From Gracilariopsis chorda (Eukaryota > Rhodophyta > Florideophyceae > Gracilariales > Gracilariaceae), in assembly GCA_003194525.1 (NCBI GenBank), contig NBIV01000163.1:1-64000 (forward strand): DNA of 64,000 bases, written 5' to 3'. Of the stretch, positions 1-64,000 are shown piece after piece. The first letter of the stretch is position 1; each line of letters begins with the position of its first letter. The position numbers were made by a program, and so were the translations under genes. A model generated the notes under the pieces. That model was not told where the DNA came from. It saw only the letters and a program-made list of their open reading frames with translations, and did no database searches.

Positions 1-1092
1 TGAGTACTCATATCAGAATTTGATAGTGCGGTGGAGCCTCTGTTCCATCTCCCGAGGTTCTTTTCTGCGGGCGTGCCCAAACGGCAAAACATCTAGTACG
101 CTTGGTTGGTTTGTAAATGGCTAAAGCAAAAGAACGAGCGGTTTCGTGTCTCAAGGGACATCTCTCGTCTAGATCATTCTTGTAAAGAAATCCACACCAG
201 TCTTTTCCTGTCATTTATGAGCGTTGGGAAGACGAGTAGCGGTTGTGGAGGCAAATTCCAGCACGTGAAATGGAGCAAGCGACGTAAAAGCAGATTGTTG
301 GCCACACCATTTGTGTGGTGCTGAGGGTAGGGTTGGTTTGGAAGTTTGGTTTCTGTCCACCTTATTCGTAGAATAGAAACCTTCAGGTCCGAAGTGTATT
401 GCACGTACTAAGGGTAACCTTATCCCAAGTTACAAGGGTACAAGGGTACCGTTGGTACGTTCATACCTGGATGGGATGAGAGTTTGGAGTGACGTATGAG
501 GTAGTTGTTTCTGCTGCTTTTCTCGAGAGGCAGATAGTGTTTTTCCTTGGAACAATGGTGGTGGAAGTGGGAGCACGAGTCTCGTGAGGGCAAAAATGGC
601 ACTAGAGTATTCTTGGCGCTGCAGCGTCTTCGCTTGCTTACAGTCGTGATGAGAATTAGATTGAAGGAGAAGTGAGTGGATTTTGTGCCTGGGGGCCAAC
701 ACTGATGGTGGTGCGATTTAAAAGAAAGGGGTATCTCAGATAGTTTGGGAGTCCTGAGATATATGAAAAGCGAAATAAAGATGATTCGGGAGGGAGTCTG
801 AAGTGAAGGTACGGATTGACAGCGCTGGAGTTACTAATAAGAATGGAGCAGCACACGCCCTTTATACGGCGGCAAGCTTTAACCAAGGACAACAGGAAAC
901 GGAGTATGCTAAATCTGTATCACGGTACTCACGGGTAAGAGTCATGAAGAATAACCAGTTATATCCATCGCTTTCAGGGCGGTTGAACGAGCGTGGAAGT
1001 TCGAGCGTTGTGTGATGATGTTAGCTGCAGATGGCACTCACACAGAGTCACAATAACATCTCCGGCGGGGTGGCCTGGAGTCACCACACCGT
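1..1092. other. Intergenic DNA without a recognisable gene
   Basis: Both strands contain only short open frames (at most about 100 codons), none with a recognisable domain, and no long repeat of anything else in the window was seen. The stretch flanks the Harbinger-type transposon to its right. Confidence 0.6.
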
Positions 1093-1170
1093 GAGCGGTC
1101 ATGGCTCAGTCGGTAACCACCTTCGTGTGCATTTTGTGAAGTTCGGGATTCGAACCCCGGCTTGCCACTC
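1093..1170 (+). ncRNA. Degenerate tRNA-like sequence with A and B boxes
   Basis: A 78-nt segment has a near-perfect pol III box A (TGGCTCAGTCGG, 1102-1113) and a B-box-like GATTCGAACCC (1147-1157). The first seven bases can pair with the last seven (GAGCGGT with GCCACTC) with one mismatch and one wobble. TGG/CCA can form a D-stem. The anticodon arm does not fold into a 5-bp stem with a 7-nt loop, and the T-stem has mismatches, so no anticodon can be assigned. It is either a tRNA pseudogene or the head of a tRNA-derived SINE; no SINE tail was identified. Confidence 0.35.
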
Positions 1171-1552
1171 TTCTAACCGGTTCAGCACACGTTGAAAAAC
1201 AGTAAACAGTATTGCTATCGATAAGCGTAGTACCCTTGGTAACTATCACAAAATCTTAACATGGCGGAGAAGAAAGCATTCAATGCGAATGGCTGTGCCA
1301 GCGGCTCAGTGAAACGTGTAGACGTTCACATTTCACTGAACCTGACAGTCAGATTATCCAGGACGCACCGCCGGCGGCTCTGGCTGGCTTCGTGTGTCGG
1401 TCTAGCCGCCAGGCACTACCCCATGTCTTTTAGTCAAAAATAAGTGTGTCTTTCGACAGATATGGGCACTCGTGACATGCATAAAACCTCAAGGGCTCAA
1501 TTTAACAAAATTAAGAACGCAATATTTTAGAATAAGCTATACCATTCGTCTC
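1171..1552. other. Intergenic DNA
   Basis: No gene is recognised. A 60-codon open frame from 1261 has no recognisable domain. The stretch ends at the TTA target-site duplication of the adjacent transposon. Confidence 0.5.
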
Positions 1553-1569
1553 TTAGGCCCTTTCTACAT
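1553..1569 (+). repeat. Left TIR with TTA target duplication
   Basis: TTA at 1553-1555 is followed by GGCCCTTTCTACAT, matching the inverted right end of the element. Confidence 0.85.
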
Positions 1570-1816
1570 ATGAATTGAGACAACCGGGGCCGGGACACTA
1601 TTTTCGAGCGAATTGTCCATTGGACATTTTTCATGTAAAGACCCAAACTCCCGCCACAAATGTAGAAACACCCAGTAGACAACAAATAACAACTGCCCGG
1701 AACCCTTTCGCGCCAAATGACAAGAACGCAGCCGACTATATAACAACATTCCCACCATTGCTCCCTTTTGTCCATTTCCATAATGCGTCAAAACGGCCAT
1801 ACAACCACTAGAAATC

Positions 1817-2375
1817 ATGGCTCAGAGCACATCCCAACACAATACCCAGCTGCCTCTGTCACCTGAAACCGCAAAAAATGGTAGCAGTTGTTCCCAATCT
1901 TTCTTGGCCACACCACAACCAGCACCAACGTCCACACCCTCCGTTCCATCTTTGGACGAAAACATCGGACCAAAAAGCGCGTCCCCCAGCTCAACACGAC
2001 CTACATCTGACAGCCAGCACTACGGCAATGACAAAGTGCTCATATTGTTCCAAATAATGAAGCAAGCTGGTTATGGTGACAGGAGTCCTCAGAAAAAGAG
2101 TCTCAAAAACGTCTTCACAGAAGCTGTTAAGCGAGCGGAGAAACAAAACCAGATAAAGCGCACTGCAAAGGGTTGGCAGAAAAAATTTACGCGCATCAAG
2201 CAAGAATATGCAGTTTTCATTACCAAGCTAAGAGCATCCGGAAGAGAAGGAGATGACGCAGACGTTTATGATAAACCCGAATATTTCGAAAAGATGCACG
2301 AATTGGAGAATGTAAAAGCTCGGTATGATCAACCTGCGCAGTATTGTACTGAAGACGGAAAACATGGCACAACAT
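1817..2375 (+). pseudogene. Harbinger ORF1, Myb/SANT-like DNA-binding protein, 5' part
   Basis: The reading frame opens with an S/T/P-rich leader of about 70 residues, then a helical basic region with the spacing of Myb/SANT-like (trihelix-type) domains of Harbinger partner proteins. Key residues are W135, the KKF..IKQEY stretch and the SGREGD motif. In this superfamily the Myb-like protein binds the transposon ends and helps import the transposase. The frame now stops at 2378-2380, a codon made by the first bases of E1's LTR. Removing E1 and one copy of AACAT lets the frame continue at 13570 to TGA at 13740-13742, giving about 243 residues. The insertion therefore truncated an otherwise open gene. 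Confidence 0.8.
2371..2375 (+). repeat. E1 target-site duplication, left copy
   Basis: AACAT, repeated exactly at 13565-13569 on the other side of the element. Confidence 0.9.
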
Positions 2376-3038
2376 TGTGAGATAGTGATTCTAATTCACA
2401 CAATTGAAAGTGTCTCCTAGAAGCAGTATCCGCTCGGCGTGCGTAGCGGGGCGTGATGGGTCACGAGATCCGGTAGGGGGGAAGTGATGCGTGGGGACGA
2501 GCGCCAGCACCGGGCGGTCGTAGGAAAGACTGGGCGGTTAGGTACGTGAGGCGCGGTCGAGATACGCGCGAAGAGTCCGAACGGCTTGTAAACCTAGTTG
2601 AGTCCCGTACGGAGTAATGTCTCAGGTCTGCTTTAGAGACAAAAGTAGTTCGGGACGGTGGTGCTTACCGTTTACTGAGTGTGGGTAGCGGGGAGCGAGG
2701 TGCACTAAGTACTGCACCTCGAGCTCAACCTGCACCGCAATCGCTACCCTTCTACTACGTACGGATAAAATTATTAAAATATCTAAGCCTATCGTACAAA
2801 TGCCACCAGCCACGTGGCTACCTGTCCGTCTGGCGCAGCAACCCTGCACCTCAGCCGTCCGGCACGTGTACACCTGTGGGCAATGAGTGCACAACCAATG
2901 GCATTGCCCGCTCCCGTGCACCACTCAACGATTCCGTTCGGCCAATCATAACGTGCCAAACAATCCGCTCGGATACGGTGCTTGAAGGCACTCAAGCACA
3001 CTCTGAAGTGCACTCCCGGGCGGGCCCGCTATACTACA
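2376..3038 (-). repeat. E1 3' LTR
   Basis: 663 bp, TG...CA bounded, more than 99% identical to 12901-13564. One of the differences falls inside a dispersed motif: CCGGTAGG here against CCGGTCGG in the other copy. An AT-rich block at about 2766-2795 could hold the minus-strand promoter. The short open frames inside the LTR appear in both copies and show no domain. Confidence 0.95.
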
Positions 3039-3050
3039 GACCCCCCTCCT
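3039..3050 (-). promoter_or_regulatory. E1 polypurine tract
   Basis: The sense strand immediately upstream of the 3' LTR reads AGGAGGGGGG then TC. All three Gypsy elements keep TC between the purine run and the LTR. It would prime plus-strand DNA synthesis. Confidence 0.8.
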
Positions 3051-3585
3051 AGAGCTCGCTTCGTCCGCGAAGTGCTCCCACACGGTGCTCGGTCTCATAC
3101 GAGCGCTAATCCGACCGGTTTAGAAATTGGCCCGCCCGGGCCGGGGGGGGGGTTATGTCGAATTTTCCCGAACGGACTTCCGACTTCTGCCGCCCACGGA
3201 GCGCTTTCGAAGGCGTATTCAAGTTCGAACGCCGACCGTACGGTCACGGCCCTGGGTGCGGATGCAGGGATCGTACGTGTCAGCGCATTGGACGCTCGGC
3301 TGAAGTTACAACGCGGTGCAACGGCGCGTCGTGTCCTTAGGACTCCTGACGTACGCAGCCAGCGACGGTTCCACGCAAGCGATCGCCTGCCTCCGAACGG
3401 CCGAGCTCTTGCGCGCCGAGCGAAATTCCGCGTCCTCCCACAGCCGCTGTACGAGAGGGATCCATCGAATCAACCGACCGGACACGCACTGACAACGCTC
3501 CCGCGATAGTGCTCTCGCGTTGCATTCGTTACCCGAGCGGCCGTGAACCTCCCGAGAGGCTCACCCCGTTTCCCGATCGGAACAG

Positions 3586-3593
3586 TATAAAAA
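3586..3593 (+). promoter_or_regulatory. TATA box for the antisense ORF of E1
   Basis: TATAAAAA lies 30 bp upstream of the ATG at 3616, on the strand opposite to gag-pol, directly after a CCGATCGG motif. TATA-driven initiation usually starts about 30 bp downstream, so the leader would be very short or initiation lies slightly upstream. It is the only clean TATAAA-type box I saw in this part of the element. Confidence 0.6.
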
Positions 3594-3615
3594 GGGGTGC
3601 TCCGAACTCGTCGAG

Positions 3616-5439
3616 ATGTCCACCGATCGGCACCAATTCGTCACGCCGGACCCCACGCTTGGAGCCCGGTCTGTCATCGCTCCGAATCAGGGAGGAGACT
3701 CGACCGTTTCGGCCAACCCCGCCGCGGACGCGAATCACGCGAGCGGGAGTGCGATTGCCGCGATGCCAAACGCTCCGAGCGGAAACAACCAAGAGAATGC
3801 CCCTCCGGGTCACTCCGTTGATCCGAGCGGGGTATCCATACCGAGGGTCGCGTCTCAGACGCTCCCGCTGCCGCCAACCGGAAGTACGAGCCAGCCGACC
3901 GGAAGCGCGAATCTCCCCGGGACTTTCGCAAGGCCGTTGCCGGGGCAGCAGTACGATCACCGCCTTCGTCGTTCGGGGTCCAGTGGCCAGAACGAGCAGC
4001 CGCCGTACGGTGTGGAGGAGCTGATCAACGCTCCGGACTTGCGCGACTTCCTGGACGCGAAGCGGTTTGCCGCGATTCCCGTACGGCGCTCGTTCTTTGA
4101 GCTAACCGGCCGGAACCCGAAACGTACTCGGGGCGAGGCCTGGGCACAGCGCTGGCGACATCTCCAGGGGATCGCCGGCCTCCAGAGCGACACGACGGTC
4201 GGCCGCTGTGACATGCCCTTCCTCCGGTGCCCGGAGGAGTATCAATGTCAGGCCCGCATGCAGGACCTGATCGGACGTATGGCGACCGATGTGGACTTCC
4301 CCAGTGCGGACAGTAACCCGCTGCAGCTCGTAATGTTTTCCCGACCGTACGACCGGATGTATTGGTTAAATCGTTGCCGTTGGGGCGACAATATCGCAAC
4401 GGAGGCGCGTCTGCGTAGCAACCGTGACGGATACATGTTCTGTTGGCACAACATCGAGTTCTTCGATGTGAGCCCAGCCGATCGGGAGAAGTTGTACGTT
4501 CGGGCTCCCCAGAACTGGGGGGAGTTTGACGTTACCCGTGATTTGTCGGTCATCACCCCGCCCGTCCTGGCCTATTACTCCGGTGAGGTGCTCCGCGACA
4601 GTGCCCTGAGTGAGCGCGTCATGCGCATCGCCATTGCGGAATGGGCCGTGTGCGCTCTGATGGCCTTTCTCCAATCCGTTTCGGAAGGAGTTCGGGTGTT
4701 CACCCGTACGGAGGATCCTCGAGTTAACTTTTTCCGAGGGTTCCCGGGGCAACCGAACACTCGTGAACCGCCCGGGCTTGGGAGATTGTTCCCGTTGCCG
4801 TACGGCTTGGTCTCATTGGTAATCCAGATGGGGCTGGAGAACGTTCTTCGTGGCACCATCTATGCAACCGAGACCGCGCGGAGGTGGCTATACCTGTCGG
4901 TGATGACCGATTGGGTCGTGACCCCAGGCTATCTGTGGTTTGATCCCCGGACGGAAACTTTTCCCGAGATGCCGCGGATTCCCACCGATCCGTTCCCGCT
5001 CACCCATTGTCTCCAGTTGGGCCCCGTACGGCCGCCGTGGGATTTCCCCAACGTGGCCGAATTCGATCCGCTCGGAGGTGTCGCTGCTCAGGCCATGGAG
5101 GTTGCTCCTCCGGAGCCGGAGCGGAGGCTGCCAGGGGCGGGTAGCAAGGAAGTGGGTACCCAGACGGACGACGTGAATCCTGCCGAACGGGCTGTAGCAC
5201 ACCTACCCCGATGGCTGGGGTTGCAACTCCGTCCGGTCAGAGGCCTCCCACCCCACAGCGGGTCAGCCCTGGTTCGGCTAGCCTTCCGGTTCCGGGCGTC
5301 AGTACGCGTGGCCGTACTCGCGGTGCAGCTTCTGCTAGCCGTGGCTGTCGCAGGGGGAGTACGCCTGGCGTTCGTGGCGGCATCTCAAAGACGCAGCCGT
5401 CCTCCGCTCGTAGGGGCCGTTAGTGGGTTGCTAGCATAG
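3616..5439 (+). CDS. Conserved antisense ORF (aORF) of E1, function unknown
   Basis: 607 codons on the strand opposite to gag-pol. Residues 1-130 are rich in S, T, P, N and G and look disordered. A core of about 350 residues from residue 132 is homologous to the antisense ORFs of E2 and E3: FAAIP near the start, DMPFLRC, FCWH (275-278) followed by EFFDV, AEWAVCALMAFL (from about 341), PLPYG, VLRGT, and TPGYLWFD (from about 436). These hydrophobic and Trp/His/Cys positions recur although E1 is distant from E2/E3. No known domain is recognised and no nucleic-acid enzyme motif is seen. The last roughly 75 residues become hydrophobic and Arg-rich, while another frame there (5211-5423) reads as an S/P/R-rich tail, so a late frameshift is possible. 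It could be an accessory DNA-binding, anti-silencing or envelope-replacing protein; the sequence does not decide. Confidence 0.8.
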   Translation: MSTDRHQFVTPDPTLGARSVIAPNQGGDSTVSANPAADANHASGSAIAAMPNAPSGNNQENAPPGHSVDPSGVSIPRVASQTLPLPPTGSTSQPTGSANLPGTFARPLPGQQYDHRLRRSGSSGQNEQPPYGVEELINAPDLRDFLDAKRFAAIPVRRSFFELTGRNPKRTRGEAWAQRWRHLQGIAGLQSDTTVGRCDMPFLRCPEEYQCQARMQDLIGRMATDVDFPSADSNPLQLVMFSRPYDRMYWLNRCRWGDNIATEARLRSNRDGYMFCWHNIEFFDVSPADREKLYVRAPQNWGEFDVTRDLSVITPPVLAYYSGEVLRDSALSERVMRIAIAEWAVCALMAFLQSVSEGVRVFTRTEDPRVNFFRGFPGQPNTREPPGLGRLFPLPYGLVSLVIQMGLENVLRGTIYATETARRWLYLSVMTDWVVTPGYLWFDPRTETFPEMPRIPTDPFPLTHCLQLGPVRPPWDFPNVAEFDPLGGVAAQAMEVAPPEPERRLPGAGSKEVGTQTDDVNPAERAVAHLPRWLGLQLRPVRGLPPHSGSALVRLAFRFRASVRVAVLAVQLLLAVAVAGGVRLAFVAASQRRSRPPLVGAVSGLLA

Positions 5440-6241
5440 CCTCCCGTACGTACGGAGTAAACCTTGTTATTGTTGTGTGTGGTCTCGCTCCCCGTGGTAG
5501 CGTTTGAGCACTCCCGCCATGCGGTCTTGTAGCCGGGTGAGGTCATCGTCGCCGCGCGTAGGGGGTGTCACGCGGACGTTGCTTGCCACGTCAGCGTTAG
5601 CGCGCCCGCGTCCTGCTCGGTGGTCAGCGCCGATCGGAAACCAAAAAAAATCGGGAATTGTGCGATTTCAGGGTGCGGTGCAATGCGTCGCCGTTCGGTA
5701 TCCGATTCGGTATATAGTAATGCACGTAGCGAGCGTGTGGTGCGTCTCAAAAAATTCTAAGTTATTTGACCGTGCGGGGAAGCCAAATCGGCCATTTTGA
5801 GCGTCTGAAACGCCACCGTTCCGGAGATATCGGCGAAAGGGTAAATCGTCGTTTTCGACCCCGTGTGGGCAGGCAATTTCCGCGCGTAATTTTTTGATTA
5901 TCCTTGCAAGTAACCGCGGCGGCGCCGGCAGTATGCGGGCAAGGAGTGCATGCACTCGCCCCCGTTCGGGCACCAGCAATGCTGGTTGACGCGTGCACAT
6001 GCTTGGTGCACGCGTGACCGGTGAGCTCGATGCGGGTGGCGCTTTCCGTGACGTACGTACGGCTTTCCGCGAACGCGCAGCCCTTCGTAGGTCGTGGTGC
6101 TCAGTGTTTGCGGTTCTTTCGTTCGCCGTTTCACAGTGTGTCGATCTCGACGAGGCCGTTTTCGTTCGGTTTGGGCGCAATTGTTGAGTGTCCCCATTGA
6201 CCGTCTCCGCTTGGAAGCTTGGAACTGCCTGTTTTGGGGCG
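5440..6241. other. Convergent gap between aORF and pol stops in E1
   Basis: About 800 bp with no supported gene between two converging stop codons. It includes three adjacent inverted repeats at 5944-6015 and continued CCGNNCGG-type motifs. It probably holds both 3' untranslated regions. Confidence 0.6.
5944..6015. terminator. Three tandem inverted repeats in the convergent gap
   Basis: Within 72 bp there are a perfect 14-bp palindrome (GAGTGCATGCACTC, 5944-5957), a 6-bp stem with an AAT loop (ACCAGC/GCTGGT, about 5971-5985), and a perfect 10-bp stem with a 7-nt loop (ACGCGTGCAC at 5989-5998 with 6006-6015). Their place between converging frames suggests a role in 3' ends or in RNA structure. 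The role is inferred. Confidence 0.5.
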
Positions 6242-9200
6242 TCATTTCGTTCGGTTCAGGGGTTTCGGGTTTGATTCCCCCCCTCCTAAAGTGGGGCGCC
6301 TCCGTGCGGCCCGTCGGTTCCAATACCGTGCAACGAAATATTGCGGTATGTGTTCGGGCGGTTCCCATGTGTCATGCCGAGCGGAGTATCCGTGCCAGCG
6401 GACGCGGTATAATCTTCCGTACGGGTGGTTGGCCGATCGGCCGTGGTCGACAATGCGGTCGACAACGGCCAACGTCGTTGGCGGTCGGTTTCCGTTCGGG
6501 GAAGACTCGTGGTCCCGGGCAGGTGTTGTGTCTCCGTTCGGTGAGGTTCCCGCCTTAGGGAGATCCACTCTGCCGTCCGGTTCTGCCAATTCGGTGGCTG
6601 GGGGTGTGTTAGGTGTTAGTGGCCGGGACGTCCGCTTGGAACTATTTGTACCGCTCGGGGTATCTCGCAATTGAGCGGGAGTGCTTCCGGTCAGCGTGTC
6701 TTGGGCATTTCCGTCCGGGGGGCTCCTGCCGTGCGATTTTGACTGCCGAGCGGGGGCCAACGTGACGCGATCGATGCTGACGGTGTCATGAACGCCGTCA
6801 ACGTCGATGGTCACGGTGGTGTCCGTCGCGGATATGATGACGTACGGACCGGTCGTTCTCAATGAAAACTTCCGTGACGTACGTTCGTGCTCCTCCAGGG
6901 CCGCATCGGTCGAAGTAGTAGCCGGGCGGTCTAGAAAGACTTCCTGTCCCAGTCGGAAGGTTGGAGTTAGCCGTACGGATTTATCGAAGTCCTCTTTGTA
7001 ACGCCGTTGCGCAGCGGTGAGGCGATTCCGAGCGGACTGAAGCGTCGTCTTTAAAAGACGTAGAGTGTAACGCTTCATCTGTGCGGGCGTCGGTTGCACC
7101 GGCGTTCGCGGTTCCGTTGCGGAACTGGGCTCATCCAGTATTACGTTCGGCGGGACACGGTTTAACGCCAAATCGAAATGCGTGGTCCAGGTGCTGCGGT
7201 GGACCTGTAGATTATATCCGTACGTAATTGGTTGCACGTAAGCGTGCCAGTTAGACTGGTGGTCTGCGACATAATGTCGCAGTCGTTGCACCAGTGTCTT
7301 GTTAAACCGTTCGGCTTGACCGTTCGTCTGGGGATGATATGCCGTGGTCCGCACGTGCTTTGTCCCCAGTGCGGCGCAGACGTCTTCGAAAAACTTGGAG
7401 ACGAACTGCGGGCCGTTATCGGTAAGTAGGTGGTTAGGAATGCCGTACGGATACGCCCAGTTTTCCAGGAAAGCCCTGGCAACCACGGGAGCTGTGGTTG
7501 ACCGTAGCGGGATAGCGCGGCATAATTTAGAGAACCGGTCGGTAATGACGAGGATATACTCGTAGCCGTTGACGGACTTCGGGAATGGACCGACAATGTC
7601 CATTGCGACAAATTCCAATGGTCCGGCAGCGGGAAACAGCTTGAGTCGCTTCTGCGACCGGTACTGAGTTCCCCGCACGGCAGCGCACGATCGACAGTCC
7701 CGTGCGGTCTGGAACACATCGTTCGCCATTTGCGGCCAGTAGAAATCCCTCCTCAGGGTATTGTGCATGCGGGTCCCGCCCGGGTGCCCTTCCAAGCGCG
7801 GATAGTGCGCGAGATACAGCACGCGCGGTACCAGTGCACGGGGCACCACTCGCTGGAGAGCACCATCCAAGGGGGAGCGTCGGACGATAATTCCGTACCA
7901 GTTCACGTCGAATAGCGTGACACCGTTACCAATGTCCTTCCGCACGGTCTTGCAATATCCGTCTTCGGCCTGGGCTCGGACGAATTCTTCGACCGTGATT
8001 GGCCGGACGTCCGTCTCTTCCTCGACTATTGCGAGGACCTCTGGAATTCCGACCGGGTCATGTCCGCACGGGGTGTCCAGCGTGACGCCTCGGTGCTCCT
8101 GTCCGTCGATGGTGACATCGGCGACCAAATCGTTGTCTTCTTCCGCTCGGTCGGATATCAGGAGGCACGGCACCTCTTCGTCAAGGGGGTTGGTGTCTTC
8201 GCGGTCCGTTCGGATTCGGGAAAGAGCATCGGCTGCCTGATGCTTAACTCCTGGTCGGTGTACGATGTCAAATTCGTACTCCATGAGGCGCAGGCGCCAT
8301 CGTGCTAGCCGACCGGTGGCATCGGCCAGATTGAGTATCCACCGTAATGCGTGGTGGTCCGTGCGGAGTGTGAACCTCTGGCCTTCCAGGTACGGTCGGA
8401 GGTGCAATATCGCCCATACAACGGCGAGACATTCCCGTTCGGTCGTGGTGTAGTCCCGTTCGGGTTTCGACAAAGAACGGCTCCAGTAGCCGATCGGGAG
8501 TAGGTCGCCGTCCGGTTGCTTCTGTAGGAGAACGCAACCTACCTGTTTATCACAGGCATCAGTGTCCAGAACGTACGGCATATCTTGGCGCGGAATTGCC
8601 AAGATAGGCGGTCGAATGAGCCGTTGCCGTAACTCATCGTACGCCTGGTATTCCTCATCGGACAGAGTATCGAAGCAGACCGGTTGGCCTTTCTCGAGCT
8701 TGCGGTTAAGCGGTGCCGCAACTCGAGCGAAATTCTTGACGAACCGGCGGAAGACGTTACACAGGCCTAAGAACGATCGGAGCTCTGTCTGGTTGGTCGG
8801 TGGCTTAGCCGCTCGGATTGCTTCTTGTGTCTTTGTTGACACTTGAAGCTTGCCCGGACGGATGATGTGGCCAAGGTAGTCGACCGTGCTACTGAAAAAG
8901 TGGCACTTGTCCAGACGTAGCGTCACGCCTGCCGATCGGAGTAGGGTCAGAATTGTCCGTACGTGCTCGTAGTGCTCGGTTACCGAACTGGAGTAGATGA
9001 TGACGTCATCAAGGTAGACCAATGCGTACTGCGACTTCACACGGGATAAGATGATATCCAGTGCACGTTGGAACGTTGCCGGAGCATTCTTCAATCCGAA
9101 CGGCATTCGTAAATACCTGAACAGCCCCATGTGTGAGGTGAAGGTAGTCTTGTCCCGATCGGTCTCATCCACTTCCACTTGCCAATATCCGCTATTGGCA

Positions 9201-10630
9201 TCGAGGGTGGTGAATATCTTCGCCTCCCCAAGGGAGTCGATGCATTCATCCATCCTCGGTAGTGGATAGGTATCCCGTACGGTTGCTTTGTTTAGGCGGC
9301 GGTAGTCTACGCAGAAGCGCAGGCTACCGTCCTTCTTCTGAGCAAACACGACCGGGCTGGCCCACTCAGATGTAGAGGGCTCAATAACGCCCTGTCTGAG
9401 CTGCTTTTCGACTTCCGCTCGTTCAAGTTCTCTACGAGCGGGGCCCGCACGGTACGGCATTTGGTAAATTGGCCGCGTGCCGGGTTCCAGCTCAATGCGG
9501 TGTTTTGCCGCTGCCACACGTCCGAGATGGCCGTCCCACATATCCCGGAATGGGCGCAGTAGCTCGACAATCTTCGTCCGTTCGGATTCGTGTTCGGGCG
9601 CCAATTGGATATTGGATATCCAATCGTCCGGATCCTTTGGTGGCGCCTGAACGCGCGGGTTAGCTGCGTTGTCCGTATCGGAAAATGAATTAGGCAAGGG
9701 TCCCCCCTCCTTAGTTTCGTCACTCCGTGACGGAAATTCCGGTGTGATTAACGCGATGGGGGAGGGTAGAGCTAATCCGATGATTGTACGCTTGTGTAAG
9801 CGTACCGGACGGTCGGAAAAGTTCGCCACTTGGACGTAAAATGGTACGTCCGGACGGAGTTCCATGATGCCATTGGCCAGGAGGGTTAACTCCTGCCGGC
9901 TAGCCGAACGGTGATATCCTTGCAAGAATGCAAGGCCGGCCGCCTTGGTGGTTACCCGGACGGATGATTCCGACATGGGGGGTATGACGACCGGTCGGGC
10001 GACCCGTATCTTATTAGAAGGGGTCTTCCGAGTGGTAGCCGGTACGTGCTCTCCCGGCGAGCGAGAGGACCGACCGGCAGAAGATTGAATCGCCACGGGG
10101 TGGGAGTGACGTAAGATTATTGTCCGTTTCGGGGGTAGTATTGCCATGACGTACTTATCGATAAAAGAAGTACCGAGAATACAACTGGCCGCGAGGTTGG
10201 TGGCAACGAGAAAGGGGATCCGAACGGTTAGAGGTCCGATGTGTACGAGTAGGGGAACAACACCACGGATGTTCATACGATTCCGAGAGACATCCGTGAT
10301 GTTGGTGAACGAACGGGATTGGAGATGCTCCTCCCAATTAGGGGGGAGGTTCCGTTCGTGGATGAGGTTAGGGCCAGCGCCGGTGTCAAGTACACCGGTG
10401 AGGGGGTACAAGACCGAGCGGGAGAATCCCACAGAAAAGTTTATCTTATAGTGGGTATTCTTTAAAAGGGCCACTGGGGCTGTCGGCTCATACTCATCCA
10501 CAACGTACAATTCGTCCGGCTTGGGCGAAGAATCTAAACCGTTCGTTCGGGTGAGGCGTTCCGCCCTCGGAGGGGGCGTTGCCTCTACTCTCCCTCCACA
10601 TCGTTTTCCGACTCGGACATGCCGTGATCT
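6242..10630 (-). CDS. pol: E1 Pol: protease, RT, RNase H, integrase, chromodomain
   Basis: The frame is open from 10630 and overlaps the gag end by 43 nt in the -1 frame. There is no ATG near its start, so a Gag-Pol fusion by -1 frameshift is likely. Counting from 10510: aspartic protease DTGAG (42-46), reverse transcriptase with YLDD (499-502), RNase H (LDTDACDKQVG, TDHH), integrase with a His/Cys zinc region (HPGGTRMH...CRSCA) and catalytic motifs VAMDIVGPF, LTDNGPQF and HPQTNGQAERFN, and a C-terminal chromodomain (IVDHG...YRVRWHGY...DTWEP...YFVARYW). The chromodomain places it among chromoviruses, whose integrases are steered to modified histone tails. All catalytic residues seen are intact. 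Confidence 0.95.
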   Translation of the reverse strand, partial: RSRHVRVGKRCGGRVEATPPPRAERLTRTNGLDSSPKPDELYVVDEYEPTAPVALLKNTHYKINFSVGFSRSVLYPLTGVLDTGAGPNLIHERNLPPNWEEHLQSRSFTNITDVSRNRMNIRGVVPLLVHIGPLTVRIPFLVATNLAASCILGTSFIDKYVMAILPPKRTIILRHSHPVAIQSSAGRSSRSPGEHVPATTRKTPSNKIRVARPVVIPPMSESSVRVTTKAAGLAFLQGYHRSASRQELTLLANGIMELRPDVPFYVQVANFSDRPVRLHKRTIIGLALPSPIALITPEFPSRSDETKEGGPLPNSFSDTDNAANPRVQAPPKDPDDWISNIQLAPEHESERTKIVELLRPFRDMWDGHLGRVAAAKHRIELEPGTRPIYQMPYRAGPARRELERAEVEKQLRQGVIEPSTSEWASPVVFAQKKDGSLRFCVDYRRLNKATVRDTYPLPRMDECIDSLGEAKIFTTLDANSGYWQVEVDETDRDKTTFTSHMGLFRYLRMPFGLKNAPATFQRALDIILSRVKSQYALVYLDDVIIYSSSVTEHYEHVRTILTLLRSAGVTLRLDKCHFFSSTVDYLGHIIRPGKLQVSTKTQEAIRAAKPPTNQTELRSFLGLCNVFRRFVKNFARVAAPLNRKLEKGQPVCFDTLSDEEYQAYDELRQRLIRPPILAIPRQDMPYVLDTDACDKQVGCVLLQKQPDGDLLPIGYWSRSLSKPERDYTTTERECLAVVWAILHLRPYLEGQRFTLRTDHHALRWILNLADATGRLARWRLRLMEYEFDIVHRPGVKHQAADALSRIRTDREDTNPLDEEVPCLLISDRAEEDNDLVADVTIDGQEHRGVTLDTPCGHDPVGIPEVLAIVEEETDVRPITVEEFVRAQAEDGYCKTVRKDIGNGVTLFDVNWYGIIVRRSPLDGALQRVVPRALVPRVLYLAHYPRLEGHPGGTRMHNTLRRDFYWPQMANDVFQTARDCRSCAAVRGTQYRSQKRLKLFPAAGPLEFVAMDIVGPFPKSVNGYEYILVITDRFSKLCRAIPLRSTTAPVVARAFLENWAYPYGIPNHLLTDNGPQFVSKFFEDVCAALGTKHVRTTAYHPQTNGQAERFNKTLVQRLRHYVADHQSNWHAYVQPITYGYNLQVHRSTWTTHFDLALNRVPPNVILDEPSSATEPRTPVQPTPAQMKRYTLRLLKTTLQSARNRLTAAQRRYKEDFDKSVRLTPTFRLGQEVFLDRPATTSTDAALEEHERTSRKFSLRTTGPYVIISATDTTVTIDVDGVHDTVSIDRVTLAPARQSKSHGRSPPDGNAQDTLTGSTPAQLRDTPSGTNSSKRTSRPLTPNTPPATELAEPDGRVDLPKAGTSPNGDTTPARDHESSPNGNRPPTTLAVVDRIVDHGRSANHPYGRLYRVRWHGYSARHDTWEPPEHIPQYFVARYWNRRAARRRPTLGGGESNPKPLNRTK

Positions 10631-12843
10631 TCAACGGCCATTATTGAGCGGTTGACGTGATCGTATGCAGGAGGTTTCCGTTCGGAGTCTGCTGACCCAG
10701 GGGTCCGGACCCCAATGCTGGACCGACCGGGAGTGTTACGGTTGTAGTAACCCTCTTCTTTGCGAAGTTGGTAGTTTTGTTCCCGAGCGGCTAGCAGAGC
10801 ATCCCGAACGTTCGGATGGATCATTTGACAGTGGTCCGGTTCCCGTGACAGACAAATCCGACACGGTTTGTCCATCAACTGCTTCCCGTCCAGCTGTCGG
10901 TTTGTTGGTGCCCGAGCGTCAGCAGGCTTATAAAAATCCGATCGGGAGGGTCCCGAACGGTACGAGGTCGTCGCGGTTGACGGCGTCGTGGGGAGTGATG
11001 GGGCGGAGCCGACCGGGGTAAATGCCAGGACGGCCTCACCGTCATCGGTGTCGGAGGCTACCGAATCCGTACGGCTCCCCATGCTTAGGACACTCCGACG
11101 GTCTGTACGAGCGGCCACCCTTTTCCCCGTGGGATGGGGAAGGGAGTCAAGCCGAACGGATTGTCGTCGTACCGAACGGCTGGTGTCGCCATACGATTCG
11201 GCATACCTCGCCAACGCATCATAGCCGATGGACGGATGCGTCGTAAGGTGATTTCTCACCTTCGCCCGAATGGAAGGAAGTAATCCTTCCACGAATAGGG
11301 ACTTTAAACGCCGGTCGGAGAATACATTGCCGCAACGGAGGGCCTTGTTCCACAGCTTCTGTGAATACTCCGTTTCGGACATACCCGACGACTGACGGTA
11401 GAGGGTGACCTCAGAGTACGCGTCGGCAATTATTTCATCCGTTGCGTACGTTGTCAATAAAAAGTTGACGACTTCGGAGTATGAGCGGAGCATCTCGCCA
11501 CGTCGTACATCCACGGCGCCCGAATCTCCCATGAGCCGTGACTGGATCAGTGAGTGAGCCGGTCCGGTCAGGTAGAATTGGAAGCACCATACCGCTGCTC
11601 CCTCGGACAGTCCGTTATGGTTACAGGCGGTCTTGAACCGCTGTAAAAAGTTTAGAACGGATATCGGATCCGCTCCGGAAAACGAATGTCCCTTCATCTG
11701 GACATTCAGTTTCTTCTGGTAGCGCGTAATCTTACGCGCGACTCGCGAGTTGTACGATTGGCTACGATTGGTTAGCCGGTACGTACGATAATTCACCACC
11801 CTGGTGAACAATTCGTTCAGTGGTTTGATGCGCCGAGGCGCGGATCTTTCCGAACGGGAACGATACCGGTCGGAGCGGCCTCTGCGGCCAGAACGGTCGG
11901 AGTCTGAGTCGCTATCAGTTCCGGAAACGGCATCGGAACTATCCGAGCGGTCAGAATCAGTATCCGAACCGGAGGAATGTCGCTTTTTCCTGCGGCGACG
12001 ATTCTTCCGTGCGCGGCGAGGGCGATCCGTGTCGGACTTGTCAGCTCTGCCGCCCCTGTCACGGCGGCCCCCTCTTCCCTCGTTAGAAGAGGAGCTGTCT
12101 GAATTTCCGTTCGGATCATCTCGGTGGGGTTCCACCGGGAGGACTGGGACCATGGGGGCACTCTGATGGCCCCCTTCTGGGTGGGGTTCCTCATCCCGTC
12201 CGGTGTGTAATTGGGCTTGGTCCGGTCGGCCAAGGGAAAACTTTGGAAGGGGTGGCAGCGTTGTCGCTTCCATATAAACTGCCGTACGGTCCTCGTGCTT
12301 CATGGCACCAAGTCCGGTCGGAAGGAGCTGCTGAAGGATTGCCTCGGTGGTCTGGCGGACCGTCGGGGTAATCAGTTCTGCCAGCAGTTCTGGCAGGCGC
12401 TCCTGCAGGTAGCGCTCAACCCGAACGGGGACACGAGCAGCAAGCTCGCTCTTCAGCTTGTAACCCCAATAGGGCTCGAGCTGCTTCCACAGTTCTGGGA
12501 GCGTCCGTGCGGGAATTTCGGCTGCCACTAGGCCGGTCGGAGTGGTGAGTAGAGGGAGCGGTGCTGCACCCTCTGGGTTCATTGACGGGCCTAAATTCCG
12601 GTCGGTAGGCGTTTGAGAAGCCCGGGAGGAGCGAGGAGCTTTGCGCACGAGCACCTCGGGGTTCTCCAATCGGACGTCCGGAGCTGGTGCAGTGCTACGG
12701 GTGCTGCGGCGGTCAACCGAGGCATTGTCCGAAGCGGTCTGCATTGGTGGCTCGCCGGACGGAGCCAATTCTTTTTCGACATCGACCCTTGCGGTCGACT
12801 CCACGTTTGCGTCACGTGTCTGCATCTCGTGTTCGTTATCCAA
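10585..12843 (-). CDS. gag: E1 Gag
   Basis: 752 residues. After a variable N-terminus comes a long R/S/D/E-rich stretch (about residues 235-335), then a retrotransposon capsid-like region (FSGADPISVLNFLQRF...EGAAVWCFQFYL...YRQSSGMSETEYSQKLW...GLLPSIRAKVRNHL) homologous to the Gag of E2, E3 and E4. Near the C-terminus there is no classical CCHC knuckle but a Cys/His cluster CRICLSREPDHCQMIH, with spacing shared in part by E2. The protein would form the particle and bind RNA. It ends at TAG 10585-10587, in a TAGAGGC context also found at the gag stops of E2 and E3. Confidence 0.93.
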   Translation of the reverse strand: MDNEHEMQTRDANVESTARVDVEKELAPSGEPPMQTASDNASVDRRSTRSTAPAPDVRLENPEVLVRKAPRSSRASQTPTDRNLGPSMNPEGAAPLPLLTTPTGLVAAEIPARTLPELWKQLEPYWGYKLKSELAARVPVRVERYLQERLPELLAELITPTVRQTTEAILQQLLPTGLGAMKHEDRTAVYMEATTLPPLPKFSLGRPDQAQLHTGRDEEPHPEGGHQSAPMVPVLPVEPHRDDPNGNSDSSSSNEGRGGRRDRGGRADKSDTDRPRRARKNRRRRKKRHSSGSDTDSDRSDSSDAVSGTDSDSDSDRSGRRGRSDRYRSRSERSAPRRIKPLNELFTRVVNYRTYRLTNRSQSYNSRVARKITRYQKKLNVQMKGHSFSGADPISVLNFLQRFKTACNHNGLSEGAAVWCFQFYLTGPAHSLIQSRLMGDSGAVDVRRGEMLRSYSEVVNFLLTTYATDEIIADAYSEVTLYRQSSGMSETEYSQKLWNKALRCGNVFSDRRLKSLFVEGLLPSIRAKVRNHLTTHPSIGYDALARYAESYGDTSRSVRRQSVRLDSLPHPTGKRVAARTDRRSVLSMGSRTDSVASDTDDGEAVLAFTPVGSAPSLPTTPSTATTSYRSGPSRSDFYKPADARAPTNRQLDGKQLMDKPCRICLSREPDHCQMIHPNVRDALLAAREQNYQLRKEEGYYNRNTPGRSSIGVRTPGSADSERKPPAYDHVNRSIMAVEDHGMSESENDVEGE
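10603..10609 (-). promoter_or_regulatory. Candidate -1 frameshift site in E1 gag-pol overlap
   Basis: In the gag frame the sense strand reads G GAA AAC seven codons before the gag stop. The equivalent positions are G AAA AAC in E2 (19807-19813) and G GAA AAT in E3 (39606-39612). Pol lies in the -1 frame in E1 and E2. The heptamer is not the perfect X XXY YYZ pattern, but the A-site can re-pair with AAA. Confidence 0.45.
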
Positions 12844-12880
12844 AACGTTCTAAAATCCGTACGGAAAGTCACGAGTCCCA

Positions 12881-12899
12881 CTTCTACGTCGGGAGACCA
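12881..12899 (-). promoter_or_regulatory. E1 primer binding site
   Basis: One base after the 5' LTR the sense strand reads TGGTCTCCCGACGTAGAAG, starting with the TGG that pairs with a tRNA CCA end. The first 15 bases differ from the E2 site only by G for C at position 14. The implied tRNA would have a C1-G72 pair and end in GGGAGACCA, as eukaryotic tRNA-Tyr can; the tRNA identity is not proven. Confidence 0.7.
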
Positions 12900-12900
12900 G

Positions 12901-13564
12901 TGTGAGATAGTGATTCTAATTCACACAATTGAAAGTGTCTCCTAGAAGCAGTATCCGCTCGGCGTGCGTAGCGGGGCGTGATGGGTCACGAGATCCGGTC
13001 GGGGGGGAGGTGATGCGTGGGGACGAGCGCCAGCACCGGGCGGTCGTAGGAAAGACTGGGCGGTTAGGTACGTGAGGCGCGGTCGAGATACGCGCGAAGA
13101 GTCCGAACGGCTTGTAAACCTAGTTGAGTCCCGTACGGAGTAATGTCTCAGGTCTGCTTTAGAGACAAAAGTAGTTCGGGACGGTGGTGCTTACCGTTTA
13201 CTGAGTGTGGGTAGCGGGGAGCGAGGTGCACTAAGTACTGCACCTCAAGCTCAACCTGCACCGCAATCGCTACCCTTCTACTACGTACGGATAAAATTAT
13301 TAAAATATCTAAGCCTATCGTACAAATGCCACCAGCCACGTGGCTACCTGTCCGTCTGGCGCAGCAACCCTGCACCTCAGCCGTCCGGCACGTGTACACC
13401 TGTGGGCAATGAGTGCACAACCAATGGCATTGCCCGCTCCCGTGCACCACTCAACGATTCCGTTCGGCCAATCATAACGTGCCAAACAATCCGCTCGGAT
13501 ACGGTGCTTGAAGGCACTCAAGCACACTCTGAAGTGCACTCCCGGGCGGGCCCGCTATACTACA
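12901..13564 (-). repeat. E1 5' LTR
   Basis: 664 bp, the partner of 2376-3038. On the sense strand it starts TGTAGTATAG and ends CTCACA, directly followed by the primer binding site. Confidence 0.95.
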
Positions 13565-13569
13565 AACAT
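13565..13569 (+). repeat. E1 target-site duplication, right copy
   Basis: AACAT, identical to 2371-2375. Confidence 0.9.
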
Positions 13570-13742
13570 TACCAGAATCCAGCAGCGTAAAAATGATCAT
13601 GCTCTCCAGAAACGTGCTTCTGGCGGACTTCGTTGCCCAGCAAGAAGCAACTAATGCATCACTTATATCGGAGCTGAAGAGATGCAACGATGAATGGGAG
13701 AAAACACGAGCTGTATTGGAACGTCTGGTGGAAAAGGTTTGA
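13570..13742 (+). pseudogene. Harbinger ORF1, 3' part separated by E1
   Basis: Directly after the right-hand AACAT duplication, 57 codons remain open in the frame that joins exactly with the segment ending at 2375, and they end at TGA 13740-13742. The residues are rich in E, K, L and R, consistent with an amphipathic C-terminal helix. It has no start of its own in this context. It is assigned by frame continuity across the retrotransposon, not by homology. Confidence 0.75.
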
Positions 13743-13762
13743 AACCAGAAACAATTGCATAG

Positions 13763-15004
13763 CTATTCCCTGTTGACATCCTTCGTTATATAATAAAGCA
13801 AAGCATCCCTCTGCTTCTTTCCGGATCCTGTCTCAGCGGTAACCACAGCGTCTAGATCATCCGTTTCATCGGGAGGTAAGTATTCTTCAACGACATCTCC
13901 TTCATAGATGCACATATTGTGCAGCATCACACACGCCAAAATGAAGACGACAATTTCGTTTTCGTGGTGGGGCTTGATTCCATCTTTCAGCACAGAAAAT
14001 CGGTGATTGAGCATACCAAACGCACATTCTACCGGCTTTCTCGTTTTCCCTGCAATTTGATCCCAAGTCCGAAGGACAGGATTAGCGTTCTTTTCCGCTT
14101 CACTACAACTCTTCATCATATTTTGGCTCAGCTGAAACGCGCAATCTCCAATGAGATACGGACGTACGGGAACGTTTGCAATAATGAGATCCGGGATATC
14201 ATCCCCTAGCCACACCCTGTTCTCCATGTTCTGCTTCAAACTTGATCGTTCATAGATTGTAGAGTCTCCTAGCACTCCAGGCTTTCCGATGTCGACGTAA
14301 ATAAAACGTCTATCTGACGTTACCACTGCGAATAGTACGATGCTAGGGTATCCTTTGTAGCATCGATACTCATAATATTGGTCCTGCGGACAAGCAGGCC
14401 ACTTTATATGAGTCCCGTCAATGGCTCCAACACATTACGGAACACCACTGATTTGTTGAAAGCCTTTCATCGTAGTAGCAATATCCTGTTCGGATGTTGG
14501 AAAGCGAATAACATGTTGATACTTTTGTGCAATGGCAGTACTAACTGTCGAAACGGCCGCAGATACTGTGCTAGGTTCAATCCCGAGTTGGGCTGCTACT
14601 CTCTCACAAGTCCCTCCACCAGCATAGAGAAGGAAAGCAGCAAGTTTGATTTCTGCTGGTAGTACCTTTCGGAACTTTGAGTTACTGAGCTGTATTTGGG
14701 AACGGAGGTCGCCTGCAATGCGTTGAAAAATAGCGTAGGCTATGCGAAAGTTGCTTCGCCAAGAGGCACTTCCCATAAAGTCATATGTAATGGCATAATC
14801 AAAGAACCATGTGGAAGAGTTGCGCTTGCGCTCCCGCAGACGTCCTGTAGCTCCAGTTCGTGCATCTGTCGTCAACATATGAGTGGCGTAGGCAAGTGGC
14901 GTCGACGACATGGCGCTGCCAACTGCATGTTCGACTACATCGTCGTCGTCGGTTAATGCGTTGCAAACGGCGATTGCGACCAAGCGACGTCTTGTCGTGT
15001 CCAT
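13763..15004 (-). pseudogene. Harbinger transposase (DDE_Tnp_4/HARBI1-like), one in-frame stop
   Basis: A single frame of 413 residues has one nonsense codon (TAA, 14435-14437) and no frameshift. The N-terminal half contains a helix-turn-helix-like region (LGIEPSTVSAAVSTV). The catalytic core has the expected acidic residues: D in AIDGTHIKW just after the stop, D in GVLGDSTIY, and E in KPVECAFGMLNHRF, followed by the typical CVMLHNMC helix. The enzyme would cut at the TIRs and integrate at TTA. The stop immediately precedes the first catalytic Asp, so the product is inactive unless read through. The gene converges on ORF1, with stops 20 bp apart. Confidence 0.87.
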
Positions 15005-15166
15005 GGAGATGATTCTTTGGTTGGGTCAAGCGTGGGTCCGGAGTTGGGCTCGCTTTCGAGCGACCCCAAAATGGAGGGAAAATTGGACAGCTTGGAAAGT
15101 GTCCTGTGAAATGGGAAATCCCCAGAATATTGGGTATTTGAGACAATATGCGCCGTGAGACGTCTA

Positions 15167-15183
15167 ATATAGAAAGGGCCTTA
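15167..15183 (-). repeat. Right TIR with TTA target duplication
   Basis: The reverse complement reads GGCCCTTTCTATAT, then TTA at 15181-15183. It mirrors the left end at 1553-1569. Confidence 0.85.
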
Positions 15184-16862
15184 AATAACCAATTAAACCA
15201 ATTGAAATCTAAAGAAAAATGTCAAGGTACATTTAAATTGTAAACTATAGCTACTCAATCACAAATTTTGCAAAGCTAAAAGAATATTTGTACCACAGAG
15301 AGTACACTACATGGAAAACTAGATAACTATTATATGTATATGTGCACACATTTCAATTCATAATTGCCAAACCCCTAAGACCCCGCTATTAAACTGTTTG
15401 GTGAGTTCCAGATTGGCTATAAAAATCCATTAGCTCTCTTTTCAATGAAACAATAAAGGTTATCACGTCTATCGTAAATTTTAGCTTATATCTAATAGTT
15501 CATTTGTACTTACTGCTAGGCCCTTTACTGTAACATAATCCTAACTACGTAAAAAAAGCTCGCGCATCAAAACTCTATTAAAGTGTATTCATATTTGAGT
15601 TTCAACTCCTTTCAAAAAACAATTTGTTATCCAAGAAGGTGCAGTTCTAGCTCAAAACCTCCCACCTCCGTTTCCGGTTCTTTCAAATATTTCAATCGCA
15701 ATTTTGTTGCCAAAAACTCTTTCTTAAACTGTTCAACAAAATGCAATCTCTGGATCCTTCCAAACTTTTGAGGTGCACCATGGCCATAATTATTCACCTT
15801 TAGTGCACTTTTGTATCATTACTAGACCAGAGAATCTTTTCTGTAACGAATGTCCCATCATTAGAGAAAACATAAGACGCTGCGGGTTCTCGTTTTTCGA
15901 CAAAATGGTTTGAAACTAACATTAGCAGAATATTACTTTAGCATTGACGTTTGCTTAGCCAATCCTGACCACTCCACTATTTTTCAAAAGTGCCCGAAAG
16001 TTGAACGCGATAATGAGACCCGAATATAATTTGTTATAGTTTCAGTTTCTTAACAGTACGCAACGTTCTCGTACTAATCATTTAAAATAGGCTACTTTCC
16101 AATCTTTTATCGACCATCCGCCTTGCTCTTCCAATGTGTGGAGTGAGCAGTATTCGGCGTTCCGAGGCGCTCTTTTTGCCTAAGTCACTGACGAAGATTC
16201 ATACCAAGACGGTAATTCCGGGCAACCAGGGGTACTCATACGTTCTATTGGTGGGTGCACTGGGTAATGTCGCTCATATGTGGATTATACCACTATTTGG
16301 TAGTCGCACAGTAGGTTCTTGCCACGGCGCAAACGCTTATAATATCTAGATATTTTATGCTTAGCAGTACCTAGGAGCGGCCATCTGTGCAGTACTTAGT
16401 CGCAGACGCTTGGACTCTCTCAGAAAACGGACGGACAAGGGGGGCATGAACCCATGTCCCTAGCCTTGGATGCTTACTCGGATTTCCCAAACTAGTGCTT
16501 AACTTGCGACTTCCCGTGCTCTTCCAAGCGCATCACTCGCCAACCGCTTAACCTTGATTACACGTTCCGTCACGCACCGCTGTTCAGGATATCTATAGAA
16601 CACTCGCCGCCGCAAGCGGCACCCCTTCGAATATTATTTGTGCGGATCACCGCGAGCTGAACTGCAATGCCCTCAGGGAAAGATTCTTGGTACTTGGTTG
16701 ACTTCCCGAATGTTTCGGTAATGTAGTCATGGCATGAAATACGACCATTAATAGTGGATAGGACACCTGGGACACGGAAGAGTCAATTGGAGGTTGGCCA
16801 CAGTAGTGGGCATCAACCACCAAAGTAGAGTAATTTATTTAATTATTATTTTTACACCCATT
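15184..16862. other. AT-rich intergenic DNA
   Basis: No gene, long ORF or recognised repeat was found. A copy of the Harbinger end core (TAGGCCCTTTACTG, about 15519-15532) stands alone without a partner end. A segment at 16370-16750 has higher G+C but no recognised identity. Confidence 0.5.
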
Positions 16863-16999
16863 TGTGGGATGGTTAGTACTTAGTGCGCCGGCGAGTTGCC
16901 GTTGCACCAATAAACCGTCCCCAACAAGGGACCCCAGCCTGGGGAATGGGCTCTAGACCTCACCGCCTTCGCGTGTTCTCTACTCCTCTTTGCAGGGAA
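16863..16999 (+). repeat. Left fragment of a probable E4 LTR
   Basis: Starting at TGTGGGATGG, this segment lies immediately left of E2's target duplication. With 27405-27900 it would make an LTR of about 630 bp ending in ACA just before a primer binding site. The left boundary is a guess because the other LTR is not in the window. Confidence 0.3.
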
Positions 17000-17524
17000 T
17001 GTAGGAGAATGACCATTGGGCGGATGCAGTGGTGAGGTAACCATGGGGCTGGGCTGGCAGAGTTCAAAACATTGCTGGCCAAAATATTCCACGTGGCCAA
17101 GCTGGGTGCCTATGCAGGGGATACGATGGGACAGTGCGAGTGCTAAGGCACTGTGGCCATAGGTTTTATCATGTAGCTAATTTTATTTAGCTTGTTAGGA
17201 TAGTTCCGAAGCTCAGAGCGCCTCGCCACCTAGATAACTTGGCTCGAGTGGCGCCGATCTCTGAAGTGTAAAGACAAGCACCCTCACCGTCTTCTTGCCG
17301 CCATATGCAGCCAGTAGGACTCCAAAGGCCTCGAAGCCATCGTTACCATTCTCCCGACCTGTAGGGACTTGAGATAGTGCCCGCCCATTGCGCCTCGCTG
17401 CCAGTTGGTGCCCGCGTCACTAGTACACTCAGTGGATTGTCACCCCAGTGGTTGGCTCTCTGCCGCTACTACCCCCTAGTAGACTACTACCCCAGTTGAC
17501 CAAAGGACGTAGTATTCTACTACA
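17000..17524 (+). repeat. E2 5' LTR
   Basis: 525 bp, starts TGTAGGAGAATG and ends TTCTACTACA. Its central part is closer to E3's 3' LTR than E3's own 5' LTR is. Confidence 0.92.
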
Positions 17525-17526
17525 AC

Positions 17527-17545
17527 TGGTCTCCCGACCTAGAAG
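17527..17545 (+). promoter_or_regulatory. E2 primer binding site
   Basis: TGGTCTCCCGACCTAGAAG lies two bases after the LTR. The start is the same as in E1, and E3 (37317-37335) and E4 (27906-27924) carry diverged versions, so all four elements appear to use one primer tRNA. Confidence 0.7.
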
Positions 17546-17647
17546 CCTACAGGAACAGCGTGAACCTTAAGGAAAGAAATTTACGCATAGGGCTTCTACC
17601 ATTGGACTATTAGTCGACGCAATTGGCTTGAAAGCAACACCGACCGT

Positions 17648-19831
17648 ATGGATAACCAACAACCCAACCCAGGGAACGAAGACCAACAAGGAACCCCGGG
17701 TGCAACCGCACCTCCCGCAGTCGTCGTAACCCCAATGGCCGCCCAAGCGGACAATAATAGTGACCGTAGGAGTACCCGCAGCCGCTCCGGTGGACGTGTT
17801 ATAGACCCTGTGGACAATCCTGAAAGGATAACCAGAGATTCGCCATTGGTCGCTCGCCTCCGCGAGAGGATGGAACAGCTCAATCTTCCGCAAGGCCCAA
17901 GGAATGATGCAGAACAGCCTCAGGACTTAGCTGCTGCAGTAACCACCACCCGTATGGTGGACGATGTCGCCGCTCTCCTATGGCCGCAACTCCGCTCTTG
18001 GTGCGAAAACCAGGTGGAGCAGTTCCTTAGGGACTAACTGGATAGAGTATTACGGGAGCGCCTCTCCTTTTTGGCAGACCAACTGGTTCCTCAGGTTTTG
18101 CAATCAGATGTCCTCGTGGAGTCCATTGCCACGACCATTGAAGGGGAAATCACCCTCCAGGCAGGCATATTTCTTAGCCCTCGAGCTGTTTCTCAAAGTT
18201 TACCATTGAATGTCCATCGGTCAACACACACCGGACCTCAGGGAGCAGCTATAGAAGTAGCCCCTCGCCTGGGTACAGCACAGGAAGACCCATTGGGTTA
18301 TACACCGCCTGAAGAAGAGAGACTCCAGAGGCAGAGAGGCCGTGCAGGAGATAAGACCAATGGACAACACGGCGTTTGGTACGCCAACGAATACCTCGAG
18401 GACGATGAAGAGCTCGCCCAAAAGGACCTCGTAGATACTAAAACCCATAGGAAGAAGAGACGCAGCCGAGGGCGTAAGTCGAGGACGAACCATCGGAAGA
18501 GGCACCACTCGGACTCGAGCGATGGCCATTAGGACTCGTCGGACTCTTCCGATACCAATACGGATGAGGCAGATGTTCGGCGCCTCACACCATTGGTCAC
18601 GACTAATGAGCTCTTCCAGAAGGTCTTAGACGGGAACACGTACCATTTGGTGGATCGGTCCACGCGGTACACCTCTTTGGTCGCCAAGAAGATTGCCAAG
18701 TGGGCGAAGAGAATGCAACTGACCGTCCCGGACAAGTTTTCTGGGAAGGATCCGATTACAGTCCTTAGGTTCTTGAGCTCGTTCCAGGTGGCCTGTGACC
18801 AGAATGGAGTCCATGAAGGGGCGGCGCTTTATTGATTCCAGTTTTTCCTAAGTGGACAAGTAAAGGACCAAGTGGTTGCCAAGATCTCCGGCTCGGCCAA
18901 CCCCATTAATGCCCGAGATCGGGAGCTTCTAAGGACCTATCCAGAGGTTTTTCATTACCTGTTGGAAACGTATGCGACTGATGACCACATAATGGACGCC
19001 TATCAGGACGTAATTGGATACCACCAGAGTTCCGGCATGTCCGAAACGGCCTACGCCGACCAACTTTGGACTAGAGCCCGCAGGTGCGGGAATGTGTTCT
19101 CCGAGGGTCAGCTGAAGCGACATTTTATCGCGGGATTGCTCCCTGTGATACGGACTCATGTCCGAAACCACCACACTGCCCATCCGGACTTGACGTTGCG
19201 TCAACTGGTCACACGTGCCAAAGGATACGGCAAGACCTATAGGACTTCTTTTCGAACCGGTGACGCGGATACTAGGGGTCGTGCTAAACCCCTGACCGGA
19301 GGAGTGAAGGCCCACATGGTAGAGTCCCTGTCGGACTCATACTCGGCCTTTGGACATTCATACAACGCAGATGCTCTTGCGGTGAGCTTCTCCTCAGCTC
19401 CGTCAGGAGCACCATCGGCCTTTTCGTCAGGAACGACCACCCCATTGGCCCCAGCGACACCCCGTTATCCTCCGATTGCCCCGGTGAAGGACGTCATTAC
19501 GAAGTCCAATCAGGCCTGTTATATTTGTCTTTCCACGGCCCGGCCGTGTGACTGCATAAAGCATATGCCTGAGGACCTCTGCAAGGGAATTATGTCGCGA
19601 AGGGAGGAGAACTATCAGGTGCGTGGAGCCGAGGGTTACTTCCGTAGAACTTTCCCTCCGAGGACCACTGGAGTGACAGGGAGCTCAAGGTATGTGACAC
19701 TCCTGACCACACCGGTGAAGCAACCGGAGGTCAACATGGTTGAAGACCCAAGAGATAGCGTCGAATACCTGGACGGACAAGGCGATCTTGAGGTGCCTAC
19801 GCCGCAGAAAAACGACCAGAGGGACGCATAG
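17648..19831 (+). pseudogene. gag: E2 Gag, three in-frame stops
   Basis: One frame throughout, starting MDNQQ like E1's MDNEH, with stops at 18035-18037 (TAA), 18530-18532 (TAG) and 18833-18835 (TGA). It encodes a basic/acidic low-complexity region and the capsid core (FSGKDPITVLRFLSSFQVACDQNG...YHQSSGMSETAYADQLW...GLLPVIRTHVRNH). The C-terminal cluster CYICLSTARPCDCIKH replaces a CCHC knuckle. The third stop sits where E3 has Cys. It is homologous to E1 Gag. Confidence 0.9.
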
Positions 19832-19920
19832 AGGCGTGTCGTCCCCCTTACAACTGCCACCTCAAACCATCGAACTCACAGAGCACAGGAGCTGAGAAGA
19901 GAAAGAAACCAGATGACGAA

Positions 19921-22900
19921 ATGACAGGGGTCTTGAGTCGGGTGTATGCTGTAGACCAATGGGAAGACCTGGAGAACGCTTTTTGTGTCCTAAGGAAGGA
20001 TAACTACAAGGTACAGGGAACCTTGGGACTACAGGCCAATACCGCGAGGACTTTTACTGCCGTATTGGATACTGGAGCAGGCCCCAATCTGGTACATCCG
20101 AAGGTCTTACCATTGGGCTGGGAAAGGATGATACAGGAAAAGAAGTCACCGAAGGTAACGGAGGCATCAGGTTGGCCGATGAACATTCGCGGAATACTTC
20201 CGCTTTACGTCCAATTGGGTCACCTGAGGGTTAAGACTTGGTTTCTTGTATGTCCGAACCTGGGGGCAGAACGGATCCTAGGGACAAGCTTTATTGATAG
20301 ATATGTAAAGGCAATCTATCCTGGCCAAAATAGGGTCGCTTTCCATCGAGGACCACCATTGGCGATTGTGGGCTCGCGCCCTGGACCCGAGGCTGCCCAG
20401 CTAAGGTCAAGTTTCCCACAAGGACCGTGTTCAACAAGGTCAGATTGGCAAAAGCGATATTCATACCGCCTATGACCCAGGTAGCCGCTGCAGCGGTATG
20501 TGAGTCCTCAGGTCTGGTTTTGTTGCAATACCATCCCAAGTTGGTAACGAAACACCTTTCCCTCATGGCCAATAGACTAATGAATGTGGTACCCAAGCGG
20601 CCCTTTGCGGTCACCATGAGCAACTTCCGTGACAAGCCTACAAGCCTGCCCAAGGGTGCAGTGGTGGGGGTATCTATGACTGCTCCAGTGGCCATTATGG
20701 AGATTGATGCAGAGAGGTTGCTTCCTGAGGGTGAACCACCTGCCGATTGGGAAAATGACGTCAACCTTGGCGATGACTTTGAACCACATAGGAAGCAAGT
20801 CATTGATCTCCTCAAGGTCTTTGCTAGCATGTGGAGTGGAAAGCTGGGCGAGATCGATGCCAAAGGCATCGAATTGACCTTAAGAACGGGGCCAGACACC
20901 AATATCAGCATCCATATCGGACTGTCCTAAAAGAACGAGAGGTGGTAGCCAAGGAGGTTGAGAAAATGAAGTCCGCTGGGGTCATTGAGCGTGCACCATC
21001 CACTGAGGCCGAATGGGCTAGCCCTTTTGTCATCGTTGCCAAGGAGGACGGGACAGTACGGTTTTGTATTGATTACCGCAAACTAAATGCGGTGACCAAG
21101 AGGGATACTTACCCTATCCCCCGTATGGACGACTGCTTAGATTCTCTTGGGGACGCGCAAATTTTCACCACGTTGGATGCCAATCGTGGGTATTGGCAGG
21201 TTCCCATGGACGACAAGGCGAAGTCGCTGACTACCTTCACGAACCACGAGTGATTATTTCGATTTACACGGATGCCCTTTGGTCTTATGAATGCGCCAGC
21301 TACTTTCCAGCGGGCCATGGACATCATTTTGTCCAGGGTCAAATGGAAGTTCGCCTTGGTCTACCTGGATGATGTGATCATCTTTTTCAAGTCCATTAGG
21401 GAACACTTCGCACATGTGAAGGCAGTCCTTAGGTTACTCCAGCAGGCTGGTGTCACACTGAAATTGAAGAAGTGTTTATTCTTCCAGCCCTCCGTGGACT
21501 ACCTTGGCCATGTGGTCCTGCCGGGTAAGCCCCAAGTGGCCCAAGTTACAACAAAGGCCATACGGGAAGCGCAACCCCCTAGGATCCATACAGAATTGCG
21601 CTCCTTCCTTGGCCTTTGTAATGTTTACCGTAGGTTTGTCCCAGGTTCCGCGAAAATTGCAGCACCTCTCAATGAGATGCTGAAGAAAGGGACCCCTTCG
21701 GAATTTGACGACCTCATGGACGAGCAGTATGAGGCCAACCAGAACTTCAAGGACAATTTGGTTAATCCGCCGGTCTTGGCGCTACCCAAGGCCAATAAAC
21801 CGTATATCCTAGATACGGACGGATCTGCAACCCAAGTGGGCTGTGCCCTTCTACAAGAGCAGGAGTTCCCTAAGTATTATCGCCCAATTGGCTACTGGAG
21901 TAGGTCTCTGACCAAGGCCGAAAGGAACTATAGCACCACGGAAAAGGAATGTTTGGCCATCGTGTGGTCGGTGCTCCATCTTCGGCCTTATTTGGAAGGA
22001 ACTCGCTTTACCATTAGGACAGACCACCACTCCCTCCACTGGCTACTGAATATGACGGATGCATCCTCCCTTCTGGCCCGATGGAGATTGCACCTGGCCG
22101 AAGTCGATTACGAAGTGACCTTTAGGCCATGGTGGAAACATCAGGCCGTAGATGCGCTGTCACGCATCCTGACCGATGGTACGGACCAAACTCCCTTGGA
22201 CGATGAGATCCCTACCATCTGGGACGGACCACAGTACACTGATGACGAGGGAGAGGAACCAACGGTGGCTGAGGTGAGAATGGCCGAATGGACGGACGGA
22301 CACGGCGCAGCGATCTTATGCGCCGTGGACTGGGAAGATCCACCGTTGAATACCTATATGGCCCAGTCGGAAAGCGCGGATCTTACGCCAATACCCCTCG
22401 AGGAATTCCTTCAGACCCAGAAAACGGACGAATACTGTGCCCAGATAGGAGAGAAAGTAGGGACCTCTGGGTCGCTGTTTGATTATGACCGCCGAGGCAT
22501 ATTATGTCGCAGGTCACCATTGGACGGGGCGATACAGCGGGTAGTGCCTAAGGCCTTACGGGCACGCCTTCTTTACCTCTCGCAGTATCCGAGGTTGGCT
22601 GGCCATCCTGGAGGGACTAAGATGTATCGGACCCTGAGGAGATACTTTTACTGGCCCCTGGTAGCCAATGACATAATGGAGACCGCAAGGACTTGTGCAG
22701 CACGCGCAAAGATCCGACGGACAAGAGCGGTACACCAAGGGAAACTGAAGTTATTCCCAGCGGCCGGGCCTTTGGAGTTCATTGCTATGGATATCCTAGG
22801 GCCATTTCCGAAGTCGACCCACGGCAACCGCTTTATATTGGTGATTACCGATCGGTTTACCAAATTGACCCGAGCAATCCCGCTCAAATCAATAACCGCC

Positions 22901-24160
22901 ACGGACGTCTCCATGGCTTTCCTTGTCCATTGGATTTATCCCTATGGACTGCCGCTCTATCTTTTTACGGACAATGGCTCTCAGTTTATCTCCAAATTCT
23001 TTGAGCATGTGTGCTCGGCCTTAGGTCTAAAACATCTCCTCACCACCGCGTACCGTCCTTAGACCAATGGAGAAGCCGAAAGGTTTAACCGAACCTTGGC
23101 CAAGAGGCTAATTCACTACGTTTCCAAGCACCAATTGGACTGGGATGACTATGTCCAGCCTCTGGTCTATGCATATAATAATCAAGTGGATAAGTCCACT
23201 GGTACAACTCCTTTTGATCTCACCCTCATACGGGCCCCTGCGCCGTACATGGTTGACCTACAGGACTTAGGAGCACCTCATGACATAACGGAGGAAATGA
23301 CTCCCACCCAGGCCAAACGGTATTCGCGGAAGCGAATTGATTCTATCTTGAGAGCCACACAGACCACGTTGGATAAAGCGCAAGCGCGCTATAAGGCCCA
23401 TTTCGATCGGTCCGTTTGGTTTAAACCGCAGGTGGCCGGGGGAGATTACGTCCAATGGGACAGACCACCGAAGGAAAAGCCCGAGGACGAGGACATCACC
23501 AAGAAGCTGTTACCAAGGTCCACTGGGCCCTTCAAGGCCCTTAAGTCCCTTGGGCACACGGTTACTATCGACCGAGATGGGCTCCAGGACACAGTCACAA
23601 TGGACCGAGTGTCCCTGGCGCCACGCCCACCTTCAACTGAACCAATGGACTCGCGCGCTTTCCCTTCGTCCCAAACCCCACCCTCCATCCCTACGCAACC
23701 ACGGATCAATTGCCCTACAAGCCCTCAGGAACCGCAGGTCTCCGCGGATCCACAAGGCCCTTACCCCGATGGCTACGGTTCCCTGGATGAAATGGTACTT
23801 CCTAAAGAAGTACCCGACCCTATGGAAACCTACGACGCGGTTCCTTCGGACGCTGACGGGTACGGTCCCCTCGACCAGATGGACCTACCGGAGGACGCCG
23901 GAATGAACGACAAACGGGAGTATGTCGTCGACTGCATCGTCTCCGCTGGGCTTATCGACGATAGCGAAGTGCGCTACAAAGTCCTTTGGTATGGCTATGA
24001 GCCCAAGGAAGATACTTGGCTGCCGAGGTCAGACATCCCGGATTTTTTTGTGGCCCGCTATTGGTCAAAAACAGGCCACACGGAGCGTGACCTTAAGGAG
24101 GGGGGTATCCCTGGCCACAAATTTGCCCCAGCACGGGCCCAATCCGCCTTCACCCAATAG
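19921..24160 (+). pseudogene. pol: E2 Pol with chromodomain, broken
   Basis: Protease DTGAG is in the first frame. Comparison with E3 shows single-base losses near 20400 and near 20865, then stops at 21251-21253 (TGA, before the RT MPFGLMNAP block) and 23060-23062 (TAG, inside the integrase block before TNGEAERFN). RT YLDDVIIF, RNase H DTDGSATQVG and TDHHSLHWLL, integrase DNGSQF and a chromodomain (VDCIVSAG...YKVLWYGYEPKEDTWLP...FFVARYW) remain readable. The integrase zinc region has CAAR where E3 has CAVC, so one zinc-binding Cys is lost. The frame before the first ATG is open back into the gag end in the -1 frame. Confidence 0.92.
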
Positions 24161-24515
24161 GAACACTGCGTTTGGCCATGACGCCGACGGAACCGCCTCC
24201 CACGCCACCCCAATCGCTGGCCGCGCGCCAGTTCTTCCGAATGTTTACCGCGACGATGACCAAATTGGACGCCACATAACTCCCAAGTCCCTGGGTCATG
24301 AAGGCCGAAAACCTCAGGAACGAAGCGCAGACGGCTCACCTATAAGGAGAGTGTACCAAAACCACAGGGACTTGTTTCAAAACCGACCTAGTGGTATTCA
24401 AGGGTAGAGATGAAGACCAATGGAGCGCTACAGAGAAGACGCACACCTTGACGGTAGAAGGGCAAAAAATGGAACCATAGTGTTTAATGAGGACTACTTG
24501 CCATAAGGACGAACA
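24161..24515. other. Convergent gap between pol and aORF in E2
   Basis: About 350 bp between converging stops, with no gene seen. It contains a CCAATGG motif at about 24415. Confidence 0.5.
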
Positions 24516-26351
24516 CTAGGACGACGCAGCCGGTTGAGAAGGGGATCCCATGCGGGCGCGCTTGGGAACCGGACTCTGGGCGGAAGAGGACGAGGCACCA
24601 CCAGCGGACTCCGTGTCCGAAAGGTTGAGACCAAAGCGGTTATCAAGGTCTGTCGCGACACGCTTGGACAACACCTTAGAGTTATCCTTTAGGATGGTCG
24701 CTAAGGCGTCTTTGACCTCTTGGTTACGCTGAATCAGCGAGTGGTACCGCGAAGCCCAGCGAGCCCAGGATTGGGCGGAACTAAGAGCCTCTACGATACT
24801 AGTGGGTTCAAGGATAACGACGGACGTGTATACCTTCTTCAGGTCATCGAAGGCCATCGTAAGGACCTCTGGAATGACCGGCATGGGAGGCAGAGGAGGG
24901 ACCAAAGGGGCGGAAACCGTCATGGACGTAGGAGGTGGGGAAGCCAAGGGACCGATGGACGCCTCTGGGAGCTCTTCCACGGCAACCTCATGCACCGGCA
25001 CGAACGTCGGCGGTACCGATGGGGCCGGTACAGGAACTACCGCCTGCTCCCGGACTGGAGGACGAAGATAATCTTCGTGGAACCCAATGGCATGAGGATA
25101 GTAGTCCGGCACGGACTGACGTGGCTCGTTCACGGGGACAGCAAGCAATGGTTTGGCCTGGTAAACGTTCCGGTCTTCATTGCCTAAAGGATGTCGCGGA
25201 ATCGGAAAAAAGTTGTCGGTGTCATAATCGTACCAAAGGAACCCGGGGGTCTGCGCCCAGTCGACCTGAAGGACATAATCCAATAGGGCCTCGGCCTCTT
25301 CACTCTCGTACTCCGTACCCCGGACAATGTTCTGCACTCCCAACTCACGGATGAGCTGGATCAAGGGCCGCGGAAGGGGCACCAGTCGGCCTTCAGGACT
25401 GCGAAGAACCCGCTCGTTCCAGATACGGAAGTCGGCCTCCCGGACGTTAGCTTGGACACCATAGCGGGCGGTATCCAGAAAGGCTATCAAACAGAACACG
25501 GCCCATTCGGCAAAAAGAACCTGCCAGGTCCGCCAGGGGAGACGTTTAGTGAAGTCCTCCTGGAGCTGATAGGTATGGTAGGCCACCACGGGCGGAGTAG
25601 GGTCCATAAGGAGATTGGAAACGTGCCAGATGGCAGCCTTAGGTCCGGCGCTAAGTGACGGTAGCATGAGATATAGAGAAGACATGCGGGACGGAGGCAT
25701 ATCGTGAAATTCCACTTGGTGCCAACAGAAGAAGTACTTCAGGTTAGTTCGAATACAACCATCGGATTCGATCATATCATTTCAATAGGTCCGGTTCGAT
25801 AACCAGTGCAAGCGGTCGTATGAAGGTCTGAAGCAGACTAACTCCAGGAGGCTATGACCAGGGGGAGGAAAGGGGGCCTTAGGGTCACCATGCATCGAAT
25901 ACAAGTCCTCCAGGAGCTTTTTGACTCTCCATTGGTAATCAGACTCCTCGCCGCAGCGGACGAAGGGCATATCCGGTGGGACCAGAGCGCGGCAACGCGC
26001 GACCGAACGGGCATGAGCAGGAAGGTGGAGCCAACGGTTGTACCAGGAGTTCTCTTGGGAGTTCTTCTTCGCACGGGCATATTTGGGGATCGCAGCGAAC
26101 TGCCGGGCGTCCAAGTATTGATCAGCATACCGCACGAACTCGGCGACCGAGCTGGGTAGATGGGTACACCTCACGGCCATAGGATTCTGACCCAAAGTGT
26201 GGTCGTACTTGTCCCCGGGGTGGACATATGCGCTGCTGGGGACCAGAGCCATGTTGGTCGAGTATACAGTTATTGCAACCCCAGGGATACGCTCGAAGCC
26301 GTCATAGTCCAAGAGGTAGCCATGGGAGCCCTTATATGCACCCGAGGACAT
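24516..26351 (-). pseudogene. Conserved antisense ORF (aORF) of E2, one internal stop
   Basis: A single minus-strand frame of 612 codons is interrupted once by TGA at 25779-25781, where E3 has TGG. It contains the conserved aORF core: DARQFAAIP, DMPFVRCGEE, FCWHQVEFHDM, FAEWAVFCLIAFL, GRLVPLPRPL, NIVRGTEY and TPGFLWYDYDT. A Pro/Val/Thr-rich linker and a C-terminal helical region (LIQRNQEVKDALATIL) follow, ending in a Ser-rich tail with the basic patch PKRARM, which could be a nuclear signal. In-frame similarity to E3 continues upstream of 26351 to about 26420, where another stop occurs. There is no frameshift, unlike pol of the same copy. Function is unknown. Confidence 0.78.
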
Positions 26352-26878
26352 GGGGTTGACGCGATCGACAAGCCGGCACAGCGGACACGGTGCCAGGGGA
26401 GACCAACGGTCAGGAATCTGAACGGCCTAGGGAGTGCACCACGATCTAACAAATGGGTGGGTATGGTGGATGCACCAAGGCTGTATGCGAAGAAAAGAGC
26501 AACCAGAAGGACGAGGTAACCTACAGGGAAGTATGGGCGTCCGCGCCAGGGGTAGGTGAAATGCAGGAGCACGAGGAGCGCCTCGCCGTTGGGACTCACT
26601 AACTAATGAGGCCCCCTCGTAAGCGACCAATGGCAGGGTAGCGGCCACGTGCCACTTGCCGAAAAAGCAGCCACATGGACACAAACCGGTACCGCCGCCG
26701 TCCCTGCTGTGGAAGGGCCTACCAGCCATGTCAACCAGGAGGAGAGAGACCTACTCGGGAGAGAGGACGCGAGCACAACAACCCCATTGGGCAGGAGGAA
26801 AGAACGCCAGCGGAAGAAAAGGATAGCTCACCGACGGGGAAGTTTCCGACGGGACGTCGGATCTTAAGGGGAGAGGTC

Positions 26879-27404
26879 TGTAGAAGAATGACCATTGGGC
26901 AGAAGCAGTGATGAGGTAACCATGGGGCTGGGCTGGCAGAGGTCAAAACATTGCTGGTCGAAATATTTCACGTGGCCAAGCTGGGTGCCTATGCAGGGGA
27001 TACGAGGGGGCAGTGCGACTGCCAAGGCACTGTGGCCATAGATTTTATTATGTAGCTAATTTTATTTAATTTATTAGGATAGTTTCCGGAGGTCAGAGCG
27101 CCTCGCCAGCCATATATCCTGGCTCCAGTGCCACCGATCTCTGAAGTGTAAAGACAAGCACCCTCACCGTCTTCTTGCCGCCGTATGCAGCCAGTAGGAC
27201 TCCAAAGGCCTCAACGCCATCGCTACCATTCTCCCGACCTGTAGGGACTTGAGATAGCGCCCGCCCATTGCGCCTCGCTGCCAGTTGGGGCCCGCGTCAC
27301 TAGTAGACTCAGTGGATTGTCACCCCAGTGGTTGGATCTCTGCCGCTACTACCCCCTAGTAGACTACTACCCCAGTTGACCGAAGAACGTAGTATTCTAC
27401 TACA
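26879..27404 (+). repeat. E2 3' LTR
   Basis: 526 bp partner of 17000-17524. It is preceded by the polypurine run AAGGGGAGAGG (26866-26876) and TC. Confidence 0.92.
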
Positions 27405-27900
27405 CGGAAGCACCGTCGCATACGGGAAGTCTAACCCCCTTGCCTATCTAAAGGACCAGAGTATTCGGACTGTTATTCCAACTATCTTGGTGTTCACCTT
27501 GTATATGGTTTATTTACCGGCACTGCCATTAGTCTCCGTCAAGAAACTAGTGACTCAGCTCTCACTTATTTTTCCCTTTTACAGAGTGGCTTTCCCGCTA
27601 CCCATGGCTCGTGTTCGCGCGAGCCACTAACGTGGAAACCTCACCTCTCTAGAGGACGACCACCCCCATACATCGCTCCTGCGGATACCCGATTCTTGTC
27701 TCCACCTGCCTCCGCAAGTCGCGACGGGTGGCCTCGGCCTTACAACCCGACATAGTAGTGCCACTCCTGGGAGGTCTCTAGCCAACTGGGTTCACCTCTA
27801 ACGAGGAAAGATCCCGAACGTCTTTCGGTGCACTCCCGCTTCCGGGCATTGCACTACACGAGCTACCGAATCCCTCTAGAGAAGTATTGCTAATAACACA
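27405..27900 (+). repeat. Right fragment of a probable E4 LTR
   Basis: This segment lies between the E2 duplication and the E4 primer binding site and ends in AACACA. It has no coding potential. The assignment depends on the PBS that follows it. Confidence 0.4.
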
Positions 27901-27905
27901 CGAAT

Positions 27906-27924
27906 TGCTCTCCTGACCTAGAAG
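27906..27924 (+). promoter_or_regulatory. E4 primer binding site
   Basis: TGCTCTCCTGACCTAGAAG differs from the E2 site at two positions and has the same spacing to a following gag. It marks the start of a fourth Gypsy element. Confidence 0.6.
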
Positions 27925-28253
27925 ACACCTTCGAAGTTGAGTTTGGGACACCACGTGTCAATCCGACTACGGAAGTGAAACGAGTCATCTCGAGTTTCAC
28001 GTCTGGTATCTGACCCATATCTACTTCTACACTACTCGCTCCGGCAACCCGGATTGTAACCATGTGACCACCAGCAGACTAGAATGTGGCTGCAAAGTGT
28101 TGAGAAGAAGATACTTGGCATGGTCCAGACTCGTAATCGTTCGAGTTCTGGACAGTCCGGTACTTCTGCAGAACCCCCGCTGACAGAACGGCTAGCCACT
28201 TCGGTTCAAGCGAGAACTGCTTTTATAGGCAAACTATCAATTCAAGAGCCGTA

Positions 28254-29800
28254 TTGACCGGCGCGGTTTCAGCTGAAGCTGATGTACCGGTCCTGGGGGC
28301 CAATGCAACCACAGGTGTGGGAAGAGGGGATAACCCTGCTGGACCCTCACAGGAGAACAGGCTACGCACAGAAGTGCAACGTCTTCGAACTGATTCGGAG
28401 TCTCACAGAACCCGTATCATGGAATTGGAAATGCAGCTCGCCACCCTCACTGGGTCACTGGACCACTTACGTGTGAAACACCATGCACTGTCAAGCCAGA
28501 GTCAAAGCGCACAGGTGACTGCGACATTTCGGACGGTCCGAGAAGTCCTTAACCAGTTGACGCAGTGTCATGGAAATGCACCCGGACTACTACCGGGAAT
28601 GCCTGTCAATGTGGAGGAGGTCCTCACTTGTGTCAGCCCTCGCCTCGAAAGACTAGAGGCCACATTTAATGCGCAGACCGCTGCTACTGGTCCGATTGAG
28701 ATCGATGCCAAACATCCCACTGCTGTGGAATTCCGCTCGAAGAAGTCGAAAACGAAGCATTGGAAGTCATGGACGCCCATACCAGATTCTGATTTGGATG
28801 ATTCCGGAGACTCGGAGGACGACAGCTCCAGTTCAGCAGAATCTGAGGGAGGTACGTCACAGGACGAATCCAGTCATAATGATACTCGCAGGTCGAGAAA
28901 GAAGAGACGCAGTACTTCTGCTTGGATACGCCGCAAGAAAGGCCCGTCGAAGAATGGACTTAAGGTTCTACCATGCAAAAATCCGCTTATAGGAGGATCG
29001 TTGACTACCGCCTCTACCGTTTGAAGATACGGAAACTGAAGTGACCAAGTCGCGAAACCAGTATGGTAAAGGATTAGGTTAAGACACTGAGAATTGGCAT
29101 GAGTTATCTCTAGTTTTACAGAAAAAATCCCATCGTGATCTTCGATTTTCTTTCTCAGTTTGTGATCGAAGCAGATATGCTAGGAATGAGTGAGGCTCAA
29201 GCGTACGTGGTTCTACCACACCTCATGACCGGTTTCGCCCTGGAACAGTATCGCGCAGTGTCCGGCTCACTACCCGTAGATGAAGGTGGAGTCACCAACT
29301 GGCCAGAAGCTGTGCAGTATCTGCTGCGAAGCTACGCGTCGTCTAACCCCATTCTTGAAACAATCCTTACTCTCAGGGGTATTACTCAGAAACCTGAAGA
29401 AAACAAAGTGGAGTATAGCTCTCGCTTGAGAAAAGCTGCCACTAGGTGTAGAAATGTTCACGTGACGGACGAGAAGATGAAACTATTCGTGGGCGGACTT
29501 GATCTGGTTATGAAATCATTGGTTGCGAGACAACTGGAGGAGCATGCAAGCATGAATGTCTTAGAAGTAGTCCAGTTCGCATAAGCCAAAGGAGATGCGG
29601 TTCGCGCCAGCGGACAACAGCACCGAGCGACGGCTTTCGCCGCGCCGAAGAACGGCCCAGCCCATACATTGAAGCCTGAAACCAGCTAACTGCTGTATGC
29701 GGACACACCCGAGAACTCTCGTTACTCGTCATCTCTTCACGAGGATCACAGGGACACGCTGGGTGACGCGATGCTATACCTAGATTATCTAGATTCGTGG
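28254..29800 (+). pseudogene. gag: E4 Gag remnant
   Basis: The first part (28254-29024) has a coiled-coil-like heptad region (ENRLRTEVQRLRT...ELEMQLATL) and a D/S/E-rich then K/R-rich stretch. After a frame change, 29135-29584 holds the capsid-like core (IFDFLSQFVIEADMLGMSEAQAYVVLPHL...LRKAATRCRNV...FVGGL), homologous to E1 and E2 Gag. Beyond the stop at 29582-29584 the frame stays gag-like for about 70 codons, with one more stop, until it meets pogo-like sequence. No protease or RT of E4 follows in the window. Confidence 0.7.
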
Positions 29801-30924
29801 ATTCCGACAACGGAGCTGCCTACTACTGGCACGCCCTCAGAAGGCTCCGAACCTCTCCTAGTAGAGCGCAAGTTGCTAACGATGGCCGTAAGACTTTCAG
29901 AAACAAATTTTCGTCCATGTGGGCTCTGCGCTCGTTTTGGTCGAGAAACCGCCCACTGACAATGTGCAGGACGGAAAATGTAGTACTCAAACGCATTAAC
30001 GCGCAAAACACAGAACATCTCCAGACTTTGGTTGATGTGATAAATAATGTCAAGCGAGAGATGCCAGACATCTTAACAAATCCTCGAAAAATCTGGAACC
30101 TTGATGAAACAGCTATATCGCCGTCATACGAACGTCGCTATAGGGGATTTAGTGCGGCGAACCAGAGAACCGGCGGCCTGTGAATGAAAATGAAATACAA
30201 TGGGAAACATCTCACGTCCGTTATAATAGGTTGTGCTACAGGATACATAGCACCAATGTTTCTCATTGCACAAGAGAAGAAGCCTGTGAAAAACTGGATA
30301 AAACCTGTACCAAAACAGGTAAAGGGAAAGCTGCCAGCAGAATACCAATGGTTAGGGGAAGAAGATTGCCTTCCCAAGGGCACTAACGTTGCGTGCAGCA
30401 CCAAAGGCTCGATCACCAAGGACTTACTCTCAGATGTATTTATCCATTTCAACTCTTTTGCACGCAAGTTTGTTCCACAAGAAGAAAAGATTCTTCTGTA
30501 TATTTATGGCCATAGTTCACGAAAGGGATTGGAGTGTTTCGAAGCTGCGCACGCCAAAAATATTGAATTGATTCAACTCCCTGCCAACACTTCTCACTTT
30601 TTACAACCCTGTGACGATTGCATAAACAAAATTTTCACATAAAAAGTCAGAAACTCATTGGATGTGTTCCTGTATACTGGTGCGTACCTTAATGCGAACT
30701 TGTTTGTGAAAATGAAACTGGCTGCACCCGAATATAGGTACTTGGATGCGCCTCTTGCTGTGAAGAGCTTTTATAACTGTGGATTGTACCCCTTAGATAC
30801 GGAGAAGATCATGAGTTTTTCGACAACTCCAACTCCGAAACCAAACGAGAACACGAAGGTTGAACGTCAGGCCACAGGACGTCCACGAACTGCCGACAAC
30901 ATCACTGCACAGATAGTACGTTAA
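29800..30924 (+). pseudogene. Pogo/Tigger-like DDE_1 transposase remnant
   Basis: Two frames (29797-30183, 30184-30642) plus 30658-30924 encode the DDE_1 core of pogo/jerky-type transposases: KIWNLDETAIS, then LLYIYGHSSRKGLE and LIQLPANTSHFLQPCDDCI. The family's second catalytic Asp sits in a DGHSSH motif and is Tyr here (YGHSS), while the third Asp (QPCDD) remains. There are stops at 30180-30182 and 30640-30642, and the N-terminal CENP-B/HTH DNA-binding domain is missing. It is fused directly behind E4 Gag, so the transposon probably inserted into or recombined with E4. It is a dead element. Confidence 0.8.
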
Positions 30925-31699
30925 ATAGCGCCAAAGGTGAGAGATTCCAGTGAATTTCTGCGTCAAATCGAGAATGCAATGTAACAGAAACCCCCTGCAA
31001 ATTATGTTATATGGCGCCCGGAGTCTGTCATAACGCCAACCGAAGCAAGACCTGGCGCCAACCCGGGTGTTGCTTCTGCTCTGAGACTCACGAGTGGAAT
31101 GGTAGCGACACGTAATGCCAGTATATTGGCCATTGATGGAATGGGGTCTGCGTCGGTTCGGACTGGAGAAAACAAAGAGAATGTTGGTCCGTACCAATGA
31201 AATGGAAGTCAGTTGGATGGAAAGAAAGTGCCACAGTTAGCTCCAGCGCGTAGTGTTGTAGATTTTGACGACATTTCTATTGCATTCTGGCCAAAAAGGG
31301 CCAGGAGAGCCCCAAGGGTGGGCACCGAATTGGCCACGCAGAACAAAGCCGCTTCGGCGTTGCTTGCTATGCATCACTTCCAGTAGCGAGGAAAGTGGTG
31401 CAGCTCTCACGTCTGCCAAATTAAGCCCTTGGCGAACAGCGGGTGTTTACTGTTTGAAACATTGTTCAAATATGTGCGTGTGTGCATACATTTTGGCCTC
31501 TTTTTCAGGCGCAGATTCTATGCCAAATTGAGCCCATGTGAGGGTTACTACAAAACTTTAGTGGCTACAGGTGGCACTTGACTAAGAGATGTAGTGTCCA
31601 ACTGCATTTCGAGAGCAAATGATTGGTGTTGCCGGTTCGAAAACCCACCAAATGCTGAGTAGCTGACAGTGCAGTGTGTTTTGCAATGCCAGACACCCA
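30925..31699. other. Intergenic DNA after the pogo remnant
   Basis: Short open frames only, and no recognised feature. It probably includes the 3' end of the pogo-like element; no TIR pair could be fixed by eye. Confidence 0.4.
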
Positions 31700-34320
31700 G
31701 AAACAAGCAGAAAGTCAACCTGTACCAGTATTTAATGTATTTTGCGCTTTGCTACTGGTACTGACTAATCCGAATGGGTAATGGTAGCGCGATTCCTAAA
31801 TTTTGTTACTTCTGGCACACACGTGGTGGGTTAAACGCACTTCAATGCGACTTGGGGGCAATGCATAAACGACTACAGTACGAAACAATATGCTACTGAG
31901 TGGCTGGAACCCTTGTAGTGCCTACATGTCAGCAGCAGAAGCAGTCAAATAACAGCAGCAGGCAGTACCCTGTTCGCTTTGCTGCTGCTGTTTCTGCTGC
32001 TACTACTTTTGCTGAATACTTGGAATGGCAGGGAGACACTGCATCAAGAGAGATTTCTGCTCACGCTGGAGGATGCAAGCAAGCCTTTTTATTAACCCAA
32101 TGCCTCCCTTTGATAAACATGTAACCTCTCATACTCGAGTAAACTTATAAATGGAAGAGACAAAAAAGTGAGCCTTAGCCGCGAGCGGGCTCACGTGCTG
32201 CTGTACCGGAGTGACGTCGGGTGATCTGCAGCCACGTTTTGCTCTTTATCGCTCTCAAATAGCCGCCCTCAAATAGCCTACAGACTAGGGAGATTTTGGG
32301 TATTGAGTGACCGGAGATGCGTTTTGAATGAGAAATGTAATGCAAAAGTCAATTGAATTTTAATGGCAAGTGGCTGCTCCAAACATGAGGCACAACATGA
32401 CTTTTAGTTAATGGCTGGCAGTGTAGTGCTTTTTGTTGTGCTAAACACTCACGGGCAAACAGGGGGTCAAGATGCAGCAGCACCCAATGAACTGTATGTT
32501 TTCCTGCCGCTACCACTGATTTATCAGAATGGGTAGTGGCAGTACCGCTTTTAATTTTTGCAACCTCTGGCTGACACGTGACTGTCTAAGTGTACTTGAT
32601 TGCCATTGGTTGGCTCTGAAAATTTAACTGCAGTACCAGTCACTCTGCCGCCGAAGGGATGAAATTACTATAATGTCACCCACTGAATAGCAGCAGTCAA
32701 CATACAGGACCAGCCAATGAGCTTTTAGCTCTGTTGCTGCTGCTACTGCTGCTGCTGCTCCTTTATATGCTTTGGATAGAAGGGAAGCATTGCGCCAAGA
32801 GAGGTTCTGGCAAGCGGTGAGAGGTGTGTGCGAGCCTGTTTATCGGCACAATGACTCCCTTCAGTCAACACGTACCCTCTCATACTGGATTAATACATAT
32901 AAGTAAGAGACAAGTGCATGCGCCCTCCAGCCACAGACAGCGATGTGCACCACATAGTTAGGTTTTTAGTAGTATCCCAATGTACCACGATGCCTAGTGT
33001 TGCTAGAACAGTAGAACTTGATCTAGCTCAATTGTCTGTCATTTGGTATCACTGCATAGTCAATTACGGAAAATTACTACATACATTGTCCGCAGTGCCA
33101 TCCAATATGAGTTAAGCGCGACAGGTGTCTCTCTGTAACTATCTGAGAATGCAGTCATTACAGGATGTGGCTACTCCGCAGTAAGCTTTGCTGCTGCTGC
33201 TGGCTTTTTTAAATCACCAGGATGGGTTGCGCCAAATGGTCTTTTTGCATGCGTACAAAGAGGCATGCAAAGCAGTTTATCAACGCTAAGCCTCCAATCA
33301 ATAAAGAACAACACCATCATTAGTATCGAAATCATTATAGTGAGGAGATGATAATTGAGAGAGAAGATATGTCTTCGGACCCATCTTTGGCTCTCCACTC
33401 CTAAGAGGGCTCCACATGTTTGGCCAAAGCCAGAATCTGTTTGGTGGATCCCAAGAGATGATGGTTGCACTTATCCATAAGTTTGCTGCTTCTGAAAGAC
33501 AGGTGATTGTCCAAGTGCACTTGATTGCAACTGGCTAGCACGGCACAAATGACTGCGGTGTAAGCAACTGTGCTGCAAAGTGGCTGGCGTTTTTTACTGC
33601 TGTCCAATCACCAGTAGAAGCAGTCAACGTAGAGCAGCAGCCCAGAAACTTTGAGATTTCATGGTGCTGCTTACTTTTTCCAGAGGCAGGGGGGCGTTGC
33701 GCAAAAATTTCAAATTGCGTGCGCTGAATGCGGCGTGCAAGGCAGTTTTTGCCTCAAAGCCTCCCATCAATCAAACCCCCCCGATGTTGGAGGATATCAG
33801 TATAGTACGGGGAAATAGAAAGCAACTTTAGGCCACATATGGCGCTGCGTACCACTGAAAGAGAGTGACTGCGGTGGATCTGCAGTCATTGTTTGCTTCC
33901 TAACGCTCACAAAGTCCCTGCACACCAGTGACGTCTACTGCAAAAAGAGTGAATTTGGGAATTGAGTGGCTGTAGATGGCATTTGACCAAAAGATGCCGT
34001 GCACAGTGCCACTGCACTTAAACCGGATGGCCGTTAAGCCACGTTTCAAAACCGACATGCTGCTGAGTTGCTGGAACTGTAGTCATTCTTGCAGGCAGTA
34101 AGCATGCGGTAGCAGCCAACGCAATGTACGCTTTGCTGCTGCTGTTTTTTGAGTAAGAAGGAGGGGATGCGCCAAATGGCCGCTTTGCATGGGAAAACAG
34201 GGGAATGAAATGTGTGTTTTTGGTACTAGATCTCCATTCAGTGAAGAACATCCTCCTCATACGCGTTTAGATGCCTGAGGAGGCAGAGACAAAAAGAAGT
34301 GGCCTTCGGCCGCAAACAAA
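31700..34320. repeat. About five diverged copies of a CTG-run-bearing repeat
   Basis: Units of roughly 400-800 bp recur at about 31740-32270, 32490-32920, 33130-33330, 33490-33840 and 34010-34320. Shared landmarks in order are a CAG-rich or AGCAGCAG run, TTTGCTGCTGCTG, a GCGCCAAA-like block, a GCATGCAAAGC/GCAAGC block, TCCC-TCAATAAA-like text, CTCATACT and AAGAGACAAAAA. Copies are strongly diverged and show no coding potential. They lie directly beyond the helicase end of the Helitron, and an inverted copy lies at 50150-50520. Confidence 0.55.
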
Positions 34321-34626
34321 ACTGCATTCCGATGATTAGGAGTTGCAAAAAGTGATGTAAAGAAAAGAAACGGTGAATGAAGCAAAAGCAGAAACGAAAT
34401 TAGTTTAATTTATTGTCAGAAGATCGCATGAAATATGATTACTGTTGTGGAGGGGTGCAGAAGTGAGTGGATTCAGAAAGCACTGAAATAGCAACGTCTA
34501 AAGGCATATGGTGAATTGGTTGCGCGTTCTTGATGTAAGTTGGGGGTGACACAGAAGCAGCTTATGATGATTTCTTCGAACTTGAGTCAATGCCATGTAC
34601 AAATGACCCGGGCAGAAGGAATTGGA

Positions 34627-35764
34627 TCACACATCTATAACTAAGCCATCCAAGTTCTTTATTTGTCTTTTTTGAACGGTTGAAGCAAACCAGAAACGAA
34701 TGGGGAACGGGCTTCGAGTCATACGAGTGTCTGCGGAAGAAAACTTGAAGTCGATACGATGCAAGAGCTGCCGTTCAAGAACTTGTTCATTCTCGTCGAA
34801 TTTAGCAACCGGCATAGTAAGCTGATCGACGACAATGAACAAAAAAAAAATAATTTCCATAGCAGGATGGTGCCAGTTTTGACAGAACATAGCTGGCGCA
34901 AAAATTCCCGATTCCAAGTCATAAGGCAGTGTTCCAGTAGGCGCATACTGATATACAAATTTGGAACGATAGTACTCATGATTTGGAATTCTAAGCTGTG
35001 TCAACGGTCAGTTTGTACTGTTGTTGCTGACGGAAGACTGAAGCACTCAACAGGAAGCAGATCCAGCTCTGCTGCATTATTTTCGTCGACCAACTGCTTT
35101 GTGGACGCATTGAACATTTTGCTGAAATTTACATCATGGTTTGGTCATATTGTGACCCATTTCAGTAGAAGTTGGTAAGTGGTTTGCATCCCATCGGGGA
35201 ATGTGTGTGGTAATGCCTCATCATCTGATATGTTCTTGCGTCCAATGGAACGTAACAGCGACGCAAATGCTGAATCATCGGCTTGGCGTACTTCTTTCGT
35301 GAGATAAAGCACTTGATCACAGCACAATGTCCACAGATCGATCTTTCACGGCAAATCGTGGAAAACATTTGTGTACACTCGTGTCATATTTTTACTCCAC
35401 TCAGCTTCTGTGTATATGTGCGGCACAACTGGAAGCAGCTGTTAGTAGTCGCGGATAAAACTACCATCAAGCTCCTGAACGTTGATCAATTTCCCTTTCC
35501 ACTGCACAGCAGATCATTGAGCAACGCATACATGAGTTCAAAACTCTTTTGTGGAAGCATAGACGCCTTACCCAAGACGTTTAATCGTATTTCGCGAAGC
35601 ATTTCGGCACGATGAGATCGAGGCCCATATCTGAACGAAGTAGCCGTAGTTCTTATTGTATGGTCTTTATCAACTGCACGCAGTCCATGCAAGCTGCTCA
35701 AAGTGCAGCCATCTTCGTACAAAGATGCTGCAATGCCTGTTGTAGCAGCCATTTCGACGATCAT
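34627..35764 (-). pseudogene. Helitron Pif1-type helicase remnant
   Basis: Blocks in order are AATTGIAASLYEDGCTLSSLHGL (motif Ia-like), SHRAEMLREIRLNVLGKASML (the Walker B DEAS has become GKAS), LTKEVRQADDSAFASLLRSIG, and at the end YAPTGTLPYDLESG and TRSPFPIRFWFASTVQKRQIKNLDGLVIDV. The last fits the C-terminal Pif1/Helitron motif (FPVRLAFAMTINKSQGQTL...GLDL). Walker A is not seen. Several frame changes and the lost Walker B acid rule out activity. Confidence 0.75.
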
Positions 35765-36208
35765 TTCTTATGACTCAGCGATATCGTAGAGGATGTTGAA
35801 CACGTACATGCTTTCAGTGCTTGTGCATTCCTGCACTAAAATCTTCCATGGGAGTGCTTGTGCATTCCTGGACTAGAATCCTCCCTGGGAGTGCTTGCTT
35901 GCTCTTGCAGCACTTGACATTTTTGGACACTGACAATGACGGTGCCAATGATTTATCTTTATTGAGGCTTTAACATGGCGTTTTTTGGCTGCAATATTGA
36001 CGCATTCCGCAGCACGCGCGCGTCTCGAGTTGTTGTAGATCGATCAGTCTCAGTCAATGCTGTACCATCTTCTTTATGTGCTGTTGAAAGGAGCTTTGAT
36101 CGCAAACTAGTCGCCCACGGTGCCGGTTTGAGATCGTCAGTATACGTCGATAAATTTTATGCTTTCGTTGCTGCTGATCGCTTGTGTGTAGTGGCTAAAT
36201 AGCGCCTC

Positions 36209-36629
36209 CTAGTTGTCGACATCCCAGTTTTGGTCTGCAACTTGCTCGTATGATGTGAAAACCAGAAATCGTAGCTCCGCGAGCGTGCTGTAGATCTGCA
36301 CTGCTTTTCGGAACGCAATGTCAAACCCGGTTCTGTCGGCTAGCAGTCTGCTTGCAATCAACATTTCACAACGCGTCCCATACTGCTGTCCGTTGAAATT
36401 CCTTTCATATGCATATACGCTGGAGTCATCGTCTTCCGTGCGCTGTATCACGTACATGGACAGATGGCTGACCTTTGTGGGCAACAGAGTGATTTTTTTT
36501 TGCGTGTCCATTAGCCAAAAGGGTAGGACGCGCGAGATACAAATGCACTTTTTCGAAGTAGGAAAGGTAGTCGAGGTTTGAATATGCTTCAGGCCTGGAA
36601 TTTGTCTTTACAGCATAGACGGCTGCCAT
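36209..36629 (-). pseudogene. Helitron central segment remnant
   Basis: Two overlapping frames hold LDYLSYFEKVHLYLARP and, further on, DRTGFDIAFRKAVQIYSTLAELRFLVF. The latter resembles the block before the helicase in Helitron proteins (EWDECLREAA...SPSQLRELF). It follows E3 in the correct order on the minus strand. Confidence 0.55.
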
Positions 36630-36789
36630 GCGGAAAGGAGCTAATTTGCACCTTTGAGCCAGAACGAGTGGTACCCCCTCAATCGAATGTCGTTTCGCTC
36701 TACTTTACGTAAAGCTGCACATTTTAAAATTCCAAAACCCCCCAGGCTACATTGACAACGCCCATAACACGCGCCCGCATGTATGAACT

Positions 36790-37314
36790 TGTAAGAGAAT
36801 GACAATCGGGTAGGCGGAGTGGTGAGGTAACCAAGTGGACGGGCAGGCAGAGATCAGACCATTGCTGGCCTACATATTCCACGTAGATGAGCTGGGGGCC
36901 GGTGCGGGGGACTTCAGGGCACAGTGCAAGTGCCAGGGCATGTTGTCCATAGGTTTGATTTTGTAGTTAATTTTATTTAATGTTTTAGGATAGTTCCGGA
37001 GCTCAGAGCGCCTCGCCAGCTAGATAAGTTGGCTCGAGTGCCGCTGACCTCCAAAGAGTAAAAGCAAGCCCCATCGCCGTCTTCGTGCCGCCATATGCTG
37101 CCAGTAGGACGCCAAAGGCCTTCAAGCCATCGCTACCATTCTACCGACCTGTACAAACTTGAGATAGTACCCGCCCATTACGCCTCGCTGCCAGTTGGTG
37201 CCCGCGTCACTAGTAGAATCAGTGGATTGTCACCCCAATGGATGGCTCACTACCGCTACTACCGCTTAGTATACTACTACCTAAGTTGGCAAAAGAACGT
37301 AGTATTCTAGTACA
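36790..37314 (+). repeat. E3 5' LTR
   Basis: 525 bp, starts TGTAAGAGAATGAC and ends TTCTAGTACA. Its central part differs strongly from the 3' LTR of the same element. Confidence 0.9.
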
Positions 37315-37441
37315 ACTGATCTCCAGACCTAGAAGCCTACAGAAACAGCCGTATTAGATCCTAAGGAAAGAGTTTTACGCATAGGACTTATACCACTGGA
37401 CTATTAGTCGATGCAGCTGGCTCGAAAGCAATCTCGACCGT

Positions 37442-39630
37442 ATGGATAACCAACAACCCAACCCAAGGAACGAAGACCACGAAGGAACCCTCGGTGCAGC
37501 CGGACCTCTCGCAGTCGCTGTTACCCCATTAGCCGCCCAAGCGAACAATAATAGCGATGGTAGGAGCACCCGTAGCCGCTCAGGCGGACTTGTCATATAC
37601 CCTGTGGACAATCCCGAAAGGATAACCAGAGACTCGCCATTGGTCGCTCCCCTCCACAAGAGGATGGACCAGCTTAACCTTCCGCCGGGCCCAATGAATG
37701 ATGAGGACCAGCCTCAGGACTTAGCAGCCACTGCAACCACCCCCCGTATGGTGGACGATGCTGCCGCTCTCCTATGGCGCAACTCCGCTCTTGGTGCAAA
37801 ACCCAAGTGGAGCAATTCCTCAGGGACCATCTGTATATTATTATGGCAGCGCCTCTCCTCTCTGGCCGACCAACTGCTTCCTCAATTTGTCCTATCAGAC
37901 GTCCTCGTGGAGTCCATCGCCACCACCATCCAAGGGAAAATTACCCGCCAGGCAGGCACACTTCACAGCCCTCGGGCTGTTTCTCAAAGTTTATCATTGG
38001 ATGTTCATCGGCCATCATACAACGGACCTCAGGGAGCAGCTAAAGAAGTAGCCCTTCGCCTGGGTACAACATAGGAAGGCCCATTGGGTTATAAACCGCC
38101 TGGAGAAGAGAGACTCCAGAGGCAAAGAGGCCGCGGGGGAGATAAAGCCAAGGGACAGCACGGCGTTCGGTACGCCGGCGAGTACCTCTAGGACGATGAA
38201 GAGCTCTCCCAAAAAGACGTATTAGATACTGAGACCCATAGGAAGAAGAGACGCAGCCGAAGGCGTAAGTTGAGGACGAACCATCGGATGAGGCACCACT
38301 CGGACTCGAGTGATGACCATTCGGACTCGTCGGATTCGTCAGACTCTTCCGAGACCGATATGGATGAGCCGGATGTTCGGTACCTCAAACCATTACTCAC
38401 GACTAATGAGCTTTTCCAGAAGGTCCCAGACGTGAAAACGTACCACGTGATGGATCGTTCAACTCGGTACACCTCTTTGGTCGCCAGAAGATCGCTAGGT
38501 GGGCGAAGAGAATGCAACTAGCCGTTCCGGACAAGTTTTGTGGGAAGGATCCCATTACATTCCTTAAGTTCTTGAGCTCGTTCCAGGTGGCCTGTGACCA
38601 GAATGGAGTCCATCAGGGAGCTGCGCTCCATTGCTTCCAGTTTTCCATAAGTGGGCAAGCGAAAGACCAAGTAGTTGCCAAGATCTCCGGCTCGGCCAAC
38701 CCCATTGATGTCCGAGATCGGGAGCTTCGGAGGAACTATCCGGAGGTTGTTCGTTTCCTGTTGGAAATGTCTGCAACTGACGACCACATAATGGATGCCT
38801 AGCAAGACATAATTGGCTACCACCAGAGCTCAAACATGTCCCAAACGGACTACGCCGACCAACTTTGAACTGGAGCCCGCAGGTGCAGGAATGTGTTCTC
38901 CGAGGGTCGGCTGAAGGGAGATTTTACCGCAAGGTTGCTCCCTGCGACACGTACTCATGTCCAAAATGACCACACTGCCCACCAGGACTTGACGCTGCGT
39001 CTACTGGTGACGTATGTCTAAGGATACGGAAAGACCTATAGGACTTCCATTTGAACGGGTGAGGCAGACAATAGGGATCGTGCAAGACTCCTACCTAGGG
39101 AACTCAAGGCCCACATGGTAGAGTCTGCAACGGAGTCGGACTCGGCCTTGGGACATTCCGACACAGCGGGTGCGCTTGTGGTGAGCTTCCCCTCAGCTCC
39201 GTCGGGAGCACCATCAGCCCCTTCGTCAGGAACGGCCAACCCATTGACCCAGGTGACACCCCGTTATTCTCACATTGCCCGCAGGAGGGACGTCATTACG
39301 AAATCCAATCAGGCATGTTATATTTTCCTTTCCACGGCGCGACCGTGTGACTGCATAAAATACATGCCTAAGGAAATCCGCAAGGGAATGATGGAACGAA
39401 GGGAGAATAACTACCAGGTGCGCCGAGCCGAGGGTTACATCCAGAGGCCCTTTTCTCCAAGAAACATCGGGACGCCAGGGAGCTCCAAGTCCGTGAATCC
39501 CATCACCACACCTGTGAAAGCACCTCAGGTCAATATGGTAGAAGACCCGAGGGATATCATCGAATATCTGGACGGAAAAGGCGATGTCGCAGTGCCCACG
39601 CCACAGGAAAATGACGGTTGGGACACATAG
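37442..39630 (+). pseudogene. gag: E3 Gag remnant
   Basis: It starts MDNQQPNPRNED like E2 Gag and is recognisable to the final CYIFLSTARPCDCIKY cluster, in which the second Cys of CYIC is Phe. Frames change near 37790 and 38490, and several stops occur (38072-38074, 38190, 38800, 38866). The capsid core is readable at 38512-38802. It is collinear with E2 Gag. Confidence 0.85.
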
Positions 39631-39719
39631 AGGCGTGTCGTCTCTCTCAGAACTGCCGCTTCAAACCATCAGATTCGCGGACCACAGGAGCTGAGAAAGG
39701 AAAAAAAACCAGAGGACGA

Positions 39720-42700
39720 AATGACAGTGCACTCGAATTGGGTATGCTGTGGACTAAGGAAAAGACCTGGGGGACGCCGTTTGTGTCCAGAGGAAGGATA
39801 ATTACGAGGTACATGGAACTCTGGGTCTGCAGGCCAACACCACAAGGACGTTTACAGCGGTGTGGGATACTGGAGCAGGCCCCAATCTGGTACATCCGAG
39901 GGTCTTACCATCGGGCTGGGAAAGGATGATACAAGACAAAAAGTCAGCGAAGGTAACGGATGCATCAAGTCGGCCGATGAAAATTCGCGGAATACTGCCG
40001 CTTGATGTTTAATTGGCTCACCAGAAGGTTAAGACTTGGTTTCTTGTCTGTCCGAACCTGGGGAACGAAGGAATCCTAGGGAAGAGCTTTACTGATTGGT
40101 ATGTAAAAGCGATCTGTCCTGGCCAAAAGAGGGTTGTTTTCCATCGTGGACCACCATTGGCGATCGTCGGGTTGCGCCTGAGACGCGAGGCTACCCCTAC
40201 TAAGGTCAAGTTTCCCACGAAGACTGTTTCCAACAAGGTCAGATTGGCAAGAACGATAGTCATACCGCCGATGACTCAGGTGGCTGCTACAGCGATATGA
40301 GATTCTTCAGGGCTGGTTTTGTTGCAAGACCATCCCAAGTTGGTAATGAAACACCTACTCCTCATGGATAATTGAATAGTGAATGTGGTACCCAACCGGC
40401 CCTTTGCGGTTACCCTGAGCAACTTCCGTGATAAGCCTACGAGGTGGCCTAAGGGTCAGTGGTGGGGATATCTATGCCTGTTCCTGTGGCCATTATGGAC
40501 ATTGGCGTGGAGAAGTTGCTTTCTGAAGGTGATCCTCCGGCCAACTGGAGACACAACGTCATCCTGGGCGAGCGCTTTGAACCATATATGGAAAAATTCA
40601 TCGGTCTCCTCAAGGGCTTCTCTGGCATGTGGAGTGATAAGCTGCATGAGATCGATACCAAAAAGCATCGAATTGACCTTAAGGATAGGGCCACCCCCCA
40701 ACATCGACAACCCTATCGAACTGGCCTAAAAGATCGAGAGAAGGTGGCCAAGGAGATTGAGAGAATTAAGTCCGCAGGTATCATTGAGGGTGCACCACCT
40801 TCGGAGGCCGGATGAGCTAGCCCTTTTGTCTTGGCGGCCGAGAAGGACGGGACCGTACGTTTTTGTATTGATTACCGCAAACTAAATGCGGTAAACAAAA
40901 GAGATAGCTATCCTATCCCCCGAATGGACGACTGTCTGGATTCCCTTGGGGAGGCGCAATTCTTCACCACGCTGGATGCCAGTTGTTGGTATTGGCAAGT
41001 ACCCATGGACGACAAAGCGAAGTCAGTAACCACATTCACGACCCACGAGGGATTATTCTGATTTTCATGGATGCCCTTTGGTCTCATGAATGCGCCAGCC
41101 ACTTTCCAGTGGGCCATGGACATCATTCTGTCCAGGGTCAAATGGAAGTTCATCGTAGTCTACTTAGATGATGTGAACATCTTCTCCAGGTCCATTAGGG
41201 AACATTTGGCACATATGAAGGCAGTCTTTAAGTTGCTCCAACAGGCGGGCGCAACATTGAAGCTAAAGAAGTGTTTCTTCTTTCAGCCCTCTGTGGACTA
41301 CCTTGGCCATGTGGTTTTTCCTGGAAAAATACAAGTAGCCATGGCCACAACTAAGGCCATACGGGAAGCCCGACCCCCTAGGACCCATATGGAACCGCGT
41401 TCCTTCCTTGATCTATGCGATGTGCACCGTATGTTTGTCCCGTGGTTCGCGAAAATCGCTTCGCCTCTCAATAAAATGCTGAAGAAAGGGACCCCTCCGG
41501 AATTTGACGACCTCATGGACCAGCAATATGAGTCCTATCAGAACCTCAGAGACCATTTGGTTAACCCCCCGATCCTGGCGCTTCCCAGGGCCAATAAGCC
41601 GTATATTTTGGATACAGATGTATCCGTGACCCAAGCAGGCTATGCTCTTCTACAAGAGCAGTAATCCTCTAAGGATTATCGCCCAATAGGCTACTGGGGG
41701 AGTTCCCTGACCAAGGCCGAAAGGAATTATAGCACAACGGAAAAGGAGTGTCTGGCTATTGCGTGGTCATTGCCCCATCTTCGGCCTTATCTGGAAGGAA
41801 CTCGCGTTACCATTAGGACAGATCACCACTCCCTCCGGTGGTTACACATGACGGACGCATCCTCTCGTCTGGACCGATGCAGATTGCTCCTGGCCTAATT
41901 CAAATATGATGTAACCTATAGGCCAGGCCTGAAACATCAACCCGCGGATGCCCTGTCACGCATTCTGACCGATAGTACAGACCAAACCCCATTGGAAGAT
42001 GAGATTCCCACCATCTGGGGTGGGCCACAGGACACGGACGAGGAAGGAGGGGAACAACGAATGGCTGAGGTGAGAATGACCACAGGGTCGGCCGGACACG
42101 GCGCAGTGATCTTATGCACCATGGATTGGGAAGATCCACCACTGGATGTCGGTATGGCCCAGTCGCAAAGCGCGGATCTTACGCCAATAGCCCTCGAAGA
42201 ATACCTTCAGGCCCAGAAAAAGGACGAATATTGCTTCCAGGTAGGAGAAAAGGTACGGACCCCTGGGTCGTTGTTCGATTATGACCGCCGGGGCATATTA
42301 TGTCGTAGATCACCGTTGGATGGGGCGATACAGCGGGTGTTTTCTAAGGCCTTATGCGCTCGCCTTCTTTACCTCGCTCAGTACCCAAGGATGGCTGGCC
42401 ATCCCGGAGGGACTAAGATGTATCAGACCCTGAGGAAATATTTTTACTGGCCTCTGATGGCCATTGATGTAATGGAAACCGCAAGGACTTGTGCAGTATG
42501 CGCAAAAATCTGAGGGACAAGAGCATTCCACCAAGTGAAACTGAAGTTATTTCCAGTGGCTGGGCCGTTGGAGTTCTTTGCTTTGGGTATCCTAGGTCCA
42601 TTTCCAAAGTCGACCCATGGTAGCCGATTTATATTAGTGATTAACGATAGGTTCACTAAGTTGACCGGAGCAATTCTGCTTAAATCAACGACCGCTACGG

Positions 42701-43926
42701 ACGTCGCCATTTTTTTCCTAGTCCATTGGATTTATCCCTATGGATTACCGCTCTACCTCCTTACGGACAACGGCTCTCCGTTTATCTCCAAATTCTTTGG
42801 GCACACATGCTCTGACTTAGGTCGAAAACATCTCCGAACTACAGGGTACCACCCTCACACCAATGGACAAGCCAAAAGGTTCAACAGAACCCTGGCCACG
42901 AGGTTGATTCACTACGTTTCCGAGCACCAATTAGACTGGGATGACTATGTCCAACCGCTGGTCTATGTATATAATAATCAAGTGCATAAGTCTACCGGTA
43001 AGACTGCCTTCGACCTCACCCTCTTACGTGCACATGCGCCGTACATGGTTGACCTACAGGACTTAGGAACACCTCAGGACACAACCGGGCAAATGACTCC
43101 CGCCCAGGCCAAACGGTATTCGCGGAAGCGAACTGATTCTATCCTAGAGGCCATGCAGACCACGTTTGACAAACTGCAAGCGCGCTATAAGGCCGATTTC
43201 CATCGGTCCGTTTGGTTTACAACGCAAGTGGCCGTGGGAGATTACGTCCATTTGGACTGACCACCACAAGAAAAGCACGACGCCGAGAACATCACAAAAA
43301 AGGTGTTGCCTAAGTGCACCGCGCCCTTCAAGGTACTCAAGTCCCTTGGGCATACTGTTACTATCGACCAAGATGGCCTTCAGGACACATTAACAATTGA
43401 CCGTGTCTCTCTGACCCCACGCCGCCCCTCAAGTGATCCACTGGACTTGCGCGCTCGACCTTTGTCCCAACACCCAGCCTCCGCCCCTACAGATTCTAGA
43501 AAACCACAGATCTCCGCCGATCTGGGAAGCCCTTCCTCAGATGTCTACGGCCCCCTGGACGATATGATACCTCCTGAAGAAGCACACGACCCGATGGACG
43601 TTGCTGCACATGCTCACGACGCTATCCCTTCAGTCGCTCACGGATAAGGCCCCCTGGACGATATAGAGTTGCCAGAGGTTACGGACTGGCACGACCAACG
43701 GGAGTACGTGATTGACCATATCTTCTCCGCTGGGCTGACCAACGATGGCGAAGTGCGCTACAAAGTCCGCTGGTATGGCTTTGAACCCAAGGACGATACT
43801 TGGCTCCTTAGGTCAGAAATCCAGGATAATTTTGTGACATACTATTGGTCGAAAACTGGCCACACGGAGCGTGACCTTAAGAACGCGGGCATCCCTGGCC
43901 ACCAATTTGTGCCATCACGTGCCTAA
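39720..43926 (+). pseudogene. pol: E3 Pol remnant with chromodomain
   Basis: Readable blocks in order: protease region (DTGAG, about 39868), RT (FCIDYRKLNAV at 40861, MPFGLMNAPATFQ at 41071, YLDDVNIF at 41161), RNase H (DTDVSVTQAG, TDHHSLRWL), integrase (HPGGTKMYQTLRKYFYWP, CAVCAKI, LTDNGSPFIS, HPHTNGQAKRFN) and chromodomain (YVIDHIFSAG...YKVRWYGFEPKDDTWLL, 43699-43810). Many stops and several frame changes. YLDD and the integrase CxxC are kept, which helps in reading E2's changes. Confidence 0.88.
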
Positions 43927-44329
43927 CCCGCCTACGTCCAATCAGAACCCAGCCACTGGCCACGGTGCTCATGAAAAGTCCTCCAGCAGCCTTCCACTTG
44001 CCATGGCGCTGAAGGATCCGCTTTCCGTCTAACCCCCGCTCGCTGGTGCCCGCAGAGGTTCGCCACAACGATGACCGAATAGGACTTCACATATCTCGGA
44101 AGTCCCTAGACCAATGAGGCTGAGACCCTCGAGAAGGACGCGCGGGCAGCTACCCTATGAAAACGACGCATCGAAACCACAGGGACTTGTTCAGAAACTG
44201 ACCTGCAGGTGTCCAGTTTCGAGGCGAAGACCAATAGAACGCGGCGGACATAAGGCACAAAAAGACGCCAGAGGGGCCAAAGGTGAAGCACAGCGTTTAC
44301 TGAGAGTTTATTATACGCAAAGAAGACCA

Positions 44330-46552
44330 CTACAACGTCGCGGCCCGCTGATAAGGGGACCTTGTGCGCGTGCCCTTACGGTCTTGACTCCGGGCTGATT
44401 GGGACGAGGCTCCACCAGAGGAGTCCGTGTCCGAAAGGTTTAAGTCCAAACGGTTGCCCAGGTCCGTCTTGACGCTCTCCGACAACACCTTTGCGTTGTC
44501 CTCCAGGATGGGCACCAACGCGTCTCTAACCTCTTGGTTACGTTGCATCAAGAAGTGGTACCGCGAGGCCCGTCGAGCCCATGATTGGGTGGCAGGGAGA
44601 GGCTCAACAATGCCAGCGGGTTCAAGAACACCCACGAATGTGCATACCTTCTTCAAGTCGTCAAATACCAGGGTAATGGCCTCAGGTATAACTGGCGCAT
44701 GGGGAGCAGGAGTGACCAAGGGAGCGGACACCGTCAGGGAAGTGGAGGTTTGCGGAACCAGGGAACCAGTGGATACCTCTGGAGGCTCTATCGACTCGTT
44801 ATTGCAAGCTGGCACGTGTGACAGCGCAACTGACGGGGCCGGTACTGGAACTGCTACTTCCTCCTGGACAGGAGGACGAAGACAACCCGCGTGGAATCCG
44901 ATGGCCTGTGGATAGTAATCTGGTACGGACTGGCGCGGTTCATTCCCGGGGACAGCCAGCAATGGTTTGGCCTGGTATACATTTCCATCGTCATGGCCGA
45001 GAGGGTGTCGCGGAATAGGAGAAAAGGTTTCAGTGTCGTAATCGTACCAAAGGAAACCGGGGGTCTGCGCCCAGTCGACCTGAAGGACATAATCCAATAA
45101 GGTCTTGGCCTCTTTCCCTCCGTACTCCGTACCCCGGAAGATGTTTTGCACCCCCAACTCACGAATGAGCCGGATTAAGGGCCGCCGCAGGGGCACGAGT
45201 CGGCCTTCAGCACTGTGGAGCCCTGGCTCATGCCAGATACGTTAGTCGGCCTCCCGGACGTTCGCCTGGACTCCATAGCGGGCAGTATCCAAAAATGCCA
45301 TGAGACAGAAGACGGCCCAATCGGCGAAGAGCACCTGCCAGGTCAACCACAGGAGACGCCTGGTGAAGTCTTCCTGGAGGTGGTGGGTGTGATAAGCCAC
45401 AATGGGTGGAGTGGGGACCACAATGAGATTCGAAACGTGCCAAATGGCGGCTTCATGGCCTGCACTAAGCGCAGGCAAGGAAAGGTATAAGGAAGACCTG
45501 CGGGAAGGAGGCATATCGTGAACTTCCACCTGGTGCCAACAGAAGAAGTACTTTAAGTTAGCTCGGATGCGCCCATCTGGTTCGATCATATCATTCCAAT
45601 AGGTCCGGTTGCATAGCCAGTACAGGGGGTCGTATGGGGGCTTGAACTACACCAGTCCGAGAAAGTCATGACCCGGAGGAGGGAAGGGGGCCTTGGAGTT
45701 GCCATGCATCGAATACAAGTCCTCCAGGAGCTTGTTTACTCTCCATTGGTAATCGACCTACTCGCCACAGTAGACAAACGGCATGTCGGGGGGGACCAGG
45801 GTGCGGCATCGCGCGACCGAACGGGCATCGGCAGGAAGATGGAGCCAGCGGTTGTACCAGGAGTCCTCTTGGGAATTCTTCTTCTCGCGAGCGTAGTTTG
45901 GGATGGCAGCGAACTGACAGCCGTCCAAGTATTGGTCAGCATATCGCACGAACTGTGCAACCGAGCTGGGCAGATCGGTACTCCTCATGGCCATGGGATT
46001 ACGACGCAAGATGTGGTCATATATGTCCCCGGGATGTGCATAGACACTGCTGGGTACGAGAGCCATGTTGGTTGAATCTAACTTGATGGCCACCCGTGGG
46101 ATTCGTTCGAAGCCATCATAGGCCATCAGGTAAGCATGGGAGTCTTTATACGCCTCCGGAGACATGAAATAGACGCGATGGACGAGCCAGCCCAGCGGAC
46201 ACGGTGCACAGCGAAGCCAACGGTCTGGAACGTGAAAGACCAAAGGAATACCACTACGGGTACGAAAGGGTCGAGGATGATGAATGAACCAAGGCGGAAC
46301 GTGGGGAAAGGCGAGGCCGAAAGGACGAGGGAATCCGAAGGGAGGTTTTGGCGACCGCCAAAGGGGTGGGGGGAACGCAAGAGCACGGAGCGTGCCCTGA
46401 GATGGATGCTCAGTACGGGAGGAGACGCCGTCGCAGGCAACCAATGGCATGGTAGCGGCCACGTGCCACTTGCCGAAAAAACGCCCAAATGGACGCACGA
46501 CGGTACCTCTGCCATACGGAGCGCAAGAGGGCTGGTGGGCCATTTCACCCAA
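44330..46552 (-). pseudogene. Conserved antisense ORF (aORF) of E3, three stops, no frameshift
   Basis: 741 codons in one uninterrupted minus-strand frame with stops at 45755-45757, about 45650 and 45242-45244. It contains an N-terminal Pro/Phe-rich segment of about 125 residues, then the aORF core (ERIPRVAI, DGCQFAAIP, DMPFVYCGE, FCWHQVEVHDM, FADWAVFCLMAFL, GRLVPLRRPL, TPGFLWYDYDT) and the C-terminal helical/Ser-rich tail (LMQRNQEVRDALVPIL). It matches E2 along its length and E1 in the core. Lack of frameshifts, while gag and pol of the same copy are shifted repeatedly, is notable. Function unknown. Confidence 0.75.
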
Positions 46553-46694
46553 AAGACGGATGGACTACACCGGTAAGTGGACCTGAGGACGATTATTCCA
46601 CCTCATTGGGGGGAGAAGACGCTGGCTGGAGGGATAGGTGAGACTCCGAACTTGGAAGGAACCGACGGGACGTCGGATCTTAAGAAGGGAGGTC

Positions 46695-47219
46695 TGAAGG
46701 AGAATAAACATCGGGTAGGCGGAGTGGTGAGGTAACCACGGGGATGGACAAGCAGAGATCAGACCATTGCTGGCGGAAATATTCCACGTGGCCACGCTGT
46801 GTGCCTATGCAGGGGATACGAGGGGACAGTGCGAGTGCCAAGGCACTGTGGCCATAGGTTTTATCATGTAGCTAATTTTATTTAACTTGTTAGGATAGTT
46901 CCGAAGCTCCGAGCGCCTCGCCACCTAGATAACTTGGCTCGAGTGGCGCCGACCTCCGAAGAGCAAAAGCAAGCACCATCGCCGTCTTCTTGCCGCCATA
47001 TGCTGCCAGTAGGACACCAAAGGCCTCCAAGCCATCGCTACCATTCTCCAGACCTGTAATGAATTGAGATAGCACCCGCCCATTGCGCTTCGCTGCCGGT
47101 TGGTGCCCGCGTCACTAGTAGACCCAGTGGATTGTCACCCCAATGGCTGGCTCTCTGCCGCTACTACCCCCTATTATACTACAACCTAAGTGGGCCAAGA
47201 GATTTAGTACTCTACTACA
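46695..47219 (+). repeat. E3 3' LTR
   Basis: 525 bp, starts TGAAGGAGAATAAAC (TG kept) and ends CTCTACTACA. Positions about 46780-46940 match E2's 5' LTR almost base for base. Confidence 0.9.
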
Positions 47220-47479
47220 GAACTAATGTCGTTGTACACCTGCGACTGTTTTTGCTGTTCATTCTACGTGCCTATGTCATTAGCGCCACTCATATTGAAC
47301 ATCACCTTCAGTGTTTTGGGATGCTCAAACGAGTACTTCATCAGATATGGCACTGTGCCCCCTTTCGTGGGTTCTATGTTGCTATGATAGCGGTAATTCT
47401 TCCAGAGTTGGGTTGCACGGCACATTATTATGGTTTTCTGCCCTTCTTTTGCGGTGAATCATGCGATGTTTGCCTTATT

Positions 47480-48169
47480 CAATTTACTTTTTCTTTCCCT
47501 CACAACCATGTTGCTGTCGTGTCAAAAATAGCGTGGCCCGGAGCAATTCCGGCAATGGGAGAAGTGTCATTGCCTGTGCATAGAATGGTAGAGGCCACGC
47601 AATGCTTCTTTCTCACCAAAAAGAGGCAATTCTGCACGAATCAGGGTGTCAGTCGCATCGAAGTCTTCAATGATGCATTATTCGGGCCACACGAAAATGT
47701 AGTGATGAGACCCGTTGCGCTCTTGAAACTCAAGCTTCGATACAAACCCGGAACATTTCATTTCAAAGATGTGCGCCGAGTGTTTCTCCAGGTTCTTCAT
47801 GAAGTGATTGTCATACCGATTGTACATTCGTGCAATCAGATCCGGTCGGTCAAACGGTTGAGAGTGGTTAGTATGTGCCGTACATGCGCTACGAATGCCA
47901 GTGACCATTCCAAAATGATGTAGATACTCTTGCAAGATGTTCATGGTGATAATAATGAACAGATAAGGCGGTCCAATCCGAGCCACAATCTTCTGCACAT
48001 CTATGCGCTTCTTCTTCCAGTACATGTCTAAATTGACAGATTCATCTGGCAGAAATATGTGTTTTATTTGTGCTGACTGTGATGGTGACGCATGACCGGT
48101 TTGCTGTTGTCCTTGCCGACTCTGTTGCTCGTTTACAATGCGTCCCTGTTTTTTCTCCTCATGAAACAA
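47480..48169 (-). pseudogene. Helitron RepHel N-terminal (Helitron_like_N) remnant
   Basis: The frame from 48169 carries GPPYLFIIITMN, RPDLIARMYN and YKKKRIDV-like context ending in KLEFQERNGSHHYIFVW. This matches the Helitron_like_N order (GPPTLFITLT, RPDL, EFQ-RG-PH-H). After a stop at 47678-47680 the frame continues IIEDFDATDTLIRAELP, the next conserved Helitron block. The HUH pair of the Rep nuclease appears as HHY instead of HxH, so one catalytic His is replaced. The region nicks DNA in active Helitrons. Confidence 0.75.
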
Positions 48170-50149
48170 AGTTGCATGTACTCAATGCATGTGTGTGTGA
48201 GAAGCATCCACATCTGCATTAACGCTCCAATTTTTAGAACGATTTTATCCGAGTATACTCGTCGATTCGCGTTCTCAGTCCAAATGAGCTTTTGAAGCAT
48301 CTACTCGTTGACGCTGAGACCAAAATGTTGCTGTGTAGAGGTTCTTGCATCTAGAAATACTTTGATTCCGAACGGTTTGTTCGGATCCTACTATGGGTAG
48401 GGAAGAGGGAGAGTACCTTTCTCTCCAAGTTTGGATGTTGGTTTTAGAAGTCGGTACTCCACTTGCACATGTTTTGCGAGACTCGCCGTCGCCACAGCTT
48501 CAGCGGCAGCAGGATTTGTCACTACGATGTGCTCTTTTGTTGTTGTTCCTCTTACCAAGTGCAGCACTTGAGACTCCACTTGGCATAAGAAATTCGGATC
48601 CACGGCGAGCGTTGTCATCATGGTTAGCCCTGCACCAAGAACATCTTCAGGTAAAGGACCTAAACCAGCATGGAAAGCGCTGAGTATGGCACTTCGGGTT
48701 CCTTCGTATTTCCGTACGACTACAACTTATTCCGATTTTTCACGCTAATATTAACGGTGGTCTCAACATTTTGTTGTTGTTTTTGAGTGTTGAGCACGAA
48801 TTGATACCATTACTGCATCACGTGTGGCAATGGCTGGACTGCATCGTAAAACGTGGGCACGATGTCTTCTACGTTGATATATTGAATGAGCGCAAACAGA
48901 TTGACACGTTCCTAGGACGAAAGATCCAAGAATGTCAAGCTGGTACTCCACAAAAATCCATAAGAAGTGTTGTTCTGGCTCGGCGTTGGGAGAGTGAGAG
49001 CTGCGTTACCCTGAAGTCTGAGAATGGACGGACCGCCTCCTGTCACATAACAAATGTCTACAAACGCTTGCATCGTCGATGAAACTGTGTTAAAGTTGAG
49101 AAAATAAACGTCAAATGCTCGTTCTCAGACAGTACAGATTTCGAATGAACTCGCTTCTAGGCCTTCACCGAAACGTTACGCTCCATTTTGCTGTTTATTC
49201 ATTTCATAGCCCCCTCCGGTTGTCTTTTTTAAGCAAAACACAACCTCAATAATTTCAGATATGAAATCGTAATTTCCACTCCGAGTACAGGCAGAAGAAC
49301 AACTTGTGCGAGTGCTCGACGAGTCTTCTGCATTTAATGTCACCTATAGTGTGAGCGAATCAAATTCTAGAATGCTCGCATGCATTAATGGATCATTCCA
49401 GTCCAGATTTGCCACAGACAGCCACGCATATTCGCCCAATATGGTCATAGATCAGGAAGCCCTCCAAAATGTATTATTTTCGTATCAAATTGCGGCTTTT
49501 TGCGGCTATAATGAAGCCAGAAAGATCTCATCTTCATAGTAATGGGCGCCTTTTTCCTTCTTGTTCTGACAGCGGCAGAGCAGCCTGCCGTGGTGTCCTC
49601 GACAGAGCACAAGTGATATGATTATATTCTAATAATATCCAAAAAATATATCTGTTCTTTGATTCATTTATTGGCAAAAAAAGTTGCTCTAAAAGAGCTC
49701 TTAGAGACTGTAAGTGACTTTGTTTTCATTAAATGGAATTAAAACGGGCATCTGTTCTGCATGCATCATTAAGAGGAAAAAAACATGAGAAGTAGAGAAA
49801 CGGTAGTCAGAAAACTTTTCACGAACTCGTAGAATCTAGGTATTTCGCACAAACTTGGTAGCACGAAAACAATGGATCCACTTGCACTAACGGCGTCTGT
49901 TATTTTTTCTGCTGTAAAAAACGAAAATGCATCAGTAATGAAGTTTTTTTACTGCTAATGGCTGCAACAAAGGTTTTTTGAATGTGGGCATTGCTTTCAT
50001 TCAAGTTCATCTTATCTAGGGCTGAAGAAGCTGATACTGGCCAATATCTTTCAGCTTCTGTCCATGCTCGACTGCAATCAACGAAAAGACCATAAAAGTT
50101 TTTAGTTGCGCTTTTTATTTTCAAACTGCATCCCAACACCTCCGCTGTA
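48170..50149. other. Non-coding DNA upstream of the Helitron Rep domain
   Basis: Only short frames without recognised domains. It may include the Helitron's 5' part and end. Nothing else was identified. Confidence 0.4.
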
Positions 50150-50520
50150 CTACAATAATTTACACATGTATGAGGGGGGTATTTGATTGACGGGAAGCGT
50201 TATGCCAAAAACTCCCCTTGCATGCTCCCTCCGGTGCATGGAATTTTTACTTTGGCGCAACGCCTCCTCACCAGGTAAAAGTTTCAGCAGCAGCAGCATC
50301 AACAGCAGTAGCAGAAAAGCTGAAAGATTATTGGCTGCTGCTCTATGTTGACTGTTGCTCTTGATATATGGCTGGAACTGCAGCAGTGCCATCCAATTCG
50401 CTGCACAGTGGCTGGCACTGCAGTCATTTTGGCAGTGCTAGCCAATTATTAGCTACTGCACTCTGCACACACTACGGCAGTGCCTGCAAATCATCATCGC
50501 GGGGGAGCTCAATTGCAACT
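50150..50520 (-). repeat. Inverted copy of the 31.7-34.3 kb repeat family
   Basis: Read on the minus strand it shows the same landmarks as the units at 31700-34320: CTGCTGCTGCTG, then GCGCCAAAG, a GCATGC block and TCAATCAAAT. It lies on the far side of the Helitron and E3. Confidence 0.5.
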
Positions 50521-50892
50521 CTATTTGATATTCACTCTCGGCGCCGCGGCCCTCATTGGTTTGCAGGCCGTTTGCGAGCAATAGCAAGCAGAAACGGTTT
50601 GCAGATTCCCCAAAGTCATCCTTATTCAGCGGCGCGCAGCGCTGCCCGCGGCCGAAGGCCGCTTCTAATTGTATTTGTGTTGATGATTGCCAAACTTGTT
50701 GAGGGAGAGATTGGTCTAATGCTAAATTTCAGAAATTTTTGAGGTTTGGATGGTTTGTTCTACTTGCGATCTGAGATCTGAGGTTATCGGGCTCTGATTG
50801 GCTGTTTCGATGACATATGCGTCATAAAGTAGATTGACCGAACCCCCGTCCTGAGCGCGTGCAATTCGTATCGAAAGAAGAAAGTTAACATA

Positions 50893-50939
50893 TGCAACAG
50901 CTTGTTCGATACATAGGATGTATGGAGCAAGCTGTTGCA
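50893..50939. repeat. Near-perfect 22-bp hairpin
   Basis: Arms 50893-50914 and 50918-50939 pair at 20 of 22 positions, plus one G-U wobble on one strand, around a 3-nt loop (AGG). No gene is adjacent. Confidence 0.6.
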
Positions 50940-52081
50940 ACACCCAATACTTTTGGTTTTGAATTTTAGCAGCTTATTTTGGGAAACCTGAGTTATGGTG
51001 AGGAATAGAACCGTTGCTGTTTGGCGTCGCGCTTCGTTGACCACGTGCTGGAGGTCTGGTAAGCCACTACCGATTGCCGGACGCACGACGAAACAACGGT
51101 ACGCTGTCAGGCACATGGATAGGAGTGATGAAGGAGCAAGTGGCGCGGGATGAGTCATATGAGAGGGGCACAGCGCAATTGGACAATATTAGTCGCACGT
51201 TGAATGCACGTACACACCAAACTGTAATCTGCAGTGCGATGGCGGCGGAACGGGGCTGTGGGGGGACAACAAAGCGGGCGCAGCGGTGGCTGACGGTAAG
51301 TAGTTTATGAACACGAAGAATAGGAGGCGTGAAAGCTGAGCGATTTGAAGAGGGTGGTGTGCATTGCAAACGACAGAGGGCGGCTCCTGTGAGCGCATGC
51401 AGTTTGGCATTGGGGCAAGCGAAGCGGGAAACGCGGCCCAGGAACGAGAACAGCACTGTTGTGGAACGGGGAAGTGTCAGTGTGGACACGCCCGCGGGGA
51501 GGTTGTTGGCGTTTGACGCATGAGTCCGCCGCCGTGGGCGACGGGAGATGGCACAGACTGACGGGCGAACTCTTTGCCAAATGCGGCAGTTTGTAAATTG
51601 AAGTGGAGCGGCGTCTGGAAGTGGAGCTCGCGCGCGGCTCGAGAGCGACGGGCTCTTGCTTGTTGCGGCGGCGACGGGGGGCAAGGAGGGAGACGCATTA
51701 CGTAAGTGGAACGCGGCTGTTGGTCGCAGTCCCCTCGATAGGGGTTACGGCGCCTTGGCGCTTTTCCACTTCTCTTGTTACGGAGAAGCTGAGCACAAAA
51801 CGGCCGAGCTGTGTGCCCCGCACGCGCTCACCACCAGCACGTGGTCGCGTCGCATTGGCCCGCGCACCCGACACACTACTCCTCCTGCGCCTAACCCTCG
51901 TCCCAACCGTCCAATCGCCGCTCCCTGTACCGCCGATAAATGCCCCACCTCTACTCCGCGCTGACCTTCCTCGCCCCGCCTCTACCCACTCCCCATCCCT
52001 CAAACCCCCCAACGCACTACCCCAAACTCAAAAAACCCTTCCTTCCTACCCAACGCCGTCTCCCCCACCACAACCAAACCC
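50940..52081. other. Upstream region of the ABHD17-like gene
   Basis: Long open frames here are explained by high G+C and low complexity and show no domain. From about 51890 the plus strand becomes very C-rich, forming a pyrimidine-biased leader in front of the hydrolase start. Confidence 0.5.
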
Positions 52082-53233
52082 TTGTCTGCTACATCCCCCC
52101 CTCCAATCTCCCACATGGGCCAGCTTTACTCCCATCTCGTTTTTCGCCCCCCCCAATTCTGCACTTACCAGTGCACACAAGGCCGAATCAAGTACGTCGT
52201 CCCCGACGAGGACGGACTACCCTCTGTCCATTCCACAGACCTCTTTTGGCTTCAAACCGCCCTCAATTTCCGCATCCCCTGCGCCTTCATCCGTCGTCCC
52301 CAATCCCAATACGTCGTCATCTACGCTCACACAAACGCAGAGGACCTTGGCGACAGCATCGTCCACGCCCACATCATAGCCCGCACCCTCAACGTCGACG
52401 TCATTGCCTTCGAGTACTCCGGCTACGGCCTATCCGAGCGTCCACCCCGTCGTCTCTTCGCCCATACCAACCCTCGTCCCGGCCGTCGAGTTCATCCCTC
52501 CCTTTCCGTACATGCCCGCAAACGCGCAGAGCCTTCCGAAAAGGCCGTCTGCGCCGATATCCTCGCCGTCTACGCCTACCTCACCGAATCTTGCAACGTC
52601 GCTCCGGAGAACATTCTCATCTTTGGTCGAAGTATTGGAAGTGGCCCCGCCGTGTACTGCGCCGTCACCCGCCCCATTCGCGGTCTTGTCCTCATTGCCC
52701 CGATCGCATCAGCCGTTCGCGTGCCCCTTAAACGTCTCAACGTCACTCTTCCCTTCATAGATACCTTCCCGAACATTGACCGCGCCGCCAAGATAGAGTG
52801 CCCCGTCCTCGTTATACACGGTGACATCGACGACATCGTGCCTAAGCTACACGGAGAGAAGCTTTTCCGCAAGCTCAACCGCAAGGGCTGTGCCGTCAAT
52901 CCCTTATGGATCCCCAACGCTCGTCACAACAACGTCGTTGAAGACTTCTCCTCGCTCGTCTTTGGTCGCTATCTCACCTTTCTCGATGAGCTAAAGCTCA
53001 TGCCCCTCTCATCCTCTCCATCTCATTCATGTTCGCATCAACATTTTCACTCCGATGCGCTCCCAACGTACCCTTATGATGATGCATGCACAACCAGTAG
53101 CCCCACTTCCAACGATCTCTCCTTCCACATGTCTTCCCGTCGTACAGCCTACTACCACAGTCAGTGCTTGAAGCGTGCAGCACAGTCTTCGTTCGGATCA
53201 CATCCACAGCTCAGCATCTTCACCAACCCTTAA
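52082..53233 (+). CDS. ABHD17-like alpha/beta hydrolase (candidate protein depalmitoylase)
   Basis: 383 codons if read straight through. Catalytic triad (numbered from 52082): Ser184 in FGRSIGSG, Asp250 in HGDIDDIVP, His282 in NARHNNV. The oxyanion region is YAHTNAEDLG and the strand EYSGYG matches the ABHD17/FAM108 family, which removes palmitate from membrane-bound signalling proteins. A better start may be Met12 (52115): it gives MGQLYS, an N-myristoylation consensus, replacing the Cys cluster that anchors animal ABHD17. Residues 120-149 form an Arg/Pro-rich insert absent from the family and may be an unspliced intron. The Ser/His-rich tail after residue 305 is lineage-specific. Transcribed towards the RRM gene. 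Confidence 0.9.
   Translation: MSATSPPPISHMGQLYSHLVFRPPQFCTYQCTQGRIKYVVPDEDGLPSVHSTDLFWLQTALNFRIPCAFIRRPQSQYVVIYAHTNAEDLGDSIVHAHIIARTLNVDVIAFEYSGYGLSERPPRRLFAHTNPRPGRRVHPSLSVHARKRAEPSEKAVCADILAVYAYLTESCNVAPENILIFGRSIGSGPAVYCAVTRPIRGLVLIAPIASAVRVPLKRLNVTLPFIDTFPNIDRAAKIECPVLVIHGDIDDIVPKLHGEKLFRKLNRKGCAVNPLWIPNARHNNVVEDFSSLVFGRYLTFLDELKLMPLSSSPSHSCSHQHFHSDALPTYPYDDACTTSSPTSNDLSFHMSSRRTAYYHSQCLKRAAQSSFGSHPQLSIFTNP
52440..52529 (+). other. Possible 90-nt in-frame intron in the ABHD17-like gene
   Basis: GT at 52440 and AG at 52529 bound 90 nt. Removing them makes SEQPSEKAVCADI follow GYGL, matching the family pattern GYG-S-KPSEKNLYADI. The donor GTCCAC is weak, and the length divisible by three keeps the frame open either way. 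Confidence 0.5.
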
Positions 53234-54223
53234 CACCTGGCCTCTTCCCCCTTATTAACTTCTGACTTTTGGGCTTGCCACCGTGTCTGCCGCTCTGTAC
53301 TATTTCTTTCAACATGCTTCCCGTTCTGTACATACATGTATCTCCGAAATGCTTTATCTCACATACCAAAGGTTCGTCATGCCTCTTACTGCCAATGCTT
53401 TTCGACCTTGCCACCGAGTCATTGCTTGTACCTTGCTTGAATCAACCCCCATTCACAATGCTTCCCCCTCCATTCTTCGCGCTAAACGTATCAGCACCAG
53501 TTCTGAGTGGGAGCGGTCTCTCATTTGGATCCGCGGCATTCACATTCCACTAATGTAAAAACACCAATTACGGCTCCTTGTACAGTCAGCGGCTAATGTA
53601 GAGCCTTGCAGCTTATGCAAAGTGCCGTGTACACCTGCAACTGTTGATAACTCTAGCTTTGTCTTTCTATATCTTCGTGCACCCAACCGCCCATGCGTCA
53701 GCATAGTACTGCCGCCATTCCGCTTCCGATCGCACACCATGACGCGCACTAACGTGGTGCTACTGAGAACAGAGCTAGTGTGTAAAGCAACATTCGATCA
53801 AACTGAGTTGACATGGCATTTACCATCTGTCTTTAAGAAGAAGGCATCTAACAATACATGGGGAATCCCCGTGGCATGCCACAGGCAGTAACCTCGATCG
53901 TGCCGACTAAAGCAGAAAACAACAAAAAAAATCATGGAGCGAGATCGCTTCAAGCTTGAGATACACAGGTACGGAGAGAAAGAGGAATACCCAGCCCACG
54001 CCAGTGGTCCTCGAAACTTACAAGAAAAGAAAACTCGTGTGATTCGCTCAGCTGTGTACTGAGCGCTGCTGCATTCGTTGCGAGGCGTATCTTGTATCTC
54101 ACATCAGGTCACTGGTAATTACAAGCTGATAGAAAGACATGGAGAAAATAGAGCACCGACACTCATCATGTAATGAACATCTACGTCGTGGAACTGTTTG
54201 CAGGGCGAGAATCAGAGAAAAGG
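53234..54223. other. Convergent intergenic region
   Basis: Between the converging ABHD17-like and RRM genes. It probably carries both 3' UTRs. No further gene is recognised. Confidence 0.5.
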
Positions 54224-55828
54224 TCACTGCGAATTGGTCGTGGGCTGAGTGGACGATGAATTGAGCCACGAGAACTGCATGGCAGGAGAGTCGCCAGACG
54301 GGCCTTCTGACTTCACCTCGATTCCATTCTCTTTCTTCGGAGTGCTGTCAGTGGCAACGGCCGCGTACTCACCCCTCCCCACAGCGGCTCTCTTCGAAGG
54401 CGGCTCGGCCTCTCCACTCCCGTTGGAGTTTCCATTCTCAGACGTAACAGGGGTTTCTTTTGACACAGGGGCGCTGGGCTGTACAGAAGCCACCGTAGCT
54501 CCATCCGCTGCAGACACCTTGTTTTCCTCGACAGAAGCAGGCGGTTGCGGCTGCGAAAGACCTGCAACAGCAGTGCTGGAAACGGGGGCGGTAGAGGATC
54601 CGTTGGGAATGCTGTTAAAGTTATTGAAGCCTTCCTGGATAGAACTATTGGAGGCGGGATTATTCAGTGCATAGGAAGAGGAGAACTGGGGATCGAAGGA
54701 CTGGGAGTTGGAATCGTAATTCATGACGGGCATGCTTGTGTTAACAAGGGAAGGGGGCTTGGTGGCAGGAATACGTTCAGAGGCCCATTCGACGCGAATG
54801 GGCTTATGGGCGTTAAGGGGAGGGAAGTGAGTACCAGAGAGAGATTCCTTGGCCCGCAGGGCAGCCTCACGCGTCTTGAATCGAACAAACGCAAAGCCTG
54901 TCTTGTTGACCGGGACACGAACACCGTCAAGTTCACCAAAAGACGAAAACTCGCGCCAGAGCAGTTCGTCAGTAATGTGAGGCGCAGTACCACCGATGAA
55001 GATGGTGGTATTGGTAGGATCATCCGGGGCCATGAGCTGACGAGGGCGCTTGTTGGTCGGCGGGCCGTGACCCGCCCCATTGCTAGGGGTGTTGTGGTGA
55101 TTGTTGTAAGGGTGGTGAGTGGGTCCTCTGGTGTTCGGACCGCGTGAGCGTCCCGTTGCATGAGACAGTCGAATAGGTTTGTTGTTGAACTCGAAACCCT
55201 GCATCTCGTTAACGGCGCGATCGGCGTCATGAGCGTTTGCAAAGCGGACAAAACCATATCCTCTAGACTGACCATACTCATTACAGACGACCTTGGCATG
55301 TCTTACAGATCCGTAACGCGGGCGGAAAGCGGTCATGAGCTGGTAGTCAGTGACGGAAGGTTCAAGATTTCCGACGTAGATATTGATTTCGGTGTTTGCG
55401 GAGCTGTTGACGGCGGCGTTACGGCCCATATTCAGCCTCCAACAGCGGTTGGTGCCAGGAATGGGCATGCCTGAACCACAGGCGATGACGCGTTGGGCGG
55501 CCTCTGGAGAGGCGGCGTCCAAAAAGCCATAGCCAGCGTGCATGCCGGAGTAGTGGTCACGAACGACCTTGATGCGGGTGATGTCCGGACCCCAGCCGCT
55601 AGCAGTTACAGCTTGGCGGAGGAAGTTTTCGTCCATATAAGCATCGAGATCGCCGGCCCAGATGGAGATAGTGCCGTTGGACGGGCGAGAGTTGTTTGGG
55701 GGAGGAGAGGAGGAGTGAGGGGCAGTTGCGGGCGGCATGTTGGGGTAACTTGCGGCCATTCCTTGGTAGTATCCGCTCATGTTTGTGGACTCTGGGGCTG
55801 GGGTTTCGGGTGGGAAGCGGGCGTCCAT
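54224..55828 (-). CDS. RNA-binding protein with three RRMs (RBP45/47, TRNAU1AP-like)
   Basis: 534 residues, intronless. RRM1 at about 53-137, RRM2 at 147-227 (RNP2 IYVGNL, RNP1 RGYGFVRF), RRM3 at 273-350 (RNP2 IFIGGT, RNP1 GFAFVRF), introduced by DDPTNTTIFIGG as in plant RBP45/47 and yeast Nam8. The linker 228-265 is Asn/His/Pro-rich and the C-terminus (360-534) is Ser/Asn/Gln-rich. Such proteins bind poly(A)+ or U-rich RNA in nucleus and cytoplasm and act in splicing or mRNA fate; the related TRNAU1AP binds tRNA-Sec. A second Met at residue 17 (MSGYYQG) could be the true start. The coding strand upstream begins with a 44-nt C run 22 nt before the first ATG. Confidence 0.92.
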   Translation of the reverse strand: MDARFPPETPAPESTNMSGYYQGMAASYPNMPPATAPHSSSPPPNNSRPSNGTISIWAGDLDAYMDENFLRQAVTASGWGPDITRIKVVRDHYSGMHAGYGFLDAASPEAAQRVIACGSGMPIPGTNRCWRLNMGRNAAVNSSANTEINIYVGNLEPSVTDYQLMTAFRPRYGSVRHAKVVCNEYGQSRGYGFVRFANAHDADRAVNEMQGFEFNNKPIRLSHATGRSRGPNTRGPTHHPYNNHHNTPSNGAGHGPPTNKRPRQLMAPDDPTNTTIFIGGTAPHITDELLWREFSSFGELDGVRVPVNKTGFAFVRFKTREAALRAKESLSGTHFPPLNAHKPIRVEWASERIPATKPPSLVNTSMPVMNYDSNSQSFDPQFSSSYALNNPASNSSIQEGFNNFNSIPNGSSTAPVSSTAVAGLSQPQPPASVEENKVSAADGATVASVQPSAPVSKETPVTSENGNSNGSGEAEPPSKRAAVGRGEYAAVATDSTPKKENGIEVKSEGPSGDSPAMQFSWLNSSSTQPTTNSQ

Positions 55829-55850
55829 ACAAAGGGCGAAGGTTTTAAGT

Positions 55851-55894
<44 letters not shown>
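55851..55894 (+). repeat. 44-nt homopolymeric G run
   Basis: Uninterrupted G on the plus strand, C on the coding strand of the RRM gene, 22 nt upstream of its first ATG. The exact length is likely unreliable because of sequencing or assembly. Confidence 0.8.
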
Positions 55895-55895
<1 letters not shown>

Positions 55896-56300
55896 GAGGA
55901 GCGAGCGGAGTGGGGATGGGGGTTGCACGGACGTCGTATATGCGGAAATTGAGTGAGGCTGACGGAGGAAGGGGAAGATAGTGTAAGGAATGGGGGAGTT
56001 ATGAGGGGCGGGGATGAGAGGGTCGGGACAGTGGGCGAGGAGAAGGGCGTGTGCGGAGGAGCCGAGGGAATGAAGGAGGAAGAGGGAGAGGGAGAAGGGA
56101 GGAGGGGGGCGGGGAAGGGAAGGGAAGGGAAGAAGGGGTAGGGAGGAGCAGGGAAAGGGGGGGGGGGGGGGGGGGGGAGGGGGGGAGTGAAGGAGGGCGC
56201 GGGTAGTGGGGGGGGGTGTGGTGAGACGAATAGGAGACGAGGGGGTCGACGAGGGGGCGGTGGCGGAAAGGTCGGCGGCGGTGGGGGTGGTCAAAAAAGG
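55895..56300. repeat. Polypurine tract in the RRM gene promoter region
   Basis: The plus strand is almost entirely G and A over about 350 bp, including a second G run of 21 nt at 56157-56177. Long open frames on the opposite strand (Pro/Ser/Leu-rich) are composition artefacts. Confidence 0.6.
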
Positions 56301-58365
56301 GCGCGCTAAGCTGCACGAAGCGTGCGAGGGCGCAGTGGCGCCGAGCGGCGGTCGGACGCGCGTTCGCGCGGCCGCAGGCGTGCGCTGGGCGCTGCCTCCA
56401 ACACAAAAAGCCTTGCTGTAATGCACTGGCTTACATCGTCCGGCGCCGCGCTTTCATTGGCGAGCCCGCCGTGGGCGGACAAGTGCGCCAATGGGCGCGT
56501 CGCGCGGCGCCTTTAACGCGTGTTCGCCGCGTGTGATTGGACTGTCACTGCAGAGCAGATCATCACGCGCACCAGCTGAGTGCGGCGCGGAGTGGAATGT
56601 ACACCTGACCACGTTGACCACGCGTAGCACATAATTCACAACGTGCATCCTCACGTGATGATGATCGCTCTTCTCTGATTCCGCCGCCGCCAGCGGCTGT
56701 AAAGTCTTGAGTGTAGCCGATAGATACCTCCGCCGTTGTATGTTTCGCAGCCCTGGAGAGTTATAATGCCTCTTTGCAAACTTAAACTGGCTTCGGAGAT
56801 AACTTCAAAGTGAGGAACGCATCGTGAAAAAGGGTTGAAACGTCTCAGAACAAGCCAAGCCTAAAAAACGACCACATGAAATCTCCCCTCACAGTTGCAA
56901 CAAATAAGTTGACCTGAATCGAACCTGATCCCACTTGTGTACCCGTGCTTTCTCCAACCAGTTGAATCTCGTGTGCAAAACCGTACAGTTTGTCTCTACG
57001 TGGTTGATCAGTTGCGAAACGAAGACAAACCATCAGAACTCAAACCCGCGATGCCTCTAGTTCGTAAACCATTTCTGCATCGTTTCTGTAGCTTAAAATT
57101 CACCATAAAAAGTCAAAAGACCTTTCTTTCTTTCTTCTTTCTTTTTTATGGGCACACATTACCTGATTACGAAAACACTTTGTGGCACACGCACCCTAAC
57201 AATGTGTTAGGGTCCGTGTGCCGCAATGAGTCATAAGATATCTTTCGGAATCCGTTTCCTATTCGCCCACCTCACCCCTTATCTCCAAAACGGTAACAAT
57301 CAATTGCTGCTACGACAAGCGAAACAGTAGGGAGGGGCACACCGTACCCTTGTAGTAGCAAGCCCGAACCACACCAATTTGAAGCAATTGTTAAGCTGCG
57401 CTAAACATCTGTTCTTCTTTGTTCGTTTGCAAGCCGCATCCTCTTACCTTTTTTTTTTCGGAAGAGTAGTTGCGAATGGAGCAACGAAGATCTAGCGCAT
57501 AGCCGCTTCATTGATAACTAAAAAGAGGGTGGACATACACCGAAGCTATGCAGCGTGCCATACCCCACCGTTGCTTCATTCCCAGTGCGTCATAACCGCG
57601 CTTCGTTGTTCAAGTATGGCATAACTTCGAGCACCGCCTTGTCACCTTGAATACTCTCATATCATCCACCAAGATGATTCTATCAAAGCTTCATGTAGGG
57701 TAGTATGTAGAGTGTAGCACTGCTAACCCTTAGCTCTGTTCTCGGGACGCTCTCTAATGCAACCGACATACGCTCTTTGCGCTCACGCCATCGACAATTA
57801 TCGGATGATTGTATGAGTCACACAGTAAGACCAACATTTTGGTCACATGCTCACACACATCCAATCGTTCTTATCTATCGTTCCTACTGAGTAGAGTTGC
57901 TGCAGCCCGGAGGGTTTCATTGCTAGCGATTGCTAACCCTTTTCCTTTTTAACGCTCTCCCTAGTACAAATCAAGATACAGAGTGTAGAGTTACAAAGGT
58001 AACAGCACTTTTACATCTCCGAGGACGAGGTTCTGATTTTCGGGCATTCACATGCCAGCGTGGCAGTTACACGAATCGCGTATGTGCTCAGTACAAAAAA
58101 ATTCATCCACAACTACGATGCAGGAATGACTTTTACCCGTTATGACACCTTTGTATACCTATCCCAACGGCACCTCTAGAGAGTAGCTTCCTGCTTTCGT
58201 ACACCGTTGCAGAGAAAGTTACAGCACGATGTGAGAGGAATTTGCAGGAACAGTAAAGCTTCGTGTTGACCCCTGGAACCCATTCTCCTTATGTCTTAAT
58301 ATCTTGGCGTGAACAAGTTTCATGCCAGCTTTGCGTTGCCACAGCTTTAGTAACACATACAAATC
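56301..58365. other. Intergenic region between RRM and cysteine-rich genes
   Basis: The genes start divergently about 2.5 kb apart. No coding feature is recognised. A strong hairpin lies at 57184-57222. Confidence 0.5.
57184..57222. repeat. 18-bp hairpin with one mismatch
   Basis: Arms 57184-57201 and 57205-57222 pair at 17 of 18 positions around the loop ATG. The centre contains CCCTAACA/TGTTAGGG. Confidence 0.7.
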
Positions 58366-60342
58366 ATGGAACCACCAACCTGTCACAGAAGAGTCATGTG
58401 GCTTTACTCAATATGCACCTTGTTCCTGTTGTTACAAGTACCGATTGTCTCGGCACAGATTTGCAGTCGTGGTACCTTTCGCCATCCAAACGGAACATGT
58501 GAGCTATGTGCTCCAGGGTACTATTACGACGATAACACTGATGGGACTGCGTGCAGCCCATGTGCTCCAGGTACATTTCTTCGCGTACCAGGCGGGGAGA
58601 TCTTTTTCGCATGTCGAAGATGTCCTCCAGGTACCTTTTCTGGAGAAGGAGCATCGGAATGTACGCGTTGTCCGCACGGTACAAGCTCTACAAGAGGGTC
58701 CTCGCGCTGCGCACAGTGCCCGCCTGGTACCCGTCTCCAGGAAAGCAGGGAAGGCGTAGACGACTGCGTGCCATGCGCAGGCGGCTTTTCCGTTCTTCCC
58801 AGCCAGTTGCAATGCCTTCCATGCCCCCCGAGATCCGCCGCACCGCCGGGAGCAACCTCATTCAGACAGTGTGAACGTTGTGGACCTGGGACAGCACCGG
58901 GTGGCTCTGGTTGCATGCCATGCGAACAGGGATCTTTCAGCACGAGTGGAATGCTGTGCCGCCGATGCCCTCCCGGAACGCAAGCGCAGGGAACAGGAAA
59001 TACAGAATGCGAAGCTTGCCCGCCGGGCTTTGTTTCTCCTAAGATATCGTTCTTCTTCTCTCGCCAATGTGAATTGTGTCCGCTTGGTACAACGACATTC
59101 GGTTCATCCAGCACCATTTGTCGTCGGGAACGCGGTCCATGTCCGTACAATCACATCGAAAACGCGAATGGCGATTGCGTTCGCTGTCCTGTTGATACGT
59201 TCTACGACCGCGAGCAACAAGTTTGCCGATCATGTCCGGATGGATTCGGCAGTGCAGGCGGGCTTCCCCTGCAATGTTCCCCTTGCTTTGATGTTATTAA
59301 TGCGGGGGTGGACGAGTCTCATTGCAAGATGATATTCAAGAACGGTGTGCCCGCAGATGCTAACGGGGATTGTGCACCAGGTACATATGTGTCTGAAATC
59401 GATGGTCGTACGTGTATATTATGCCAAGCAGGAACTTTTTCGAATACGACGAATGCATCCGGTGTGGCTAACAGGGAGGATCAAGAAATTGGTTGCAGAC
59501 GCTGTCCACCCGGGTTTGTGCAGCCTGAAGCCGGAGCATCAAACTGCATCAAGTGCGAGCCAGGAACAGAGCCAGGCGAATTTGAACAGAAATGTGTGAA
59601 ACCGCAGAACAGATGTGAGATTGGGTTCAGTATCGTTCGACAATATCGAAGGTCCTACGACTGCGAAATGGATACATGCGACCAAGCTGTTGAGTTGTCG
59701 CACTTTAAGGGGCGTGTTTGTGGTATGTGCGGTAGCGGTCATTTCACCAAAGAGGATGGTCAGTGTGAGCGTTGCCCAGCTACGTCCCTCGGAGATGGTC
59801 TTCGCTGTGCGCAATGTCCAAATGGAACGGTGCGGTTTGGCTCGCGTTCACGATATGGGGAAACGTGTGCGTGCCGTGGTCCGGTAGCGCTGAATCGTGG
59901 GATGATAAATGGTAGTTGCCAGTTGTGTCCGGCAGGCAGCTACGGGGCTCCGAAGGGAAACGCAGTGCCGGACCACGAATGTCGCAAGTGTCCTGCTGGA
60001 ACGTATAGAAACTTTGTTGATGAAAATTCAATAGCAGCAGCCTGTAGCAATGTTGGTCGATGTAATGCACTAGCGCCTTGCAAAGCGTGTGAGGCGGGGT
60101 TCTTCAGCGATGAGGATGGGGCTACTGAGTGCAAACCGTGCCCACCCGGTACTTTTTCATATGGTATGGGCGAAACGGAATGTTTGGAATTCGGAGCAGC
60201 TTCAAGACCGGTGCCGTTTGATGAACCCATTTCTGGTAGTAGTGGTGATGGCGATGGGGAAGTTGCTAGCCCGGAAGCTGGTGAAGCTGCTAGTCCGGAA
60301 TCAAGCGAAGAGGAAGAGTTGGTGATGCCCAGTGGCGAATAA
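58366..60342 (+). CDS. Secreted cysteine-rich protein with GCC2/GCC3 (ephrin-receptor-like) repeats
   Basis: 658 residues, intronless. Met11 (58396) begins a typical signal peptide, WLYSICTLFLLLQVPIVSA, with cleavage before QIC; the upstream Met at 58366 would give an unusual leader. The mature part consists of more than a dozen Cys-rich modules of the pattern C-x-x-C-PPGT/PAGT-F, as in GCC2_GCC3/TNFR-like domains. Several N-glycosylation sequons are present (NGT, NTT, NGS). The last about 45 residues are acidic and Ser/Gly-rich, and no transmembrane segment or GPI signal is evident, so it is probably secreted. Ligand and function are unknown. Confidence 0.88.
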   Translation: MEPPTCHRRVMWLYSICTLFLLLQVPIVSAQICSRGTFRHPNGTCELCAPGYYYDDNTDGTACSPCAPGTFLRVPGGEIFFACRRCPPGTFSGEGASECTRCPHGTSSTRGSSRCAQCPPGTRLQESREGVDDCVPCAGGFSVLPSQLQCLPCPPRSAAPPGATSFRQCERCGPGTAPGGSGCMPCEQGSFSTSGMLCRRCPPGTQAQGTGNTECEACPPGFVSPKISFFFSRQCELCPLGTTTFGSSSTICRRERGPCPYNHIENANGDCVRCPVDTFYDREQQVCRSCPDGFGSAGGLPLQCSPCFDVINAGVDESHCKMIFKNGVPADANGDCAPGTYVSEIDGRTCILCQAGTFSNTTNASGVANREDQEIGCRRCPPGFVQPEAGASNCIKCEPGTEPGEFEQKCVKPQNRCEIGFSIVRQYRRSYDCEMDTCDQAVELSHFKGRVCGMCGSGHFTKEDGQCERCPATSLGDGLRCAQCPNGTVRFGSRSRYGETCACRGPVALNRGMINGSCQLCPAGSYGAPKGNAVPDHECRKCPAGTYRNFVDENSIAAACSNVGRCNALAPCKACEAGFFSDEDGATECKPCPPGTFSYGMGETECLEFGAASRPVPFDEPISGSSGDGDGEVASPEAGEAASPESSEEEELVMPSGE

Positions 60343-60945
60343 GTGTTGTCATGATTGCAGATGTTTGACTCTCGTATTGAATATACGAAGGTAGAGCTGT
60401 GACTTGGTCGCTGAGCGGCGAAGGTGTTTGAGTCGCCGCTCGAAAACTAAAATATTAGGCGGTATGCGTTATGTTGTTAAGATCGTTTTAGAGGAATAAG
60501 CCAGTACCATGATGAAGGTCTTCTTTCAGGACCAAACGGTTTTGTACCATACGAATGAAGGTCCGATTGCGCCATGCGAAATCTGCGACGTGAAGCAATG
60601 GTGCATTAAAGTTAGAAACGCAGGTTTCGGGTTTCGAGTTTCGAGTTTCGACGTAGTGCGGGATGAGCCGTGCTCGCAATACACGTGCCGCGTCACCAGT
60701 GGTCAACACGGTAAGGCTTCCTCAGTGGCACCGCGCTATGGGCAGCGCTATCATGTCCAGCGAGCAACACACCAACCGACCCGGGAAGTGTCCCCCGTCC
60801 CACGAAGCACCCACCGACATCCGCTGCTCACCGCAACTAGCCTCTTCTCGTCCGCGGCATCCGCCAGCGCAAAGTGTGCGCCGTCCCGCACGCGCCAACA
60901 TATGGATAGTAACAGCATTCGTCATCCCGTTTCACCAGTTCCACC
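60343..60945. other. Intergenic region upstream of the WD40 gene
   Basis: It contains a short tandem TTTCGGG/TTTCGAG run at about 60626-60652. The plus strand is C-rich close to the start of the WD40 gene. A longer open frame through here lies in a different frame and shows no domain. Confidence 0.5.
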
Positions 60946-61729
60946 ATGCTCATCCGCGAGCTCAACCGCCTGCTCCCCTACGACCGCAATGCCCATAGTC
61001 CAGAACGTTTCCACTTATCTCCAACTCCATCGCCCTCTCTCACCGACTTGGAGCACGACATCAGCCACAGCACCCATCTCTCCGCCGAACATCGCCCCGT
61101 CTCTCGCTACCGCGCGTTGGATGCTCTTGCAAAGGGCTATCATGTCTCTCAAGCCGTTCTTCAACACTCTTTGCTTCCGACTGTCAAGCACCACTCGGTC
61201 GAACTGCAAGGTCACCGTGTGTACGGGGCTCGTTTCATTGGTCCCGATGGTGACCAATTTGTCACCACCAGTCAAAGCACTGCTATTCACGTCTACAACA
61301 CTTCCATGTCAGAAGACCCACGCGCATGGACCCGCACTCACTCCATTCGCGCCCAGAATGTTCGCTGGACGGTGACAGATTTCGCGGTCAGTCCGAACCG
61401 TCGTTGGTTAGCCTATGCGTCGATAACCGCTTACATTCATCTTGTTGACCTGCACAACCCCACACAAGAACACATTCCCATTGACATGCACATCAACAAA
61501 CGCGGTACTCTCAATATTTGGTCCGTTATGTGGAGTCATGATAGTCGGGAGCTTCTGGTCGGTACGGGCGGTGCCCATATGAATCGACATGGTGCTATTG
61601 TCATTTATGATGTCCAGGTAAAGCGAATTGTTGCTGTCGTACCGGCCCATGAAGATGACATCAATTCTATATGCTTCCTTCAGCACGGTGACGATAATTT
61701 GGTCGTGTCCGCATCTGATGATACAATGG
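60946..61729 (+). CDS. DCAF11/LEC14B-like WD40 protein, exon 1
   Basis: Codons 1-261 plus one base. MLIRELNRLLPYD opens the protein; WD repeats begin near YGARFIGPDGDQFVTTSQSTAIHVYN and continue through FAVSPNRRWLAYASITAYIHLVD, MWSHDSRELLVGTGG and ICFLQHGDDNLVVSASDDTM. The order resembles LEC14B and DCAF11, a substrate receptor of CUL4-DDB1 ubiquitin ligases. It splices to exon 2 through a clear GTAAGT...TAG intron. Full length is 457 residues, close to plant LEC14B proteins. Confidence 0.9.
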
Positions 61730-61808
61730 GTAAGTCCACTTTGTCCGACTCCGTCTTTCTCATGTCTGTGGTGCTTTTTCTAACCGTGTTACACTTCTAC
61801 TCTCGTAG
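61730..61808 (+). other. 79-nt spliceosomal intron in the WD40 gene
   Basis: Donor GTAAGT at 61730 and acceptor TAG ending at 61808. Splicing joins ..DDTM and VKMWDRRE into a normal WD-repeat end. Its length is not a multiple of three, so retention would change the frame. Confidence 0.9.
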
Positions 61809-62398
61809 TTAAAATGTGGGACAGAAGAGAAATGAAGTACTCCCGACGCAACGACCTCGACAAACCATGCGCGCTCTTCGAAGGTCATAAATACGGGCTC
61901 ACACACGTATCCAGCAAGGATGACGGCCGCTTCTTCATAAGCAATGGCAAGGACCAATTCATAAAGTTATGGGATGCGAGGAAATGCACAAGCTCAGATC
62001 AAACCAACAAGATCAGACCGTCCTTTTTCTGCCACTTTGACTACCGAGTGCAACCGTGCCCCCGGATACATACTTCCCCCAACTCGAGAGATGATTCCGT
62101 GGTCACTTATGCCGGTTCTCACCAGACGCTGCAAACCTTGATACGAGCTCATTTCAGTCCTTTGCACAGCACGGGTCAGAAGTATATATACTGCGGATCG
62201 AGTGACGGTACCTGTGCCATTTACAACGTGCTCACCGGGGCGGAGGTTGCTCTGCTTGCTGGACATGGTGATGCCGTGAGAGATGTTTCCTGGCACCCGT
62301 ATGGGTGTTTCCTCACAACTGGATCGTGGGATGGTGAAGTTGCATTGTGGTCCACACATGGTGATCCCATGCGGAGCGATACAGACAGTGCATGGTAA
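61809..62398 (+). CDS. DCAF11/LEC14B-like WD40 protein, exon 2
   Basis: It continues VKMWDRREM, then repeats LFEGHKYGLTHVSSKDDGRFFISNGKDQFIKLWD and, after a loop specific to the family (DYRVQPCPR, TYAGSHQTLQTLIRAHFSP), YIYCGSSDGTCAIYN and GDAVRDVSWHPYGCFLTTGSWDGEVALW. The WDxR-like motif WDRR at the exon start and WDAR later are typical of DCAF proteins contacting DDB1. Stop at 62396-62398. Confidence 0.9.
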
Positions 62399-64000
62399 AC
62401 ATGGGTGCAATATATGATTGTAGATAACAGCAACAAAATCCCCCATGTTCGTGCGCTCACTGGCTTAGTTTTCAGAAAGCCAGGGACATGGTGATATGAG
62501 CTTGTGAACTCAAACCGAAAGCAGTGTGAAATATAGAATACTAGACCAAGCCACACTATGCATCTCATACTCATATGAATTGTATATTACAAGCACAGAC
62601 TCCCAAAACATGTTTCTCTAGCCGTAAACAATTACCTCGCTTGGCCAGACACGTGGGTAGCCAGGCGATTACTGCCAACCCAAACAAGGCTTGTCAACAA
62701 ACTGGTTGCAGGATTGTTGCTCGGCGGAATGCATGAGGACGACAGAACCGTTGTGATAGGAACAAAGGTGCATGCCAACACAAAATGCGTGCAAGGTGAT
62801 GTTGATGAAGAGGACGCGTTCACATGATGCATATTATGTTTGTATCATATCCGCCGTCGGGGCGTGCGTTCATGTTCTATGAATCATGTGGCGTACGTAT
62901 GGTACCAAGGTACTTGTTTCAGCACTGTACATCGCGCTTTGTTTAGAAGACGTGGTTCGGCATGTGTTCACCTGTGGTGGCCGGTACAGAATATTGTCTT
63001 GCGCATTGAAGGGAACTCGCTGCCATTAGCGACGTCCCTCCGCCAGGTATCAAGATAACATGCGCAATTCTCTACTCAGACTCGCATACGCTTGTACAAT
63101 GCTTTCGAAGCGTGATCCAAAAAGGAACCATTGACATTTGAAATCGCCGAAGAAGGATGGGAATGTCGTAGAATATGTTGCGACCGAAAGCCATAACGAT
63201 GATAACGGTTGGTAGATTATGAGTAGCGTGGTATGGCAATGTGAACGCCCAAATGTGAATCAAAACAAGAGCGCAGGAAAGTAAACAGTGTCATGTTTTG
63301 TGAAGGCCGAGTTGCTAGTTTAGTACGACCGGCGGCGTAAGCTGGGTGTTGCAAAGTGCGGTCTTGTTTCTCTGGTACCGTTGTAGACTCCACAGACCAG
63401 GGCAGCGACAAGGGATAGAGTTGCGATTTGCGATAGGACTGCAATTTTGATTCGATGATGACAGCTTCCGCAAACAAGTCGTTGACTCACTTGCTGGTGG
63501 CTTGACCCTCTGAACACAACCTTGGTACGAGCAAGTTGGTCTTAGGAGTCAACTTACCAAGATGGTATGGGAATCAAGAGCGGAGCCGGTGACACCAGTG
63601 TCAGCGTACGAAAGTTTTGTCAGAACATATGTGTAAGTGCGTGTGCGCGATCTGAACAGAACGCGCTGCACCAATCACGTGCGCGCTTTCGCTTCAGGTC
63701 GAATCTGGGAATGTGCGCCTTTCCGTTGACCGCAACCAAAACTCTTTCTTTCCGCTCGCAGCAAATGCATCAGCCCGTGATCCCGCGCCTGCCCCAGATA
63801 CACGTACCGGCGGTAGATATCTACGTGTACTATATCTTACCTACAGTACAAGCACCTGACATGCCACGCCGTCAATCCACAAGACTTCACTCTAAAAGTT
63901 ACCCCATCTTGCCAATTCGGACGCAACTCCGCCACTCGCGCGATTCCAAGCCTCATCTACATATTCCTACGTATTCCGCCGTCTTTGTGCTCCCCCCCCA
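62399..64000. other. Downstream intergenic region
   Basis: Only short frames without recognised domains on either strand, and no repeat shared with the transposon regions was noticed. A small or intron-rich gene cannot be excluded. Confidence 0.45.

Follow-up and report, generated by a model that had tools for sequence, protein, structure and literature searches.

An antisense accessory gene of chromodomain Gypsy elements in the red alga Gracilariopsis chorda, and copies that have lost it

Accessory genes on the strand opposite to gag-pol are known from several LTR retrotransposons, and PMC7264820 calls their function not known. In the same text, gene23 of the maize Gypsy element Grande is described as antisense, placed between pol and the 3' LTR, preceded by an upstream promoter and coding for a nuclear protein (PMC7264820). 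Retand, a non-chromovirus lineage of flowering plants, carries an antisense open reading frame (aORF) with a Transposase_28 domain (PF04195) in 97% of the clusters of recent elements; its function is given as unknown, and a regulatory role is proposed (PMC11963269). In fungi, the element Boty of Botrytis cinerea has an antisense gene, brtn (as cited in PMC8365987). The plant chromovirus Tekay possesses a 5'aORF whose product is described in PMC11728184 as conserved, proline-rich and partly disordered, with a C-terminal nuclear signal, and the same paper attributes to the aORF protein of VANDAL a sequence-specific protection from silencing. No such gene was reported in red algae in the titles and abstract openings surveyed, in which subscription papers are thinly covered.

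The window analysed here, 64,000 nucleotides of the Gracilariopsis chorda genome, holds three Gypsy elements, E1, E2 and E3 (table 1). The original prediction described in each of them a frame of 600–740 codons antisense to gag-pol, between the end of pol and the 3' LTR. Place and strand hold for all three, and the E1 frame is open; however, one internal stop in E2 and three in E3 mean that neither of these frames is open today. The start assigned to the E3 frame, 46552, was 129 codons too far out, as the ATG homologous to that of E2 lies at 46165. The motifs said to be shared (FAAIP, DMPF, FCWHxxE, A[ED]WAV, RGT and TPG[YF]LW) do follow one another in the same order in the three proteins, the last being TPGYLW in E1 and TPGFLW in E2 and E3. 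With the E1 protein as query, the E3 and E2 frames are matched at E-values of 8e-51 and 6e-50, which excludes a chance likeness.

Table 1. Features of the three Gypsy elements in the window (element sense of E1 is the minus strand).
Feature	Positions	Strand	Remark
E1 target-site copies, 5 bp	2371-2375 and 13565-13569		AACAT
E1 3' LTR	2376..3038	-	
E1 candidate PPT	3039..3049	-	purine-rich tract adjoining the 3' LTR; read from sequence
TATAAAAA, TATA box	3586..3593	+	candidate own promoter of the E1 antisense gene
E1 antisense accessory gene	3616..5439	+	607 codons, ATG start, open
E1 antisense protein, conserved core	3916..5040	+	residues ~101-475; from alignment
E1 pol	6242..10510	-	protease, RT, RNase H, integrase, chromodomain
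E1 pol chromodomain	6314-6466	-	
E1 gag	10585..12843	-	called by position; without Pfam match
E1 5' LTR	12901..13564	-	
E2 5' LTR	17000..17524	+	
E2 pol remains	21272..24160	+	part of RT, RNase H, integrase, in two frames
E2 chromodomain	23921-24067	+	
E2 antisense gene	24516..26351	-	one internal stop
E2 antisense protein, C-terminal basic motif	24552-24563	-	KRAR
E2 3' LTR	26879..27404	+	
E3 5' LTR	36795..37314	+	
E3 antisense gene	44330..46165	-	three internal stops; start moved from 46552
E3 3' LTR	46700..47219	+	

E1, which spans 2376-13564, is a young element: its LTRs are 99.25% identical over 667 aligned bases, with TG...CA ends, and it is flanked by a 5-bp target-site copy. E2 and E3 are both older (LTR identity of 92.8% and 85.5%, respectively) and broken in several frames. 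Over the antisense stretch of E1, the six frames contain 0, 18 and 15 stops on one strand and 10, 13 and 12 on the other, and the longest open reading frame in simulated first-order Markov DNA (2000 sequences of 3.2 kb) reached 434 codons, with a 99% point of 278. An open frame by chance was thus rejected, on the grounds of the 607 codons of E1 against this maximum and of the selection described below. Compared with the 824-aa copies of the protein, that of E1 is 97% identical across the first 526 residues; approximately 0.6 kb is deleted near 5190, leaving a C-terminus that is shortened and out of frame. The sequence TATAAAAA sits 30 bases 5' of the E1 ATG and is found at that place in the E1 subfamily only. 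Indeed, a TATA box at -30 was detected in two of ten upstream regions, both of this subfamily, L025 having one only at -432/-430. A further copy (L001, G000:C101) is identical to window positions 2116-5500, flank included. As the E1-type frame of C101 has the same flank, it represents one insertion in a duplicated contig and no second event; the assembly is therefore partly duplicated, and copy counts in the genome are inflated to some degree.

The rest of the window contains a frame of 534 aa, likely a host gene, that carries three RNA recognition motifs (54227-55828, minus strand), a frame of 658 aa with cysteine-rich stretches of the TNFR/ephrin-receptor-like type, nine in number (58366-60339, plus strand), and a frame matching the prolyl oligopeptidase and alpha-beta hydrolase families (52082-53230, plus strand). 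The last lies in a segment of strongly negative GC skew (-0.32 over 52001-54000).

The antisense frame is a genuine protein gene under long-term selection at the protein level, as measured in subfamilies C and D. The E2 and E3 genes (1836 bases each) align without gaps and are 78% identical, versus 64-66% for the two flanking spacers, and their differences fall 96/78/226 on the three codon positions. The dN/dS ratio is 0.17 over the gene (dN 0.144, dS 0.827), with 0.12 in the core and 0.32 in the tail, whereas the flanking spacers read as coding give 1.12 and 1.02; for the same pair, parts of pol yield 0.23 and 0.40, and the presumed gag part 0.40. A frame kept open by coding on the sense strand, which the original prediction had proposed to check, was rejected: the three sense frames across the gene contain 20, 33 and 29 stop-bearing codon pairs (E2 versus E3), including sense frame 2, which has the third codon position in common and a ratio of 0.34, yet carries the 33. 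Within subfamily C, ratios of 0.12 (L025/L049, dS 0.54) and 0.18 (L025/L050, dS 0.62) were obtained, and groups C and D compared with each other give 0.25 at a dS above 2. Three deep pairs have no dS owing to saturation, and groups E1, E and F offer saturated or near copies only, so that the strength of selection is measured in C and D only.

Near pairs present another picture, with ratios of 1.04 (E1/L046), 1.32 (L025/L035), 0.98 (L034/L031), 0.88 (L034/E2), 0.72 (L034/L030), 0.46 (L030/E2) and 0.51 (L049/L050), values of 0.35-0.59 for group B pairs and 0.64 for a group F pair, and six nonsynonymous changes against zero synonymous for L025/L036. The dN/dS comparison suggested by the original prediction is thus low between lineages of subfamilies C and D, but about 1 or above among the youngest copies, and the constraint is visible along lineages only. 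We read this as selection acting on the lineages that keep moving, followed by drift after insertion.

The gene is widespread in the genome of G. chorda. At least 72 matches were retrieved with the E1 protein (the best 72 of 953 candidates scored), and 96, 67 and 87 with three further protein queries; these sets overlap, and one copy can yield several matches. They form at least five subfamilies, in groups named E1, B, C, D (with E2 and E3), E and F, and most cores of the other groups share 33-55% identity with the core of L025 (group C). At loci L009-L028, an opposite-strand pol match lies on the 3'-end side of the antisense gene in 20 of 20 cases, this match being limited to the protease-RT part at L018 and the 3' LTR not being delimited per locus. 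The carriers display the Gypsy order RT-RNase H-integrase followed by a C-terminal chromodomain, the latter detected in all four elements with a pol C-terminus scanned (E1, E2, L025 and L009).

Among the candidates scored in a search of 5.8 billion proteins, which relies on shared 5-residue words and scored the best ~8000 candidates for two of the three queries, five relatives were found (P0004-P0008). P0004 is an 824-aa homologue from G. chorda itself (BWQ96_10536); P0005 is 43% identical to the E1 protein and, by eye, almost the same as L009 (group B). P0006 and P0007 are full length, 44% identical to L025 and 52% identical to each other. P0008, in which the N-part of a bacterial DnaA is joined to a C-terminal stretch of the antisense family that matches P0006, probably stems from a chimeric contig. 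No relative of the protein was detected in viral contigs or in bacterial and archaeal genomes.

The antisense gene and the integrase have diverged together. Over 19 of the 20 elements (L018, without an integrase piece, was left out), integrase and antisense-core distances correlate with r = 0.975 (Spearman 0.86), a value of r reached by none of 2000 permutations and inflated because 10 of the 19 elements are near-identical group B copies. In both trees E2 and E3 are paired, L028 joins the pair with support of 0.56 and 0.83, followed by the L025-type copies; the placement of E1 and L027 in the integrase tree is without support (0.04). As divergence tracks the integrase, a recent capture of the gene was rejected.

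The protein comprises a low-complexity N-terminus, a core of ~370 residues, a proline-rich linker, a second conserved region and a tail. The tails of 12 frames fall into five with KRxR at most 45 residues from the end (L025, L034, E2, P0006 and P0007), five RG-rich ones (P0004, L046, L009, L015 and P0005), that of E3, which is degraded, and that of L027, without basic motif. We take the KRxR and RG-rich tails as a hint of a nuclear signal. The lack of likeness to any family, expected from the sequence by the original prediction, was borne out by the profile searches and structure prediction that it called for. No Pfam family, PF04195 included, matched at E up to 1 in any of the 16 members of A1 or in P0006 and P0007, and membership of Transposase_28 was accordingly rejected. 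NCBIfam returned no relative; of the three PDB sequence searches, the first gave a single match at E 0.07, the second was empty and the last gave four matches at E 1.1-2, which we all attribute to chance, and PHROGs gave one match at E 0.22. The AlphaFold model of the core of the homologue L025 is fair (pTM 0.82) and mainly helical, with low-confidence ends, whereas that of the full E1 protein, built with 16 sequences, is poor (pLDDT 43.5, pTM 0.42) and was left out of the fold search. No solved or viral fold matched the L025 core model, and capsid or envelope folds gave no match above chance. The core and the second conserved region are predicted to be helical, and the modelled core to adopt a fold without recognised match.

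Natural loss of the gene was observed in group C, where 12 copies keep it (9 of them without stops) and 18 others share one common junction with a 12-base overlap, at which ~1.94 kb has been removed; these counts are lower bounds, and duplicated contigs (one pair seen) may distort both. The deletion extends from ~180 bases 5' of the ATG to approximately codon 580 of 735, so that the start and the core are gone. Compared with a full copy, the deletion copies are 97-100% identical in the LTR-side flank, 98-100% in the pol-side flank and 92-97% in the 38-base stub at the junction. They are located at G000:C216, C253, C101, C195, C61, C28, C37, C241 and ten other places. Their pol is without stops in all eight found (8 of the 18 copies) among the best 33 pol candidates, a set taken best first, which favours intact pol. 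Two other, different deletions of the gene occur at C292:3085-4380 and C4:510175-511392. Since 18 copies spread without its start and core, an element can spread without having the antisense gene in cis. The deletion copies mean that its protein is either shared in trans, restraining or dispensable there.

On balance, we think it probable, by a modest degree, that the gene encodes a trans-acting nuclear accessory protein of this chromodomain Gypsy family. It would be transcribed separately from gag-pol, and its product would enter the nucleus and there target, in trans, nucleic acid or chromatin belonging to the same family, possibly in regulation, against silencing or as an aid to integration; as long as full copies supplied the protein, those without the gene could go on spreading. 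What favours help in trans is the persistence of the gene across the six groups, with strong constraint where this was measured. Points that weigh against this reading are the TATA box at -30 confined to the E1 subfamily, the tail of L027 without basic motif and the degraded one of E3, the ratios near 1 among the youngest copies, and the lack of a fold or family match that would indicate a molecular activity. However, the deletion copies leave room for a protein that could be wholly unneeded, or a brake. Restraint is the main rival reading: the protein, alone or with antisense RNA, would lower the transposition of its own element and protect the host lineage, its loss freeing bursts. Deletion copies outnumber full ones (18 with one junction against 12), which leans this way, as do the open pol in the eight whose pol was listed and the two additional, unlike deletions. 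A brake, however, is expected to be lost often and fast, and such losses are hard to reconcile with dN/dS ratios of 0.12-0.25 within and between C and D and with the presence of the gene in all six subfamilies seen; moreover, the copy numbers are lower bounds with possible duplicated contigs, and shorter elements may win by size alone. We therefore regard restraint as unlikely.

The other explanations appear less probable still. A component of the particle or pre-integration complex, structural or env-like and no regulator, would be compatible with the mainly helical core and low-confidence ends of the predicted model; yet the antisense position would imply transcription separate from gag-pol, the tails are basic or RG-rich, and the absence of any capsid or envelope match above chance makes such a role improbable. 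Descent from the plant antisense aORFs (Transposase_28/TRP28 of Retand, Grande gene23), by inheritance or transfer and with divergence past recognition, would account for the shared place and strand and for the nuclear hint, as for gene23, but the missing PF04195 match in the 16 A1 members, P0006 and P0007, and the chromodomain of the carriers against a Retand described as non-chromovirus, render it very improbable. That the gene is a recently captured host gene or a nested transposon is highly improbable: although an extra antisense gene could arise by capture or insertion, this one has co-diverged with the integrase across subfamilies whose cores lie 0.49-0.67 apart, and the five relatives among the candidates scored include no named host gene with a known function. 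Least credible of all is a role of the antisense RNA alone, through dsRNA or siRNA control, with a frame that is incidental or sense-constrained. Convergent transcription may be expected to produce dsRNA, and PMC7264820 considers this role in the case of plant aORFs; however, the codon-position pattern, the low ratios in C and D, the neutral spacers and the absence of an open sense frame refute it as the sole function.

A wider picture, which we put forward as tentative and rather unlikely, is that of an ancient red-algal chromovirus lineage in which an antisense protein of new fold would exert self-control in trans, the series of deletions recording repeated escape or parasitism. As gene loss occurs beside intact copies in one genome, help in trans and restraint are directly testable against each other.

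Compared with the systems described above, E1–E3 have the arrangement named aORF-3R (an antisense aORF between pol and the 3' LTR), and the gene is antisense beyond the end of pol at the 20 loci. It thus shares place and strand with Grande gene23, a likeness drawn from description, Grande being plant-hosted and the red-algal carriers having a chromodomain. The arrangement is likewise that of Retand, but the red-algal protein lacks PF04195 and its carriers bear the chromodomain. Boty brtn, again by description, is of the same kind in a fungal host. Tekay, also likened by description, combines a chromodomain with an extra protein, its frame lying 5' of gag-pol. The anti-silencing protein of VANDAL, a plant DNA transposon, may offer a functional parallel. 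The separate invention envisaged by the original prediction is therefore supported for the protein, which has no match to Pfam (Transposase_28/TRP28 included) or to known folds, and falls for the arrangement, which was recognised already. Only the protein family and the host group appear new, together perhaps with the chromodomain-bearing carrier. To antisense accessory genes known from plants and a fungus is thus added a red-algal chromodomain case, in which the antisense gene of the one pair measured (E2/E3) is under selection no weaker than that on pol. That this selected protein is unrelated as far as sequence searches go suggests several origins of such genes, and a recurring need for them.
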